A stretch of 64,000 nucleotides of DNA from Wenxinia marina DSM 24838 (GTDB taxonomy: Bacteria > Pseudomonadota > Alphaproteobacteria > Rhodobacterales > Rhodobacteraceae): the NCBI RefSeq assembly GCF_000379485.1, contig NZ_KB902310.1, forward strand, positions 1-64,000. The letters run 5' to 3'. Of the stretch, positions 1 through 64,000 are shown in pieces (within the stretch, counting starts at the first letter, position 1; each line of letters begins with the position of its first letter). The notes under the pieces were generated by a model. That model was given only the letters and a program-made list of their open reading frames with translations. It had not been told where the DNA came from and ran no database searches. The translations under genes were made by a program, and so were the position numbers.

Positions 1-270
1 CTGGCGGGACTGGCGCCGGTCGCGCGCGACTCCGGGATGCGCAGCCCGCCCCGCAGGATCGCCGGCGGCCGACCGGTGATCCGCTCGCTGCTCTACCTCG
101 CCGGCCTGCAGGCCTCGCGCCGGGACCCTGCCTTCGCCGCCTTCCGCGCCCGCCTCGAGGCCGCCGGAAAGCGTCCCAAGCAGGCCATCATCGCCGTCGC
201 ACGCAAGCTCCTCACCGTCCTCAACGCCATGCTCCGCGACGCCAAGGACTACGCGACAGCCAACCCCTGA
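1..270 (+). CDS. IS110-family transposase, 3' end only (starts upstream of the window)
   Basis: The reading frame is open from base 1 and ends in TGA at 270, giving the last 89 residues. The order GLAP..RDSG, then RRIAGGRP, LLYLAGLQASRRDP, FRARLEAAGK and KRPKQAIIAVARKLLTVLNAMLRD is the typical C-terminal Transposase_20 region of IS110/IS116/IS902 transposases, which use a DEDD plus serine chemistry. The catalytic DEDD half must lie upstream. Whether the element is whole cannot be judged. IS110 elements usually lack terminal inverted repeats, and I cannot place its right end in the 75 bases before the next gene. Confidence 0.85.
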   Translation: MAGLAPVARDSGMRSPPRRIAGGRPVIRSLLYLAGLQASRRDPAFAAFRARLEAAGKRPKQAIIAVARKLLTVLNAMLRDAKDYATANP

Positions 271-280
271 GGTTACAGTT

Positions 281-303
281 GCCGGCTCAAGGCCGGGGCG
301 GGA
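281..303. repeat. Single copy of the dispersed palindrome GCCGGCTCAAGGCCGGGGCGGG
   Basis: Bases 281-303 carry the core CCGGCTCAAGGCCGG. The same palindrome family recurs near 25660-25738, 41720-42170 and in every unit of the tandem array at 52666-53408. Here it lies between the transposase end and the stop codon of the minus-strand SLC13 gene, so again between convergent genes. Confidence 0.6.
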
Positions 304-345
304 GCGCGAGCGGAGGCCGCCGCCTCCCGCAGAGCGCGTGTCAGG

Positions 346-2124
346 CTATAGCGGAAAGAACCACGGGATGACCGCCGCGGCCGTCAGCGCGGTCAGCAGG
401 TTCAGCGGCACACCCACCTTCAGGAAATCCACGAACTTGTACCCGCCCGGCCCGTAGACCAGCGTGTTCGTCTGGTAGCCGATGGGCGTCGCGAAGGCGG
501 CCGAGGCGCCGAACATCACCGCCACGATCAGCGGCCGCGGATCGACCCCCAGCGTCTGCGCCAGCCCCAGCGCCACCGGCGTCAGGATCACCGCCACCGC
601 GTTGTTCGACACCACCTCGGTCAGCGTCGAGGCGATGAGGTAGACGCACAGCACCAGCAGGTACGGCGGCAGGTCGGACAGCCAGGGCGCGAGCCAGTCG
701 ACCGCGATCTGCACCGCGCCCGACCGCTCGAGCCCGGCGCCCACCGCCAGCATCGCGAAGATCAGCGCGAGGAGCCGGCCCTCGATGTAGCCGAACGCCT
801 CCTCGGCATCGATGCAGCGGGTCACCAGCACGATGGCCACGCCGATGAAGGCGAGCGTGCCGATCGGCGCGACGCCCACCGCCGACAGGATCACGATCCC
901 GGCCAGCACGGCCAGGACGATCGGCGCGTGCTGGCGCCGGTAGGCCCGCGCCGTCGGGTGCGAGACGTCGACGAGGTTCATCTCGGTCGCCAGGCGCTGG
1001 ATGTCCGCCGGCGCCCCCTCCAGCAGCAGCGTGTCGCCGACCCGCACCACGAGGTCGTCGATCTGCCGGCCGATGTTGCGGTCACGCCGGTGCACGGCGA
1101 GGGGATAGACCCCGAACCTCCGCCGCAGGCGCAGGTCGCCCATCCGCCGGCCGACCATCTTGCAGTCGGGCGTGATCAGGCACTCCACCGTGGTCGTCTC
1201 CACCGCCGAGACCTGGTCGACCCGGCGCAGCGCCTTGTTCCGCTGCAGCGACAGCAGTTCCGTCATCGCGGTCCGCAGGACCACCCGGTCCCCCACCTCC
1301 AGCGTGACGCCGGCGAGGTTGCGCCGCAGCGAGGCGTCGCCGCGGATCACGTCGACGAGGCGCACGCCGTCGCGCTTGAAGAGCTGCACGTCGGTCGCCT
1401 CGCGGCCGATCAGGTTGCTGTCGGGCGGGATGACGGCCTCGGTGAAGAACCGCATCCGGCTGCGGTCGGACAACAGGCCCGCCATCGAATCGCGCTCGGG
1501 CAGCAGGTGCCGCCCGAACAGGCCGAGATAGGCGACCGCGACCGCGGCCATGACGAGGCCCGCGCCGGTGATCTCGAAGATGCCGAACGGCCGCTCGCCC
1601 GCCTCGCGCACGATGCCGTCCACCAGGAGGTTGGTCGAGGTGCCGATCAGCGTGATCATCCCGCCGAAGATCGCGAAGTAGCTGAGCGGGATCAGAAGGC
1701 GCGACGGCGCCATCTTCAGCTGCGCGGCCAGGCGCACGAAGATCGGGATCATCACCACGACGATGGGCGTGTTGTTCACGAAGGCCGACATCGCGAGGAC
1801 GGTCATGACGAGGACGGCCAGCGTCGTCCGCGGCCGGACCTCCACGTGGCTCGCCGCCTGGCCCGAGATCCAGTCGAGCGCCCCGGTGCGCACCAGCGCC
1901 CCCACCACGATGAACAGCGCGGCGATGGTCCAGGGCGCGGGGTTGGCGAACACCTCCAGCGCGTCGGCCTGCGGCAGAAGGCCGAGGACGATCATCGCGA
2001 TGGCGCCGAGGATGGCCACCACCTCGACCGGGTAGACCTCGCGCACGAAGGCCACGAGCATGGCGAGGATGATGAGGCCGGCAGCGATCGGCTGCGCGCC
2101 GGCGGAAAGCTCGATCCCGAACAA
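346..2124 (-). CDS. SLC13/DASS-type permease with central TrkA-C (RCK_C) domains
   Basis: Predicted 592-residue inner-membrane symporter of the ArsB/NhaD-SLC13 superfamily, likely importing an anion such as sulfate or a dicarboxylate with Na+ or H+. The N-terminal half has about five membrane segments, with the helix-break motif SAFVNNTP (about 113-120) and GTSTN (about 161-165). Two TrkA-C regulatory domains follow (about 226-295 and 310-380), then a second membrane half with TEVVSNNAVAV and TPIGYQTN. The start is inferred as TTG at 2124, two bases after the stop of the DMT gene; no ATG lies before the first helix. It is the last gene of a ymdB-DMT-SLC13 operon. The substrate cannot be read from the sequence. 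Confidence 0.85.
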   Translation of the reverse strand: MFGIELSAGAQPIAAGLIILAMLVAFVREVYPVEVVAILGAIAMIVLGLLPQADALEVFANPAPWTIAALFIVVGALVRTGALDWISGQAASHVEVRPRTTLAVLVMTVLAMSAFVNNTPIVVVMIPIFVRLAAQLKMAPSRLLIPLSYFAIFGGMITLIGTSTNLLVDGIVREAGERPFGIFEITGAGLVMAAVAVAYLGLFGRHLLPERDSMAGLLSDRSRMRFFTEAVIPPDSNLIGREATDVQLFKRDGVRLVDVIRGDASLRRNLAGVTLEVGDRVVLRTAMTELLSLQRNKALRRVDQVSAVETTTVECLITPDCKMVGRRMGDLRLRRRFGVYPLAVHRRDRNIGRQIDDLVVRVGDTLLLEGAPADIQRLATEMNLVDVSHPTARAYRRQHAPIVLAVLAGIVILSAVGVAPIGTLAFIGVAIVLVTRCIDAEEAFGYIEGRLLALIFAMLAVGAGLERSGAVQIAVDWLAPWLSDLPPYLLVLCVYLIASTLTEVVSNNAVAVILTPVALGLAQTLGVDPRPLIVAVMFGASAAFATPIGYQTNTLVYGPGGYKFVDFLKVGVPLNLLTALTAAAVIPWFFPL

Positions 2125-2126
2125 GG

Positions 2127-3068
2127 CTAGGCGTCCGTCCCCGTCTGTGCCGCGATGTGCGGCGCGGTCTCCTCGCGCGGCGAGACGAGGGCGAGCCCCG
2201 CAAGCATCAGCGCCAGCGCGGTCCAGACATAGCCCGAGTAGCGCTCGCCGAGGAAGAGCATCGACCACACGACGCCGAAGCCCGTGACCAGATAGCCGAC
2301 CTGCGCCGCCCATACCGCGCCGCCGGTGCGGATCATCCACAGGTATCCGGCATAGGCGACGGCGTTGAAGAGACCGATCCCGGCGATCGCGCCCTCGGCC
2401 GCGCCGAGGCCGCCTCGGGGCCGGATGAACTGCCCCGTCGCCAGCGCGACCGGCGTCACCAGGACCAGCCCGATCAGGGACGCGCCGAGGAGGAGGGGCA
2501 GCGGCCCCGGCACCTGGTCCTGCAGGAGCGCCACGCCGTTGCCCTCGACCGCGTAGAGCAGCGGCGCGACCAGCGCGAGCGGCAGCATCGCCGCCATCGC
2601 CGGCGTGGGCAGGGCCGCCTCGGGCAGCGCGATCAGGACGACGCCGGAAAGGCCGAGCGCGAGGCCGGCGAGCCGCGTGGGCGCGAACCGGTCGATCCGC
2701 AGCGCCACCGCCATCGGCAGCGCGAACAGGGGCACCGTGGCGATCACGATCGCCATGATCCCGGCCGGCAGCACCGTCGCCGCGCGGTACGAGACCGCGT
2801 TCGGCAGCACCGTCCCGGCGAGCGCGACGAACAGGCACGCCGCCCACGCCCGCCGCCCCCGCGGCACCCCGCCGCCCCGCGTCACCGCGACGGCCCCCAG
2901 CAGCACGCACATGATCGCCAGCTGCCAGAACATCAGCCCGAAGGGCCGGTAGCCGGTGGAGACGGAGATCTTGATCAGCGGCGTCGTCGCGCCCCACAGG
3001 GCGCCGATCCCGACCAGCGCCGCGATCAGGGGCAGGCGCCCGCGCCCCCCGCCCGCGCGTGCGGTCAT
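2127..3068 (-). CDS. DMT-superfamily transporter (EamA)
   Basis: A 313-residue integral membrane protein with two EamA halves, about ten hydrophobic segments and the usual short basic N-terminus. ALWGATTPLIKI opens the first half, and YLVTGFGVVWSMLFLGERYS near the C-terminus is the typical 'gain of function by alternative energy' EamA signature (..E.....). The ATG at 3068 overlaps the ymdB stop as ATGA, and the next gene starts two bases after its own stop, so the three genes are co-transcribed. The exported or imported metabolite is unknown. Confidence 0.85.
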   Translation of the reverse strand: MTARAGGGRGRLPLIAALVGIGALWGATTPLIKISVSTGYRPFGLMFWQLAIMCVLLGAVAVTRGGGVPRGRRAWAACLFVALAGTVLPNAVSYRAATVLPAGIMAIVIATVPLFALPMAVALRIDRFAPTRLAGLALGLSGVVLIALPEAALPTPAMAAMLPLALVAPLLYAVEGNGVALLQDQVPGPLPLLLGASLIGLVLVTPVALATGQFIRPRGGLGAAEGAIAGIGLFNAVAYAGYLWMIRTGGAVWAAQVGYLVTGFGVVWSMLFLGERYSGYVWTALALMLAGLALVSPREETAPHIAAQTGTDA

Positions 3069-3880
3069 TCCGGCCCGCTCTCCGCCAGCCGTCCGCCCTG
3101 CCGCACCGGGACGGCCCGCAGCGCCTTGCCCGTCCGGTCGTCGGTCTCGACATACAGGCCGCACAGCGACGCCTCGCCGTCCGCCGGCGTGAAGCGCTCC
3201 TTGCCCATGCCGGTGACGAAGCGGCGCAGCGGTTCCGCCTTGTCCATGCCGATCACGCTGAGATAGTCGCCGCACATGCCGGCGTCGGTCAGGTAGGCCG
3301 TCCCGCCCGGAAGGATCTGCGCATCCCCCGTCGGCACGTGGGTGTGGCTGCCGACCACCAGGCTCGCCCGGCCATCGCAGTAATGGCCCATCGCCATCTT
3401 CTCGCTCGTCGCCTCGCAATGGACGTCGATCACGCTGGCGCTGACGAGACCGCCCAGCGGGTGCGCCTTCAGGACGCCCTCGATCGCCGAGAAGGGATCG
3501 TCGAACGGCCGCTTCATGAAGACCTGGCCCAGCACCTGCGCCACCAGCACCTTGCGCCCGCCGGGCGCCTCGAACATCCGCGCCCCCTTGCCCGGCGCGG
3601 CCTTGGAATAATTTACGGGTCGCAGGATGCGCGGGTCGGCCTCGACCGCCTGCATCATGTCCTTCTGGTCGAAGGCGTGGTCGCCCAGCGTCACCACGTC
3701 CGCCCCCGCCTCGAACAGGCCCCTGGCGTGCGCCGCCGACAGGCCGTGACCCGAGGTCGCGTTCTCGCCGTTCACCACGACGAACTCCAGCCGCCACCGC
3801 TCGCGCAGGGAGGGCAGCCGCTCGGCCACGGCCCGCCGGCCGGCCCGTCCCATCACGTCGCCAAGGTAGAGGATGCGCAT
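3065..3880 (-). CDS. ymdB: YmdB-type metallophosphoesterase (TIGR00282)
   Basis: 271 residues, the full length for the family, which in Bacillus is a 2',3'-cyclic-nucleotide phosphodiesterase acting on RNA turnover and developmental switching. Metal ligands are visible: D8 in YLGDVMGR, E39/N40 in VVNGEN, H68 in TLGDHAFD, a histidine in VIDVHCEA, and the pair in GSHTHVPTGD. The position that is Asn in the usual GNH motif is Asp67 here. First gene of a three-gene minus-strand operon with the downstream start overlapping by ATGA. Confidence 0.9.
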   Translation of the reverse strand: MRILYLGDVMGRAGRRAVAERLPSLRERWRLEFVVVNGENATSGHGLSAAHARGLFEAGADVVTLGDHAFDQKDMMQAVEADPRILRPVNYSKAAPGKGARMFEAPGGRKVLVAQVLGQVFMKRPFDDPFSAIEGVLKAHPLGGLVSASVIDVHCEATSEKMAMGHYCDGRASLVVGSHTHVPTGDAQILPGGTAYLTDAGMCGDYLSVIGMDKAEPLRRFVTGMGKERFTPADGEASLCGLYVETDDRTGKALRAVPVRQGGRLAESGPE

Positions 3881-3954
3881 TCCGCCCTGCTAGCGCCGCC
3901 CCCGGCCGGAGGCAAGGCGCGCGCGCCCCCCGGGGCGCCGGGCCCTTGCTCCCC

Positions 3955-3977
3955 TATCTTGCTTCAAATACCTCCGG
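3955..3977. repeat. Dispersed intergenic motif TATCTTGC..AAATACCTCCGG
   Basis: The stretch is the reverse complement of the motif at 18206-18227 apart from one or two positions around the central TTC/TGA. It lies in the divergent gap between ymdB and the LysE gene. Confidence 0.5.
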
Positions 3978-4046
3978 GGTGAATGCGCCGTCAGGCGCAG
4001 AGGGGCAGCGCCCCTCCTGTCCGACATCTCCATCAGGGGGGACCGC

Positions 4047-4646
4047 ATGGGCGCCGCGCTCGCCGGCTTCACGCTCGGCCTGTCGCTGATCCTCGCGATC
4101 GGCGCGCAGAACGCGTTCGTGCTGCGCCAGGGGCTGCGCAGGGCGCATGTCCTGCCGGTGGTGCTGACCTGCGCGCTGTCGGATGCGGTGCTGATCGCGG
4201 CCGGCGTCGCGGGCTTCGGTGCGCTCAGCGAGGCGGCGCCGGGACTGCCGGTCCTGATGCGCTGGGGCGGGGCGGCGTTCCTGATCGTCTACGGCGCGCT
4301 GGCGTTCCGCAGCGCCTGGCGCGGGGCGGAGACGCTGACGGCCGCGGGGCCGGGGACGCAGAGCCGGGCGCAGGCGGTTCTCACCTGCCTCGCGCTCACC
4401 TGGCTGAACCCGCATGTCTACCTCGACACGGTCGTCCTCGTCGGCTCGGTCGCGGCGACGCAGGAGTCGCGGCTGGCCTTCGGCGGCGGCGCCGTCACCG
4501 CGTCGTTCGTGTTCTTCTTCGCCCTCGGCTACGGCGCGCGGGCGCTGGCGCCGGCCTTCGCGCGGCCGGGGACGTGGCGGGCGCTTGACGCCCTCGTCGG
4601 CGGCCTCATGTGGCTGATCGCGGCCGGGCTGATCCTCGGTGGATAG
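4047..4646 (+). CDS. LysE/ArgO-family amino-acid exporter
   Basis: A 199-residue inner-membrane protein with about six hydrophobic helices, the usual LysE length. The N-terminal AIGAQNAFVLRQGLRRAH and the central TWLNPHVYLDTVVLVGS are the signature blocks of the ArgO/LysE branch that exports basic amino acids such as arginine or lysine. GGGACC precedes the ATG at 4047. The following DMT gene begins just after its stop. No divergent LysG/ArgP regulator is present, so the substrate is inferred only from the family. Confidence 0.88.
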   Translation: MGAALAGFTLGLSLILAIGAQNAFVLRQGLRRAHVLPVVLTCALSDAVLIAAGVAGFGALSEAAPGLPVLMRWGGAAFLIVYGALAFRSAWRGAETLTAAGPGTQSRAQAVLTCLALTWLNPHVYLDTVVLVGSVAATQESRLAFGGGAVTASFVFFFALGYGARALAPAFARPGTWRALDALVGGLMWLIAAGLILGG

Positions 4647-4656
4647 GGCAGGCGGC

Positions 4657-5556
4657 ATGGCGGAGCGCGAGCAGAACCCCCTGAGGGGCGTCCTCTGGAT
4701 GGTGGCGACTGGGGCCTGTTTCGTGGCCCTGACCGCGACGGTGAAGGCCGCGGGCACCCGCGTGCCCGCCGCGGAATCCGCCTTCCTGCGCTATGCCCTG
4801 GCGCTGCCGATCCTGATCCCCGCCGCCGGCGCGATCCTGCGTGCGCACCTCACCCGCCGCCAGCTGACGCTGTTCGCCTTGCGCGGCCTCGCCCATACCG
4901 GCGGCGTGATCCTGTGGTTCTACGCGATGACCCGCATCGCCATCGCCGAGGTGACGGCGCTCAATTACCTCAACCCGGTCTACGTCTCCCTCGGCGCGGC
5001 GTTCCTGTTCCGCGAGGGGCTGCCGCTGCGGCGCCTGCTGACCGTGATCGCCGCCTTCACCGGCGCGCTCATCATCCTGCGGCCGGGCCTGCGCGAGATC
5101 GATCCGGGCCACGTCGCGATGCTGGGCACCGCGCTCTGCCTCGCCGCCAGCTATCTGATCGCCAAGGTCGTCTCGGACGAGGTCTCGGCGACGGTGGTGG
5201 TCGGCATGCTGCAGGCGACGGTGACGGTCGGCCTGCTGCCGTTCGCGCTGGCGGTCTGGGTCACGCCGACCCTGGGCGAGCTGGGCTTCTACGCGCTGGC
5301 CGCGCTCTTCGCGACGCTGGGCCACACGTTCATGACCTTCGCCTTCGCCTCGGCGCCGCTGACGGTGACCCAGCCGGTCACGTTCCTGCAGCTGGTCTGG
5401 GCCGCGACGCTCGGCGCCGTCGCCTTCGGCGAGCCGGTGGACGGCTGGGTGGTCCTCGGCGGCCTCATCATCGTGGCGGCGATCAGCCTGCTGACCTGGC
5501 GCGAGGCGCGCCTCCGCCGGCGCGAGCGGCTGCTGGCGGCGGGCGTCGGGGTCTAG
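4657..5556 (+). CDS. DMT-superfamily transporter (EamA, RhaT-like)
   Basis: 299 residues with ten predicted membrane helices in two EamA repeats. Blocks such as FYAMTRIAIAEVTALNYLNPVYV and TFMTFAFASAPLTVTQPVTFLQLVW are typical of the roseobacter S-adenosylmethionine/nucleotide-sugar-like DMT exporters. I chose the ATG at 4657. An in-frame GTG at 4639 would overlap the preceding stop but adds only six polar residues. The stop overlaps by four bases with that of the convergent ExoD gene. Confidence 0.85.
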   Translation: MAEREQNPLRGVLWMVATGACFVALTATVKAAGTRVPAAESAFLRYALALPILIPAAGAILRAHLTRRQLTLFALRGLAHTGGVILWFYAMTRIAIAEVTALNYLNPVYVSLGAAFLFREGLPLRRLLTVIAAFTGALIILRPGLREIDPGHVAMLGTALCLAASYLIAKVVSDEVSATVVVGMLQATVTVGLLPFALAVWVTPTLGELGFYALAALFATLGHTFMTFAFASAPLTVTQPVTFLQLVWAATLGAVAFGEPVDGWVVLGGLIIVAAISLLTWREARLRRRERLLAAGVGV

Positions 5557-6140
5557 CCGCCAAGCCACATCCAGAGGCCGCCGACGACCGCGCCCACGGT
5601 CGCCACCATCGCCAGCAGCATCACCAGCCCGTCCTTCAGCAGCAGCGCCAGCCCGATCAGCGCGATCGCGGCGAAGGGCAGGGCGGCGGCGAAGGGCAGG
5701 AACTCCAGCGGCGGCACGGCGAGGCAGAGCAGGACGACGGCGCCCCCCGCGACACGCGTCGCGGTCGGCCCGGACAGGACGGTCAGGCGGTTGCCCATGT
5801 GCTCGTCGATCCAGTGCGCCACGCCGCGCATCTTGTCCGCGAAGCCCGACAGCTTGTCGCCGCTGATCTTCCGCTTCTCGAGGAAGCCGGGCATCCAGTA
5901 GCCGTCCCGCCCCATCGCGATCTGCACGGCGAAGAGCAGGATCACGGCCGCGATGATCGTCGGGACCGAGGGGATGCCTGCGACGGGCGAGATGCCGATG
6001 AGCGCGGGCACGATCAGGAACGCCGCCGCGCCGCGGTTGCCGAAGCTGTCCTTCAGCTCGCCGACCTCGGTCTTCCCGCTGTCGCCGGAGGCGTCGTCGA
6101 TGTCGTCGAGGATCTCTTCCGCCGCGCGCTGTTCGGCCAT
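5553..6140 (-). CDS. ExoD-family membrane protein
   Basis: 195 residues matching the exopolysaccharide-synthesis ExoD family. An acidic cytosolic N-terminus (AEEILDDIDDASGDSGKTEVGELKDSFG) is followed by GAAAFLIVPALIGISPVAGIPSVPTIIA, then a basic stretch PGFLEKRKISGDKL and two or three C-terminal helices. In Sinorhizobium exoD affects alkali tolerance and exopolysaccharide; the biochemical function remains unassigned. Convergent with the DMT gene. Confidence 0.85.
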   Translation of the reverse strand: MAEQRAAEEILDDIDDASGDSGKTEVGELKDSFGNRGAAAFLIVPALIGISPVAGIPSVPTIIAAVILLFAVQIAMGRDGYWMPGFLEKRKISGDKLSGFADKMRGVAHWIDEHMGNRLTVLSGPTATRVAGGAVVLLCLAVPPLEFLPFAAALPFAAIALIGLALLLKDGLVMLLAMVATVGAVVGGLWMWLGG

Positions 6141-6194
6141 GATCGCCCTCCCGTCGCTATCGCGGGCAACGGCCGTCCCGGGGCGCTTGTTCCG

Positions 6195-7226
6195 TCAGGC
6201 CCTGCGGCGGGGGTCGATCAGCCGCGACAGCACGCTGTTACGGGTGACCGCGCCGACGACACGTCCGTCCTCGGCCACCGCCACCGGCCAGCCGGTGGCG
6301 TCGAGGCGGGCCATCACCTCGCGGATGTCGGTGTCGGGTCCGACCGGATCGCCGTCCATGTCGTCGCGCACCGGCCCCATCACGTCGCGGGCGCACAGCA
6401 CGCCGAGCGGGTTCATGTGGGCCACGAAGTCGGCCACGTACTCGTTCGCCGGGCCGGTGAAGATCTGCCGCGGGGTGCCGCACTGGACGATCCGCCCGCC
6501 CTCCATGATCGCGATCCGGTTGCCCAGCTTGAACGCCTCGTCGAGGTCGTGGCTGACGAAGACGATGGTGCGGTTCCGCTCGCGTTGCAGCTCCAGCAAC
6601 TCGTCCTGCAGGCGGGTGCGGATCAGCGGGTCGAGCGCGCTGAAGGGTTCGTCCATCAGCAGGATCGGCGCGTCGGTGGCGAAGGCGCGGGCGAGGCCGA
6701 CGCGCTGCTGCATGCCGCCCGACAGTTCGCCCACCAGAGCGTCCGCGCGGTCGGCGAGGCCGACGAGCTTCAGCTCCTCCTCAACCCGCGCGGCGCGTTT
6801 CGCGCGGGACTGCCCGCCCAGCTCCAGCCCCAGGCCGACATTGTCGCGCACGGTCCGCCAGGGCAGCAGGCCGAACTGCTGGAACACCATCGCGACGGTG
6901 CGCAGGCGCAGCCGCCGCAGCGTCGCGAGGTCGGCGTGGGTGACGGAGGTCATCCCGTCCGCGGTCTTCACCCGCACCTCGCCCCGCACCACGGGGTTGA
7001 GGCCGTTCACCGCGCGCAGCAGCGTCGACTTGCCGGACCCGGAGAGGCCCATCAGCACGACGATCTCGCCCTCCTCGACGGTGAGCGAGCAGTCGTGCAC
7101 GCCGAGGATTTGGTCCGTCGCCTTCTGCACCTCGCCCCGCGTCTGGCCGCGGTCCATCAGCGGCAGGGCGCGCTCCGGCTTGCCGCCGAAGACGATGGAG
7201 ACGTTGTCGAACTCGACGGCGGTCAT
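6195..7226 (-). CDS. choV: Choline/betaine ABC transporter ATP-binding protein ChoV
   Basis: 343 residues. Walker A GLSGSGKST is at 60-68, Q-loop FQQFGLLPW, signature LSGGMQQRV near 165-174, and Walker B ILLMDEPFSALDP. A C-terminal CBS-like domain from about 275 (RDVMGPV..., VVGAVTRNSVLSRLI) places it in the ProV/OpuAA/ChoV glycine-betaine/choline class. It drives import by ChoW with ChoX. Start ATG at 7226 overlaps the choW stop as ATGA. Last gene of choX-choW-choV, divergent from the bet genes. Confidence 0.93.
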   Translation of the reverse strand: MTAVEFDNVSIVFGGKPERALPLMDRGQTRGEVQKATDQILGVHDCSLTVEEGEIVVLMGLSGSGKSTLLRAVNGLNPVVRGEVRVKTADGMTSVTHADLATLRRLRLRTVAMVFQQFGLLPWRTVRDNVGLGLELGGQSRAKRAARVEEELKLVGLADRADALVGELSGGMQQRVGLARAFATDAPILLMDEPFSALDPLIRTRLQDELLELQRERNRTIVFVSHDLDEAFKLGNRIAIMEGGRIVQCGTPRQIFTGPANEYVADFVAHMNPLGVLCARDVMGPVRDDMDGDPVGPDTDIREVMARLDATGWPVAVAEDGRVVGAVTRNSVLSRLIDPRRRA

Positions 7227-8260
7227 TTGCGGCTCACCCGCAGCATACGGTCGAGCATGATCGCGACGACGACGATGACGATCCCGCTCTCGAAGCCGAG
7301 GGAGGTGTTGACGCTGTTCAGCGCCCGCACCACCGGCACGCCGAGGCCGCGGGCGCCGACGAGGGCGGCGATCACCACCATCGACAGCGACAGCATGATG
7401 GTCTGGTTGAGGCCGGCCATGATCTGCGGATACGCGCTCGGCAGCTCGACCTTCCACAGCAGCTGCCGCCGGGTCGCGCCGAAGGCCTGCGCCGCCTCGG
7501 TCAGGGCGACGGGGGTGCGGCTGATGCCGAGATGCGTCAGGCGGATCGGCGCGGGCAGGACGAAGATCACCGTCGCGATCATGCCCGGCACCATGCCGAT
7601 GCCGAAGAACACGATCGCCGGGATGAGGTAGACGAAGGTCGGCAGCGTCTGCATCAGGTCGAGGACGGGGGCGAGCCAGGCGTAGACCTTCGGCCGGTGC
7701 GCGGCCCAGATGCCGACCGGAACGCCGATCCCCATGCAGACGAGGCAGGCCGACAGGACCAGCGTCAGGCTCTCCGCCGTCTCGTCCCAGTAGCCCTGGT
7801 CGAGGATGAAGAGGAAGCCGACGAGGACCAGCAGGCAGACCTTCCAGTTGCGCTGCAGCGCCCAGGTCAGCAGCACGAACGCCGCCACGACGACCAGCCG
7901 GTGCGTGTCCTCGTCCCACCAGCCGATCCAGGGCTCGAACCGCCGCCCGCTCAGCCAGTTCTCGCCCGGCGGGCGCATCAGGATGGCGAGGATCACGTCG
8001 ATGATGCTCCGCGTCACGTCGGAGAAGCCGTCGAGGAAGCCGGACGCGCCGTCGCGGATGTATTCGAAGCCGCGGCTGGCCGCGTCGCCGACCGGCAGCT
8101 CCTGGTCCGTGCGGCCGAGGAGGCGGGCGGGGAGCCACTGGACGAACCACAGGATCGCCGGCCCCAGCCAGGCGAGGAAGTCGAGGACGGCCTGCACGCA
8201 CCAGCCGACCGCGTAGAGCAGCGACAGCAGGGCGTCGGCGATGGCGCGGAGAAAGGTCAT
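7223..8260 (-). CDS. choW: Choline ABC transporter permease ChoW
   Basis: 345 residues with an extended N-terminal region of one or two helices and a BPD_transp_1 domain in the C-terminal half. The EAA-type loop reads EAAQAFGATRRQLLWKVELPSA, where it contacts ChoV. LQTLPTFVYLIPAIVFFGIG is the ProW/ChoW-typical pore block. It sits between choX and choV; a strong hairpin lies in the 46-nt gap after choX. Forms the inner-membrane channel for choline import. Confidence 0.93.
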   Translation of the reverse strand: MTFLRAIADALLSLLYAVGWCVQAVLDFLAWLGPAILWFVQWLPARLLGRTDQELPVGDAASRGFEYIRDGASGFLDGFSDVTRSIIDVILAILMRPPGENWLSGRRFEPWIGWWDEDTHRLVVVAAFVLLTWALQRNWKVCLLVLVGFLFILDQGYWDETAESLTLVLSACLVCMGIGVPVGIWAAHRPKVYAWLAPVLDLMQTLPTFVYLIPAIVFFGIGMVPGMIATVIFVLPAPIRLTHLGISRTPVALTEAAQAFGATRRQLLWKVELPSAYPQIMAGLNQTIMLSLSMVVIAALVGARGLGVPVVRALNSVNTSLGFESGIVIVVVAIMLDRMLRVSRK

Positions 8261-8271
8261 TCCGGAGGGAA

Positions 8272-8299
8272 GGGGCAGGGCGGCCGGGCCGCCCCGCCC
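8272..8299 (-). other. Intercistronic hairpin between choX and choW
   Basis: Arms GGGCGGC and GCCGCCC surround CGG, extended by further G:C pairing at both sides (GGGGC / GCCCC class). It has no U-tract. Such a structure after a binding-protein gene commonly protects or attenuates the mRNA so that the binding protein is made in excess over permease and ATPase; that role is an inference here. Confidence 0.5.
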
Positions 8300-8306
8300 G
8301 CGTTCA

Positions 8307-9239
8307 TCACATCGAGATCGCGCTCTCGACCGCCGCGACCGCGTCGCCGCCGTCGAGGGTCGTCACGCCGTCGAGCCAGCCCTTCCAGGCGTCCGGATTC
8401 GCGGCGAGCCACTCGGTCGCGGCCTCCTCGGGGTCCATCCCCTCGTCGAGGATCGCGCCCATGATCTCGTTCTCCATCTGGAGCGAGAAGGTGAGGTTCT
8501 CGAGCAGGGCGCCGACGTTCGGGCACTCCTCGACATAGCCGGCGCGGGTGTTGGTGTAGACCTGCGCGCCGCCGAGGTTGGGGCCGAAGTAGTCGTCGCC
8601 GCCCTCGAGATAAGTCAGCTCGAAGTTGGCGTTCATCGGGTGGGGCTCCCAGCCGAGGAACACGACCGGCTCGTCGCCGCCGCTCGCGCGGTCCACCTGC
8701 GCCAGCATCCCCTGCTCGGAGCTTTCGACCAGTTCGAACTCGCCGAGGCCGAAGGCGTCGGCGTCGATCATGTCGAGGATCAGGCGGTTGCCGTCGTTGC
8801 CCGGCTCGATGCCGTAGATCTCGCCGTTCAGGGCGTCCGCGTTGGCCGCGATGTCCTCGAAGCTGGCGATGCCGAGGGCGGCGCCGGCGGCGTTGGTCGC
8901 CAGCGTGTACTTCGCGCCGTCGAGGTTCATGCCGACCGTATCGACGGTCCCGGCCTCGCGGTAGGGCGCGATGTCGGCCTCCATCGTCGGCATCCAGTTG
9001 CCGAGGAACACGTCCACGTCGCCCTCGGCGAGCGAGGTGTAGGTGACGGGCACCGACAGCACGAGCGTCTCGGTCTCGTAGCCGAGCGCCTCCAGCAGCA
9101 CCGTCGCCGTGGCGGTGGTCGCCGTGATGTCCGTCCAGCCGACGTCCGAGAAGGTGACCTGGTCGCAGGCCTCCTGGGCGGCGACAGCGCCGCCGGCGCA
9201 GGCGAGGGCGAGCGCGGAGAGGGTGGTCCGAAGGGTCAT
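8307..9239 (-). CDS. choX: Choline ABC transporter substrate-binding protein ChoX
   Basis: 310 residues with a Sec signal peptide (cleavage near AVAAQ, about residue 22) and an OpuAC-type binding domain. W35 and D37 in GWTDITA, W82 in GNWMPTM, Y111 in KYTLATN and W198 in FLGWEPHP fall at the spacing of the aromatic box of Sinorhizobium ChoX (its W43/D45/W90/Y119/W205), supporting choline rather than generic betaine binding. It heads choXWV and faces betI across a 105-bp intergenic region that must hold both promoters. Confidence 0.93.
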   Translation of the reverse strand: MTLRTTLSALALACAGGAVAAQEACDQVTFSDVGWTDITATTATATVLLEALGYETETLVLSVPVTYTSLAEGDVDVFLGNWMPTMEADIAPYREAGTVDTVGMNLDGAKYTLATNAAGAALGIASFEDIAANADALNGEIYGIEPGNDGNRLILDMIDADAFGLGEFELVESSEQGMLAQVDRASGGDEPVVFLGWEPHPMNANFELTYLEGGDDYFGPNLGGAQVYTNTRAGYVEECPNVGALLENLTFSLQMENEIMGAILDEGMDPEEAATEWLAANPDAWKGWLDGVTTLDGGDAVAAVESAISM

Positions 9240-9277
9240 CGTGATGTCTCCCTGACTGTTCAACGTCCGGTCATTGA

Positions 9278-9289
9278 TTGACGAGTCAA
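9278..9289. promoter_or_regulatory. Candidate BetI operator TTGAC-GA-GTCAA between choX and betI
   Basis: A 5-bp inverted repeat (TTGAC / GTCAA, 2-bp spacer) lies in an AT-rich island centred in the 105-bp divergent choX-betI region, flanked by further partly symmetric TTGA/TAAA. BetI is a TetR-type repressor that binds such divergent bet promoters and is released by choline. The assignment rests on position and symmetry only. Confidence 0.4.
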
Positions 9290-9344
9290 TAAACGACCGA
9301 TTATTGGTTCGTAAAGCCAACCCGGACATAAGGTCTGATCCCCC

Positions 9345-9917
9345 GTGCCCAAGCTCGGAATGGAGCCTATACGCCGCGCCGCCCTGGTGAAAGCCACGAT
9401 CACCGAGATCGGGGAGCGCGGGTCGCTGGACGTCACCGTCGCGCAGATCGCCCGCCGCGCGGGCATGAGCGCGGCGCTCGCGCACCACTATTTCGGCGGC
9501 AAGGAGGACATCTTCCTCGCCGCGATGCGCCATACGCTCACCGTCTACGGGGCCGAGGTGCGGGGCGCTCTGGCGATGGCGTCCGGGCCGCGCGAGCGGC
9601 TGGAGGCGGTGGTGCGGGCGGGCTTCTCCAGCTCGAACTTCCGGACGGAAACCGTTGCGGCGTGGCTGAATTTCTACGTCCTGGCGCTGACCTCGCCGAC
9701 CGCCGCGCGGCTTCTGAAGATCTATCAGGGCCGGCTGCGGGCGAACCTGCGCCACGCGCTGCGCCCGCTTTCCGCGGAGCCTGCGCCGGTGGCCGAGCGG
9801 ATCGCGGCGCTGATCGACGGTCTCTACCTGCGCGAGGCGCTGGCCCGGCAGACGCCCGACGGCGCCGCCGCCACTGCCCAGGTTCTCGCCGCCCTCGACA
9901 AGGAGCTCTCTTCGTGA
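9345..9917 (+). CDS. betI: Choline-responsive TetR repressor BetI
   Basis: 190 residues starting at GTG. The N-terminus PKLGME.IRR is the conserved BetI beginning, which fixes this start rather than the later ATG. A TetR helix-turn-helix follows (VTVAQIARRAGMSAALAHHYFGGKE, about 27-52), then the BetI-type ligand domain. Its TGA overlaps the GTG of betC (GTGA), so repressor and pathway genes form one operon. Expected to repress both its own operon and choXWV until choline is present. Confidence 0.93.
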   Translation: MPKLGMEPIRRAALVKATITEIGERGSLDVTVAQIARRAGMSAALAHHYFGGKEDIFLAAMRHTLTVYGAEVRGALAMASGPRERLEAVVRAGFSSSNFRTETVAAWLNFYVLALTSPTAARLLKIYQGRLRANLRHALRPLSAEPAPVAERIAALIDGLYLREALARQTPDGAAATAQVLAALDKELSS

Positions 9918-11416
9918 GCCAGCCGAACATCCTCATCCTCATGGTCGACCAACTGAACGGGACGCTGTTCCCGGACGGCCCGGCCGACTGGCTGCACGTG
10001 CCGAACCTGCGCCGCCTCGCCGAACGGTCGGCCCGCTTCGCCCACGCCTACACGCCCTCGCCGCTCTGCGCCCCCGCCCGGGCGGCGGTGATGGCTGGGC
10101 AGATGCCGTTCCGCACCCGCGTCTACGACAACGCGGCGGAGTTCCAGAGCAGCATCCCGACCTTCGCGCACCACCTGAGGAACGTCGGCTATCATACCGT
10201 CCTGTCGGGAAAGATGCACTTCGTCGGCCCCGACCAGCTGCACGGGTTCGAAGAGCGTCTGACGACCGACGTCTACCCCGCCGACTTCGGCTGGACCCCG
10301 GACTGGCGCAAGCCGGGCGAGCGGATCGACTGGTGGTATCACAATTTCGGCTCGGTCACCGGGGCGGGCGTCGCCGAGATCACCAACCAGATGGAGTACG
10401 ACGACGAGGTCGCCTACAACGCGATGGCGAAGCTCTACGACCTGTCGCGCGGCCACGACGGCCGGCCCTGGTGCCTCACCGTCAGCTTCACCCACCCGCA
10501 CGACCCGTTCGTCGCCCGCCGCCGGTTCTGGGACCTCTACGAGGACGGCCCGCTCGACCCCGAGCTGAAGCCGGTGCCCTATGCCGAGCTGGACCCGCAT
10601 TCGCAGCGGCTGATGGACGCCTCCGACCGGCGCAACTTCGACATCACGCTTGAGGACGTCCGCCGCTCGCGCCGCGCGTATTTCGCCAACATCAGCTACA
10701 TCGACGACAAGATCGGCCAGATCCTCGACGTGCTGGAGTCCAGCCGCCAGGAGGCCGCGATCGTCTTCCTGTCCGACCACGGCGAGATGCTGGGCGAGGG
10801 CGGGCAGTGGTTCAAGATGAGCTTCCGCGAGGGATCGTCCCGGGTGCCGTTCATGCTGTGCGCCGACGGCGTCGCGCCCGGGCGGGTGGAGACGCCGGTT
10901 TCCACCGTGGACCTGACGCCGACGCTGGCCGACCTCGCCGGCGCGGACCTCGGCGGCGTCGCGCCCTGGACCGACGGGGTGAGCCTGCTGCCCGTGGCGG
11001 CGGGCGGCGAGCGGAAACCCGTGGCGGTGGAATACGCCGCCGAAGGGTCCATCGCGCCGATGGTCTGCCTGATCGAGGGGCGCTGGAAGTACACCGCCTG
11101 CCCGGCCGATCCCGAGCAGCTGTTCGACCTGGACTCCGACCCGTGGGAGCAGACGAACCTCGCCGGCGAGCCGGGCTACGAGGGCCGGCTCAAGCATTTC
11201 CGCGACATGGCGGCGGAGCGGTGGGATCTGGAGCGTGTGGACGCCGAGGTGCGCCACAGCCAGGCGGGCCGGTGGGTGGTTTACCCGGCGCTCAGGCAGG
11301 GCGGCTACTACCCGTGGGACTGGCAGCCGATCCAGCGCGCGTCCGACCGGTACATGCGCAACCACATGGACCTCAACGTGCTGGAAGAGAACCAGCGCTT
11401 TCCGCGGGGAGAATAG
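9914..11416 (+). CDS. betC: Choline-sulfatase BetC
   Basis: 500 residues hydrolysing choline-O-sulfate to choline and sulfate. The sulfatase signature [12 protein letters not shown] is present; C52 in C-x-P-x-R is the residue converted to formylglycine. The N-terminal metal site is ILMVDQLN, and [13 protein letters not shown] is near 280-290. [12 protein letters not shown] right after the start and a choline-sulfatase C-terminal extension ([15 protein letters not shown]) agree with BetC. GTG start overlaps the betI stop. This gene lets the cell use choline sulfate, an osmolyte of algae and fungi, as source of both betaine and sulfate. Confidence 0.93.
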
Positions 11417-11418
11417 AC

Positions 11419-12879
11419 ATGGCCTTCGACATCCGCCCCGCCGCCAGTCACTTCGTGAACGGCCAGCCGGTCGAGGACGAGGCCGGGACGCCGATCCCGG
11501 TGATCTGCCCGGTCACGGGGGACGAGATCGCCCGCGTCCACGCCGCGACGCCCGCCGTCATCGAGGATGCACTGGCCTCGGCGGAGGCGGCGCAGAAGGA
11601 CTGGGCTGCAATGATGCCGCGCGAGCGCGGGGCCGTGCTGAAGCGCGCCGCCGCGATCATCCGCGAGCGCAACCGGGAACTGTCGGTGCTGGAAAGCCGC
11701 GACACCGGCAAGCCGCTGAGCGAGACGCTGGTGGCCGACGCGACCTCCGGCGCGGACGCGCTGGACTTTTTCGGCGGCCTCGCCGCGACGCTGACGGGAG
11801 AGCACATCCCGCTGGGCGGCGACTGGGCCTACACGATCCGCGAACCGCTCGGCGTCTGCGTCGGCATCGGCGCCTGGAACTACCCGACCCAGATCGCCTG
11901 CTGGAAAGCCGCGCCCGCGCTCGCCTGCGGCAACGCGATGGTCTTCAAGCCGAGCGAGACGACGCCGCTGGGCGCGCTGAAGCTGGCGGAAATCCTGGTG
12001 GAGGCGGGGGCGCCTCCCGGCCTCTTCAACGTCGTGCAGGGCGCGGGCGAGGTCGGCGCGGCGCTGATCGCGGATGCGCGGGTGGCGAAGGTGTCGCTGA
12101 CCGGCTCGGTCCCGACGGGCAAGCGCGTCTACGCCGCCGCCGCGGCCGGCATGAAGCACGTCACGATGGAGCTGGGGGGCAAGTCCCCGATCCTCGTCTT
12201 CGACGACGCGGACGTGGAGAACGCGGTGACGGGCGCGATCCTCGGCAACTTCTACTCCTCGGGGCAGATCTGCTCCAACGGCACCCGCGTCTTCGTGCAG
12301 TCCGGCATCAAGGAGCGGTTCCTGGAGCGGCTGGCGGAGCGGCTGGAGAGCGGCGTCGTCATGGGCGATCCGCTGGACGAGGCGACGAATTACGGGCCCA
12401 TGGTCAGCGAGCGGCAGATGGAGATCGTGCTCGGCTACATCGAGAAAGGCCGCGAGGAGGGCGCGCGCCTGATCGCCGGCGGCGGCCGGGTGGACCGGCC
12501 GGGCTTCTTCGTCGCGCCGACGGTGTTCGCGGATGTCACCGACGACATGACCATCGCGCGGGAGGAGATCTTCGGGCCCGTGCTGTCCGTCCTCGACTTC
12601 GAGGACGAGGCCGACGCGGTCGCCCGCGCCAACGCCACCGAGTTCGGCCTTGCGGCCGGGGTCTACACGTCCGACCTCGCCCGCGGGCACCGGGTGGTCG
12701 CGGCGCTGCGGGCCGGGACCTGCTGGATCAACGCCTACAACCTGACGCCGGTGGAGATGCCGTTCGGCGGGGTGAAATCCTCGGGCGTGGGGCGCGAGAA
12801 CGGGCGCGCGGCGATCGAGCACTATTCGCAGCTGAAGTCGGTCTACGTCGCGATGGGGGCGAGCGATGCGCCGTTCTGA
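11419..12879 (+). CDS. betB: Betaine-aldehyde dehydrogenase BetB
   Basis: 486 residues, normal for the ALDH family. Catalytic C285 is in [13 protein letters not shown] and general base E251 in MELGGKSP. The cofactor region [13 protein letters not shown] and FKPSETTPL is intact. It oxidises betaine aldehyde to glycine betaine with NAD(P)+. It starts three bases after the betC stop. The C-terminus [18 protein letters not shown] is typical of BetB. Followed by a 258-bp gap full of hairpins before betA. Confidence 0.93.
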
Positions 12880-12884
12880 GGGGG

Positions 12885-12930
12885 CGAAATCCGGAGGCGG
12901 ATTTCGGCAGGAGCCGGGTCCGGCTCCTGC
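12885..12930. repeat. Two perfect hairpins after betB
   Basis: The first has 9-bp arms CGAAATCCG / CGGATTTCG around GAGG (12885-12906). The second has 11-bp arms GCAGGAGCCGG / CCGGCTCCTGC around GT (12907-12930). An alternating CGCGCG palindrome follows up to about 12950. They begin six bases after the betB stop and lack a U-tract. Confidence 0.7.
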
Positions 12931-13002
12931 GCGCGCGGTCGCGCGCGGCGCCTTTGGCTCGGGCGGGGTGCATGGGGCGAAGTGCGGGCTGTCTGCTGAG
13001 AG

Positions 13003-13134
13003 GCGGTTCAGGGGCAGGTGTGCCCTGAACGCGCCTGTTCCAGTGTCTTACGATTCGCCGGAGCCTCAAGGATTCCCGGCTGCGCCGGCGCCTTCGGCGT
13101 CCTTGACCCTCCGCCGAATCGCGGAAGGGGGCGC
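13003..13134. repeat. Two-hairpin dispersed element, copy 1 (betB-betA gap)
   Basis: About 132 bp, nearly identical to 30472-30604. It has a left hairpin GTTCAGGG..CCCTGAAC and, after about 20 bp, a larger stem-loop whose 23-bp arms begin CGATTCGCCGGAG.. and end CTCCGCCGAATCG. Its distal end, GGAAGGGG, is the only visible ribosome-binding sequence for betA, seven bases before the ATG. No transposase is encoded. Confidence 0.75.
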
Positions 13135-13137
13135 GTG

Positions 13138-14832
13138 ATGGAAGCTGAGTACATCATCGTCGGCGCGGGCAGCGCGGGATGCGCGATGGCGTTCCGCCTG
13201 GCCGAGGCCGGGCGGTCGGTGATCGTGATCGAATACGGCGGCTCGGACGCGGGGCCGTTCATCGGCATGCCGGGCGCGCTGTCCTACCCGATGAACATGC
13301 CGCGCTACGACTGGGGCTTCAAGACCGAGCCGGAGCCGCACCTGGACGGGCGGCGGCTGGCGACGCCGCGGGGCAAGGTGATCGGCGGCTCGTCCTCGAT
13401 CAACGGCATGGTCTATGTGCGCGGGCACCCGCGCGACTTCGACACCTGGGCGCAGTCCGGGGCGCGGGGCTGGTCCTTCGCGGACGTCGCACCCTACTTC
13501 CGCCGGATGGAGGACTGGCATGCCGGCGTGCATGGCGGCGACCCGGAGTGGCGGGGGCAGGGCGGGCCGCTGAAGGTGACGCGCGGGACGCGGACCAACC
13601 CGCTGACGCGGGCCTTCGTGCAGGCGGGGGTCGAGGCCGGCTACGGCGCGACCGCCGACTACAACGGCGAGCGGCAGGAAGGGTTCGGCGCCAAGGACGC
13701 CACCATCTGGCGCGGCCAGCGGCAGTCGGCGGCGGTGGCCTACCTGCGCCCGGCGCTGCGGTTAGGCAACGCGCGGCTGGTGCGGGCGCTCGCGCGGCGG
13801 GTCGTGTTCGAGGACGGACGGGCCTGCGGGGTCGAGATCGAGCGCGCGGGCCGGGTGGAGGTGATCCGCGCGGCGCGCGAGGTGATCGTCGCGGCCTCGG
13901 CTATCAATTCGCCCAAGCTGCTGATGCTGTCGGGCATCGGGCCGGCCGACGACCTGGCCGAGCACGGGATCGAGGTCCGCGCCGACCGTCCGGGCGTGGG
14001 CGCGAACCTGCAGGATCACCTCGAGATCTACGTCCAGTATTCCTGCCCCGAGCCGGTGAGCCTCTACCGCTACTGGAACCTCGCCGGGAAGGCGTGGGTC
14101 GGCGCGCGCTGGCTGCTGACGCGGACCGGCCCCGGCGCGTCGAACCAGTTCGAGAGCGCGGGCTTCATCCGCAGCGCGGCGGGGGTGGAGTATCCGGACA
14201 TCCAGTTCCACTTCCTGCCCATCGCGGTCCGCTACGACGGCCGGGCGGCGGTGAAGGGGCACGGGTTCCAGATCCATGTGGGGCCGATGCGCTCGCCCAG
14301 CCGGGGGCGGGTCTGGCTGCGCTCGGCCGATCCGGCCGATCCGCCGCGCATCCTGTTCAACTACATGTCCGACCCGAAGGACTGGGCCGACTTCCGCACC
14401 GCGATCCGCCTGACGCGAGAGATCGTGGCGCAGCCGGCCTTCGACCGCTTCCGCGGGACCGAGTTGCTGCCGGGGGCGCACGTCCAGTCGGACGAGGAGC
14501 TGGACGCCGCCATCCGCGAGCATGTCGAAAGCGCGTACCATCCCTGCGGCACCTGCCGGATGGGATCGGCGGACGATCCGGGCGCGGTGGTGGATCCCGA
14601 ATGCCGGGTGATCGGGGTGGAGGGGCTGCGCGTCGCCGACAGCTCGGTCTTCCCGCGGATCACCAACGGCAACCTCAACGCGCCGTCGATCATGGTGGGC
14701 GAGAAGGCGGCCGATCACATCCTCGGCCGGGCGGCGCTGCCGCGGGACGAGCGGGCGCCCTGGGAGGCGCCAAACTGGCGCACCGCGCAGCGGGTCGGCG
14801 ACGGGGCGCGGATGGCGGACGCGGCGGAGTAG
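13138..14832 (+). CDS. betA: Choline dehydrogenase BetA
   Basis: 564-residue GMC flavoprotein that oxidises choline to betaine aldehyde at the membrane. The FAD dinucleotide motif GAGSAG is at 9-14, the GMC blocks [21 protein letters not shown] and [16 protein letters not shown] are present, and the catalytic histidine H468 lies in [11 protein letters not shown]. The start at 13138 is set by the FAD motif; the frame stays open upstream through the repeat, but those codons are not conserved BetA sequence. Last gene of betICBA. Confidence 0.93.
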
Positions 14833-14846
14833 CGCGCGGCGGGCCG

Positions 14847-16061
14847 TCAGAGGCCCAGCCGCCGCTCGCGCCGGATCACCAGGAGGATGCAGATCGCCGC
14901 CCCGACCGAGGTCATCAGCATGATGATCTGCAGCGGGATCGTCCCCGTCTGCTCGGTCAGCAGCGCGCCGGCGAGGGCCGACAGGACCGCGCCGCCGCCG
15001 ATCATGATCGCGCCGCCGAGGCCCGAGGCGGTGCCGGCGAGCTCGGGCCGGACCGACAGCGAGCCGGCGGTGGCGTTCGGCAGCATCAGCCCGTTGCCGA
15101 GGCCGAGGAAGGTGCAGAAGCCGAAGAAGGCGATCGGATGGTCGACCCCCGCCAGCGTCACCACCAGCGAGACCGCCATCCCGGCCGCGGCCGTCAGCGT
15201 GCCGGCCAGCGCCATGCGGTTGATCCCGACCGAGGTGGAATAGCGTCCCGACAGCCCGTTCCCCAGCGCGTAGCCGACGGCGGGAGAGCCGAGCGCGATC
15301 CCGGTCCAGAGCGGCGACAGGCCGTAGACCTTGTCCGAGACGAACGAGGCCCCGCCGAGCAGGGCGAAGAAGGCCCCCGACCCCAGCGCGGCGCAGCCGG
15401 CGTAGCCCCAGAAGCGGGGCGAGGACAGAAGTTCGGGGTAGGTGCGCAGCTGGCGGGCGAAGCTGACCCCCTCGCCTGAGACGGTTTCGCCGAGGTCGAC
15501 CCAGCACAGCGCCATGACGGCGAGGCCGGCGAAGACGAGGAACGCGAACGAGGCCTGCCAGCCGAACGCCTGGTCGAGGATGCCGCCCGCCATCGGCCCC
15601 ACCATCGGGACGAGGGCGATGCCCATCGTGACCCAGCCCAGCATCGACGCGCTCTCGGCCGGGGGGAAGATGTCGCGCACGATCGCCCGGGACAGGACCA
15701 TCCCGCTCGCCACCACCGCCTGCAGCATCCGGAAGGCGAGGAAGATGCCGACGGTGGGCGCGAAGAGACAGCCGATCGAGGCGAGGGTGAAGATCGCGAG
15801 GCCGGCCATCACGACGGGGCGGCGGCCGTAGCGGTCGGACAGCGGCCCGACGCCGACCTGCAGGATCGCCGTCGCGGCGAGGTAGGCCGACACGGCCAGC
15901 TGCATCACGCCGTAATCGGCGTCGTAGTACAGCGCCATGTTGTTCAGCGACGGCAGGAAGATCGACATGTTCAGCGCCGAGACCCCGGCCAGCAGGATCA
16001 GCGTCGACACGTGCGGCGGGGTGTTCCGGTCGAGGAACCGGACATTAGGTGCTGTTGTCAT
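14847..16061 (-). CDS. MFS transporter, Bcr/CflA type
   Basis: 404 residues, 12 predicted helices. The loop 2-3 motif is GPLSDRYGRRPVVMAG, and RMLQAVVASGMVLSRAIVRDIF is the drug:H+ antiporter (DHA1, Bcr/CflA) signature. Proteins of this group export drugs, sulfonamides or peptides. It converges on betA with a 14-bp gap. No adjacent regulator hints at its substrate. Confidence 0.87.
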   Translation of the reverse strand: MTTAPNVRFLDRNTPPHVSTLILLAGVSALNMSIFLPSLNNMALYYDADYGVMQLAVSAYLAATAILQVGVGPLSDRYGRRPVVMAGLAIFTLASIGCLFAPTVGIFLAFRMLQAVVASGMVLSRAIVRDIFPPAESASMLGWVTMGIALVPMVGPMAGGILDQAFGWQASFAFLVFAGLAVMALCWVDLGETVSGEGVSFARQLRTYPELLSSPRFWGYAGCAALGSGAFFALLGGASFVSDKVYGLSPLWTGIALGSPAVGYALGNGLSGRYSTSVGINRMALAGTLTAAAGMAVSLVVTLAGVDHPIAFFGFCTFLGLGNGLMLPNATAGSLSVRPELAGTASGLGGAIMIGGGAVLSALAGALLTEQTGTIPLQIIMLMTSVGAAICILLVIRRERRLGL

Positions 16062-16106
16062 GTATCGGGACCTACGCCCGCCCCGGGGCGGTGTCCATCG
16101 CCCGCG

Positions 16107-16460
16107 TCACGCCCGGCCGGCGAAGACGAACGCCGCCCCCGCCGCGATTAGCAGGAAGCCGACGCCGTGCTGCCAGCGCAGCGGCTCTCCCAGCCAGGCC
16201 CAGGAGAATCCGGCGAAGATGACGAGGGTGATGACCTCCTGCATCGTCTTCAGCTCGGCCGCCGAGAACTGGCCGTGGCCGATCCGGTTCGCCGGGACCT
16301 GCAGGCAGTACTCGAAGAAGGCGATGCCCCAGCTGATCAGGATGACGAGGTAGAGGGGCGCGGCCTTGAACCTGAGGTGCCCGTACCAGGCGAAGGTCAT
16401 GAAGAGGTTCGACTGGGCGAGAAGGCCGATCGTGGTGAGGGCGACGGGAAGGGCGGGCAT
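16107..16460 (-). CDS. DUF486 (DMT-like) small membrane protein
   Basis: 117 residues, four hydrophobic helices. The conserved blocks TFAWYGHLRFK, SWGIAFFEYCLQVPANRIG, FSAAELKTMQEVITLVIF and F..EPLRW.H..GF are diagnostic of DUF486, a half-size relative of DMT transporters. The role is unknown. A start at 16460 is chosen because the first helix follows directly. Confidence 0.87.
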   Translation of the reverse strand: MPALPVALTTIGLLAQSNLFMTFAWYGHLRFKAAPLYLVILISWGIAFFEYCLQVPANRIGHGQFSAAELKTMQEVITLVIFAGFSWAWLGEPLRWQHGVGFLLIAAGAAFVFAGRA

Positions 16461-16640
16461 GGGGCGGTCAGGCTCCTGAGGCGCCGGAGCGCCTCCGGCC
16501 GGCGGTCCCGGGGGCGGAGGCGCGGCTTGCGTCCGGCGCCGAAAGGGACGACGACCCGGCAAGTTAGCGCAACCGTCTTTGCCCGCCCCCGGCTTCGTGG
16601 CTATGGTCGGGCGGCGCGGGATCCGCGAGGGAGATAGCCG

Positions 16641-18173
16641 ATGACCGACGTGCTGCAAGAGCTGGAGGAGCGCCGCGCCGCCGCGCGCGCCGGCGGCGGG
16701 GCGCGCCGGGTCGAGGCGCAGCACGGCAAGGGCAAGCTGACGGCGCGCGAGCGGATCGAGCTGCTGCTGGACGAGGACTCGTTCGAGGAGTTCGACATGT
16801 TCGTCCGCCACCGCGCGACCGACTTCGGCATGGCCGAGGATCGGCCCGCGGGCGACGGCGTGGTGACCGGCTGGGGCACGGTCAACGGGCGCATGGTCTA
16901 TGTCTTCTCCCAGGACTTCACCGTGTTCGGCGGATCGCTGTCCGAGACCCACGCGCAGAAGATCTGCAAGATCATGGACATGGCGATGCAGAACGGGGCG
17001 CCTGTGATCGGGCTGAACGATTCCGGCGGCGCCCGCATCCAGGAGGGCGTGGCCAGCCTCGCCGGCTATGCCGAGGTGTTCCAGCGCAACATCATGGCGT
17101 CCGGCGTGGTGCCGCAGATCAGCGTCATCATGGGCCCCTGCGCGGGCGGCGCGGTCTATTCGCCGGCGATGACGGACTTCATCTTCATGGTGCGCGACAC
17201 GTCCTACATGTTCGTCACCGGCCCCGACGTGGTGAAGACCGTCACCAACGAGGTCGTGACGGCCGAGGAGCTGGGCGGGGCCACGACGCACACCCGCCGC
17301 TCCTCCGTGGCCGACGGGGCGTTCGAGAACGACGTCGAGGCGCTGATCGAGGTGCGCCGCCTCGTCGACCTGCTGCCGGCGTCGAACCGGCAGCCGGCGC
17401 CGGTGCGGCCGTTCTTCGACGACGTGGACCGGATCGAGCCGTCGCTGGACACGCTGATCCCCGACAACGCCAACACGCCCTACGACATGAAGGAGCTGAT
17501 CCTGAAGGTCGCGGACGAGGCGGACTTCTACGAGATCCAGGCCGATTTCGCGAAGAACATCGTCACCGGCTTCATCCGGCTGGAGGGGCAGACGGTCGGC
17601 GTGGTGGCGAACCAGCCGATGGTGCTCGCCGGCTGCCTCGACATCGATTCCAGCCGCAAGGCGGCGCGGTTCGTCCGGTTCTGCGACGCGTTCGAGATCC
17701 CGATCCTGACGCTGGTGGACGTGCCGGGCTTCCTGCCCGGGACGGGGCAGGAATATGGCGGCGTCATAAAGCACGGGGCCAAGCTGCTCTTCGCCTACGG
17801 CGAGGCGACGGTGCCGAAGGTGACGGTCATCACCCGCAAGGCCTATGGCGGCGCCTACGACGTCATGGCGTCCAAGCACCTGCGGGGCGACTTCAACTAC
17901 GCCTGGCCGACGGCCGAGATCGCGGTGATGGGGGCCAAGGGAGCGACGGAGATCCTCTACCGCAGCGAACTGGGCGATCCCGAGAAGATCGCGGCCCGGA
18001 CGCGCGACTACGAGGACCGGTTCGCCAACCCCTTCGTCGCGGCCGAGCGGGGGTTCATCGACGAGGTGATCCAGCCGCGGTCCACCCGGCGGCGGGTCTG
18101 CCGGGCGTTCGCCTCGCTGCGGGGCAAGAAGCTGCAGAACCCGTGGAAGAAGCACGACAACATTCCGCTTTGA
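16641..18173 (+). CDS. pccB: Propionyl-CoA carboxylase beta chain
   Basis: 510-residue carboxyltransferase subunit. [64 protein letters not shown] and [24 protein letters not shown] are the classical PCC-beta blocks for acyl-CoA and biotin binding. It transfers carbon dioxide from biotin on PccA to propionyl-CoA, giving (S)-methylmalonyl-CoA. GGGAG precedes the ATG by seven bases. First gene of a plus-strand block that ends with scpA; together they convert propionyl-CoA to succinyl-CoA, as used in the ethylmalonyl-CoA pathway and in degradation of odd-chain or branched substrates. Confidence 0.95.
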
Positions 18174-18181
18174 CGAGAGCG

Positions 18182-18227
18182 CCGGGGGCGCTGCCCCCGG
18201 ACCCCCGGAGGTATTTTGAGCAAGATA
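18182..18227. repeat. Hairpin plus dispersed motif CGGAGGTATTTTGAGCAAGATA
   Basis: CCGGGGG / CCCCCGG arms (18182-18200) are followed by the motif at 18206-18227, which occurs inverted at 3955-3977. It lies between pccB and the next small gene and overlaps that gene's probable leader, including GGAGG. Confidence 0.55.
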
Positions 18228-18236
18228 GGAGCCATC

Positions 18237-18626
18237 ATGGTCGTTCTGGGCCTCGCCGTCGCCCCCTTCGCCGCGGCGGCGCAGTCGCTGACGGGCTGGG
18301 AGCTCGCCGGGGTCGGCTGGGCTGGGCGGGGCGGAACGCTGGAGCTGGACCGTCCCGAACGGGGGGGGGAGCGGGTGGCGCGGTTCCTCTGGGCCGGCGA
18401 GGGGGCGGGGGATCTCACCACCTTCGACTTCGCCGGCGCCTGCGACCTCATCGCGGACCTGTTCGGGCGGATCGAGGCGGCCGGCGGGGCCGCGGCGCCG
18501 GAGAGGATCCGGATCGAGGCCGCCGCCAGCACCGGCGGGGTGATCCGCCTGTCGCGGTCCGTCCGGATGGACTTCGAGGTGGCCGGCGGCCGGTGCATCG
18601 CCGCCGGCGAGGGGGTGGAGCTGTGA
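18237..18626 (+). CDS. Small secreted protein of unknown function (pcc cluster)
   Basis: 129 residues. A hydrophobic N-terminus ending AAAAQ looks like a Sec signal peptide cleaved near residue 16; the mature part (SLTGWELAGVGWAGRGGTLELDRP...) has no motif I recognise and two cysteines. ATG at 18237 follows AGGA by seven bases; an in-frame TTG at 18216 is less likely because it would put charged residues before the signal. The stop overlaps the GTG of the next gene. Confidence 0.65.
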   Translation: MVVLGLAVAPFAAAAQSLTGWELAGVGWAGRGGTLELDRPERGGERVARFLWAGEGAGDLTTFDFAGACDLIADLFGRIEAAGGAAAPERIRIEAAASTGGVIRLSRSVRMDFEVAGGRCIAAGEGVEL

Positions 18627-19054
18627 GGGCGGCGCTGCTGGCGCTGGCGCTTGCGGCGACGGGGGCCGCGGCGCAGGAGGAGGCCCCCGCGCCCGAAGCA
18701 CCCGCGCCCGAGGCGCCGGCCGCGCCCGTCTTCGAGGCGCCGTCGGGGCTGGTCCTGTCGCTGCAGGACGTGATCTGGGAGCAGGAGACGGGGATCGTCC
18801 GCATCCGCTTCGTCGCCGACGGGCTGGGCGGGGAGGAGGCGATGGCCTTCTCGGAGGTCGCGGGCGACTTCGCCTGGCTGTGCGAGACGCAAGGGGTGCC
18901 CGCGCTGGAGCGCAACGGCATCGAGGCGAGCGAGGTCATCATCTCGATCGCCGACCGGGCGGTGCCGTTCGGCACCATCGACGCCGACGCGGTGCAGTTC
19001 TTCGAGGGCTATTCGGTGACCGCGGACGGCACCTGCCAGTGGGAGCCGTTCTGA
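18623..19054 (+). CDS. DUF6497-like secreted protein (pcc cluster)
   Basis: 143 residues from a GTG at 18623 that overlaps the preceding stop (GTGA). The signal peptide RAALLALALAATGAAAQ is followed by a low-complexity Pro/Ala/Glu linker (EEAPAPEAPAPEAPAAP), then a compact domain (SGLVLSLQDVIWEQETGIVRIRFVADGL, FAWLCETQG, EVIISIADRAVPFG) resembling the DUF6497 family found beside pcc genes in Rhodobacterales. Two cysteines could form a disulfide. Function unknown. Confidence 0.7.
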   Translation: MRAALLALALAATGAAAQEEAPAPEAPAPEAPAAPVFEAPSGLVLSLQDVIWEQETGIVRIRFVADGLGGEEAMAFSEVAGDFAWLCETQGVPALERNGIEASEVIISIADRAVPFGTIDADAVQFFEGYSVTADGTCQWEPF

Positions 19055-19398
19055 TGGAGAAGCACCGCGGATTTCCCGGCCGTCTGCCGGGCACGGATTT
19101 CCAGTTCACCATCCGCCGCGCCAACGCCAAGGGCGCGACCCGGATCATCGCGCGCGAGCGGTACCGCGACCGGCGCCCGGCCGACCGCGCCGCCGACACC
19201 GCCTTCGTCGCGGCGCTGTGGGAGCAGTTCGGGGACGAGCCGTTCGTGCGCGGCAACCTCGATGCCGGGCGCCTGTCCTGGCTGTTCGGGCGCGAGGTTG
19301 TGCCGGCCGAGGACCCGTTCGATCCCGAATCCTACGATGCGCTCCTGCAGCTCGACGTGGCGCGGGCGCAGGCGGCCTTCCCCGAGGCGTTCGAGTGA
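19054..19398 (+). CDS. Small cytosolic protein of unknown function (pcc cluster)
   Basis: 114 residues. The ATG overlaps the previous stop by one base (TGATG), so it is translationally coupled. There is no signal peptide or membrane segment. It is rich in Arg/Asp with an Arg-rich middle (IIARERYRDRRPADRAADTAF) and an acidic C-terminus. I do not recognise the family. Base composition is like its neighbours. Confidence 0.65.
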   Translation: MEKHRGFPGRLPGTDFQFTIRRANAKGATRIIARERYRDRRPADRAADTAFVAALWEQFGDEPFVRGNLDAGRLSWLFGREVVPAEDPFDPESYDALLQLDVARAQAAFPEAFE

Positions 19399-19765
19399 CG
19401 GGCACGTCGATGGGCGGGACTTCGCGCGGTGAAATACAATCTGGGCGGGAATCGGCCGACTCTGGCGGGTGCCGGAAAAAGGTCCGTTGCCGACTCGGAA
19501 ATCTGTGGCAGCGTGGACGTGCGGCGAGGGGGTCCAGCAAGCCCCGGACCGCAGACTGTCAAGACCGTTACCCTTCCCCTAACGGGTGGCCCGTCTCCTC
19601 GCGAGGCGGGTCACCTGTTTCTTGGCACCGTGACATCCTCGCATCGGCGACGCATCGCCTGAGCCGGGTAAGGGAACCCGTACTGGCGCTCGGTGGTCAT
19701 TGTATCGGACCCCTTGGCATGTCAGCACATGCACCATCTGGGGCAGGCACTACAGGAGACCTTTC
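19399..19765 (+). ncRNA. 367-bp gap before the glycine-zipper lipoprotein gene: possible small RNA or structured leader
   Basis: No convincing protein-coding frame. The stretch is less GC-rich than its surroundings at several points (GTGAAATACAATC, GGAAAAAGG, GGTCATTGTATCGG). It contains a paired GGGGTCC/..GGACC segment near 19530-19550, a strong terminator-like stem at 19585-19623, a CGGGT/ACCCG stem near 19660-19675 and CATG/CATG stems near 19720-19735. I find no match to a cobalamin, glycine or SAM riboswitch core. Confidence 0.3.
19585..19623 (+). terminator. Probable intrinsic terminator inside the 19399-19765 gap
   Basis: 13-bp arms GGTGGCCCGTCTC / GAGGCGGGTCACC with two mismatches, loop CTCGC, followed by TGTTTCTT. 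It could end the pccB-small-gene transcript or a small RNA that starts upstream in the same gap. Confidence 0.5.
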
Positions 19766-19987
19766 ATGCGCACCCTCAAGATTCTCAGCGTCCTCGTCCT
19801 CGCCGGCAGCGGCCTCACCGCCTGCGGCGCCACCGATGCCGAGCGCGGCGCGACCGGCGCCCTCATCGGCGGCGCGGCGGCTGCCGCGACCGGCGAGAAC
19901 GTCGTCAACGGCGCCCTCATCGGCGGCGCGGCCGGCGCGATCTACTGCAACGTCACGCCGAACGTGCCGGAGTGCTACAACGGCTGA
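19766..19987 (+). CDS. Glycine-zipper lipoprotein (YMGG-like)
   Basis: 73 residues. AGGAGA lies six bases before the ATG. The lipobox LTAC puts the lipidated cysteine at C20. The mature part contains a glycine zipper (GATGALIGGAAAAATGENVVNGALIGGAAGA), typical of small outer-membrane lipoproteins that insert a helical hairpin, and ends with two cysteines. Such genes are common between the pcc genes of Rhodobacterales; the function is unknown. Confidence 0.8.
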   Translation: MRTLKILSVLVLAGSGLTACGATDAERGATGALIGGAAAAATGENVVNGALIGGAAGAIYCNVTPNVPECYNG

Positions 19988-20025
19988 CGCCGCTCTCCCG
20001 CGCCTGCGGGAGCGGACCCAACCTG

Positions 20026-20060
20026 CAAAGGCCGCCGGGCTGCGCCCCGGCGGCCTTTTT
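20026..20060 (+). terminator. Rho-independent terminator after the lipoprotein gene
   Basis: Stem GGCCGCCGGG / CCCGGCGGCC preceded by AAA and followed by TTTTT. It separates the lipoprotein gene from pccA, whose ATG is 26 bases further on, so pccA expression needs read-through or its own promoter. Confidence 0.85.
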
Positions 20061-20086
20061 CGTGTCTCGGAAGGACCCCTCGTCAG

Positions 20087-22132
<2,046 letters not shown>

Positions 22133-22133
22133 G

Positions 22134-22745
22134 GTGGACGGCGCCCGCGCATGGCTGGGGGAGATCGACCCCCGCATCTGGCAGGCTGTGATCGCCGGCC
22201 TGTTCCTCGCCATGGGCTGGATCGTCAACGGCTGGCAGAATCGTCGGGCAGCCGCCCGCGCCAAGGCCGAGCGTCTGCGCGACCTGCACCGCGCCATCTT
22301 CGCCGAGATCGAGACCAACCTCGCGAACCTGTGGGACGTCGACGCGCTGAATGCCTACGGCGCCGAGATGCGGGCGCGGATGGAGGCGGACGAGACCTTC
22401 GTGCCCTTCATCCCGCGCGAGCGGCACGACCGCCTGTTCGACACCATCGTCGCAGACCTCTCGGTGCTGCCGCGCGTGACCATCGACCCGATCGTGAAGT
22501 ACTACGCGCAGGTCGGCTCCATCGCCGCGATCGCCGAGGACATGCGGGGCGAGGGGTTCCGTGCGCTGCCGCAGGCGCGGCGGATCCCGATGTACGAGGA
22601 TTACATCCAGATGAAGGTGCAGGCGCTGGAATACGGGCGCGTGGCGAACCACCTGATCCGCGTCTTCGCCGCGGACGGCAAGGCGGCGGCCGAGGCCGAG
22701 GCGACCCGGCTCAGTAGCCCGAGCGCGGGCCGGTCCGTCCCATGA
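22134..22745 (+). CDS. Membrane-anchored protein of unknown function
   Basis: 203 residues from a GTG one base after the pccA stop. One transmembrane helix (about residues 15-35, WQAVIAGLFLAMGWIVNGW) is followed by a positively charged RRAAARAKAERLRDLHRAIFAEIETNL helix and a soluble cytosolic domain. I recognise no family. Tight spacing suggests co-transcription with pccA. Confidence 0.65.
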   Translation: MDGARAWLGEIDPRIWQAVIAGLFLAMGWIVNGWQNRRAAARAKAERLRDLHRAIFAEIETNLANLWDVDALNAYGAEMRARMEADETFVPFIPRERHDRLFDTIVADLSVLPRVTIDPIVKYYAQVGSIAAIAEDMRGEGFRALPQARRIPMYEDYIQMKVQALEYGRVANHLIRVFAADGKAAAEAEATRLSSPSAGRSVP

Positions 22746-22845
22746 CCGGCTGGGGCCGATACGGGATGTCCGGGGCGGGGGCTGGGCTCTTGGCGCTGCT
22801 CATGCGCCAAAGATACGTCCGAGGGACGTCGCGTTCAATGCCCGG

Positions 22846-23337
22846 TCAGCGGCCTTCGCGCAGTTCGCGCTGGCGCAGCGGCATCTTGTCGATGGCGCGG
22901 CCGATCTCGCGCACGTCCCACGGCTCCGGCTTGCGCTGGGCGACGCGGCCGTCCTCGGACATCACGACGAGCATGAAGCCCCGGGGGCGCAGCCGCGTCC
23001 GCGCGTCCGAACCGCCGCCCGGGTCGGTGTCGGCGACGATGACCACGTCGCGGTACACGAGGTCGTCCACCCGCTCGAGCAGGTACTCCATCTGCCGGAT
23101 GTACCGCGGATCGTTCGGCGTATCGGCGAACACCACCACGGGGCGGGCGAGGAACAGGAAGTCGTCGAGCTCGATGTCGGCGGCGTCGAACACCTGCGCC
23201 GGATCGGCCTGCCAGCGCTCGACCGCCGTCAGTTCCTGCCCGACCGTCGCGGCGGGCGTCTCGGTCGAGGCGACCTCCTGCGCGGCGAGCGGCAGAGCGG
23301 AGAGGGAGAGGGCGAGGGACAGGGCGAGGCTCTTCAT
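22846..23337 (-). CDS. DUF4174 secreted protein
   Basis: 163 residues. The signal peptide ends LPLAAQ. The mature domain contains the DUF4174 blocks FLFLARPVVVFADTPNDPRYIRQMEYL, VIVADTDP and RPRGFMLVVMSEDGRVAQRKPEPWDVREI, a thioredoxin-like fold that lacks a CxxC pair here. A TATATCT box ends only six bases before the ATG, implying a leaderless transcript. It is divergent from scpA. Often found near pcc/scpA in Rhodobacterales; the function is unknown. Confidence 0.82.
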   Translation of the reverse strand: MKSLALSLALSLSALPLAAQEVASTETPAATVGQELTAVERWQADPAQVFDAADIELDDFLFLARPVVVFADTPNDPRYIRQMEYLLERVDDLVYRDVVIVADTDPGGGSDARTRLRPRGFMLVVMSEDGRVAQRKPEPWDVREIGRAIDKMPLRQRELREGR

Positions 23338-23343
23338 CTCCCC

Positions 23344-23350
23344 AGATATA
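23344..23350 (-). promoter_or_regulatory. Candidate -10 box (TATATCT) of a leaderless promoter
   Basis: TATATCT read on the minus strand ends six bases before the ATG at 23337, so transcription would begin at or next to the start codon. The same arrangement precedes the secreted-protein gene at 29961. Confidence 0.35.
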
Positions 23351-23508
23351 GGGGCGGCGCGGGGACTTGCGAAGCCTCGGGGCGCCGGGCCGACGACAAG
23401 TTTACCCGGCGGTCGCGCCGGTCGACCGGCCGGATCCGGGCTGTCACCGGTGCGCAACCCGCTGGGACGCTGTAGAAGAGGGGCGCCCGCCGCCCGCAGG
23501 AGGACCCG

Positions 23509-25635
<2,127 letters not shown>

Positions 25636-25658
25636 CGGAGCGCCCCTCTCAGAATCCA

Positions 25659-25738
25659 CCCGCCCCGGCCTCGAGCCGGGGCCTCTTCGCCGTGGCGTTC
25701 TCCCCCTCGGCGAGGCCCCGGCTCGAGGCCGGGGCGGG
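25659..25738. terminator. Perfect 27-bp inverted repeat between scpA and nhaA
   Basis: Left arm 25659-25685 and right arm 25712-25738 are exact reverse complements (core CCCCGGCTCGAGGCCGGGG), 26 bases apart. Each arm is itself a palindrome of the family seen at 281, 41720-42170 and 52666-53408. Placed between convergent genes, it can act as a bidirectional terminator although no U-tract follows. Confidence 0.6.
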
Positions 25739-25782
25739 TAGTCTGGAGCGGCGGACCGTCCGCCCGCCGCCCTGACTCTCGT

Positions 25783-27009
25783 TTACTCCGCGATCATCGG
25801 ATCGCCCTTCGGGTGCTCGGGCTGCGCCAGCTCCGGCGCGGGGCGCGGGGCGAGCATCAGGATCGTGTAGCCGAGAATCGCCGACACGATGGATCCGGCC
25901 AGAACCCCCAGACGCACCTCGTTCATCAGGTCGGCCTCCGGAAAGCTGAGCCCGCCGATGAACAGCGACATGGTGAAGCCGATGCCGGCGAGGCAGGCGA
26001 CGCCGAGGATGTGCGACCATTGCGCTCCGTGCGGCAGGCGCGCCAGCCCCAGCTTCACGATGAGCCAGGTGATCCCGAAGACGCCCACCAGCTTGCCCAC
26101 GATCAGCCCGCCCGCGATGCCGAGGGGAAGGGGCAGCAGCAGGTCCGCCGGCGCGATGCCCGCAAGCACGACGCCGGCGTTCGCGAAGGCGAAGATCGGC
26201 AGGATCATGAAGTTGACCCACGGCGTCAGCCCGTGTTCGACCGAATGCAGCGGCGACTTGCCGTACCGGTCCTTCAGCGGAATGAAGAAGGCGGTGACCA
26301 CGCCCGCGATGGTGGCGTGCACGCCCGACTTCAGGACGAAGAACCACATGATCGTGCCGAGGATGATCGCCGGCGCGAGCGCGTGCGTGCCGCGGATGTT
26401 GTACCAGACGAGGCCGAGCAGCGGCAGCACCGCCAGCATCAGGTAATCGACCTGCAGGTTCGCCGTGTAGAAGAAGGCGATGATCAGGATGGCGCCGATG
26501 TCGTCGAGGATCGCCAGGGTCAGCAGGAACACCTTCAGCGACGCCGGCGCGCGGCTGCCGACGAGCGCGAGGATGCCGAGGGCGAAGGCGATGTCGGTCG
26601 CGGCCGGGATCGCCCAGCCCTGAATCGACGGCAGATCCCAGTTCAGCCAGACGAAGATCGCGGCCGGCAACGCCATGCCGCCCACCGCCGCCATGCCGGG
26701 CAGGACAATGTCGCGGGGGTTCTTGAGCTTGCCGATCAGGATCTCGCGCTTCAGCTCCATCCCCACGAGGAAGAAGAAGATCGCCATCAGACCGTCGTTG
26801 ATCCACAGGAGCAGCGGCTTCTCCAGCCCCTCGCCGTTGAGCGTGACAGCGAAGTACGAGGCGAGGGCGCCCTGGTAGTAGGGAGCGAGGGCCGAGTTCG
26901 CGACCATCATCGCCGCGGCGGCCGACAGCATCAGAAGGACCCCGCCTGCGGCCTCGTGCTCGAGGAGGCGGCCGATCGCCGTCCGGTGGTACCTTTGAGT
27001 GCTGTCCAT
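25783..27009 (-). CDS. nhaA: Na+/H+ antiporter NhaA
   Basis: 408 residues, 12 helices. The Asp pair of the active site is in LAILDDIGAILIIAFFYT, and ATDIAFALGILALVGSRAP, GMELKREILIGKL and GFTMSLFIGGLSF are NhaA signatures. It exports Na+ in exchange for H+ for pH and salt balance, which fits an organism that also accumulates betaine. GGGACGGGAA precedes the ATG. Confidence 0.95.
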   Translation of the reverse strand: MDSTQRYHRTAIGRLLEHEAAGGVLLMLSAAAAMMVANSALAPYYQGALASYFAVTLNGEGLEKPLLLWINDGLMAIFFFLVGMELKREILIGKLKNPRDIVLPGMAAVGGMALPAAIFVWLNWDLPSIQGWAIPAATDIAFALGILALVGSRAPASLKVFLLTLAILDDIGAILIIAFFYTANLQVDYLMLAVLPLLGLVWYNIRGTHALAPAIILGTIMWFFVLKSGVHATIAGVVTAFFIPLKDRYGKSPLHSVEHGLTPWVNFMILPIFAFANAGVVLAGIAPADLLLPLPLGIAGGLIVGKLVGVFGITWLIVKLGLARLPHGAQWSHILGVACLAGIGFTMSLFIGGLSFPEADLMNEVRLGVLAGSIVSAILGYTILMLAPRPAPELAQPEHPKGDPMIAE

Positions 27010-27085
27010 CCGCTTGTTCCCGTCCCTTTTCCGTTGGAATTGTGTGTCGACCTAGGAAATCGGGCAACCCGTTCAAGGAGGCGTG

Positions 27086-27694
27086 ATGCGGCTGGATCAC
27101 CTGGCGATCGTGGGGGCGGACCTTGCCGACGCCGCCGCCTGGGCGGAGGCGCGCCTCGGGGTGCCGCTGCGGCCCGGCGGGCGGCATGCGCGGTTCGCCA
27201 CCTGGAACCGTCTCGTGCGGCTGGGGCCGGGCGAATACCTCGAAATCATCGCCCCCGATCCGGAGGCGCCGGACCCCGGCCGGCCGCGGTGGTTCGGGCT
27301 GTCCGCACCGCCCGCCGCCCCTCGTCTCGGCAACTGGATATGCGCCGTGCCCGACATCGCGGAGGCCCTTGTTCCCTTGCCCGAGGCGGGTCCGGCACTC
27401 GACCTTGCACGGGACGATCTGCGCTGGCGGATCGGCGTGCCGGAGGACGGGTCGCTGCCCGCGGAGGGCGGGCTGCCGACGCTGATCGAGTGGCAGTCCG
27501 GCACCCACCCGGCCGAGCGGCTGCCGGACGACGGGCTGTCCCTCGCCGCACTGGAAGTCCGCCATCCGGAGGCGCGCGCGCTGGCCGACCGCCTCGCGGG
27601 ACGGCTCGCGGATCCCAGGGTGCGGTTCATCGTCGCGCCCGCCCCGTCGCTGTCCGCGCGCCTGTCGACACCGGCCGGCGAGGTCGTCCTGTGA
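27086..27694 (+). CDS. VOC/glyoxalase-like protein
   Basis: 202 residues with a Glyoxalase_3-type (PF13468-like) fold: MRLDHLAIVGADLADAAAWAEARLG, then RHARFATWNRLVRLGPGEYLEIIAPDP with the metal-ligand-type His and Glu. The enzymatic activity is unknown. AGGAGG precedes the ATG by four bases; a GTG three bases upstream is a less likely start. Its stop overlaps the GTG of the following acetyltransferase (GTGA). Confidence 0.8.
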   Translation: MRLDHLAIVGADLADAAAWAEARLGVPLRPGGRHARFATWNRLVRLGPGEYLEIIAPDPEAPDPGRPRWFGLSAPPAAPRLGNWICAVPDIAEALVPLPEAGPALDLARDDLRWRIGVPEDGSLPAEGGLPTLIEWQSGTHPAERLPDDGLSLAALEVRHPEARALADRLAGRLADPRVRFIVAPAPSLSARLSTPAGEVVL

Positions 27695-28164
27695 TCCGCC
27701 CCGCGACCCCGGCCGACGCCGCCGCCATCGCCGCCATCTGGAACCACTACATCCGCGAGACGACCGTCACCTTCCTGCCGGACGAGAAGACCGATGCCGA
27801 CATCCGCGCGACCCTCGCCGCGGACCGCGGCCTGTTCGTGCACGAGGGGCCGGACGGGGTGGACGGGTTCGCCCGCTACTTCCAGTTCCGCGGCGGCGCC
27901 GGCTATCGCCATACCTGCGAGCATACGGTGCTGCTGGCGCCGGGAACGGGCGGACAGGGGGCCGGCCGCGCGCTGATGGCGGCGGTGGAGGACCATGCGC
28001 GGGCGGGCGGGGTGCATGCGCTGTTCGCGGGCGTCTCGGCCGAGAACCCGGGCGCCGTCGCATTCCACGCGCGGATCGGCTTTGCCGAGGTGGCGCGGCT
28101 GCCCGAGGTCGGCCGCAAGTTCGGCCGCTGGATCGACCTCGTGCTGATGCAGAAATTCCTGTGA
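27691..28164 (+). CDS. GNAT-family N-acetyltransferase (Pat-like)
   Basis: 157 residues starting at a GTG that overlaps the previous stop. IRPATPADAAAIAAIWNHYIRETTVTF, the acetyl-CoA loop LLAPGTGGQGAGRALMAAVEDHARAGG and AGVSAENPGAVAFHARIGFAEVARLPEVGRKFGRWIDLVLMQK match the phosphinothricin/methionine-sulfone acetyltransferase group. Actual substrate unknown; many such enzymes acetylate amino-acid analogues. Confidence 0.88.
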   Translation: MIRPATPADAAAIAAIWNHYIRETTVTFLPDEKTDADIRATLAADRGLFVHEGPDGVDGFARYFQFRGGAGYRHTCEHTVLLAPGTGGQGAGRALMAAVEDHARAGGVHALFAGVSAENPGAVAFHARIGFAEVARLPEVGRKFGRWIDLVLMQKFL

Positions 28165-28217
28165 ATGCCGCGGTGCGGCGGTTCCGCGTGGCCGCGCCGG
28201 GCGGTAAGCTGCCCCCC

Positions 28218-28898
28218 ATGTCGATCTGGACCCGCATCGCCGACGCCCTGGCCGCCCTCGCGAACGGCGAGAGCCTGGCGTCCGTGTTCGATCGGCTGCG
28301 CACGCCGCCCGAGCGGTCGGTCGGCTTCGCGATCGCGGTGATCGCCCTCGGCGCCAAGATGGCCAAGGCCGACGGCCTCGTCACACGCGACGAGGTGACG
28401 GCCTTCCGCGAGGTGTTCAGCATCCCGCCGCAGGAGGAGGCGAACGCCGCGCGGGTGTTCAACCTCGCCCGGCAGGACGTGGCGGGGTTCGACGACTACG
28501 CCCGCCGGATCGCGACGATGTTCCGCGGGCCGGACGGGCCGCTGTCCGATCTGCTGGAGGGCCTCTTCCACATCGCGGTCGCCGACGGCGCGTATCACCC
28601 GGCCGAAGACGCGTTCCTGGCTGAGGTGGCGCGGATTTTCGGCATCGGCGAGCGGCCCTTCGCCTCCATGCGCGCCCGCTTCGTCCCCGATTCGGAGCCC
28701 GACCCCTACGAGGTGCTGGGCGTCGCGCCGGACGCGCCGACGGCCGAGGTGCGGGCGGCCTGGCGGCGGCTGGTGCGCGACAGCCACCCCGACCGCATGC
28801 TGGCCCGCGGCGTGCCGGAAGAGGCGGTGAAGCTGGCGGAGAAGCGTCTCGCCGCGGTCAACCGCGCCTGGGAGCAGATCGAGGCCGAGCGCGCCTGA
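28218..28898 (+). CDS. TerB-DnaJ protein (DjlA-like co-chaperone)
   Basis: 226 residues. The TerB domain (about 35-145, IAVIALGAKMAKADGLVTRDEVTAFREVF... LFHIAVADGAYHPAEDAFL) is followed by a C-terminal J-domain (about 165-226) with the HPD tripeptide in RDSHPDRM. No N-terminal membrane helix is present, unlike classical DjlA. The ATG at 28218 is chosen over an in-frame GTG at 28161 because homologous N-termini begin SIWTRIADALAAL. Expected to stimulate DnaK ATPase. A TAAGCT box seven bases upstream suggests a leaderless transcript. Confidence 0.87.
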   Translation: MSIWTRIADALAALANGESLASVFDRLRTPPERSVGFAIAVIALGAKMAKADGLVTRDEVTAFREVFSIPPQEEANAARVFNLARQDVAGFDDYARRIATMFRGPDGPLSDLLEGLFHIAVADGAYHPAEDAFLAEVARIFGIGERPFASMRARFVPDSEPDPYEVLGVAPDAPTAEVRAAWRRLVRDSHPDRMLARGVPEEAVKLAEKRLAAVNRAWEQIEAERA

Positions 28899-29924
28899 AT
28901 GCGCCTCGCCACCTACAACGTCGAATGGTTCGACCATCTGTTCGACGAGTCCGGCCGTCTGCTGGCGGACGGCGGGCGGTCGGGGCGCGAGGGGGTGACG
29001 CGGGCCGAGCAGGCCGAGGGGCTGGCGGCGGTGTTCGGCGCGCTGGACGCCGACGCGATCCTCGTCGTCGAGGCACCCGACATCGGCCGCCGCCGCGACG
29101 GCCGCGCGGCGCTGGAGGGCTTCGCCGCGCACGCGGGGCTGCGGGCGCGGCGGGTGCTGGCAGGGTTCGCGAACGACACCCAGCAGGAGCTGATGCTGCT
29201 CTACGACCCGGACGTCCTGTCGGCGCGGCACGATCCGCGCGGCTGGCCACCGGGCCGTCCCGGCGCCGGCAGCCCGCGCTTCGACGGCACCCTCGACGTG
29301 GATCTCGACATTGACGGCCGTCCCGACGCCGTCCGCTGGTCCAAGCCGCCGCTGGAGGCGGAGCTGACGGTGCGCGCCTCTGGCCGCGTCGTGCGCCTGA
29401 TCGGCGTGCACGCCAAGTCGAAGGCGCCGACGGGCGCGCGGGGCCGCGACACCGTCATGCGTCTCGCGATCGAGAACCGGCGCAAGCAGATGGCGCAGGC
29501 CGTCTGGCTGCGGGCGCGGGTGGAGGAGCATCTGAGCGCGGGCGACAGCCTGATCGTCGCGGGGGACTTCAACGACGGCCCGGGCCTCGACGCCTACGAG
29601 CGGCTGTTCGGCCGCTCCAGCCTCGAGATCGTGGCGGGCGAGGGCGATGCGCTGCGCCTGTTCGACCCGCACGCGCGGGAGGTGCGCGGCAACCCGACGA
29701 CGGCGCAGCCCGCCTCGGCCCGCTTCGCCCTGCCCGGCGGGGCGCGCTGGCTGTCGGCGATGCTGGACTACCTGATGGTGTCCGAGGATCTGGCGGCGCT
29801 GGCGCCGGTCTGGACCATCTGGCACCCGTTCGACCACCGCCCCTGCTACGAGGACGCGGCCCTGCGGCAGGCGCTGCTGCATGCCTCGGACCATTTCCCG
29901 GTGACGCTGGACATCGCGCTGTGA
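28899..29924 (+). CDS. Endonuclease/exonuclease/phosphatase-family protein
   Basis: 341 residues of the EEP superfamily (Mg2+-dependent phosphodiesterase fold). Motifs in order: LATYNVEWFDHLF (Asn/Glu metal site), GVHAKSKAP, VAGDFNDGP, and the C-terminal HASDHFPVTLDI (Asp-His). The ATG directly follows the djlA-like stop. Whether it cuts DNA, RNA or phospholipid head groups cannot be told. Confidence 0.87.
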   Translation: MRLATYNVEWFDHLFDESGRLLADGGRSGREGVTRAEQAEGLAAVFGALDADAILVVEAPDIGRRRDGRAALEGFAAHAGLRARRVLAGFANDTQQELMLLYDPDVLSARHDPRGWPPGRPGAGSPRFDGTLDVDLDIDGRPDAVRWSKPPLEAELTVRASGRVVRLIGVHAKSKAPTGARGRDTVMRLAIENRRKQMAQAVWLRARVEEHLSAGDSLIVAGDFNDGPGLDAYERLFGRSSLEIVAGEGDALRLFDPHAREVRGNPTTAQPASARFALPGGARWLSAMLDYLMVSEDLAALAPVWTIWHPFDHRPCYEDAALRQALLHASDHFPVTLDIAL

Positions 29925-29948
29925 CGTGGCCGGCGCGCGTCCGCGCCC

Positions 29949-29955
29949 TATATCT
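29949..29955 (+). promoter_or_regulatory. Candidate -10 box (TATATCT) of a leaderless promoter
   Basis: TATATCT ends five bases before the ATG at 29961. Arrangement as at 23344-23350 on the other strand. Confidence 0.35.
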
Positions 29956-29960
29956 GCCCC

Positions 29961-30344
29961 ATGAGACATGCGCTTGCCCTCACCGCCCTCCTGCTCGCCC
30001 CGCCCGCGCTGGCGCAGGAGACGCCCGAAGACGACGGCCCCGGCCTGATGCAGCAGGGGGCCGACATGTTCTTCCGCGGCCTGATGTCCGAGATGTCGCC
30101 GGCCGTGGAGGATTTCCGCGACTTCGCCGAACAGGCGGGGCCGGCCCTGCGGACCTTCATCGACGAGATGGGCGACGACTTCCGCACCGTGATCGCCACC
30201 GTGGACGACCTGTCGAACTACGAGGGGCCGGAATTCCTGCCCAACGGCGACATCATCATCCGCCGCCGCCCGGACGCGCCGGACTGGGTGCCACCGGCGC
30301 TGCGCGACGGCGAGGTCGAGCCGGGCGAGGAGATCGACCTCTAG
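29961..30344 (+). CDS. Small secreted acidic protein of unknown function
   Basis: 127 residues. A signal peptide RHALALTALLLAPPALAQ is followed by an acidic, helix-rich mature region (MQQGADMFFRGLMSEMSPAVEDFRDFAEQAGPALRTFIDEMG) and a conserved-looking end YEGPEFLPNGDIIIRRRPDAP. Proteins like this are widespread in Rhodobacterales without known function. Codon usage matches its neighbours. Confidence 0.72.
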   Translation: MRHALALTALLLAPPALAQETPEDDGPGLMQQGADMFFRGLMSEMSPAVEDFRDFAEQAGPALRTFIDEMGDDFRTVIATVDDLSNYEGPEFLPNGDIIIRRRPDAPDWVPPALRDGEVEPGEEIDL

Positions 30345-30471
30345 CAGGACGGCGTCCGGCGCTCGCGCGCGCCTTTGGCGGCGCATCGCCCCGCCCGCCG
30401 TCCCCGGCGATGGGGCGCTTCCCATATCGGCGTTCTAGGGGGGCCGAGCCGGGGTCGCCTTTGCTGGGGAA

Positions 30472-30604
30472 GCGGTTCAGGGGCAGGTATGCCCTGAACG
30501 CGCCTCTTGTTAGCGTGCTGCGATTCGCCGGAGCGTCAAGGATGCCCGGCTGCGCCGGCGCGCTTCGCGCGTCCTTGACCCTCCGCCGAATCGCGAAGGG
30601 GCGC
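30472..30604. repeat. Two-hairpin dispersed element, copy 2 (next to the ppx stop)
   Basis: About 133 bp, nearly identical to 13003-13134. The left hairpin is GTTCAGGG..CCCTGAAC; the large stem has 23-bp arms starting GCGATTCGCCGGAG and ending CTCCGCCGAATCGC with two mismatches. It abuts the ppx stop codon. Copy 1 lies in front of a start codon instead, so the element is mobile-like rather than a fixed terminator. Confidence 0.75.
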
Positions 30605-32158
30605 TCAATCCCTGGGGCGGATCACCTTGCCCTCGGCGCCGAGGGACGAGACGAGGGCGGCGAAGCGTTTCTCGGCGACCTCGCCGAACAACTGCCGGCC
30701 CTCGGGCGCGACCTTGATCTCCAGCACCTTCTTCTGCGAGCGCCAGGTCAGCGCCGCCGGCACGCCGCCGCCCGCGAGCCACAGCATCGCGCCGAGGCGC
30801 ATCGCCTTGCCCAGCACCTCGGCCTCCTTCAGCTCGCGGTCCTCCAGCAGCGAGAACAGCGGCTCGTAGCGCGAGCCTTCGCGCTTGTTGGTGTAGCGGT
30901 GCAGGAGGGCGAGGCCGAGATAGACCCGCTCCCAGTGCTTCAGCCCGCCGAGGTTGGCGCGGGTGGCGTTGTCGAAGCAGACCTCGGGCCGGTAGTCGGG
31001 ATGCGCGCGCCAGCTGACGTCGTGCAGCAGGCAGGCGGCGCGGATGATCCGCTTCTTCTGCCAGTCGGCGCGCGGAAACAGCGGCGCGACGAAGTCGTAC
31101 AGCTTGGCGCCGAAGCCGGGCAGGCGCGCATCCTTGTTCTCGGCGAAGCGGCAGGCCTCGATCAGCGGGTCGCGCAGGCGCATCGCCTCGGGCATCTGTT
31201 CGTACAGCATGCCCTCGCGGATGCCGTAGCTGCTGACGGTGATGTCCTTCGGCTTGAAGGTCTTCACGACCTGGTCGAGAACAAGGACCGCAAGCGGGAC
31301 GAGGCTCATCCGTTCGGCCGAGATCGACAGCTTGCCGCGCAGCGCCTCGATGTCGGCGGTCTCGATGTATTCGCGGGTCTCGGCGACCTGCCGGGTCGTC
31401 ATCCGGTATTCGTGCAGCACCGTGAGCGGGTAGCCGCGCCGCTCCATGTCGACGCGGGCGATGGCGCGCCAGCTGCCGCCGACGAGGAACAGGCGCATCC
31501 CCGTCTCCTCGGCCATGTTGGCGTGCAGGGTCGAGACGATGCCCTTGATGTGCGCCTTCAGCCCCTTCTTGCCGCCGGAGACGGTCTTGAGCTTGAGCGG
31601 GCCGAGGGGCGAGGTGAGGCGGCGGCCGACCTGTCCGTCGGCGAGGTCGGCGAGTTCCATCGACGAGCCGCCGATGTCGCAGACGAGGCCGTAGGACCCC
31701 GGCCATCCGAGCAGCACCCCCTGCGCGGAGAGGCGCGCCTCCTCGTTGCCGTCGATGACGTGGACGGTCAGGCCGGTCTTGCGCTCGATCTCGTCGCAGA
31801 AGTCGGCGCCGTCCTCGGCCTCGCGCACGGCGGCGGTGGCGACCACGGTAAGGGACGAGACGTTCATGCCCTCGCCCAGCTTGGCGAAGCGGGCGAGCGC
31901 GCCCTTGGCGCGGGTGCGCCCCTCGGGGTTCAGGCGGCCGGTCTCGGAGAGGCCGCTGCCGAGGGCGCACATGATCTTCTCGTTGTAGAAATAGGCGGGC
32001 GAGCGGGCGGCGCCGTCGAACACGACCATCCGGACCGAGTTCGATCCGACGTCGACCACGCCCACGCGGCTGAGGTCCTGCGCCTCGGGGTCGGCGAAGA
32101 GGGGCCGTCCGAAGGGGCCCCAGTCCGGCGCCGCGGCGCCTTCGGTCTGTCCGTCCAT
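30605..32158 (-). CDS. ppx: Exopolyphosphatase (Ppx/GppA)
   Basis: 517 residues. The N-terminal actin-like ASKHA domain has VVDVGSNSVRMVVFDG (about 33-48) and CDIGGSSMEL; the C-terminal HD-type domain has AACLLHDVSWRAHPDY. It hydrolyses terminal phosphates of polyphosphate or the pppGpp 5'-phosphate. It follows ppk1 with a 90-bp gap, giving the usual synthesis/degradation pair. About 30 unordered residues precede the first motif. Confidence 0.94.
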   Translation of the reverse strand: MDGQTEGAAAPDWGPFGRPLFADPEAQDLSRVGVVDVGSNSVRMVVFDGAARSPAYFYNEKIMCALGSGLSETGRLNPEGRTRAKGALARFAKLGEGMNVSSLTVVATAAVREAEDGADFCDEIERKTGLTVHVIDGNEEARLSAQGVLLGWPGSYGLVCDIGGSSMELADLADGQVGRRLTSPLGPLKLKTVSGGKKGLKAHIKGIVSTLHANMAEETGMRLFLVGGSWRAIARVDMERRGYPLTVLHEYRMTTRQVAETREYIETADIEALRGKLSISAERMSLVPLAVLVLDQVVKTFKPKDITVSSYGIREGMLYEQMPEAMRLRDPLIEACRFAENKDARLPGFGAKLYDFVAPLFPRADWQKKRIIRAACLLHDVSWRAHPDYRPEVCFDNATRANLGGLKHWERVYLGLALLHRYTNKREGSRYEPLFSLLEDRELKEAEVLGKAMRLGAMLWLAGGGVPAALTWRSQKKVLEIKVAPEGRQLFGEVAEKRFAALVSSLGAEGKVIRPRD

Positions 32159-32248
32159 GGGCCCCCTCAGGCTGGATCGGTCCGACCATGTAAGCCGGGC
32201 GGCGGGGTGTCAACATTGGGGGACGGCGGCGTGCCGGACCGGCGGGCG

Positions 32249-34462
32249 TCAGTCGTCGGAGTGGGTCAGCTGGGGCACGTCGTCGGCACCGGCGGAGCCG
32301 CGGCCCGACAGGGACGGGTTCTCCATGAAGAACCGGTGGCACGAGAAGGCCCGCCCGTCCTCGGGCAGGGCGGCGCGGGTGAAGCGGCCGTCGGGCCCCA
32401 TGGTCCAGCTCGACGCGACGTCGGCGAGGTTGGCGGCCATGATCTGCTCCATGATCTGCGCCTTGACCGTGGGGTTCACCGCCTCGACCAGCGTCTCGAC
32501 CCGGCGGGTCAGGTTGCGGCCCATCCAGTCGGCGGACGAGAAGAACACGCGCGCGCCGCGCCAGGGCAGGGCATGGCCGTTGCCGAAGCAGACGATGCGG
32601 GAATGTTCGAGGAAGCGGCCGACGATGGATTTCACGCGGATGTTCTCGCTGAGGCCCGCGACGCCGGGGCGCAGGCCGCAGATTCCGCGGATGACGAGGC
32701 TGATCCGCACCCCGTCGCGGCTGGCGGCGTAGAGGGCGTCGATCACGTCCTCCTCGATCAGCGAGTTCATCTTGGCCCAGATCTCGCCCGGCCGGCCGGC
32801 GCGGGCGTGCGCCGCCTCGGCGGCGATCAGCTCCAGCAGGCGCGTCTTCAGCCCGTCGGGCGACAAAGCGAGGTTCTCCAGCCCCAGCGGCTCGGCATAG
32901 CCGCCGACGTAGTTGAAGAGCTTGGAGGCGTCGCGCCCCAGCGCCGGGTTGCAGGTGAAGAGCGACAGGTCGGTGTAGATGCGTGCGGTGACCGGGTGGT
33001 AGTTGCCGGTGCCGAAGTGGCTGTAGGTGACGAGGCGCTGGCCCTCGCGCCGCACCACGACGCTGACCTTGGCGTGGGTCTTGAGCGTGGTGAAGCCGTA
33101 GACGACATGGGCGCCCGCCCGCTCCAGCCGTCTGCTCTGGCGGATGTTGGCGGCCTCGTCGAACCGCGCCTTCAGCTCCACCAGCGCGGTCACCGACTTG
33201 CCGTCCTCGGCCGCCTCGCAGAGGGCGTCGACGATGGGGGAGTTCTTGGAGGTGCGGTAGAGCGTCTGCTTGATCGCCACCACGTCGGGGTCCGTCGCCG
33301 CCTGCTTGAGGAAGCGCACCACCATGTCGAACGTCTCGTAGGGGTGGTGCAGCAGCATGTCCTTCTGCCGGATCGCGGCGAACATGTCGCCGTCATGGTC
33401 CTGCACCCGCTCGGGGATGCGCGGGGCGAAGGCGGGCCAGAGGAGGTCGGGGCGGTCGTCGGTGACGAGGGTCTTGAGGTCGCCGATGCCGATCAGGCCG
33501 TCGACCTCGACCACCTCGCGCTCGGTGATGTGGAGTTCCTCGGTGATGAGGGTCTTCAGCTTCTCCGGCGCGCCGGCGGACAGCTTCATCCGCACCACCT
33601 CGCCCCGGCGGCGGCGCTTCAGGGCGACCTCGAACTCGCGCACCAGGTCCTCGGCCTCTTCCTCGACCTCGAGGTCGCTGTCGCGCAGGACGCGGAAGAT
33701 GCAGCTGGCCTTCAGGCGGTAGCCGGGAAAGAGTCGGTCGAGGAAGAGCAGGCACAGCTCCTCCAGCGGCACCCAGCGGCGGGCGCCGCCGTCGGTCGGC
33801 AGCGCGACGAAGCGGTCGACCTGGGACGGCACGGGGAGGAGGGCGCGCAGCGCGCGCTTGTCCGACGTCCGCTCCAGCTGCAGCGCCAGCGCCAGCCCCT
33901 CGTTCGGGATGAACGGGAACGGGTGCGCGGGGTCGATGGCGAGCGGCGACAGGACCGGGAAGACGTCGTTGAGGAACGTCTCGCGCAGGTAGTCGAGGTC
34001 GGCCTCGTCGGTGATCGCGGCACGCGTGAGGACGTGGATGTCCTGCGCGGCCATCTCGTCCAGCAGGCACTTCAGCACCGACTGCTGGCGGAACATCAGG
34101 TCGCGCGCCTCGGCGTCGATCTGGCGCAGCTGCTCGGCCGGGGTCAGGCCGTCGATCGAGGGCGTGGTGTTGCCGGCCATCGCCAGTTCACGCAGGCCGG
34201 CGACGCGGACGGTGTAGAACTCGTCGAGGTTGCTGGCCGAGATCGACAGGAAGCGCAGCCGCTCCAGCAGCGGAACGCGGGGGTTCTCGGCCTCTTCGAG
34301 GACGCGCCAGTTGAAACCGATCCAGCTGAGCTCGCGGTTGAAGAAGCGGCCCGGCCCCGCGGGGTCGAGATCGTCCAGCGCCTGGGGCGCCGGGAAGTCG
34401 GCGGAGAGGAAGTCTGCGGTCGGCACGTCGGGCCGGATATCGTCGGCAGATGACAGGTTCAT
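32249..34462 (-). CDS. ppk1: Polyphosphate kinase 1
   Basis: 737 residues, normal for Ppk1, which makes long-chain polyphosphate from ATP at the membrane. Blocks in order: RFFNRELSWIGFNWRVLEEAENP, IPNEGLALALQLE, HHPYETFDMVVRFLKQAATDPDVVAIKQTLYRTS, the YSHFGTGNYHP block that carries the autophosphorylated histidine, and VFFSSADWMGRNLTRRVE. The start at 34462 gives a normal N-terminus; the frame is open far upstream but that part is antisense noise. Downstream of hdaA. Confidence 0.95.
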   Translation of the reverse strand: MNLSSADDIRPDVPTADFLSADFPAPQALDDLDPAGPGRFFNRELSWIGFNWRVLEEAENPRVPLLERLRFLSISASNLDEFYTVRVAGLRELAMAGNTTPSIDGLTPAEQLRQIDAEARDLMFRQQSVLKCLLDEMAAQDIHVLTRAAITDEADLDYLRETFLNDVFPVLSPLAIDPAHPFPFIPNEGLALALQLERTSDKRALRALLPVPSQVDRFVALPTDGGARRWVPLEELCLLFLDRLFPGYRLKASCIFRVLRDSDLEVEEEAEDLVREFEVALKRRRRGEVVRMKLSAGAPEKLKTLITEELHITEREVVEVDGLIGIGDLKTLVTDDRPDLLWPAFAPRIPERVQDHDGDMFAAIRQKDMLLHHPYETFDMVVRFLKQAATDPDVVAIKQTLYRTSKNSPIVDALCEAAEDGKSVTALVELKARFDEAANIRQSRRLERAGAHVVYGFTTLKTHAKVSVVVRREGQRLVTYSHFGTGNYHPVTARIYTDLSLFTCNPALGRDASKLFNYVGGYAEPLGLENLALSPDGLKTRLLELIAAEAAHARAGRPGEIWAKMNSLIEEDVIDALYAASRDGVRISLVIRGICGLRPGVAGLSENIRVKSIVGRFLEHSRIVCFGNGHALPWRGARVFFSSADWMGRNLTRRVETLVEAVNPTVKAQIMEQIMAANLADVASSWTMGPDGRFTRAALPEDGRAFSCHRFFMENPSLSGRGSAGADDVPQLTHSDD

Positions 34463-34491
34463 GGCAGCGCTCCCGCGGGCCGGACCGACTA

Positions 34492-35160
34492 TCACGCGGC
34501 GGCGTCCCCGTTGTCCAGAAGCCGCCGGGCGAGGCCGGTGCCGATCCGCTCGCCGCTCGCCAGCGCGGCGCGGTCGAGGCGGTCGACGATCCCGGCCGCG
34601 GCGGCGTGGCTGCGCTCGATCCGCGGCACCAGCCAGCGGATCAGGGACGGCGGGGCGGCGATCTGGCGGTCGTAGAACAGCTTGGCCAGCAGCGCGGAGA
34701 GGAGCGCGTCGTCGGGATCGACGATCCGAACCACGTTCGTCGCCTGCATCCGGCTGGCGAGGTCGGGCAGCAGGATCGGCCAGGCCGAGGGCGGCCGGTC
34801 GGCGGTCAGCAGCAGCCGCCCGCCGCGGGCGCGGATCGCGTTGTGGACGTGGAACAGCGTCTCCTCGGCGCGGCGGGGCAGGCGCTGGACGTTCTCGACC
34901 GCCAGCGCCGCGCCGGGCCGGAAGTCGTCGCCCAGGTCCTCGGCCGCGACGACGGCGCCGCCGCTCTGCTCCTGCCAGACCCGGACCAGGTGGCTCTTGC
35001 CCGAGCCCGGCGGGCCGACCAGCGCCAGCTTGCCGTCGGGCCAGGGGCCCTCGGCGCCGGTGACCATGACGTAGGCGGCGCGGTTCGAGTCGGACACGAA
35101 GAAATCGGCAGGCCCCTGCCGGACCCGGGCCGGCAGTTCGAACGTCAGCTGCCGCGCCAT
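34492..35160 (-). CDS. hdaA: DnaA-related regulatory inactivation protein HdaA
   Basis: 222 residues, AAA+ domain like DnaA but without the C-terminal DNA-binding helices. The N-terminal QLTFELP is a sliding-clamp binding motif; Walker A GPPGSGKSH is at 49-57, followed by a Walker B-like region LAVENVQRLP and LLTADRPPSAWPILLPDLASRM. HdaA with the clamp triggers ATP hydrolysis by DnaA and prevents over-initiation. It starts three bases after the AI-2E permease stop; ppk1 follows. Confidence 0.9.
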   Translation of the reverse strand: MARQLTFELPARVRQGPADFFVSDSNRAAYVMVTGAEGPWPDGKLALVGPPGSGKSHLVRVWQEQSGGAVVAAEDLGDDFRPGAALAVENVQRLPRRAEETLFHVHNAIRARGGRLLLTADRPPSAWPILLPDLASRMQATNVVRIVDPDDALLSALLAKLFYDRQIAAPPSLIRWLVPRIERSHAAAAGIVDRLDRAALASGERIGTGLARRLLDNGDAAA

Positions 35161-35163
35161 GAC

Positions 35164-36222
35164 TCAGACCTCTCCGGGTCCGCGGTAGAGGGCGCTGTCC
35201 TTGTAGCGGTCGATCAGGAAGCGGGCGATGACGCCGATGACGGCCGCCACCGGCACCGCGACCAGCAGGCCGACGAAGCCGAAGAGCGCGCCGAACACGG
35301 CGAGCGCGAACAGCAGCCAGACGGGGTGCAGACCGACGGAGGAGCCGACCAGCCACGGTGTCAGGATGTTGCCCTCGACGAACTGGCCGCCCTGGAAGAT
35401 CGCCCAGACGGCGAGGATCCACCACCACTCGCCCCAGAACTGGAACAGCGCCATGCCGATGGCCAGCGCCCCGCCGACCAGCGCGCCGACGTACGGGATG
35501 AAGGTCAGGAAGCCCGCGACCGCGCCGATCACGAGGCCGAAGTTGAGGCCCACCAGCGCCAGCGCGACGGCGTAGAAGACGCCGAGGATCAGGCAGACCG
35601 TCCCCTGGCCGCGGATGAAGCTGGCCAGTGTCTCGTCGATGTCGGCGGCGAGGGCGCGGATCGTCGGCGCATGCTCGCGCGGGAGCATGTCGTCGATCCG
35701 CGCCACCATCCGGTCCCAGTCGAGCAGGAGGTACACGCTGACCACGGGCACGATGATGACGAGGAACACCACGTTCACCACCGACGCCGCCGAGGCGAGG
35801 ACGGTCTGCAGCAGCTCGCCGCCCCGCGCCTGGATCGCCTCGCCGATGGTGACGAGCTGGCGGCGGATCGCGCTGCCCTCGTCCATCATCTCGGGAAAGC
35901 GCTGGTTCAGCCAGGTCTGCAGCCGCGACGCCATCTCGGGCGCCGTCGCGACGAGGCGCGTCGCCTGGTCGACCAGCGTCGGGATCACGGCGACGACGAG
36001 GAGGACGAACAGCATCACGCTGAGAATCGTGATGACCGCGACCGACAGGCCCCGGCTGAGGCCGATCCGCTCCAGCCGGTCGGCGAGCGGGTCGAGGAGG
36101 TAGGCAATCGCCCCGCCGAGGATGAAGGGCAGGATCACGTTCCCGAGGAACCACAGCAGCAGGACGAAGATCGCGGCGGCGATCCCCCAGTATTTCAGCT
36201 GCTGCTGGATCGTCAGGGTCAT
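35164..36222 (-). CDS. AI-2E/TqsA-family permease (UPF0118)
   Basis: 352 residues with about eight helices: ILPFILGGAIAYLLDPLADRLER near the N-terminus, a central soluble loop, then FIPYVGALVGGALAIGMALFQF and EGNILTPWLVGSSVGLHPVWLLFALAVFGALFGFVGLLVAVP. Family members transport small metabolites or act as Na+/H+ antiporters; the AI-2 name is historical. It is conserved next to hdaA in Rhodobacterales. Confidence 0.9.
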   Translation of the reverse strand: MTLTIQQQLKYWGIAAAIFVLLLWFLGNVILPFILGGAIAYLLDPLADRLERIGLSRGLSVAVITILSVMLFVLLVVAVIPTLVDQATRLVATAPEMASRLQTWLNQRFPEMMDEGSAIRRQLVTIGEAIQARGGELLQTVLASAASVVNVVFLVIIVPVVSVYLLLDWDRMVARIDDMLPREHAPTIRALAADIDETLASFIRGQGTVCLILGVFYAVALALVGLNFGLVIGAVAGFLTFIPYVGALVGGALAIGMALFQFWGEWWWILAVWAIFQGGQFVEGNILTPWLVGSSVGLHPVWLLFALAVFGALFGFVGLLVAVPVAAVIGVIARFLIDRYKDSALYRGPGEV

Positions 36223-36254
36223 GCCGGCACTCTTGGGCGCGAAGTGGCCTTGGA

Positions 36255-37202
36255 TCAAGGGGGCAGGGGGGCGAGGCCGTCGTTGAGCGGCGCCAGCACC
36301 TCGGCCACCAGGCCGCGCAGCCAGCGGTGCGCCGGGTGCGCGTCGGTCCGGCGGTGCCAGTACATCGTGATGACCGGCGCCGGCACCTCCATCGGCGGGG
36401 CGTAGAGGGCGAGGCCTTCGCGGGCCGCCGCGGCGCGGGCCAGCTGCGCCGGGACCAGCGCCACCGCGTCCGTGGTCGCGACGGTCCGGACGATGCCCGA
36501 GAAGAACGGCGTCGTCATCCGCACCCGCCGCTGCCGCCCCAGCGCCTCCAGCGCGGCATCGCCCATCGCCTTGAGCTGCCCGGAGGGCGAGCACAGGATC
36601 TGCGTCAGGTCGCAGAACAGGTCGAGCGGGACGGTGTCGCCCTCCGCGAGGCGCCCGAGGCGCGGGTTGCCCCGGCGCGCGATCAGCACGAAGGGCGAGC
36701 GGAAGACCGGCCGGCTGGCGACCCAGGCCGGCGTCTCCAGCTGCGGCATGAGCACGATGTCGATCCGGTGCTGGTCCAGGTGCTCGAACGACAGGCCGGG
36801 GATGAGGTCGAGGAACTGCACCTTCATCTCCGGCGCCTCGGCGAACAGGCGGGCGGCGAGCTGCGGCATCAGCATCTCGGCGAAGAAATCGATGCCCGAG
36901 ATCTTCAGCGCCTCGTCCGCCTCCTCCGGCTGCCAGCTGCCGGTCGCGCCGGCCATCGCCTCGATCCCGTCGAGGATGTGGCGCAGGGGGCGCTCCAGCC
37001 CGAGCGCGAACTCCGTCGGCGCCAGGCCCTGGCCCGCGCGCACGAACAGCTCGTCCCCGAAGGACAGGCGCAGGCGGCCGAGCGCGGCCGAGACGGCGGG
37101 CTGCGACAGGCCGAGGCGCTGGCCGGCGCGGGTGACGGATCCCTCGCGCAGGAGGGCGTCCATCACCTTCAGCAGGTTGAGGTCGAACCCGGCCAGATTC
37201 AT
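36255..37202 (-). CDS. LysR-family transcriptional regulator
   Basis: 315 residues. The N-terminal winged helix FDLNLLKVMDALLREGSVTRAGQRLGLSQPAVSAALGRLR is followed by a NodD-like effector domain. It is divergent from the cupin gene at 37400 with a 197-bp shared region, so control of that gene (with or without the downstream membrane protein) is likely. The following AI-2E permease begins 32 bases downstream, but that cluster is probably independent. The effector is unknown. Confidence 0.9.
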   Translation of the reverse strand: MNLAGFDLNLLKVMDALLREGSVTRAGQRLGLSQPAVSAALGRLRLSFGDELFVRAGQGLAPTEFALGLERPLRHILDGIEAMAGATGSWQPEEADEALKISGIDFFAEMLMPQLAARLFAEAPEMKVQFLDLIPGLSFEHLDQHRIDIVLMPQLETPAWVASRPVFRSPFVLIARRGNPRLGRLAEGDTVPLDLFCDLTQILCSPSGQLKAMGDAALEALGRQRRVRMTTPFFSGIVRTVATTDAVALVPAQLARAAAAREGLALYAPPMEVPAPVITMYWHRRTDAHPAHRWLRGLVAEVLAPLNDGLAPLPP

Positions 37203-37399
37203 CGGACGGCTCCATCCATCGGACGGATGAACCTTATATCAACGTTCGATTGGTCAGGACGATAGGCCGGCGGATATATCCTCGTCCATCGCCTCCGGCA
37301 GCCGCCGGGGCGAGCAGACCCAAACCATTTTCAAGCCTCTGTCCGGGGGTGCGTGCGGCGCGTCCGCCGCCCCCCGGGCCATTGATACGGAGACATCCC
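37203..37399. promoter_or_regulatory. Divergent lysR-cupin control region
   Basis: The segment is markedly more AT-rich than its surroundings. It holds CATCC..GGATG (37213-37229), an inverted repeat directly before the lysR start, TATAAG read on the minus strand at 37233-37238, and TATATC on the plus strand at 37275-37280 as possible -10 boxes. LysR proteins typically bind such divergent regions. Confidence 0.35.
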
Positions 37400-37852
37400 A
37401 TGCTCGATTCCCGCCTCGGCCCCGGCTCGCTCGACTGGAACGGCACCCTCTACCGCACCATCCTGTCCACCGCCGACACCGGCGGCGCGATGTCGGTCAC
37501 CGACAGTGTCTCGCCGCCACGTTCCGGCCCGCCACGCCATGTCCACCACGCCGAGGACGAGACCTTCGTCGTCCTGACCGGCGAGGTCGAGTTCTGGCTG
37601 GAAGGCGAGCGCTTCGTCCGCGGCCCCGGCGAGACCGCCTACATCCTCCGCGGGAGGGAGCACACCTACCGCACCGCCAGCGACGTCCCCTCGCGCCACC
37701 TCGTCATCCTGACGCCCGGCGGGTTCGAGGGCTTCTTCGCCGAGATGGCGCAGAACGCCTATCAAATCCCGGCCGACATGGACGCGATCGTGGAGTCCGC
37801 TACGCGGCACAACCTCGCCTTCACCGGCCCGCCGCTTGGCGACGTCGACTGA
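37400..37852 (+). CDS. Cupin-domain protein
   Basis: 150 residues. A single cupin barrel has motif 1 PPRHVHHAEDETFVVLTGEVEFWLEGE (His-x-His ... Glu) and motif 2 near ILRGREHTYRTASDVPSRHLVIL. Metal-binding His and Glu are all present, so enzymatic activity is possible, for example sugar or quercetinase-like, but the substrate is not readable. Divergent from lysR. Confidence 0.85.
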   Translation: MLDSRLGPGSLDWNGTLYRTILSTADTGGAMSVTDSVSPPRSGPPRHVHHAEDETFVVLTGEVEFWLEGERFVRGPGETAYILRGREHTYRTASDVPSRHLVILTPGGFEGFFAEMAQNAYQIPADMDAIVESATRHNLAFTGPPLGDVD

Positions 37853-37874
37853 CGGAAACGGGACAGACAGACCC

Positions 37875-37921
37875 GGCCGGCCTCCCGGACCCTGCGCCGC
37901 AGCGGCCGGGGAGGGCCGGCC
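37875..37921 (+). other. GC-rich stem-loop between the cupin and membrane-protein genes
   Basis: Arms GGCCGGCC-TCCC and GGGAGGGCCGGCC pair over 12 bases, with one bulge. No U-tract follows, so it may weaken rather than stop transcription into the next gene, whose GTG lies 24 bases further on. Confidence 0.4.
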
Positions 37922-37944
37922 GCACATCGGGAAAGGAACAGGAC

Positions 37945-38361
37945 GTGAAAGGTCTCCCCTTCGCTTTCTTCGCGGCCGCGGTGATCGCGGTCACCTGCGG
38001 CATGGGCCTCGGCATCTTCATGGGCGCCAGCGGCGATCACAGTTACGCCGACACCCACGCGCACCTCAACCTCATCGGCTGGGTCACGATGGCGCTGTTC
38101 GGCGTCTACTATCAGCTGACGCCCCAGGCGGCGCGCACGACGCTGGCCCGGGTGCACTTCGCCGTGGCGCTCCTCGGCGTGGTCACCATCGTGCCCGGCA
38201 TCGCCATCGTCACCCACGGCGGGACCGAGCTGTGGAGCAGCATCGGCAGCCTGCTGACGTTCGCATCGATGCTGATCTTCCTGTTCGCGGTGTTCCGCCA
38301 CGGCCTCGGCGCCGGTGCCGGGCAGGGGCGGAGCCTTCCGGGCGGCGTGCCGGCGGAGTGA
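37945..38361 (+). CDS. Small membrane protein resembling a haem-copper oxidase subunit I fragment
   Basis: 138 residues, about four helices: FAFFAAAVIAVTCGMGLGIFMG, then DTHAHLNLIGWVTMALFGVYYQLTP, VHFAVALLGVVTIVPGIAIV and a last helix. The H-x-H-x-N-L-x-G-W block resembles the haem-ligand helix of cbb3/NO-reductase-type subunit I, and database relatives are often labelled cytochrome c oxidase, but no copper site or full set of haem histidines exists. GTG start after AAGGAACAGG. Function unknown. Confidence 0.75.
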   Translation: MKGLPFAFFAAAVIAVTCGMGLGIFMGASGDHSYADTHAHLNLIGWVTMALFGVYYQLTPQAARTTLARVHFAVALLGVVTIVPGIAIVTHGGTELWSSIGSLLTFASMLIFLFAVFRHGLGAGAGQGRSLPGGVPAE

Positions 38362-38452
38362 CGACAGGTCCGGGTCGGGCGATCCCGCCTTGCCCGGACC
38401 GGCCGCGCCGGCCTATCCTTCGGTCATTGATCGACCTCGACGGATTTGACCC

Positions 38453-38587
38453 ATGCGCATTAATCTCGCCGCGGCCGTTGCCGCCACCCTCGCCACTGCC
38501 GCCGCCGCCGGCTTCTTCGGCACGCCCACCGGCGGCTGGGGCTTCGACGATCCGCCGCCGCGGCCGGCGCAGCCCAGGCTCCCCTGA
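38453..38587 (+). CDS. Possible 44-residue secreted peptide
   Basis: A short open frame, ATG at 38453, encodes a hydrophobic Ala-rich N-terminus that reads like a signal peptide (LAAAVAATLATAAAAG) and a Gly/Pro-rich tail (TGGWGFDDPPPRPAQP). The ribosome-binding site is weak. It sits 66 bases before proS. Chance open frames are common at this GC content, so this is tentative. Confidence 0.3.
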   Translation: MRINLAAAVAATLATAAAAGFFGTPTGGWGFDDPPPRPAQPRLP

Positions 38588-38653
38588 CCGCCGCTTGCCG
38601 GTCCGGGGGCGATGTCCTAGACGTCTCCGGACCCTGATCCGGAGCCTCCTCCC

Positions 38654-39994
38654 ATGCGCCTCAGCCGCTACTTCCTGCCCGTCCTGAGGGAGACCCCCGC
38701 CGAGGCGCAGATCGCCAGCCACCGGCTGATGCTGCGCGCGGGAATGATCAAGCAGCAGCAGGCGGGCATCTATTCCTGGCTGCCGCTCGGCTTCCGCGTG
38801 CTGAAGAACATCGAGCGGATCGTGCACGAGGAGCAGCAGCGCGCCGGACACATCCCGCTGCTGATGCCGACGCTGCAGCCGGCCGAGCTGTGGCGCGAGT
38901 CCGGCCGCTACGACGCCTACGGGCCCGAGATGCTTCGCATCCGCGACCGGCAGGACCGCGACATGCTGTTCGGGCCGACGAACGAGGAGATGATTACCGA
39001 CATCTTCCGCAGCCACGTGTCGTCCTACAAGGACCTGCCGCTGACCTTGTACCACATCCAGTGGAAGTTCCGGGACGAGATGCGCCCCCGCTTCGGCGTG
39101 ATGCGGGGGCGCGAGTTCCTGATGAAGGACGGCTACAACTTCGACGTCACGAAGGAGGACGCCCTCCACGCCTACAACCGCCACATGGTCAGCTACCTGC
39201 GCACCTACGAGCGGATGGGCCTGACCGCGATCCCGATGCGCGCCGACTCGGGGCCGATCGGCGGCGACGACACGCACGAGTTCCTGGTGCTGGCCGAGAC
39301 CGGCGAGAGCGAGGTCTTCTACGACGACCGGGTGACGAACCGCGAGCTCGGCAAGCGGGACATCGACTACGACGACCGCGCCCAGGTGGCGGCGGTGTGC
39401 GAGGAGTTCACGCAGCTCTACGCCCGCACGGACGAGACCCACGATTCCGGCATCTGGGAGGCCGAGGTCCCCGAAGAGCACCGCAAGGTCGGACGCGGCA
39501 TCGAAGTGGGACAGATCTTCTACTTCGGCACCAAGTATTCCGAACCAATGGGCGCCACCGTGCAGACCGCCGACGGCGCCACGGTGCCGGTGCACATGGG
39601 CTCCCACGGGATCGGCGTCAGCCGCCTCGTCGGCGCGATCATTGAGGCGAGCCACGACGACAGGGGCATCATCTGGCCCGAGGGCGTGACGCCGTTCCAT
39701 TGCGGCATCGTGAACCTGCGCCAGGGCGACGCCGAGACCGACGCGGCCTGCGAGGCGCTCTACCGCGATCTGCAGGGGAAGGGCCTCGACCCGCTCTACG
39801 ACGACCGCGACGCGCGGGCGGGCGAGAAGTTCGCGACGATGGACCTGATCGGCCTGCCGTGGCGGATCACCGTCGGCCCTCGTGGCCTGAAGGAAGGCAA
39901 GGTCGAGCTGACCTCGCGGCGGACCGGCGACAGCGAGGAACTGACGCCGGCGCAGGCGGTGGAGAGGGTCGCCGGGATCTACGCCGGGCGCTGA
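38654..39994 (+). CDS. proS: Prolyl-tRNA synthetase, short alphaproteobacterial type
   Basis: 446 residues, class II synthetase. Motif 1 is around [27 protein letters not shown], motif 2 [28 protein letters not shown], and motif 3 [16 protein letters not shown], followed by an anticodon-binding domain ending near residue 446. The ~180-residue INS editing domain of E. coli ProS is absent, as usual in this lineage, where mischarged Ala-tRNA(Pro) is cleared in trans. Essential. Confidence 0.95.
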
Positions 39995-39999
39995 GGCCG

Positions 40000-40047
40000 C
40001 GATTTCCACGCGGAAATCGGGCACGGAAATCGCGCGATTTCCGTGCC
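40000..40047. terminator. Double palindrome between convergent proS and XRE genes
   Basis: A 20-bp hairpin CGATTTCC-ACGC-GGAAATCG (40000-40019) is followed directly by a perfect 28-bp palindrome (40020-40047, half-site GGCACGGAAATCGC). It lies between the proS stop and the stop of the minus-strand XRE gene at 40052, a likely two-way terminator. Confidence 0.6.
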
Positions 40048-40051
40048 GCTC

Positions 40052-40261
40052 TCACGGCTCGTAGATGAAAATCTCCTCCAGCGGCTTGTCGAAGGCGGCC
40101 GCGATGCGGAACGCCAGCTCCAGCGTGGGCGCGTACTTGGCGTTCTCGATCGCGACGATGGTCTGCCGGGTCACGCCGACCGCTTCGGCCAGCGCCTTCT
40201 GCGTCATCTCGCCGGCGTCGAAGCGGTGCCGGCGGATCGTGTTGCGGATCGGCAGCGCCAT
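40052..40261 (-). CDS. XRE-family small DNA-binding protein
   Basis: 69 residues, almost entirely one helix-turn-helix (TQKALAEAVGVTRQTIVAIENAKYAPTLELAFRIAAAFDKPLEEIFIYEP), the YgzD/XRE class commonly paired with a small membrane protein. The ATG overlaps the stop of that partner by one base (TGATG), so the two are translated together. A candidate operator is at 40764-40773. Confidence 0.9.
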   Translation of the reverse strand: MALPIRNTIRRHRFDAGEMTQKALAEAVGVTRQTIVAIENAKYAPTLELAFRIAAAFDKPLEEIFIYEP

Positions 40262-40704
40262 CACGCCGCCCGCCGGTAGAGCGCGAGCCGCAGCACGTTG
40301 CCGACGAGGTCGGACAGGGCGAAGCCGGCCAGCACGATCGTGAACGCCGCCAGCGCCCCCCAGCCGACCGCGAGCGCCCCGAGGCCGAGGATGAAGCCGG
40401 CCGAGGCGACGATCACCGTCGCCACCATGCCCCGCAGCCGGATCGCCCGGTCGCGCTCGTCGAAGCCGGTGTCGGGCGAGCCGTCGCCGGTGGCGATGCC
40501 GTAGAGGATGTTCACCAGGATCGCCGCGACGGCGGTGGCGACGGCCGACACCGGGATCACCCACAGGACCAGCCGCGCCCAGTGGACGAGGCCGTCCTCG
40601 CCGGCGTAGCCGTCCCAGCCGGTCCAGATGCGGCTGCCGAACCAGGCCACCACGGCGAGGTTGACGAGGATGGCGGCGATCACGTTGCGTTCTTCGTAGG
40701 TCAT
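40261..40704 (-). CDS. Four-helix membrane protein paired with the XRE regulator (DUF2178-like)
   Basis: 147 residues, about four helices: NVIAAILVNLAVVAWFG, LVLWVIPVSAVATAVAAILVNILYG, then a charged loop FDERDRAIRLRG and two more helices. The D-E-R-D-xx-I loop and the coupled XRE gene are typical of DUF2178-type pairs, in which the membrane protein is thought to sense envelope state. The GGAGG ribosome site lies in the 5' leader before the ATG at 40704. Role unknown. Confidence 0.75.
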   Translation of the reverse strand: MTYEERNVIAAILVNLAVVAWFGSRIWTGWDGYAGEDGLVHWARLVLWVIPVSAVATAVAAILVNILYGIATGDGSPDTGFDERDRAIRLRGMVATVIVASAGFILGLGALAVGWGALAAFTIVLAGFALSDLVGNVLRLALYRRAA

Positions 40705-40763
40705 CGGAGGAGGTCCATGTCTTGTCTGGTGGACCTCAGGTACGCCCGAGCCGACCTTGTGTA

Positions 40764-40773
40764 AAGTATACTT
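40764..40773. promoter_or_regulatory. Palindrome AAGTATACTT upstream of the membrane-protein/XRE pair
   Basis: A perfect 10-bp palindrome, extended imperfectly to TAAAGTATACTTAA, lies 60 bp upstream of the pair and about 85 bp upstream of the divergent ThuA gene. It contains TATACT on the minus strand, a good -10 hexamer, so a repressor bound here would block its own promoter. Confidence 0.5.
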
Positions 40774-40856
40774 AACATGTGGTCCGGAAAACCCGACCCC
40801 TTGACCTGGCCGGGCCGTCGCCTTCAGATGCGCCGGCAAAGGGCAGGGAGGACGAG

Positions 40857-41567
40857 ATGGCCGAACGCGCACTGATCACCTGGGGCGGCTGGCCGGGGCA
40901 CGAGCCGGACAAGGTCGCGGACCTCTTCGCCGGTCTGCTGCGGGGCGAGGGGATGGAGGTCGAGGTGACCGACAGCCTCGACTGCTTCGACGAGGCGGAC
41001 CGGCTGACGGAGCTGTCGCTGATCGTGCCGGTCTGGACGATGTCCAAGCTGTCCAAGGAAGCGGCGACCAACGTCTCCGAGGCTGTGGCACGAGGCACCG
41101 GCCTCGCCGGGTGCCACGGCGGCATGTGCGACGCCTTCCGCGAGAACGTGCTTTGGCAGTTCATGACCGGCGCCAACTGGGTCGCCCATCCCGGCGGCGA
41201 CGGCGTGCCCTATACGGTCGAGATCGTCTCCGACGATCCGCTCGTCGCCGGGATCGGCGAATTCGAGGTCGAGAGCGAGCAGTACTACCTGCACACCGAC
41301 CCGGCGAACAAGGTGCTGGCGATCACCCGCTTTCCGACCGTGCCGTGGTACCATTCGGTGAACGGCCCGGTGGAGATGCCGGTGGCGTGGACCCGCGGCT
41401 GGGGGCACGGGCGCGTCTACTACAATGCGCTCGGTCACAAGGCGTCGGTGATCGAGGACGGGCCGGCGTTCGAAATGCTCAAGCGCGGGCTGCTCTGGGC
41501 CGCCGCGGGCAAGGCCGGAGCGGCGGACGATGTCTCGTCGTTCCAGAGCGAGGGCAACCACTACTGA
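40857..41567 (+). CDS. ThuA-like protein
   Basis: 236 residues with the ThuA/trehalose-utilisation glutamine-amidotransferase-like fold: ALITWGGWPGHEPDKVADLFAGLL, GTGLAGCHGGMCDAFREN, WVAHPGGDG and TRGWGHGRVYYNALGH. Relatives act on trehalose or related sugars (for example 3-keto sugars). GGGAGG precedes the ATG by seven bases. No sugar transporter or dehydrogenase is adjacent, so its pathway is open. Confidence 0.88.
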   Translation: MAERALITWGGWPGHEPDKVADLFAGLLRGEGMEVEVTDSLDCFDEADRLTELSLIVPVWTMSKLSKEAATNVSEAVARGTGLAGCHGGMCDAFRENVLWQFMTGANWVAHPGGDGVPYTVEIVSDDPLVAGIGEFEVESEQYYLHTDPANKVLAITRFPTVPWYHSVNGPVEMPVAWTRGWGHGRVYYNALGHKASVIEDGPAFEMLKRGLLWAAAGKAGAADDVSSFQSEGNHY

Positions 41568-41592
41568 CAGGGGCCCCTGCGACGGCGGCGTC

Positions 41593-42170
41593 GGGTGGGT
41601 GAAACCCACAGACGCGATCCCGGTGGCTCAGCCCCCCACCCCTCGGCGCGACGGAGGGCAGCGTCCTGCTGGGGGGCCAGCGGCTGTTTCGGGCCGGAGA
41701 AGCCGACGCCGGTTCCACCGACCCGCCCCGGCCCGAGCCGGGGGCCGATGATCGGCAGGGCGCCGGGCCCAAGAGGCCCCGGGTCGAGCCCGGGGCGGGT
41801 TTGCGAACGGCGGCCGTGGTCAGAACTTCGCGCCCCGGCCTTGAGCCGGCGGCCTAGGGTGGGTGAAACCCACCACCGCGAGTCCGGTAGCTCAGCCCCC
41901 CGCCACTCGGCGCGAAAGAGGGCAGCGCGCGGCCGTGGTGCGGCCAGCGGCTGATCCGGACGGGAGAAGCCGACGCCGGTTCTACTGACCCGCCCCGGCC
42001 CCGAGCCGGGGGCCCGATGATCGGCAGGGCGCCGGGCCCGCGAGGCCCCGGGTCGAGCCCGGGGCGGGCTTGCGAACGGCGGCGGTGGTCAGAACTTCGC
42101 GCCCCCGGCCTTGAGCCGATCGGCGGCGTGGTCAGAACTTCGCGCCCCGGCCTTGAGCCGGGGCCTCGTG
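41593..42170. repeat. 264-bp direct duplication plus partial third copy in the ThuA-LigM gap
   Basis: Bases 41593-41856 and 41857-42120 are two copies, both starting GGGTGGGTGAAACCCAC, and 42121-42170 repeats the end of the unit. Each unit contains three palindromes: one of the CCCCGG(A/C)(C/T)..GAGCCGGGG type, CCCCGGGTCGAGCCCGGGG, and CGCCCCGGCCTTGAGCCGG. It fills the 665-bp space between convergent genes. No gene is seen in it. Confidence 0.8.
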
Positions 42171-42232
42171 GGGCGGGGGCGCACCGTATCCGCAGGCCCC
42201 CCGGGGCAGGTCCCCCCGAAGGCCCTCCGCCC

Positions 42233-43603
42233 TCACCTCTGCCGCCGGTACTCCCGCCGCGACGCCTCGTGGATCGGCCAGGGCTGGACCGTCACGCCGA
42301 TCTCCACCTGCCGGTGCGGCTCCACCGCCGGGCGGGTGCCGCCGCCCTCCGGCTCGCCCCAGACCAGGGTCAGCCGCGTCCCCGGCTCCGCCTGTGCCGC
42401 CTCGACCGTCGCCAGCGACAGCCACGCCCGTTCGTTGGCCGAGTAGGAGGCGGAGGTGGACAGGCCGACCAGCCGGTCGCCGTCCCGGACCTCGTCGTAG
42501 GGGTGCGTGGCGTAATGCGCCGTCGGCCATTCCAGGAACTTCGGCGCCAGCCCGTCGCGCATCGCGCCGCGCACCACCTCCAGCACGCTCTCCTCGTCCC
42601 AGACCAGCGTCACCTTGTGCCGCCTCGGCTGGTCCGCCGCCATCGCCTCCAGCGCGGCGCGGCCGGTGAAGTCGTGGTCGAACTTCATCACCCGGTCGTA
42701 CTCCAGGTCCCACGGCGTCATGTAGTAGTCCGCGATGTCGTCCGACAGGAATGACCCGCCCAGCGAGCACGCCGCCTCGAAGCTGCGGTCGGTCAGCCAG
42801 TCGCGGTAGGCCGCGGTCGACCCGCCTGAATAGACCGCCGGCAAAGGAGAGCTGATCCAGCCCGACTCGGTGTTCGCCGTCGAGTAGGCCCGCCCGCCGG
42901 CCGGCCGCAGGCCGTGGGCGCGGCCGGCCCCCAGCAGCGCCTCGCGCACCGCGGGGCCGTCCTCGGCGGGACCCCAGATCTCCAGCCCCTGCGCCCCGCC
43001 CATGCCGTGGGCGAGCGTCCGCGCGGTGCGGCCGGCGATGGTGATCTCGCCCATGTTGAAGAACTTCGTGACGAGCGGCCCGCCCTCGTTCGCCGCCTCC
43101 AGCACCGCCATCGCGGCGGGGCCCTGCACTTCGAACCGATAGGTCTTCCGCGCCGCGTCCGGCGCGTCCAGCCGCCGCTCGTCCCGCTCCACCGTCACGT
43201 CGTAGTCGCCGGTCTCGGCGTGAAACTGCACCCAGTTCGGCACGCAGGGGCGGCCGACGATGTTGACCGCGTCGTCTTCCAGCCCGAAGAGGATCGCGTC
43301 GCCGACGAGGAAACCGTCCTCGGTGCAGCAGACGATCTGCTTGGCCTTGTTGCGGCCGAAGCCCTTGAAGGAGTTGATCCCCAGATCCGAGATCAGCCGG
43401 ATCGTGTCGGGGCCGGAGACGTAGAGGTCGGTCATGTGCACCGACTGGTCGAACAGCACCGCCGCCTCGCGCCAGGCGCGCACCTCCTCGATCCAGGTGG
43501 AGAACTCGGGCGCGATGGGGAACTGGTAGCGGCCCGTGGGCGCGGTGCGCAGCATCGTCACCGCCGAGGGGTACCCGGCGAGCTTGTCCGACAGGGAGGG
43601 CAT
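42233..43603 (-). CDS. LigM/GcvT-type tetrahydrofolate-dependent demethylase homologue (second copy)
   Basis: 456 residues of the aminomethyltransferase family. Its N-terminus (AVTMLRTAPTGRYQFPIAPEFSTWIEEVRAWREAAVLFDQSVHM) lines up with vanillate/3-O-methylgallate demethylase LigM. GCVT blocks follow (VQGPAAMAVLEAANEGGP, LEIWGPAEDG) and a C-terminal barrel. It is expected to move a methyl group from an O- or N-methylated substrate to tetrahydrofolate. Last gene of a TRAP operon, ten bases after dctM. Clearly different from the copy at 46539. Confidence 0.82.
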   Translation of the reverse strand: MPSLSDKLAGYPSAVTMLRTAPTGRYQFPIAPEFSTWIEEVRAWREAAVLFDQSVHMTDLYVSGPDTIRLISDLGINSFKGFGRNKAKQIVCCTEDGFLVGDAILFGLEDDAVNIVGRPCVPNWVQFHAETGDYDVTVERDERRLDAPDAARKTYRFEVQGPAAMAVLEAANEGGPLVTKFFNMGEITIAGRTARTLAHGMGGAQGLEIWGPAEDGPAVREALLGAGRAHGLRPAGGRAYSTANTESGWISSPLPAVYSGGSTAAYRDWLTDRSFEAACSLGGSFLSDDIADYYMTPWDLEYDRVMKFDHDFTGRAALEAMAADQPRRHKVTLVWDEESVLEVVRGAMRDGLAPKFLEWPTAHYATHPYDEVRDGDRLVGLSTSASYSANERAWLSLATVEAAQAEPGTRLTLVWGEPEGGGTRPAVEPHRQVEIGVTVQPWPIHEASRREYRRQR

Positions 43604-43613
43604 GGGAGGTCTC

Positions 43614-44918
43614 CTATCCGATCATGGAGTTGGGCAGGATCAGCGTGATTGCCGGGAAGGCGACGAGGATCAGCAGCGTCAGCAGCATCGCCAGCCAGAA
43701 CGGCGCGACTCCGCGGAAGATGGTGCCCAGCGGCACCTTCGGCGCGACCGACTTCACGATGAAGACGTTCACCCCCACGGGTGGCGATATCAGCCCCATC
43801 TCCAGCGTCAGCACGACGAGGACGCCGAACCAGATCGGGTCGATGCCCAGCTGCTGCACGATCGGAAAGAAGATCGGCATCGACAGGACGAGCATCGCGA
43901 AGCCTTCGAGGAAGCACCCCATTACGAGGTATGCGGCCAGCATCAGCAGGAGGATGCCGACGGTCGGCAGGTCCAGCCCGGCGAGGAACATCCCCAGCTC
44001 GGTCGGGATGCGGCTGAGCGCGAGGAACGGGATCAGCATGTAGGCGCCGATCAGGATCAGCATGACGGTCGCGGTGGTGACGACCGACGACTTCGTCGCT
44101 TCCCAGAAGGCGCGCAGGCTGAGGGTGCGGCTGATCAGGCCGAGGATGATGACGAAGCCGGCGCCGACCGCCGACGCCTCGACCGGCGAGAAGAAGCCGC
44201 CGTAGATGCCGCCGATGGTCAGCAGGATGATGCCCACGATCGGCGCGGCGCCGAAGATCGCGCGCCGCTTCTCGGCCCAGGTCGTCTCCGGGCCGGCGGG
44301 GCCGAGGGCGGGGTTGAGGCGGCACTGCACCCAGACGGTCAGGCAGAACATCGTCAGGAGCAGCAGGCCCGGCAGCACGCCGGCGAGGAACAGGCGGCCG
44401 ATGCTCTCCTGCGCGAGGATGGCGTAGATGACGAAGCCGGTGGAGGGCGGGATCAGGATGCCGAGCGTGCCGCCCGCGGCGACGACCCCGGTGCTGAGGC
44501 GGGGGTCGTAGCCGAACCGGTCCATCTGCGCGAGGCTGACCTTGCCCATCGTCAGGGCGGAGGCAACGGACGAGCCCGACAGGGCCGCGAAGCCGCCGCA
44601 GCCGATGACGGTCGCCGAGGCAAGGCCGCCGCGGACCCGGCCGATCAGCGCGTAGGCGGCGTCGTAGAGGCGGCGGGACATGCCCGTCTCGGTCGCGACG
44701 TTGCCCATCAGGATGAAGAGCGGCACCACCACCAGCTCGCCCATCGAGGCGAGGGTGAAGCTGTCCGCGGCGAGGTTCGACAGGGCTGCGGCCGGCGAGT
44801 TCAGCAGCGACTGACCGACGAAGCCGACGGCGAACATCGACAGGGCCACCGGCACCCGGAACGCGAGCAGCAGGAACAAGGCCGCCATGCCCCAGAGGCC
44901 GAGCGCGAAGGGGGTCAC
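43614..44918 (-). CDS. dctM: TRAP transporter large permease (DctM)
   Basis: 434 residues, about 12 helices of the DctM family. Signature blocks are GLASATVIGCGGFAALSGSSVASALTMG, GTLGILIPPSTGFVIYAILAQESIG and GLISPPVGVNVFIVKSVA. The GTG at 44918 overlaps the dctQ stop (GTGA). It uses the Na+ gradient to import substrate delivered by DctP. Confidence 0.94.
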   Translation of the reverse strand: MTPFALGLWGMAALFLLLAFRVPVALSMFAVGFVGQSLLNSPAAALSNLAADSFTLASMGELVVVPLFILMGNVATETGMSRRLYDAAYALIGRVRGGLASATVIGCGGFAALSGSSVASALTMGKVSLAQMDRFGYDPRLSTGVVAAGGTLGILIPPSTGFVIYAILAQESIGRLFLAGVLPGLLLLTMFCLTVWVQCRLNPALGPAGPETTWAEKRRAIFGAAPIVGIILLTIGGIYGGFFSPVEASAVGAGFVIILGLISRTLSLRAFWEATKSSVVTTATVMLILIGAYMLIPFLALSRIPTELGMFLAGLDLPTVGILLLMLAAYLVMGCFLEGFAMLVLSMPIFFPIVQQLGIDPIWFGVLVVLTLEMGLISPPVGVNVFIVKSVAPKVPLGTIFRGVAPFWLAMLLTLLILVAFPAITLILPNSMIG

Positions 44919-45433
44919 AGCGGGTCGTCCTCCAGTCCGTGGCGGCCGGGCCAGCCGCGGCCGGCGATGAGAGAGGCGGCGCGGATCAGCATGCCGAGGG
45001 CGGTGATCAGCGACATCACGATGACCGCATACTGGAACCAGGCCTTCGGCAGGCGGATGATGTTCGTCGACAGGTTGAGCATCCGACTGAGGGCCGCGCT
45101 GTCCCACATCGTCCAGGCGATCCCGAGGAACACGGCCGCCCCCAGCAGCGCCGAGAACACGTCGCCGGCCCGGTTCAGCCAGGCGGGGAACGACCGCTCC
45201 AGGATATCGACCGAGATGTGCCCGCCGACGCGGTCGCACAGCGCCATGCCGCCGAACACGATGAGGACGAGCGTCATGGTCGAGAGGTCCTGCGCACCGC
45301 GGAGCGGGGCGCCGAAGTAGCGCCCCGTCACGTCGATCAGGATCACGATCACCTCGACGATGAGCCCGAGCGTGCCGATGAGGGCGGAGAGGGCGATCAG
45401 CCTCTCCGCCACACGGTCGAGCCGTGCGAGCAC
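44915..45433 (-). CDS. dctQ: TRAP transporter small permease (DctQ)
   Basis: 172 residues, four helices, with VIVILIDVTGRYFGAPLRGAQDLSTMTLVLIVFGGMA and GGHISVDILERSFP, the DctQ family pattern. The GTG start at 45433 follows the dctP TAA directly with no spacer. Confidence 0.92.
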   Translation of the reverse strand: MLARLDRVAERLIALSALIGTLGLIVEVIVILIDVTGRYFGAPLRGAQDLSTMTLVLIVFGGMALCDRVGGHISVDILERSFPAWLNRAGDVFSALLGAAVFLGIAWTMWDSAALSRMLNLSTNIIRLPKAWFQYAVIVMSLITALGMLIRAASLIAGRGWPGRHGLEDDPL

Positions 45434-46417
45434 TTACATGCCCTGCATCGTGTCGAGGACCATCTGCCCTTCATCGACCGAACCGACGATCTGCTCGGTC
45501 ACCGGCAGGGTCAGTTCGCCGAAGGCCGCGGCCTCCTCGTCGGACAGGTAGTAGACGTCGTTGTCGCCGGTCGCCTCGAGCGCGTCGAGCGTCTCCAGCG
45601 CGCGGGCGTTCCAGCCTTCCTCGGCGCTCTGCGACAGCGCGCGGCCGGCGATGGAGTCGAGCGCGGTCCGCTCGGCCTCGGGAAGCGCGTTGTACCGCGC
45701 CTCGTTCATCACGAGGTAGAAGCTGATGCGGCCCAGCGGCGCGCCGATGGTGTAGCTGTTCGCCACCTCGTCGAGGCGGAAGTCCGCGACGGCCGAGGCG
45801 CCGGTGACGACGCCGTCGATCAGCCCGGTCTGCAGCGCGTTGTAGATCTCGCCCGCGGGCATCTGCACCGGCGTCGCGCCCAGCGCCTCGATCGTGGCGG
45901 CGGCGGCCGAGCCGGAGACGCGGATCTTCAGGCCCTGCAGGTCCTCGGGCGTGCGGACGTCGATGTCCTTCATGATGAAGATGTTCGGCTCGGACAGCCA
46001 CAGCGCCAGCGGCACGGTGCCCGGGAACTCGTCGGCCAGCTGGCCCGCCTCGTAGGCGTTCCAGATCAGGTCGTAGCCGTTCATCCCCTCGGGCAGGGCG
46101 CCCGGCAGCTCGGACAGCATGGTCCGCGGGAACTGCGAGGAAGTATAGCCCTGCAGGCCCCAGGTGATGTCGGCGACGCCCTGCACGGCGCGGATGTACT
46201 GCTCCAGCGGGCCGGCGCCCAGCTCGCCGCCGGGATAGACCTCGATCTCGAGGCCGGAGCCTTCGACGGCCGCCTGCAGCGGCTCGATCGTGGACGAGGT
46301 GAGGACGTGCTGCGGCGGCACCCAGTGGGCCAGCTTCAGCGTCTCGGCCATCGCGGGGCCGGCCAGAAGGGCGGCAGCGGTCGCGGTCGCCGCCAGGCGG
46401 CGGAGCATCGGTGTCAT
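45434..46417 (-). CDS. dctP: TRAP transporter substrate-binding protein (DctP)
   Basis: 327 residues. The signal peptide ends AGPAMAE, then the DctP fold TLKLAHWVPPQHVLTSSTIEPL, GLKIRVSGSAAAATIEALGATPVQMPAGEIYNALQTGLIDGVVTG, with the conserved Arg of KIRV that salt-bridges a carboxylate in most DctP proteins. The ligand is therefore probably an organic acid. GGGAGGAAATT precedes the ATG. It lies between the two LigM-like genes and belongs to their operon. Confidence 0.92.
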   Translation of the reverse strand: MTPMLRRLAATATAAALLAGPAMAETLKLAHWVPPQHVLTSSTIEPLQAAVEGSGLEIEVYPGGELGAGPLEQYIRAVQGVADITWGLQGYTSSQFPRTMLSELPGALPEGMNGYDLIWNAYEAGQLADEFPGTVPLALWLSEPNIFIMKDIDVRTPEDLQGLKIRVSGSAAAATIEALGATPVQMPAGEIYNALQTGLIDGVVTGASAVADFRLDEVANSYTIGAPLGRISFYLVMNEARYNALPEAERTALDSIAGRALSQSAEEGWNARALETLDALEATGDNDVYYLSDEEAAAFGELTLPVTEQIVGSVDEGQMVLDTMQGM

Positions 46418-46538
46418 GACAATTTCCTCCCGTGGGCGCCCGGTCGTTGCCGGACATTGCTGGTGACGGTAGGCCCCGAAGGGCCTGCCGTTCAATTCAT
46501 TTGTGCGGCCCGGGCCATAAGCCCGGGCTATGGCGACC

Positions 46539-47948
46539 TCAGCGGCGGGTGCGCCAGCTGTCGGCGTAGCTGGTCCGCGCCTCGGCCGCGTAGGGCGTCG
46601 GCGACACGCGCACGCGGATCGTCGTCTGCTCGTGCGGCTCGGTCGAGGTCTTCTTGGTGGTCTCGGGCTCGCCCCACTTCATCGTCAGGACGTCGCCCTC
46701 GTTGACCGAGGTATCGACCACGCCGAGGGACAGCATGCAGCGCTCGTTCCAGGAATAGCCGTTGAACATCGACATGCCGACCATCGTGCCGTCCTCGGTC
46801 TCCACCCGGTCGGCGGAGGACGAGGCGTAGTTCGGCTGCGGGAAGTCGATCCACTTGAACGGCGTGCCCTTCTCGAAGCCGGAGGCGATGACCTTGAGGA
46901 CATCGTCGCGGTTCCACTCGAAGGTGACCTTCTTGCGCTTGGCGCCCTCGGCCTTGATCTTCTCCAGCGCGGCCTTGCCGACGAAGTCGTCCTTCTTCCA
47001 GCCGATGTAGAAGTCGTAGCCCAGCTCGAACGGGTTGACGTAGTAGTCCTCGATGTTCTCGCTGACGTAGGAGCCGCCGATCGCGCCCGCAGCCTCGTAG
47101 CTGTCGGCGCCCAGCCACTGGCGGTAGTCGGCGAGCATGCCGTCGCCGGTGTAGATGCCGGGCAGCGGCGAGGGAATCCAGCCCGATTCCAGCGTGTTGG
47201 TCGAGTAGGCGCGGCTGCCGCACTGGACGAGGTTCACGCCGGCATCCTTGGCCGCCTGCATGATGACGCTGTGGACGTAGTGCTTGTCGGCGTAGGGGCC
47301 CCAGATCTCCAGGCCCGGCGCGCCGGACATGCCGTGGCGCAGCGCCTGCACCTTCTTGGAGCCGACGTTGATCCAGTCGACGTGGAAGAACTTGATGTCC
47401 GGGATCGGGCCGCCGTTCATCTTTTCGAAGATCTTCGGCGCTTCCGGCCCCTGGATCTGGTAGCGGTAGTGCTCGCGCAGGACGCGCTCGCCCTCGGGAC
47501 GGCTGGGGGAGCGGGGGTCGTGGCGGATGCGCACGTTCCACTTGCCCCAGGCGGCGCAGAACATCAGCCAGTTCGACGTCGGCGCGCGGCCGACGAGGAT
47601 GTACTTCTGCTCGCTCTCGCGAAAGATGATGTGGTCGCCGATCACGTGGCCGGCGGGGGTGACGGGCACGAAGTGCTTCGCCCGGTTCAGCTCGAAGTTC
47701 GAGAAGCTGTTGATGCCGTGGTAGCTGAGGAACTCGGTCGCCTGCGGACCCTCGACGATCAGCTCGTCCATGTGGTGCGACTGGTCGAACAGCACCGCGC
47801 TCTCGCGCCAGGCGGCCTGCTCGTTGCGCCAGTTCTGGAATTCGGGCGCCACGACCGGGTACACGTACATCCCGATCTGCGAATTGCGCAGCATCTCGAC
47901 GGTGTTGCCGTGCGCGTCGATCTTGTCCTGAAGGCTTGTGGGGGCCAT
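46539..47948 (-). CDS. LigM/GcvT-type tetrahydrofolate-dependent demethylase homologue (first copy)
   Basis: 469 residues, close to LigM length (about 470). GNTVEMLRNSQIGMYVYPVVAPEFQNWRNEQAAWRESAVLFDQSHHMDELIVEGP matches the LigM N-terminus, followed by INSFSNFELNRAKHFVPVTPAGHVIGD, LRHGMSGAPGLEIWGPY, RAYSTNTLESGWIPSPLPGIY and a C-terminal GCVT barrel. Likely reaction: demethylation of an O-methylated aromatic or other methylated acid with tetrahydrofolate as acceptor. The start is preceded by a perfect palindrome at 47974-47987. First structural gene of the operon. Confidence 0.85.
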   Translation of the reverse strand: MAPTSLQDKIDAHGNTVEMLRNSQIGMYVYPVVAPEFQNWRNEQAAWRESAVLFDQSHHMDELIVEGPQATEFLSYHGINSFSNFELNRAKHFVPVTPAGHVIGDHIIFRESEQKYILVGRAPTSNWLMFCAAWGKWNVRIRHDPRSPSRPEGERVLREHYRYQIQGPEAPKIFEKMNGGPIPDIKFFHVDWINVGSKKVQALRHGMSGAPGLEIWGPYADKHYVHSVIMQAAKDAGVNLVQCGSRAYSTNTLESGWIPSPLPGIYTGDGMLADYRQWLGADSYEAAGAIGGSYVSENIEDYYVNPFELGYDFYIGWKKDDFVGKAALEKIKAEGAKRKKVTFEWNRDDVLKVIASGFEKGTPFKWIDFPQPNYASSSADRVETEDGTMVGMSMFNGYSWNERCMLSLGVVDTSVNEGDVLTMKWGEPETTKKTSTEPHEQTTIRVRVSPTPYAAEARTSYADSWRTRR

Positions 47949-47973
47949 CGCTCGTCGTCTCCTCCCTTGGGGT

Positions 47974-47987
47974 GAATGTATACATTC
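47974..47987. promoter_or_regulatory. Operator palindrome GAATGTATACATTC before the LigM-TRAP operon
   Basis: A perfect 14-bp palindrome lies 26 bases upstream of the ATG at 47948. Its core TGTATACA agrees with the general TnGTnnnACnA recognition pattern of FadR-type GntR regulators, and the 10-bp core ATGTATACAT recurs before the adjacent gntR gene. Confidence 0.65.
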
Positions 47988-48029
47988 ATAGGGCGGGAGG
48001 CGGATTGCGCAAGGCGCAATCGGCAGCCG

Positions 48030-48764
48030 TCAGCCGACGATCATCGCCATGCCCGGCAGCGGCGCGCCGGGCTGCCAGCCGGCGTCCAGCGCCGCCTCGA
48101 GGTTGCCGCGGGCGATCTGCGCATGCTCGCGTGCGATCGCCTCGGCGCGCGTGCCCTCGCGCCCGGCGATCGCGCTCACCAGCGCCCAGTGCTGCGCCTG
48201 CCCGACGATGAGGGAGCGCGCCTCGGTCGCGCGGTCGCCGGTGCGGAACACGAAGGCCGAGGGCGAGGCGAAGGGCAGGGAGCGGACGCGGGCGAGTTCG
48301 CGGGCGATGACGTCGCTGCCTGCGAGGCGGCCCAGCGCCTCGTGGAAGGCGTGGTTCTGTTCGCTGTAGATGCCGAATGTCTGCGCGGTCATGCCGTCGG
48401 CGAACGCGGCGTCGATCCGGGCGAGCCCGTCGCGCAGCCGCGCCAGCTCGTCCTCCGGCGCCCCGCGCTCTGCCGCGCGGCGGGCGGCGGTGCCCTCCAG
48501 CACGCCGCGCAGCTCCACCGCGTCGAGCGCATCGCGCAGGGTGAAGGACCGCACCTCGAATCCGCCGCCGCGGGCGCGGACGAGCAGCCCCTCCTCGGCC
48601 AGCCGCGACATCGCCTCGCGCACCGGCGTGCGCGAGATGGCGAGATCGTCGGCCAGCGCCACCTCCGTCAGCCGGGTGCCTCCCGGCAGCTCGCCGGAGA
48701 CGATGCGCCGGCGCAGCGCGTAGGCCGCGCGCTGGGTCTGGGTGCTGCCGTGGGCGGGGTCCAT
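48030..48764 (-). CDS. GntR-family (FadR/FCD) transcriptional regulator
   Basis: 244 residues. The winged helix QRAAYALRRRIVSGELPGGTRLTEVALADDLAISRTPVREAMSRLAEEGLL is followed by an all-helical FCD ligand domain with the metal-site pattern (E..NHAFHEAL..., H......I......A). It lies directly upstream of the LigM-TRAP genes on the same strand; matching palindromes are in front of both units. Likely a repressor released by the imported substrate or its product. Confidence 0.9.
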   Translation of the reverse strand: MDPAHGSTQTQRAAYALRRRIVSGELPGGTRLTEVALADDLAISRTPVREAMSRLAEEGLLVRARGGGFEVRSFTLRDALDAVELRGVLEGTAARRAAERGAPEDELARLRDGLARIDAAFADGMTAQTFGIYSEQNHAFHEALGRLAGSDVIARELARVRSLPFASPSAFVFRTGDRATEARSLIVGQAQHWALVSAIAGREGTRAEAIAREHAQIARGNLEAALDAGWQPGAPLPGMAMIVG

Positions 48765-48773
48765 GGGGGCAGA

Positions 48774-48783
48774 ATGTATACAT
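48774..48783. promoter_or_regulatory. Operator palindrome ATGTATACAT before gntR
   Basis: A perfect 10-bp palindrome, identical to the core of the 47974-47987 site, lies ten bases upstream of the gntR ATG at 48764. Autoregulation is the simplest reading. Confidence 0.6.
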
Positions 48784-48805
48784 GAGGCGCGCGAGGCAAG
48801 GGAGT

Positions 48806-48913
48806 TCACCCCGGCAGCGCCGCCCGGATCGCCAGCGCCACCAGTCCCAGCGCCGCCACGCTCGCGGCCCAGATCGCCGCGAACCACAGGACGCGCCGGA
48901 CACCCGTCCTCAA
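48806..48913 (-). CDS. DUF2474 single-helix subunit of the bd-type oxidase
   Basis: 35 residues: a basic N-terminus and one helix (VLWFAAIWAASVAALGLVALAIRAAL), the pattern of DUF2474 peptides that follow cydB in cyanide-insensitive oxidase operons. They play the part CydX plays in E. coli. The start is taken as a TTG at 48913 that overlaps the cydB stop (TTGA); no ATG or GTG fits. Confidence 0.7.
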   Translation of the reverse strand: MRTGVRRVLWFAAIWAASVAALGLVALAIRAALPG

Positions 48914-49920
48914 TGGTAGCCCTCCTCGGGGTCCACCTTGCCGCGGAACACCCAGTAGGCGTAGGCGGTGTAGGCGAGGATGATGGGGATCAGGACCGCC
49001 GCCCCGACCAGCGCGAACCACAGCGAGGATTCGGGCGCCGCCGCCTCCTCGATGGTGAGCGAGGGCGGGACGATCATCGGATAGAAGCTGATCCCGATCC
49101 CGATGAAGCTGATCACGAATAGCCCCAGCGACGCCAGGAACGGCGTCCCGTCCCGCCCGCCCGACAGCCCCCGGAACAGCGCCAGCGCGCAGCCGAGAAG
49201 CAGCACGGGCACCAGCACCGTGAACAGGCTCCCGGGGAGCGAGAACCAGCGGCGGAAATACTCCGGCTCCTGGAACGGCGTGGCGAGGCTGACGAGGCCG
49301 ATGAAGCCGAGCGTCCCGACCGCCAGCGGCCAGGCATAGCGCCGCATCCGGTCGTTCAGCGGGCCGTCCGTCTTCATCACCAGCCACGTCGCGCCGAGGA
49401 GGGCGTAGCCCGTCACCAGCGCCACTCCGGTCAGGACCGAGAACCACGACAGCCAATCCCACCAGCCGCCCGCGTAGCCGCGGCCCTCGATCTCGATCCC
49501 GCGCACCAGCGCCCCCAGCGCGATGCCCTGGCACAGCGTCGCCACCAGCGAGCCGCCGAAGAACGCCGCGTCCCAGATGTGCCGCCGGTGGACCGGCGCC
49601 CGCCAGCGGTACTCGAACGCCACGCCACGAAAGACGAGGCCGAGGAGCATGAGCAGGATCGGCATGTAGAGCGCCGGCATGACCACGGCGTAGGCCAGCG
49701 GGAACACCGCGAAGAGGCCCCCGCCGCCGAGGATCAGCCACGTCTCGTTGCCGTCCCAGACCGGCGCGACGGAGTTCATCATCACGTCCCGCTCGCGGTC
49801 GTCCTCTGCGAAGGGGAAGAGGATGCCGAGGCCGAGGTCGAACCCGTCCAGGATCACGTAGACCAGCACGGCGAAGGCGATCAGCCCGGCCCAGATGAAG
49901 GCGAGAAGCTCGTGCTCCAT
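48910..49920 (-). CDS. cydB: Cytochrome bd-type (cyanide-insensitive) quinol oxidase subunit II
   Basis: 336 residues, eight or nine helices. LAFIWAGLIAFAVLVYVILDGFDLGLGILFPF, VAPVWDGNETWLILGGGGLFAVFPLAYAV and GFDLG/WDGNE blocks are the CydB signature. Four bases after cydA. With CydA it forms a quinol oxidase of high oxygen affinity used under low oxygen or stress. Confidence 0.94.
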   Translation of the reverse strand: MEHELLAFIWAGLIAFAVLVYVILDGFDLGLGILFPFAEDDRERDVMMNSVAPVWDGNETWLILGGGGLFAVFPLAYAVVMPALYMPILLMLLGLVFRGVAFEYRWRAPVHRRHIWDAAFFGGSLVATLCQGIALGALVRGIEIEGRGYAGGWWDWLSWFSVLTGVALVTGYALLGATWLVMKTDGPLNDRMRRYAWPLAVGTLGFIGLVSLATPFQEPEYFRRWFSLPGSLFTVLVPVLLLGCALALFRGLSGGRDGTPFLASLGLFVISFIGIGISFYPMIVPPSLTIEEAAAPESSLWFALVGAAVLIPIILAYTAYAYWVFRGKVDPEEGYH

Positions 49921-49924
49921 GTCC

Positions 49925-51337
49925 TCAACCCTCCTGCGGCGCGTCGAGCCGCTCTTCCGTCGGTCCCGGCGTGATGCCGGCGGTCCGGATCGGCCCGTCC
50001 CGCAGGCCCAGCTTCGCCGTGGCGGCAGGCTTGTTCATCATCCGCAGGATGAACAGCGTGCCGGCCCCGAAGACGAAGAAGTAGACGATGACGAATGCCG
50101 CGAGCGAGGCGCCGACCGCCGGCGCGTCGATCGGCGACAGCGACTCGGACGTCCGCATCAGGCCGTAGACGGTGTAGGGCTGCCGCCCCACCTCGGTCGT
50201 GATCCAGCCGGCGAGGACGGCGACGAATCCGGCCGGCCCCATCGCCACCGCGACCCGGTGCAGCAGGCGGTCGTCATAGAGGCGGCCGCGCCAGCGGCTC
50301 AGCAGGCTCCACGCGCCGACGCCCAGCATCAGGAAGCCGAGGCCCACCATGACGCGGAACGAGAAGAAGACGATGGTGACCGGCGGCTCCTCGTCGTCCG
50401 GGATCGTGTCGAGCCCGGCGAGGGGGGCGTCCCAGGAATGTTCGAGGATCAGCGAGGAGAGGCCCGGGATCTCGACGGCGTAGTCGATGCGCTTCTCCTC
50501 GGGGTTGGGGATGCCGAAGAGGATCAGCGGCGCGCCGTCCGGGTGGCTGTCGTAGTGGCCCTCCATCGCCATCACCTTCTGCGGCTGATGCTCCAGCGTG
50601 TTCAGCCCGTGCATGTCGCCCGCGACGATCTGCAAGGGGGTCACCAGCGCCGCCATCCACATCGCCATCGAGAACATCCGCCGCGCCTCGCCGTCCGTGC
50701 GGTTGCGGATCAGGTGCAGCGCCCCCACCGCGCCCACCACGAAGGCGGTCGTGAGGTACGCGGCGAGGACCATGTGGACGAGGCGGTAGGGGAAGGACGG
50801 GTTGAAGATGATCGCCCACCAGTCCTGAGGCACGAACTGCCCGACCTCGTTGATCGCGTAGCCCGCGGGCGTGTGCATCCACGAATTCACCGCCAGGATC
50901 CACGTGGCCGACGCCAGCGTGCCGAACGCCACCATCGCGGTCGCGACCATGTGCAGCCCGTCGCCGACCCGCGTGCGGCCGAACAGCATGATGCCGAGGA
51001 ACCCGGCCTCGAGGAAGAAGGCCGACAGCACCTCGTAGGCCATGAGCGGGCCGATCACCGGCCCCGCCCGGTCCGAGAAGACCGACCAGTTGGTGCCGAA
51101 CTGGTAGGACATGACGAGGCCCGAGACGACGCCCATGCCGAAGGCGACGGCGAAGATCTTCTTCCAGTAGTCGAACAGGTGCAGGTAGGTCCGGTCCCTC
51201 GTTCGCAGCCACAGCGCGTTGAGGACGGCGAGGAAGCTGGCCAGCCCGATCGAGAAGGCGGGAAAGATGATGTGGAACGACACGGTGAAGGCGAACTGCA
51301 CCCGCGCCAGGATTTCCGCGCTGTAGCCTGCGAGCAT
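49925..51337 (-). CDS. cydA: Cytochrome bd-type (cyanide-insensitive) quinol oxidase subunit I
   Basis: 470 residues. FAFTVSFHIIFPAFSIGLASF carries the N-terminal haem histidine, followed by MSYQFGTNWSVFSDRAGPVIGPLMAYEVLSAFFLEAGFLGIMLFG and GWITTEVGRQPYTVYGLMRT. The periplasmic Q-loop is short, which is typical of the CIO branch. First gene of cydA-cydB-DUF2474. CydDC assembly genes are not in the window. Confidence 0.94.
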   Translation of the reverse strand: MLAGYSAEILARVQFAFTVSFHIIFPAFSIGLASFLAVLNALWLRTRDRTYLHLFDYWKKIFAVAFGMGVVSGLVMSYQFGTNWSVFSDRAGPVIGPLMAYEVLSAFFLEAGFLGIMLFGRTRVGDGLHMVATAMVAFGTLASATWILAVNSWMHTPAGYAINEVGQFVPQDWWAIIFNPSFPYRLVHMVLAAYLTTAFVVGAVGALHLIRNRTDGEARRMFSMAMWMAALVTPLQIVAGDMHGLNTLEHQPQKVMAMEGHYDSHPDGAPLILFGIPNPEEKRIDYAVEIPGLSSLILEHSWDAPLAGLDTIPDDEEPPVTIVFFSFRVMVGLGFLMLGVGAWSLLSRWRGRLYDDRLLHRVAVAMGPAGFVAVLAGWITTEVGRQPYTVYGLMRTSESLSPIDAPAVGASLAAFVIVYFFVFGAGTLFILRMMNKPAATAKLGLRDGPIRTAGITPGPTEERLDAPQEG

Positions 51338-51371
51338 GTCGTCCGCTCCCCTTCCGCTTCCCTTAGCATAG

Positions 51372-52646
<1,275 letters not shown>

Positions 52647-52665
52647 GGCCCTCGGCCCCTGGAAT

Positions 52666-53408
52666 GCCCGTCCCGGGCCTGCCCCGGGACCCCGATCGAC
52701 CGAGCCGCTCCGTTTCATCGGGGCCCCGGCTCAAGGCCGGGGCGGGGACACAAGGGTGGGCGGCGTTTCAGCCGGGTCCAGTTCGGACGACCCCGCTCGC
52801 AGGACCAAGGCGATGCGGCGCCTCATCGAAGGCCCGTCCCGGGCCTGCCCCGGGACCTCGATCGACCGAGCCGCTCCGTTTCATCGGGGCCCCGGCTCAA
52901 GGCCGGGGCGGGAGCGCAAGTGGGGGCGGCGTTTCAGCCGGTTTCAGTTCGGACGACCCCGCTCGCAGGACCAGGGCGATGCGGCGCCCTATCGAACGCC
53001 CGTCCCGGGCCTGCCCCGGGACCTCGATTGACCGCGCCGCTCCGTTTCATCGGGGCCCCGGCTCAAGGCCGGGGCGGGGGCGCAAGGGAGGGCGGCGTCT
53101 GCCCGGGTCCAGTTCGGGCGACCCCGCTCGCCGGAGCAAGGCGATGCGGCGCCTTATCGAACGCCCGTCCCGGGCCTGTCCCGGGACCTCGATCGACCGC
53201 GCCGCTCCGTTTCATCGGGGCCCCGGCTCAAGGCCGGGGCGGGGGCGCAAGGGAGGGCGGCGTCTGCCCGGGTCCAGTTCGGGCGACCCCGCTCGCCGGA
53301 GCAAGCGATGCGGCGCCTTATCGAACGCCCGTCCCGGGCCTGCCCCGGGACCTCGACGCAAATGTGGCACTCCGTTCCCGCGGGGCCCCGGCTCAAGGCC
53401 GGGGCGGG
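52666..53408. repeat. Tandem array of a ~165-bp palindrome-bearing unit, about 4.5 copies
   Basis: Units begin at 52666, 52832, 52998, 53163 and 53327 (periods 166, 166, 165, 164; the last is partial and diverged). Each holds two palindromes: GTCCCGGGCCTGCCCCGGGAC and GCCCCGGCTCAAGGCCGGGGC, linked by CTCCGTTTCATCGGG. The units are nearly identical in their first half. The array fills the gap between pobA (+) and the DUF6869 gene (-). No gene is seen in it; the open frames across it are a by-product of the near-multiple-of-three period. Confidence 0.9.
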
Positions 53409-53450
53409 TTCTTTCAGATCGGACGGGGTCGGGGCCCCACGCCCGCCGCG

Positions 53451-53921
53451 TCACGCCGCCGGCAGCGGCGCGCCTTCGTCCAGCTCCGGCGACCCGGCTC
53501 GCAGGGCCTCCACCCGGTGCCAGACATCCTTCGGCAGGTCGCCCTTCCACACGCCGGTGAGCGCGTAGCGCAGGCGCGGGGTGGCGTCGGCCTCCATCGC
53601 GTCCAGCGCCACGACCCCGTGGTGCGTCAGCAGGTCCTCCAGCGGTCCGGCCGCCAGCGACGCCACCTCCTCCGGCGTGGTCAGCAGCGCCAGCACGGCG
53701 CGGATCGCCTCCAGCGCCTGCGCGGGGCGTTCGCGCACCAGCTCCTCCATGACGAGCCAGGTCCAGAATTCGGCATGCCCCGCGCCCTCGTCCCTTGCCG
53801 CGGCGGCGACGAACTCCGCGTGCCGCTCGGCGAACCGCGCCATCGGCAAGTCTCCGTCGGGCAGGGCATGGGGCGGCAGCTGCGTTGCCTCGGCGACCAG
53901 CTCGCGCGGGATCGAACTCAC
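53451..53921 (-). CDS. DUF6869-like protein
   Basis: 156 residues, helical, no signal peptide. FWTWLVMEELVRERPAQALEAIRAVLALLTTPEEVASLAAGPLEDLLTHHGVVALDAMEADATPRLRYALTGVWKG matches the pattern of DUF6869, a HEAT-like family of unknown function. The GTG at 53921 overlaps the prfC stop (GTGA), so it is coupled to prfC. Confidence 0.75.
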   Translation of the reverse strand: MSSIPRELVAEATQLPPHALPDGDLPMARFAERHAEFVAAAARDEGAGHAEFWTWLVMEELVRERPAQALEAIRAVLALLTTPEEVASLAAGPLEDLLTHHGVVALDAMEADATPRLRYALTGVWKGDLPKDVWHRVEALRAGSPELDEGAPLPAA

Positions 53922-55543
53922 GTCATCATCTCCTTCGTCGCCGTCAGGCGGATCTCGGGATGGTCGCGCTCGATCCGGTCGATGTCCCATTGCAGGCGCG
54001 TGAGGTAGACGAGGTCGCCGTCGTTGTCGTGGGCGATGTGCTGCTTGTTGGCGGCGGCGAAGGCTTCGACCTTGTCCTTCGGCCCGGCAACCCAGCGGGC
54101 CGACTTGAACTGCGAGGGCTCCAGCCGGACCGGCAGGCCGTATTCCAGCTCGATCCGGCTCGCCAGCACCTCGAACTGCAGCTGCCCCACGACGCCGACC
54201 ACGAAGCCCGAGCCGATGGCGGGCTTGAATACCTTCGCCGCGCCCTCCTCGGCGAACTGCATCAGCGCCTTCTCCAGGTGCTTGGCCTTCATCGGGTCCC
54301 CCGCGCGAGCCGTCTGCAGCAGCTCGGGCGCGAAGGACGGTATGCCGGTGACGCGGATCGCCTCGCCCTCGGTCAGGGTGTCGCCGATGCGCAGCTGGCC
54401 GTGGTTCGGGATGCCGATGATGTCGCCGGCCCACGCCTCCTCCGCCAGCTCGCGGTCGGCGGCGAGGAAGAGGACGGGATTCGTCACGGCAAGCTGCTTC
54501 TTGGCGCGGACGTGGGTCAGCTTCATCCCGCGCTCGAAATGGCCGGAGGCCAGCCGCACGAAGGCGACGCGGTCGCGGTGCTTGGGGTCCATGTTGGCCT
54601 GCACCTTGAAGACGAAGCCGGCGACCGTCTCCTCCTCGGGCGCGATCTGCCGCGGCTCGGCCGATTGGGGCTGCGGCTCGGGGGCGTAGGCGCCGATCCC
54701 CTCCATCAGCTCCTTCACGCCGAAGGAGTTGATCGCGCTGCCGAACCAGATCGGCGTCATCGTCCCCTCCAGCACCCGGGCGGGGTCGAGGGGCGGCAGG
54801 AGCTCGCGCGCCATCTCGACCTCCTCGCGCAGCTTCTCCAGCAGAGCGGGCGGCACGTGCTGCTCCATCTTCGGATCGTCCAGCCCGGCGATCCGTACCG
54901 TCTCGGCCACGCGGTTGCGGTCGGCGCGGTCCATCAGCTCCAGCCGGTCGTGCAGCAGGTCGTAGCAGCCGAGGAAGTCGCGCCCGACGCCGATCGGCCA
55001 GCTGGCGGGCGTCACGTCGATGGCGAGGTTCTCCTGGATCTCGTCGATGATCTCGAACGTGTCCCGGCTCTCGCGGTCCATCTTGTTGCAGAAGGTCAGG
55101 ATCGGCAGGTCGCGCAGGCGGCAGACCTCGAACAGCTTCTGCGTCTGGCTCTCCACCCCCTTGGCGCCGTCGATCACCATCACGGCGGCGTCCACGGCGG
55201 TCAGCGTGCGGTAGGTGTCCTCGGAGAAGTCCGAGTGGCCGGGCGTGTCCACGAGGTTGAAGCGGAAGGTGTTGCCCGCGCCCTTGAAGTCGAACGACAT
55301 GGCGGAGGCCGAGACCGAGATGCCGCGGTCCTTCTCCATCTGCATGAAGTCCGACCGGGTGCGCCGCGCCTCGCCCTTGGCGCGGACCTGGCCGGCCATC
55401 TGGATCGCGCCGCCGAACAGCAGGAACTTCTCGGTCAGCGTGGTCTTGCCCGCGTCCGGGTGACTGATGATCGCGAAGGTCCGGCGGCGCGCGATCTCGA
55501 GCGGCAGGGCGGGGCGGTTGGTCGGGGCGGCGGTCTGGCTCAT
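53918..55543 (-). CDS. prfC: Peptide chain release factor 3
   Basis: 541 residues. G1 loop AIISHPDAGKTTLTEK, switch region RGISVSASAMSF, G3 DTPGHSDFSED and G4 NKMD, followed by domain II and the RF3-specific C-terminal domain (VGVVGQLQFEVLASRIELEYG). It recycles RF1/RF2 after termination. The ATG at 55543 is chosen; an ATG four codons upstream (55555) is equally possible since neither has a clear ribosome site. Confidence 0.94.
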   Translation of the reverse strand: MSQTAAPTNRPALPLEIARRRTFAIISHPDAGKTTLTEKFLLFGGAIQMAGQVRAKGEARRTRSDFMQMEKDRGISVSASAMSFDFKGAGNTFRFNLVDTPGHSDFSEDTYRTLTAVDAAVMVIDGAKGVESQTQKLFEVCRLRDLPILTFCNKMDRESRDTFEIIDEIQENLAIDVTPASWPIGVGRDFLGCYDLLHDRLELMDRADRNRVAETVRIAGLDDPKMEQHVPPALLEKLREEVEMARELLPPLDPARVLEGTMTPIWFGSAINSFGVKELMEGIGAYAPEPQPQSAEPRQIAPEEETVAGFVFKVQANMDPKHRDRVAFVRLASGHFERGMKLTHVRAKKQLAVTNPVLFLAADRELAEEAWAGDIIGIPNHGQLRIGDTLTEGEAIRVTGIPSFAPELLQTARAGDPMKAKHLEKALMQFAEEGAAKVFKPAIGSGFVVGVVGQLQFEVLASRIELEYGLPVRLEPSQFKSARWVAGPKDKVEAFAAANKQHIAHDNDGDLVYLTRLQWDIDRIERDHPEIRLTATKEMMT

Positions 55544-55721
55544 GGGTGCGGACATAAGAGGGGGCGCGGCGGGGCGCAATCGCGGCCGCGCCCTCGCCGG
55601 CACGTGGCGGAATGGACGCAGGCCTCGACATTCGCGGCCGGCTGCATCGCGGCAGGTGCGCGGATCATGCGCCGACCCTTACGCAGATGAACGACCTGTC
55701 CCTGATTCTCAACGGATGGTC

Positions 55722-56354
55722 ATGATGTTGCGCGGTTCTCTCCTTCTTTCCTCCGTCCTCGCCCTTGCGGCCTGCGGCAGCAGCGGCTCCTCGGACGCAC
55801 CGACCCCGCCGACCCCCGGCGAAGCCTTCGACGCGGCCGTCCGGCAGGCCGCCGACATGGCCGATCCTGCCTCCCTCGGCATGCCGACCTTCGCGTCGAA
55901 CCGGCCGGACACCGGCGCGGCGGTCTTCGAGGGACCGGCGCTGATCACGATGAATGACGGCGCGCGCGAGCCGGCCTTCGCGGGATCGGCCGAGATCCGC
56001 GCCGACTTCGCGACGTCGACCGTCAGCGGGGTGATGACCGACTTCCTCTTCGCGGCCGACACCGACGACACCGGCGCGGCCGGCCCCGTCATCCCGGCCG
56101 CGGGCAACCTGACGGTCGGCCCAGGCGCCATCGTCTCTGTCCCGCGGGGGCCCGGAATGGCCCGGGGTCTGGGAAGCGACAACCTCGTCACCGGGGTCCT
56201 CGTCGCCGGCGGCGACAGCTACCGATTCAACCAGACGGTCGAGGGCGTGTTCTTCGGGAATCCCGACCCGCGCAGCGTCGTCATGTCCGGCGACGGGGTC
56301 GTCGGCGTCGGCACCGACAGCCTCGACTCCTCGATTCTCGTCGTCGCCGACTAA
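55722..56354 (+). CDS. Lipoprotein with a beta-rich (TbpB-like barrel) domain
   Basis: About 210 residues. Lipobox LAAC is near residue 18, followed by a Ser/Pro/Thr linker and a domain rich in alternating Gly/Thr strands (FAGSAEIRADFATSTVSGVMTDFLFA ... NQTVEGVFFGNPDPRSV). The pattern resembles the eight-stranded barrel of transferrin-binding-protein-like surface lipoproteins. Only two cysteines-worth of context is visible and no iron-uptake gene is adjacent, so the role is open. In-frame ATGs at 55716, 55722 and 55725 compete. Confidence 0.65.
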   Translation: MMLRGSLLLSSVLALAACGSSGSSDAPTPPTPGEAFDAAVRQAADMADPASLGMPTFASNRPDTGAAVFEGPALITMNDGAREPAFAGSAEIRADFATSTVSGVMTDFLFAADTDDTGAAGPVIPAAGNLTVGPGAIVSVPRGPGMARGLGSDNLVTGVLVAGGDSYRFNQTVEGVFFGNPDPRSVVMSGDGVVGVGTDSLDSSILVVAD

Positions 56355-56441
56355 CCTCTTCCGAAGCGACGGGCCGGGTGCGCGGGGAACATGCGCCCGG
56401 CCGGGACGTTTTCCGGACGTCACAGCCCGGAGGTGAGAGCC

Positions 56442-56702
56442 ATGGCCAAGAACCACGGTCCGCAGATCAAGAACGACGAGGCCTACGAGTCGATGCGCGA
56501 CGACGGCATGCCCAAGGAGAAGGCCGCCCGCATCGCCAACGCGCAGGCCAACCCCGACCAGCATCCCGGCCAAAAGGGCGGCAAGGCGCCGTCCTACGAG
56601 GAATGGTCGAAGGACGACCTCTACGGGCGGGCGCAGGAGCTCGACATCGAGGGGCGGTCGGACATGACGAAGGACGAGCTGATCGAGGCGCTGCGGAAAT
56701 AG
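56442..56702 (+). CDS. Small basic protein with a Rho-N/HeH-like C-terminal motif (DUF7218-like)
   Basis: 86 residues. A conserved N-terminus KNHGPQIKNDEAYESMRDDGMPKEKAARIANAQAN is followed by a C-terminal helix-extended-loop-helix motif WSKDDLYGRAQELDIEGRSDMTKDELIEAL, seen in Rho N-terminal-like and SAP-like nucleic-acid binding modules. GGAGGTGAG precedes the ATG. Probably DNA/RNA associated; the actual role is unknown. Confidence 0.8.
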   Translation: MAKNHGPQIKNDEAYESMRDDGMPKEKAARIANAQANPDQHPGQKGGKAPSYEEWSKDDLYGRAQELDIEGRSDMTKDELIEALRK

Positions 56703-56731
56703 GCCGCGGCGGAGGGTCCGCGCCCCTGTCT

Positions 56732-56761
56732 GCGCAGGATGGGTTTCTTACCCGTCTGCGC
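56732..56761. terminator. Bidirectional hairpin between convergent genes
   Basis: Arms GCGCAGGATGGGT / ACCCGTCTGCGC (one bulge), loop TTCTT. It abuts the Hint gene stop at 56762 and lies 30 bases after the small-protein stop. Confidence 0.6.
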
Positions 56762-57757
56762 CTAACTGGCCGACGCCCTCCGCAGGAGCGCCGCCGCGTC
56801 CCCTCTCGACAGCAGCTGTTCCGCCACCTCGTAGCCCATGTGCGCGCGAAAGCGGTGCGCGCGTTGGGACTCAGGGGGCAGAGCGACGCGCGTGCGGGGA
56901 TCGACCAGCAGGCTCTCGGCCGCGATTCCCTCGGCATAAACGATCTGGTGCTCGTCGAAGAGCAGCTGGAAGTAATCCACGAACCCGCCCGTCCGCTGGT
57001 ACACGCTGGTCCCGTTCACGAGGTGCCGCGCCTTCACGAGGACTTCGGAGCGGCCGGCGCCCAGCCGGTCCTCGCGCTGCCAGACGAATATCCGGTGATC
57101 CGGTGCGACCACCAGGTCGCCTTCGTTGTGCAGGGCGCCGGCGGCGATGACCACGGGCGCGAACTCGCCCACCGCGCGCAGGGTCTGCTGCCCGACCCAC
57201 CGCACCGGCTGCGCCCCGTCGTCGCGGGTGAGGATGCGGTCGCCCGCCCGCAACTCCTCCACCGGCCGCAGCTCGCCCGAGGCGAGCGCAATGCGGGTGC
57301 CCCGGGTGAAGGAGCCGCAGGCGATCTCGGCCATCCGCGTCGTCGCGGCGCCGCGGTCGATGCCGACCAGACGGTAGTCGTGCTTCTCGGTCAGCGGCGC
57401 CAGCGGCAGGAGGTGGATGTCCGCGACCGCGCCATCCTCCACCTCGACCAGCACGAGCGCCTCGAGGGTGGAGCCGTCGCGGGCCATGAAGGTCAGGCAG
57501 GAATCGAGATGGACGATCCGCCCCGGCTCTCCCCGTTTCGAGGCCGCGGCGATCACCAAGCAGCCCGGCGCCTCGGTCCCCCTCAGAACCAGCGTGCCCG
57601 TCGGCGAGTCCGCCCGCAGCTGGTAGACGTCGTCCATCACCAGCTCGTCCGCGAACGAGACGGGTTCGCCCAGGGCGACGCCTTCGGTGACGACCACGTC
57701 CTCGCCGGGATGGACTGCGAAGGCCTGTTCGGCCAGTGTCTCGCTCGGATCGGTCAT
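56762..57757 (-). CDS. Hint (hedgehog/intein-like) domain protein
   Basis: 331 residues. An N-terminal part of about 145 residues without recognised motif precedes a Hint_2 domain: IACGSFTRGTRIALASGELRPVEELRAGDRILTRDDGAQPVRWVGQQTL (the catalytic-type Cys followed by the splicing block), then VVAPDHRIFVWQ and VKARHLVNGTSVYQ...YFQLLFDEHQIVYAEGIAAESLL. Widespread in Rhodobacterales as single-domain or RTX-linked forms. No C-terminal extein is present, so self-splicing is unlikely; autocleavage at the cysteine is possible. Confidence 0.87.
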   Translation of the reverse strand: MTDPSETLAEQAFAVHPGEDVVVTEGVALGEPVSFADELVMDDVYQLRADSPTGTLVLRGTEAPGCLVIAAASKRGEPGRIVHLDSCLTFMARDGSTLEALVLVEVEDGAVADIHLLPLAPLTEKHDYRLVGIDRGAATTRMAEIACGSFTRGTRIALASGELRPVEELRAGDRILTRDDGAQPVRWVGQQTLRAVGEFAPVVIAAGALHNEGDLVVAPDHRIFVWQREDRLGAGRSEVLVKARHLVNGTSVYQRTGGFVDYFQLLFDEHQIVYAEGIAAESLLVDPRTRVALPPESQRAHRFRAHMGYEVAEQLLSRGDAAALLRRASAS

Positions 57758-57818
57758 GGGCCCCGGGATGACTCCTGAATGCGGCCTGAGTTCGGCATGG
57801 ACGGAAAGGAGACGACGG

Positions 57819-58595
57819 ATGGACCTCGGGATCAAGGGCCGGCGCGCGCTGGTCACGGCGGCGTCGAAGGGGCTGGGCCGCGGCTGCGCCGAGGCGCTGG
57901 CGGACGCCGGTGTGGCGCTGACGATCAACGCCCGGACCGAAGGCCCGCTGATGGAGGCGGCCGAGTCGCTGCGGACCCGCGGTGTCGACGTGACGGCGGT
58001 CGCCGCCGACATCACGACCGAGGACGGCCGCAAGCGGGTGCTGGACGCGGCGGGCGACATCGACATCCTGGTCACCAACGCCGGCGGCCCGCCGCCCGGC
58101 ATGTGGTCGGACTGGGACCGGGATGATTTCATCCGCGCCCTCGACGCCAACATGCTGACGCCCATCGCGCTGATGAAGGCGTGCCTGCCGGGGATGATCG
58201 ACCGGGGCTGGGGCCGGGTCGTGAACATCACATCGCAGTCGGTGAAGGCGCCGGTGCCGGTCCTCGGCCTGTCGAACTCGGCCCGCGCGGGGCTGACCGG
58301 CTATGTCGCCGGGACGGCACGGCAGGTCGCGCCGCACGGCGTGTGCATCAACAACATGCTGCCCGGCATCCACGCCACCGACCGTGCGGATTCGCTCGAC
58401 AAGGGCGTCTCGGAATCCGAGGGCATCCCGATCAACGAGGCCCGCGAGAAGCGGATGCAGACGATTCCCGCCCGCCGCTACGGCAGCGCGGCGGAGTTCG
58501 GCGCGATGTGCGCCTTTCTCTGCTCGGAGCATTCCGGCTTCATCGTCGCCCAGAACATCCTGATCGACGGCGGCGCCACGAACGTCACGCTGTGA
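57819..58595 (+). CDS. Short-chain dehydrogenase-like protein lacking the Tyr-Lys pair
   Basis: 258 residues, Rossmann fold with the cofactor loop TAASKGLGRG and NAGG. The usual active site S..Y...K reads ITSQSVKAPVPVLGLSNSARAGL: the serine is kept, Tyr is replaced by Ser and Lys by Arg. This is the 'LSN..R' subgroup of FabG-like proteins, whose activity is uncertain. GGAAAGGAG precedes the ATG. It overlaps the next gene by GTGA. Confidence 0.85.
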   Translation: MDLGIKGRRALVTAASKGLGRGCAEALADAGVALTINARTEGPLMEAAESLRTRGVDVTAVAADITTEDGRKRVLDAAGDIDILVTNAGGPPPGMWSDWDRDDFIRALDANMLTPIALMKACLPGMIDRGWGRVVNITSQSVKAPVPVLGLSNSARAGLTGYVAGTARQVAPHGVCINNMLPGIHATDRADSLDKGVSESEGIPINEAREKRMQTIPARRYGSAAEFGAMCAFLCSEHSGFIVAQNILIDGGATNVTL

Positions 58596-59149
58596 GGCTG
58601 ATCTATTTCAGCCACCCCGAGGTAGTGATCGACCCGGCGGTGCCGGTGCCCGACTGGTCCCTGACCGCGCCCGGTCGGGCGCGGCTCGCGCCGCTGGTGG
58701 CCCTGGGCTGGCCCGGCGACGGCGTGAGGATCGTCGCCAGCCCCGAGCGCAAGGCGCAGGAGACTGCGGCGGCGCTCGGCCGGCCGTTCGTGACCGATCC
58801 GGAGACCGGCGAGATCGACCGCTCCTCCACCGGCTACCTGCCCGCGGCCGAGCACGAGCGGCAGGCCGACCTGTTGTTCGCGCATCCGCAGGACAGCGCG
58901 AACGGGTGGGAGCGGGCGGTGGACGCGCAGGCCCGCATGGTCGCCGCGCTGGCGCGGCACGGGGCAGGGGGCGACCTTCTGTTCGTCGGTCACGGCGCCG
59001 TCGGCACGCTCCTGTGGTGCCACGTCTCGGGGCGGCCGATCGCCCGGGCCGAGGACCAGCCGCGCGGCGGCTGCGTCTGGATGGCCGAAGGGGACCAGGG
59101 CGGATGGCGGCCCCTCCATCCCTGGCGGCCGGTGGAGGCGCTGGACTGA
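58592..59149 (+). CDS. Histidine-phosphatase-superfamily protein, atypical
   Basis: 185 residues. The N-terminal motif is YFSHPEV instead of the usual RHGE, keeping the nucleophile-type H8 but with Ser at the phosphate-binding Arg position. The second half is intact: SPERKAQETAAALG and VGHGAVGTLLWCHVSG with the second His. Phosphatase activity may be altered. GTG start overlaps the SDR stop. Confidence 0.82.
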   Translation: MRLIYFSHPEVVIDPAVPVPDWSLTAPGRARLAPLVALGWPGDGVRIVASPERKAQETAAALGRPFVTDPETGEIDRSSTGYLPAAEHERQADLLFAHPQDSANGWERAVDAQARMVAALARHGAGGDLLFVGHGAVGTLLWCHVSGRPIARAEDQPRGGCVWMAEGDQGGWRPLHPWRPVEALD

Positions 59150-59180
59150 GCCGGCACCCGCCCGGCCGGCTGCCAGCCGG

Positions 59181-60020
59181 TCAGCCCAGCCGGACGCCCT
59201 TGCGCCCCGCGAGGTCGGTGAAGAACTGCCACGCGACGCGCCCCGACCGGGCGCCGCGGGTGGCCTGCCACTCGATCGCCTCGGCCCGCATCTCCTCCTC
59301 GCCCACGTCGACGCCGTAGGCGTCGCAGTAGCCGCGGATCATCGCGAGGTAGTCGTCCTGGTCGCACGGGTGGAAGCCCAGCCACAGGCCGAACCGGTCG
59401 GAGAGCGAGACCTTCTCCTCCACCGCCTCGCTCGGCGAGATCGCGGTGGAGCGTTCGTTCTCGATCATGTCCCGCGGCATCAGGTGCCGCCGGTTCGAGG
59501 TGGCGTAGAGGATGACGTTGTCCGGCCGCCCCTCGATCCCGCCGTCGAGGACGGCCTTGAGGCTCTTGTAGTGCGCGTCGTCGTGACTGAACGACAGGTC
59601 GTCGCAGAACAGGACGAAGCGCTGCGGCGCCGGCCGCAGCAGGGCGAGGCAGCGGCCGATGCTGGCGAGATCCTCGCGCTGGATCTCGATGATCTTCAGC
59701 TCTTCGTGCTCGACATTCACCGCGCCGTGCACCGCCTTGACGAGACTGGACTTTCCCATTCCCCGCGCCCCCCAGAGGAGGGCGTTGTTCGCGGGCAGCC
59801 CCTCGGCGAAGCGGCGGGTGTTGGCGAGCAGCGTGTCCCGCGCCCGATCGACGCCGACGAGGAGGTCGACGTCGATCCGGTTCACGCGCCGCACCGGAGC
59901 CAGCCGGTCCGGCTCGGGGTGCCAGACGAAGGCGGGGGCCGAGGTGAAGTCCGGCGCCGCCCCTTCGGGCGGGCTCATCCGCTCGAGCGCGGCGGCAATC
60001 CTCTCGAGCGGCTCGCTCAC
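59181..60020 (-). CDS. DUF815 P-loop ATPase
   Basis: 279 residues. [54 protein letters not shown] has the Walker [10 protein letters not shown], and [10 protein letters not shown] is Walker [17 protein letters not shown] and [11 protein letters not shown] complete the AAA+-like fold of DUF815. Function unknown; it commonly travels with tat or yajC genes in alphaproteobacteria. The GTG at 60020 overlaps the tatC stop. Confidence 0.88.
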
Positions 60021-60889
60021 GTACGCGGCTCGTCCTCGGCGAGGTCCGCTTCTTCCTCGTCGTCGACCCACAGGCCCTGTTCGCGCAGCTCGGCCTCGCG
60101 CTTGCGCTCTACCCGGGCGACCAGGAAGATCGACACCTCGTAGAGGCCGTAGACGACGGTGAAGAGGATCACCTGGCTGATGATGTCGGGCGGCGTCGCG
60201 AGGGCGGCGACGACGAGGATGCCGACGACGGCGTACTTGCGCACCGACCGCAGGCCCGCGGCGCTGACCAGCCCCGCCTTGCCCATGAGCGTCAGCAGGA
60301 CAGGCAGCTGGAAGCACAGGCCGAAGGCGACGATGAACTTGATCGTGAGACCCAGGTAGGCCTGCGCCGATCCCTGGAAGGCGATGCCCGCCACGGCCGT
60401 CTCGGCCTCGGGGCCCTCCAGGAGACTGCCCGGCTGCTGGAAGCCCAGGAAGAAGTCGAAGGCCAGCGGCGTGATGACGTAGTAGGCGAACGCCGCGCCG
60501 AGAAAGAACATCACCGGCGAGGCGATCAGGAACGGCAGGAACGCGTTCTTCTCCTGCCGGTACAGCCCCGGCGCCACGAAACGCCACATCTGGTAGGAGA
60601 TGATCGGGAACGACAGGACCAGCCCGCCCAGAAGCGAGATGTTGATCGCGACGAAGAAGCCTTCCTGCAGCGCGATCAGGATCAGGCCGCAATCCTCGCG
60701 CCCCTCCTCGGCCAGCGCCTGGCAGAGCGGACGGGTCAGGAAGTCGAAGATCGGGTTCCAGACGGTGAAGCAGATCACCATCCCCACCACGAAGGCGAGC
60801 AGGGAGTAGATCAGCCGGGTCCGAAGCTCGGCCAGATGCTCGATCAGCGGGGCCGAGCTGTCCTCGATGTCGTCCTGCACGGTGCTCAC
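60017..60889 (-). CDS. tatC: Sec-independent translocase TatC
   Basis: 290 residues, six helices. [23 protein letters not shown] is the N-terminal signal-recognition block, with [41 protein letters not shown] and [16 protein letters not shown] following. It carries a charged C-terminal tail ([24 protein letters not shown]) beyond the usual end. TatC binds twin-arginine signals and recruits TatA. Overlaps tatB by ATGA. Confidence 0.95.
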
Positions 60890-61398
60890 GGCTGGCTACC
60901 CGACTTCGTCGTCTCCTCGGACGCGGGCTGCGGCGCGGGCGCGCTGTCCGGGGCGGGGGCCGCCGGGTCGACCACCGGTCCGTCCGCCGTCGCGGGGCCG
61001 GGATCGGGCTGCGCCGCCTCGGCCTCGCGGGCGCGGCGTTCGGCGGCGACGCGGGCGGCGTTGTCGCGGATCTTGGCCGACGCCTCGGCCCGCTCCTTGG
61101 TCATCCGCTCGGTGGCGCCGCCGGGCTTCAGCCCGGAGGAGAAGTCGCTCGCCTCGCGCAGCTTCTGCACGCCGAAGGATTTCGGGTTGGCCGCCGCGCG
61201 CAGCGTCTTCTGCACGTCCTTGACGCCCGACTCGTCGGCCGCCGCCTCCATCGCGCGGGTGAACTCGCGCGCCATGCCGCGCGCCTTGCCCATGAACTGG
61301 CCGGCCGTGCGGAACAGGCCGGGCAGGTCCTTGGGCCCGACGACGATCAGGGCCACGATGCCGATCAGGAGCAGCTCGCTCCAGCCGAGGTCGAACAT
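60886..61398 (-). CDS. tatB: Twin-arginine translocation protein TatB
   Basis: 170 residues. The N-terminal helix [25 protein letters not shown] is followed by an amphipathic region [25 protein letters not shown], then an Ala/Pro-rich tail ([18 protein letters not shown]). Part of the TatBC receptor complex; 21 bases after tatA. Confidence 0.94.
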
Positions 61399-61419
61399 GA
61401 TTGCCTCGCGGGGACGGCG

Positions 61420-61635
61420 TCAGGCGCGGTCGCGCTGTTCCTCGGGGGTGACGTCGCGGGCGTTGGTCGCCGACGCTTCCTCGATCTCGTTCTTGCCGTC
61501 CTCGACGCCGCGCTTGAAGGCGGTGATGCCCTTGCCGACCTCGCCCATCAGCGACGAAATCTTGCCGCGGCCGAACAGGACCAGCACCACGACGGCGATG
61601 AGGAGAAGGCCGGGAAGGCCGATGTTGTTCAGCAT
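61420..61635 (-). CDS. tatA: Twin-arginine translocation protein TatA
   Basis: 71 residues. The transmembrane helix [38 protein letters not shown] runs into the amphipathic helix, and a charged tail follows. It forms the pore. First gene of tatA-tatB-tatC-DUF815. Confidence 0.94.
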
Positions 61636-61827
61636 GTCCTTGGCTCCCTTTCGGACGGCTTCACGTGGCGCGGGGCGCCGGGTCGGGACGGTGATAGCCG
61701 ACGCGGGGGGCGGGGCGAAAGGGCGGATCGGGCGTCCGGGCCGCCCGCGGAGGCGTCGGGAGGCGATTTCGGAATGTGGAAGGCCAACTGCCATTTATCG
61801 GACAGGAGCGCCGTGATAGGCTCCGGC

Positions 61828-62475
61828 ATGGCCAGCCGGTCCGACACCGCCGCCCGCCGCGAGGCGATCCTGCGCCTCATGCGCGACGGACGCCTGTGGC
61901 GCGCCGCCGACCTCGCCCGGCGGCTCGGCGTCAGCGAGCGGACGATCTGGCGCGACATGGAGCGGCTGACGGCGGCCGGGCTGCCGGTCGCCGGCGTCCG
62001 CGGCCTCGGCTACGTCGCGACGGCCGAGGTGGCGCTGCCGGCGATGCACCTGACGGCGCTGGAGATGGAGGCGCTGTCGACTGCCCTCGCCTCGCTCGCC
62101 GATACCGGGGGAGAGCTGGGCGCAGCGGCGTCGGGTCTGCTGGCGCGGATCGGCGCCGAGGGGGCCGAGGCGCGGGGCCTGGGGGCGGCGCCGCTGGCCC
62201 GCGAGGCGGGCGCCCTGCCGCACCTCGCCCCGGCACGGGCCGCGATTCGGGCGCGGCAGGTGCTGCGGGTGACGCTGGACGGGGAGACGGCCGAGGTGCG
62301 GCCGCTCCGGCTCGACTACTGGGGCGGCCTCTGGGCGCTGATCGCGTGGAGCGAGACGGCGGGGGATTTCACGGAGGTGCCGCTGCATCGGGTCGAGGCG
62401 CTGGCGCCGCTGCCGCGGCTGTTCGCGGAGGAGGCGGACAAGGGGCTGGAGGCGTACCTGTCGCGGCCGGCGTGA
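61828..62475 (+). CDS. YafY-type transcriptional regulator (HTH_11 and WYL)
   Basis: 215 residues. The N-terminal helix-turn-helix REAILRLMRDGRLWRAADLARRLGVSERTIWRDMERLTAAGLP is followed by a WYL ligand domain with LDYWGGLWALIAWSETAGDFTEVPLHRV. WYL regulators often sense oligonucleotides or metabolites. Divergent from tatA by 192 bp. The ATG at 61828 is preferred over an upstream in-frame ATG; a TAGGCT box five bases upstream hints at a leaderless transcript. Confidence 0.88.
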   Translation: MASRSDTAARREAILRLMRDGRLWRAADLARRLGVSERTIWRDMERLTAAGLPVAGVRGLGYVATAEVALPAMHLTALEMEALSTALASLADTGGELGAAASGLLARIGAEGAEARGLGAAPLAREAGALPHLAPARAAIRARQVLRVTLDGETAEVRPLRLDYWGGLWALIAWSETAGDFTEVPLHRVEALAPLPRLFAEEADKGLEAYLSRPA

Positions 62476-62657
62476 GAGTGTCCGCGGGATCCCCACCCCC
62501 GAGCTCGCCCTTGGGCCTCGCGGAGAGAGGGCGCCGCCGGGGCCGGCGAGGTCCCGGGTCGAGCCCGGGACGGGATGCCCTTGCGTCTACGGGCCGCGCG
62601 GAAGGCCCGGGCACCGGCCGTCCGCCGCTGCAACGGCACCGGCGGGGGCGGACCCGG
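62476..62657. repeat. Convergent gap with one GTCCCGGG-TCGAG-CCCGGGAC palindrome
   Basis: Between the WYL gene and the ABC ATPase gene lies the palindrome GTCCCGGGTCGAGCCCGGGAC (about 62549-62570), a member of the same palindrome group as those in 41593-42170 and 52666-53408. Nothing else is recognised here. Confidence 0.5.
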
Positions 62658-63740
62658 CTACCGCCGCACCGGGAACACGAAGCACCGGTCGCGGCGGATC
62701 ATCAGCCACAGCGGCGTGCCCACGCGCGGCAGGAACACCGACGGCACCTCGGCCTTCAGGATCGAGCCGTCGAACTCCATGCGGAACTCCACCAGGCTGA
62801 CAGAGCCCATGAACCGTGCCCGCTCCACCACGCCGCGGGCGGGGGTGCCCTCGATGGCGGTGGGGTTGGGGCCGCGGCCCTGGCGGTCGAAGTCGATCCG
62901 CAGGTGCTGGGGCCTGATGACGATCTCGACCTCGGTGCCGTCGGGCACGCCGGGGGCGAGGAACTGGCCGAACGGCGTCTCGGTCAGCGCACCGCGCACG
63001 GTGCCGCGGATCACGTTGATGTCGCTGAAGAACGCCGCCGCCTCGCGGTCCACGGGGGCGTTGTAGATGTTGTAGGGCGCGCCGCGCTGGACGATCCGGC
63101 CGTCGCGCATCAACGCGATCTCGTCGGCCATGCGCATCGCCTCGGCCGGCTCGTGGGTGACGAGGACGACGGCGGCGCCGGCCTCCTTCAGCACCGCCAG
63201 CGTCTCGTCCCGGATGCCGTCGCGCAGGCGCTCGTCGAGGCCCGAGAAGGGCTCGTCCATCAGCATGATCCGCGGCCGCGGCGCCAGCGCGCGCGCCAGC
63301 GCGACGCGCTGCTGCTCTCCCCCCGACAGTTCGTGCGGATACTTCGCCGCGAAGCGGGTCATGCCGACGCGGGCGAGCATCTCGTCCACCCGCGCCGCCA
63401 CCTCGGACCGGCCGCCGGCGAGGCCGAAGCCGACGTTGCGGGCGACGTCGAGGTGGGGGAACAGCGCGAAATCCTGGAACATCAGGCCGATGCCGCGGCC
63501 TTCCGGCGGGACGTGCCCGTCCGCGCCGTGCAGGACGCGGCCGTCGGCGCGGATCTCGCCGGCCTCCGGCGTCTCGACGCCGGCGATCATCCGCAGCGTC
63601 GTGGACTTGCCGCAGCCGGAGGGGCCGAGAAGGCACGTCACCTGCCCGGCCGGGACCTGCAGCGACACGTCGTCCACGACGCGCCGCCCGGCGAAGGACC
63701 GGACGAGGCCATGGACCTCCAGGCGCGGAGACTCGCTCAC
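62658..63740 (-). CDS. ABC transporter ATP-binding protein, iron(III)/spermidine-putrescine type
   Basis: 360 residues. Walker A GPSGCGKST is near 40, Q-loop FQDFALFPHLDVARNV, signature LSGGEQQRVALARALA, Walker B IMLMDEPFSGLDE, switch His in VLVTHEPAEAM, and a C-terminal TOBE domain (from about 250, VIRPQHLRIDF). The FALFPHL loop and TOBE domain fit the FbpC/AfuC and PotA group. No binding protein or permease is in the window, so the substrate is unresolved. Confidence 0.88.
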   Translation of the reverse strand: MSESPRLEVHGLVRSFAGRRVVDDVSLQVPAGQVTCLLGPSGCGKSTTLRMIAGVETPEAGEIRADGRVLHGADGHVPPEGRGIGLMFQDFALFPHLDVARNVGFGLAGGRSEVAARVDEMLARVGMTRFAAKYPHELSGGEQQRVALARALAPRPRIMLMDEPFSGLDERLRDGIRDETLAVLKEAGAAVVLVTHEPAEAMRMADEIALMRDGRIVQRGAPYNIYNAPVDREAAAFFSDINVIRGTVRGALTETPFGQFLAPGVPDGTEVEIVIRPQHLRIDFDRQGRGPNPTAIEGTPARGVVERARFMGSVSLVEFRMEFDGSILKAEVPSVFLPRVGTPLWLMIRRDRCFVFPVRR

Positions 63741-63786
63741 CGGGACGGCAGATCCCGGCCGGCGGGAGGGAACGCGGTGCGACGCA

Positions 63787-63999
63787 TCAGGGCAGGTACT
63801 CGGTCGGGTCGCGGCTCTCCATTCCGCGGCGCACCTCGAAGTGGAGGAAGGCCGGGTTGCCCGCCCGCACCGCGCCGATCTGCTGGCCGCGGCTGACGCG
63901 GTCGCCGCGGGCGACGCTCAGGTTGTCGAGGTGGGTGTAGACCGTCAGCAGGTCGCCGTCGTGACGGATCACGACGATGTCGATCCCCTCGGTGTTGGT
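63787..63999 (-). CDS. M23 metallopeptidase (NlpD/EnvC-like), C-terminal part only
   Basis: The frame is open to the window edge and encodes the last 70 residues of a LytM/M23 peptidase: IVVIRHDGDLLTVYTHLDNLSVARGDRVSRGQQIGAVRAGNPAFLHFEVRRGMESRDPTEYLP. HLDNLSV and the HFEVR end are the classical M23 pattern, with the second zinc histidine of the HxH replaced by the Phe of LHFEVR, as is normal. Acts on peptidoglycan or as an amidase activator. The rest lies beyond the window. Confidence 0.88.
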   Translation of the reverse strand, partial: TNTEGIDIVVIRHDGDLLTVYTHLDNLSVARGDRVSRGQQIGAVRAGNPAFLHFEVRRGMESRDPTEYLP

Positions 64000-64000
64000 G

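Follow-up and report, generated by a model that had tools for sequence, protein, structure and literature searches.

A putative operon for TRAP import and folate-dependent O-demethylation of methoxylated aromatic acids in Wenxinia marina

Large amounts of methoxylated aromatics from lignin enter coastal waters. Folate-dependent demethylation is known best from sphingomonads. In Sphingobium lignivorans SYK-6, syringate is converted to gallate by DesA and then LigM, and the regulator DesR is of the MarR type (PMC6888825). That paper also names VanR, a regulator of the GntR type that controls vanAB in Caulobacter and Acinetobacter, with vanillate as effector in Caulobacter. For import, TarP of Rhodopseudomonas palustris TarPQM binds hydroxycinnamates with a nanomolar Kd, according to PMC3610893. 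A literature search returned no description of a Rhodobacterales unit that couples import and demethylation.

The six genes described here lie in a stretch of 64,000 nucleotides from W. marina DSM 24838 (the window). Taken together they are probably best explained as a GntR-controlled TRAP importer with two folate-dependent O-demethylases (LigM-A and LigM-B) for methoxylated aromatic acids. Unlike the SYK-6 ligM-metF-ligH operon, the operon has a GntR-FCD regulator instead of the MarR-type DesR, includes a TRAP importer and contains no metF- or ligH-like gene. The proposed uptake of an aromatic acid resembles TarPQM in transporter type, but here the DctPQM-type transporter is tied to a demethylase. 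Likewise, the proposed control of vanillate demethylation resembles VanR in regulator family, whereas VanR controls vanAB. Because the core of the operon is common in relatives, the operon of this roseobacter relative combines known parts in a new arrangement and is not a new kind of system. A common Rhodobacterales unit for import and demethylation, with a candidate operator and candidate downstream genes, would offer direct genetic access to the question of which organisms take up such acids.

Gene layout in the window

The open reading frames agree with the earlier note, which had described six tightly spaced genes on one strand. The gap between dctP and dctQ is zero if dctQ starts with the GTG at 45433, dctQ and dctM overlap by 4 bases, and dctM is separated from ligM-B by ten bases. 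The composition given there, a FadR-type GntR regulator, a full TRAP importer and two differing LigM/GcvT-type proteins, was confirmed by domain and profile matches. The gntR product carries a DNA-binding GntR domain and a ligand FCD domain, the solute-binding, small and large membrane subunits of a TRAP DctPQM system are encoded next to each other, and LigM-A and LigM-B share 42% identity. A search of the 4.18 Mb genome with LigM-A matched these two proteins alone (E <= 0.001).

Table 1. Features of the locus, with positions in the window and profile scores.
Feature	Position	Strand	Description
TGTATACA	48775..48782	.	palindrome, candidate operator upstream of gntR; conserved upstream of gntR
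gntR	48030..48764	-	FadR-type regulator; GntR 61.5 bits (cut-off 27), FCD 59.7 bits (cut-off 24.3)
TGTATACA	47977..47984	.	within perfect 14-bp palindrome GAATGTATACATTC, candidate operator upstream of ligM-A
ligM-A	46539..47948	-	predicted THF-dependent aryl O-demethylase, LigM branch (vanillate / 3-O-methylgallate type); GCV_T domain
dctP	45434..~46417	-	TRAP substrate-binding protein; DctP domain 115 bits; TRAP_S1 75 bits (cut-off 50); start taken from translation
dctQ	44915..45433	-	TRAP small membrane subunit; DctQ domain 75 bits
dctM	43614..44918	-	TRAP large membrane subunit; TIGR00786 313.7 bits (cut-off 268.5)
ligM-B	42233..43603	-	second aryl-O-demethylase-like protein; clade outside LigM and DesA; GCV_T domain
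pobA	51477..52646		TIGR02360, 699 bits (against 539)

The pobA gene, 2.7 kb from gntR, had been taken as a clue to the substrate. It is a weak pointer because cydB (above cut-off) and a cydA-like gene intervene and a pobA-like gene occurs in the fetched flanks of only 3 of 80 named loci; pobA was dropped as a guide. Within the window no ring-cleavage or one-carbon gene adjoins the enzymes of the module. When the DctP sequence was searched against solved structures, many TRAP proteins were matched, with no telling ligand in the names among 60 listed of 85 distinct matches, and nothing relevant stood among the papers listed for four of these entries.

The two LigM-type enzymes

For the phylogeny 147 LigM-type sequences were collected, 11 identical ones were dropped, and 62 of the 136 different sequences were used, namely 17 of the 91 sequences close to LigM-A (that of the window plus 16 random picks) and all 45 others. 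For L182 and L203, ligM was cut out by its match coordinates. Four rows represent the DesA model, three by scores over its cut-off and L183 by 98.7% identity to L204. The tree is rooted at the midpoint, with no outgroup, and two long rows (L208 and L211) meet in it.

LigM-A shows 55% identity to LigM of SYK-6 and reaches 640.9 bits with the NCBIfam LigM model (cut-off 580). This match alone is a weak test and not proof, because three DesA-model proteins pass the same cut-off with 607-635 bits. In the midpoint-rooted tree LigM-A is sister to the LigM clade (100/97), not inside it, and this pair is sister to the DesA-model proteins (99/97). At 16 of 18 positions compared, which we take to be the substrate and folate residues of LigM, LigM-A has the letter of the SYK-6 enzyme (including 29, 31, 59, 60, 122, 151, 215, 247 and 256), the exceptions being Q93H and P248S. 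LigM-A is most likely an O-demethylase for vanillate, giving protocatechuate, and for 3-O-methylgallate, giving gallate; the first of these conversions it could carry out alone.

LigM-B belongs to the same family but stays under the cut-offs of both models (DesA 565, cut-off 800; LigM 492, cut-off 580) and forms a separate clade of 13 rows (100/99, midpoint-rooted), of which we know no characterised member. It retains Y29, H60, R122, E215, Y247 and W256 of LigM and differs at 6 of the 18 positions (F31, V59, A151, S248, T252, S258). LigM-B most probably contributes a second specificity. The role that we propose for it is that of DesA, with syringate as preferred substrate and 3-O-methylgallate as product, so that both enzymes together would convert the dimethoxylated acid to gallate. 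LigM-B shares 51% identity with one DesA-model protein. However, LigM-B fails the DesA cut-off, a topology uniting its clade with DesA is rejected (p-AU 0.00044), and position 29 is Y where DesA-model proteins have N, so that such a role would have arisen separately.

The same distance from DesA and the six deviating positions would also suit a LigM-B that acts on another methoxy-aromatic, such as a different methoxybenzoate, next to a LigM-A for vanillate and 3-O-methylgallate and not in series with it. That the family extends to other methoxybenzoates is evident from the dicamba demethylases (PMC9404685), and a LysR gene adjoins ligM-B in all 12 other clade members in the tree, whether close to the core or at another genomic site, which points to a separate inducer. 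In the window, however, ligM-B shares an apparent transcription unit with ligM-A, and two LigM-B relatives adjoin gallate-type ring-cleavage genes: in L084 the neighbours are galD-galC-dioxygenase-galB, and in L085 dctPQM preceded by a fused LigB-LigA gene. We regard separate substrates as rather unlikely.

It is less probable still that the operon serves vanillate only, LigM-B being a paralogue that is redundant or in decay and was moved behind dctM by loss of separating genes. Genes for a PcaD-like hydrolase, a YCII protein and a LysR regulator do separate dctM from ligM-B in L062/L105, L115, L120 and L216, and in L118 the LysR gene alone. In addition, the branch of the window's LigM-B is long (0.61 against 0.18 in its sister), and the protein could be drifting. 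On the other hand, its frame is unbroken over 456 aa with Y247, H60, R122, E215 and W256 retained, and the genome keeps genes of the 4-oxalomesaconate pathway, which would be needless for vanillate via PcaGH.

Conservation of the core and its neighbours

The recurrent unit is gntR-ligM-dctPQM. Of the 35 family genomes with LigM-A, the window's among them, 26 show the complete unit, 5 a different layout and 4 part of it. The DctP threshold of 70% was chosen after the data had been seen, and the genome searches scored the best 4 to 7 candidates per genome, so that second copies can be missed. Among the 80 named loci the core order is complete in 38, in 7 more the contig ends within the region read, and 33 have no contiguous order, which takes in loci with dctQ or dctM uncalled or cut (for example L119, L132, L148, L159 and L171). 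The other and partial layouts together with these 33 loci indicate that the importer is replaceable. A gntR gene immediately precedes ligM-A, in the same orientation, in 73 of the 80. The 34 fetched survey loci share some genomes with the named loci and are not independent of them, and all tallies are raw counts over related genomes or loci, uncorrected for relatedness.

The full six-gene order, the recurrence of which had been put forward as a check, is found in the window only among the sets examined; in L131, L147 and L220 the sequence stops right behind dctM, before any sixth gene would appear. The operon is not the self-contained module that it had been called, as its conserved core comprises five genes and the sixth is a local addition.

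In relatives the core often adjoins genes for CoA ligases and hydratases, folate-reductase-like proteins, extradiol dioxygenases and the 4-oxalomesaconate pathway. The fetched flanks of the 80 named loci hold MTHFR-like genes in 27, a likeness to ligM-metF-ligH of SYK-6, and catechol-2,3-dioxygenase-type (27), PcaD-like hydrolase (20), crotonase (16), CoA ligase (15), galB (15), LigB-type (14), galC (11) and galD (10) genes; nearly the whole series is present in the single locus L103. Of 35 genomes with LigM-A, 29 have the dioxygenase and 30 have galD; for the 260 genomes without LigM-A the figures are 19 and 46. Among the 6 family genomes with LigM-B, LigM-A and galD are each found in 5 and the dioxygenase in only 2. 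Pseudoprimorskyibacter insulae combines the core with ligM-B, and in Thetidibacter halocola the dioxygenase gene adjoins the core.

Because these neighbours are aromatic-catabolic and W. marina itself holds such parts, the substrates are expected to be methoxylated aromatic acids and not DMSP or betaines. This upholds the part of the earlier note in which a methylated acid is imported by the TRAP system and demethylated, and the tree, profile scores and neighbours point to vanillate, 3-O-methylgallate and probably syringate. DMSP and betaines, also listed there, gain no support. Such compounds or other methylated small acids would be compatible with the GCV_T fold, which DmdA shares, and with TRAP systems, which import many kinds of organic acid. 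However, LigM-A lies in the LigM branch, the DMSP demethylase model gives 35.9 for LigM-A and 21.1 for LigM-B (cut-off 410) and the TMAO demethylase model 37-55 (cut-off 1100), which makes non-aromatic substrates extremely improbable. A placement of both copies in a non-demethylating clade, for example the sarcosine-oxidase type, had been named beforehand as a refuting case. Both enzymes score far under the cut-off of the sarcosine-oxidase model, and functions of the DMSP, TMAO and sarcosine type were rejected for both.

Downstream genes and a candidate operator

The ring-cleavage and one-carbon genes of W. marina are on other contigs, which again speaks against a self-contained module. They are dispersed as galB with the dioxygenase (the latter on contig C10 at about 92.7 kb), galC with galD, an MTHFR-like gene, and a cluster of CoA-ligase and hydratase genes with a further TRAP system on contig C37. 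LigK, OMA tautomerase, PcaG and PcaH all score above cut-off in this genome.

In the proposed route the TRAP transporter would import a methoxylated aromatic acid, from which LigM-A and LigM-B would pass the methyl groups to tetrahydrofolate, giving 5-methyl-tetrahydrofolate. Protocatechuate would be routed via PcaGH, and gallate would be opened by the catechol-2,3-dioxygenase-type enzyme, with 4-oxalomesaconate then yielding pyruvate and oxaloacetate. A bolder proposal, which we put forward tentatively and with some doubt, is that the LigM-B clade represents another functional class among folate-dependent aryl O-demethylases, one that took on syringate independently of DesA, and that the dioxygenase linked to galB, galC and galD is a glyoxalase-fold (type I) gallate dioxygenase and not one of the LigB kind. 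If true, Rhodobacterales would have, with LigM-A, a syringate route made of enzymes other than those of sphingomonads. LigM-B and the possible type I gallate dioxygenase are candidate new enzymes for lignin conversion.

The palindrome TGTATACA occurs twice in the window (0.01 expected); the whole genome has three copies, compared to one of the reversed control pattern. In the named loci it precedes gntR in 66 of 73 cases, ligM-A in 43 of 80 and other genes in 23 of 1149; the survey loci give 31 of 31, 8 of 34 and 6 of 534, respectively. Since it lies upstream of gntR and ligM-A, has only three genomic sites and is conserved upstream of gntR, it is a likely operator. The gntR product probably represses the operon as well as its own gene, and repression would be relieved by the imported aromatic acid. 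No exact TGTATACA or strong near-match was found at the downstream catabolic genes of this genome, which are therefore not visibly part of the regulon, and with three exact palindromes genome-wide a site-based regulon spanning the ring-cleavage genes was dropped. The third copy (C7:12092) sits between seemingly unrelated genes and is probably due to chance.

The six-gene unit and its two LigM-type proteins

The gene order and spacing described in the earlier note were confirmed, with six intact genes following each other on the minus strand (see table). Chance is excluded for the six family assignments because each of them scores tens to hundreds of bits. The operon is real and looks functional; its parts are known, and their arrangement is new and partly local. 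The stretch upstream of gntR holds cydB, a cydA-like gene and, beyond them, pobA on the opposite strand, none of which is counted as a member of the unit. At about 5553-14832 of the window other genes resemble a choline/betaine uptake and oxidation cluster, as judged from the first residues of the translations alone.

Features of the gene unit, its palindromes and counterparts in the W. marina genome
Feature	Location	Strand	Remark
Six-gene unit: GntR-FCD regulator, LigM-A, DctP, DctQ, DctM, LigM-B	window 42233-48764	-	domains and NCBIfam
LigM-A	window 46539-47948	-	upstream LigM-type protein
LigM-B	window 42233-43603	-	downstream LigM-type protein
TGTATACA palindrome	window 47977-47984		just upstream of ligM-A
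TGTATACA palindrome	window 48775-48782		just upstream of gntR
galB-dioxygenase	contig C10; dioxygenase at locus L197 8719-9684
galC-galD	contig C1
MTHFR-like gene, HAD-like gene, methyltetrahydrofolate:corrinoid methyltransferase-type gene	contig C16, locus L199 8087-10763
Second TRAP with CoA ligase, crotonase, MarR and amidohydrolase genes	contig C37, locus L200 3426-11272
PcaG/PcaH	contig C5

LigM-A scores 640.9 with the NCBIfam LigM equivalog (cut-off 580) and 558.5 with DesA (cut-off 800), while LigM-B stays below both cut-offs (DesA 565, LigM 492). As the LigM model also gives 607-635 to three DesA-model proteins, both proteins were placed by means of a 62-row IQ-TREE phylogeny rooted at its midpoint. 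The clade of LigM-A is sister to the SYK-6 LigM clade (100/97), and the two together are sister to four DesA-model rows (99/97). LigM-B lies apart from LigM and DesA within a 13-row clade (100/99), of which we know of no characterised member. A tree constrained to join this clade with DesA was rejected (p-AU 0.00044). The branch of LigM-B measures 0.61 versus 0.18 in its sister, which may reflect faster change since it entered the operon, or relaxed selection.

Both proteins were compared with SYK-6 LigM at 18 positions (LigM numbering), some of which have roles in the LigM structures. LigM-A differs at two of them (Q93H and P248S) and LigM-B at six (F31, V59, A151, S248, T252, S258), the latter retaining Y29, H60, R122, E215, Y247 and W256. 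DesA-model proteins carry N29 and either Y or F at 59. Identity to SYK-6 LigM amounts to 55% for LigM-A and 45% for LigM-B, and identity to a DesA-model protein to 49% and 51%, respectively. With LigM-A as query, the W. marina genome (4.18 Mb, 41 contigs) yielded no LigM-type gene beyond these two at E <= 0.001.

Recurrence of the core and distribution of LigM-B

Judged by LigM-A, the nearest named relatives are Rhodobacterales, e.g., Pseudoroseicyclus and Thetidibacter. A LigM-type match at E <= 1e-100 is present in 43 of 295 genomes of the same family, and 35 of those 43, window included, have LigM-A at an identity of at least 74%. The loci of all 34 other LigM-A genomes were fetched, and counts out of 35 are these plus the window. 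The core gntR-ligM-dctP-dctQ-dctM is contiguous on one strand in 26/35, window included. It is partial in four survey genomes (G159 ends at a contig end, G217 has no dctP called, G162 and G272 have no adjacent gntR), and another layout is found in five (G034, G082, G116, G201, G256). Among named loci, the best 80 of 274 relatives in the genome collection, the full core order occurs in 38, gntR alone is missing in 2, the contig ends within the stretch in 7 and the order is absent in 33.

The six-gene order, regarded in the earlier note as one module, does not recur in this way: ligM-B straight after dctM of a gntR-ligM-A unit was not seen elsewhere in the family survey, the order search or the named loci. 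LigM-B at an identity of at least 57% is present in 6/295 family genomes, and in the order 6/390 genomes have a match to it at E <= 1e-150, with an identity of just 53% in two cases. Linkage of ligM-B to the core was found in L105, L115, L118 and L120 (4/80 named loci; L062 has the same length as L105 and is apparently that contig) and also in the fetched locus L216, in each case with a divergent LysR gene preceding ligM-B. The window copy has no LysR gene next to it, unlike ligM-B in each of the remaining 12 rows of its clade. In L085, dctPQM-ligM-B is preceded by a fused LigB-LigA gene in place of gntR-ligM-A. On the simplest reading, the window form would have arisen through loss of the genes between dctM and ligM-B of relatives.

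The window DctP is 72-82% identical to that of five survey genomes (G097, G153, G222, G229, G272) and 52-65% to that of other genomes with dctP next to ligM-A. LigM-B is present in 5/6 genomes with the window-type DctP, window counted, versus 0/29 other LigM-A genomes (Fisher 1.8e-5, with the DctP threshold chosen after the fact and relatedness uncorrected). Two of the 29, G201 and G258, carry proteins of the clade neighbouring that of LigM-B, at 51-52% identity. This distribution links LigM-B to that importer type and hence, perhaps, to the importer's substrate. The picture is not a simple one, however, as the catechol-2,3-dioxygenase-type gene is found in just two of the six LigM-B genomes even though galD is found in five.

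Neighbouring genes, dispersed counterparts and known systems

In relatives the neighbours include an OMA tautomerase (537, cut-off 440), a LigK aldolase (391, cut-off 304.5) and a crotonase-family protein (376, cut-off 232), together with a catechol-2,3-dioxygenase-like protein (304, under the cut-off of 320) and an acyl-CoA synthetase (667, under 777). Family models add an amidohydrolase, LigA and LigB domains, a YCII protein and a PcaD-like alpha/beta hydrolase; a PIG-L-domain neighbour was taken as GalB. One frequent neighbour had no Pfam or NCBIfam match at the limits used, but did match the structure 7xg9, a 5,10-methylenetetrahydrofolate reductase (MTHFR; E 4e-41). Nearly the whole series stands within one locus, L103. 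The dioxygenase is present in 29/35 genomes with LigM-A versus 19/260 without (Fisher p 1e-21), and galD in 30/35 versus 46/260 (p 2e-15), relatedness being uncorrected in both.

In W. marina the partner genes are dispersed over contigs. The C16 genes, where the HAD-like identity is read from the translation, offer a possible route for 5-methyl-tetrahydrofolate. The LigB-LigA part of a joined query gave no match in this genome. The dioxygenase, here and in relatives, is of the catechol-2,3-dioxygenase type and travels with galB/galC/galD; possibly it is a gallate dioxygenase of type I, which would then cleave the gallate ring; its best match among solved sequences, 9wgj, is labelled catechol 1,2-dioxygenase. 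The set of CoA ligase, crotonase, MarR, amidohydrolase and TRAP genes in relatives, present also on C37, presumably forms a hydroxycinnamate cluster, judging by its likeness to the R. palustris coumarate cluster; no family model identifies it as one.

The TRAP importer would take up a methoxy-aromatic acid, and LigM-A and LigM-B, with the specificities predicted for them, would demethylate it onto tetrahydrofolate. It is the chemistry known from LigM/DesA of SYK-6; in that strain syringate is converted to gallate by DesA and LigM, and ligM-metF-ligH is under the MarR-type DesR (PMC6888825). A special MTHFR oxidises 5-methyl-tetrahydrofolate there (PMC12585457). In N. aromaticivorans growth on syringate requires desA, and growth on vanillate is slowed by loss of ligM and abolished by combined loss of ligM and desA (PMC8091115). 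TarPQM is a known TRAP system for lignin aromatics (PMC3610893) and is also the one named in a 2026 review (PMC13406360). Thermophiles have been noted to carry DesA-like clades of untested function (PMC9296663), and a few ligM and desA genes are tabulated in a study of a marine consortium (PMC10269927). No literature naming both LigM and Rhodobacterales was found, nor a description of the unit in titles or abstract starts among the matches listed for TRAP/vanillate, roseobacter vanillate demethylase and TRAP/syringate/LigM/lignin; with subscription journals mostly outside the search, both are weak evidence of absence.

LigM-type genes also occur on plasmids. On A. fabrum pAt2 (L185) one accompanies genes for MTHFR, a dioxygenase and an ABC importer, and annotated CBASS defence genes are just a few genes distant. 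A Rhodococcus opacus plasmid (L207) has two in one region with MTHFR, purU, folD-like, LigAB-type dioxygenase, aldolase and PIG-L genes.

A candidate operator

The palindrome TGTATACA occurs twice in the window versus 0.01 expected from shuffles, and at one further place in the genome; for the reversed control pattern there is one place. In the 160 bases preceding the gntR that adjoins ligM-A, it is present in 66/73 named and 31/31 survey loci, and in those preceding ligM-A in 43/80 and 8/34. For all other genes the counts are 23/1149 and 6/534; these include the MTHFR-like gene (9/27 named, 2/10 survey). TGTATACA is likely the operator of GntR, which would repress the unit until released. Having no TGTATACA site of its own in the window, LigM-B would depend on the ligM-A promoter for its transcription.
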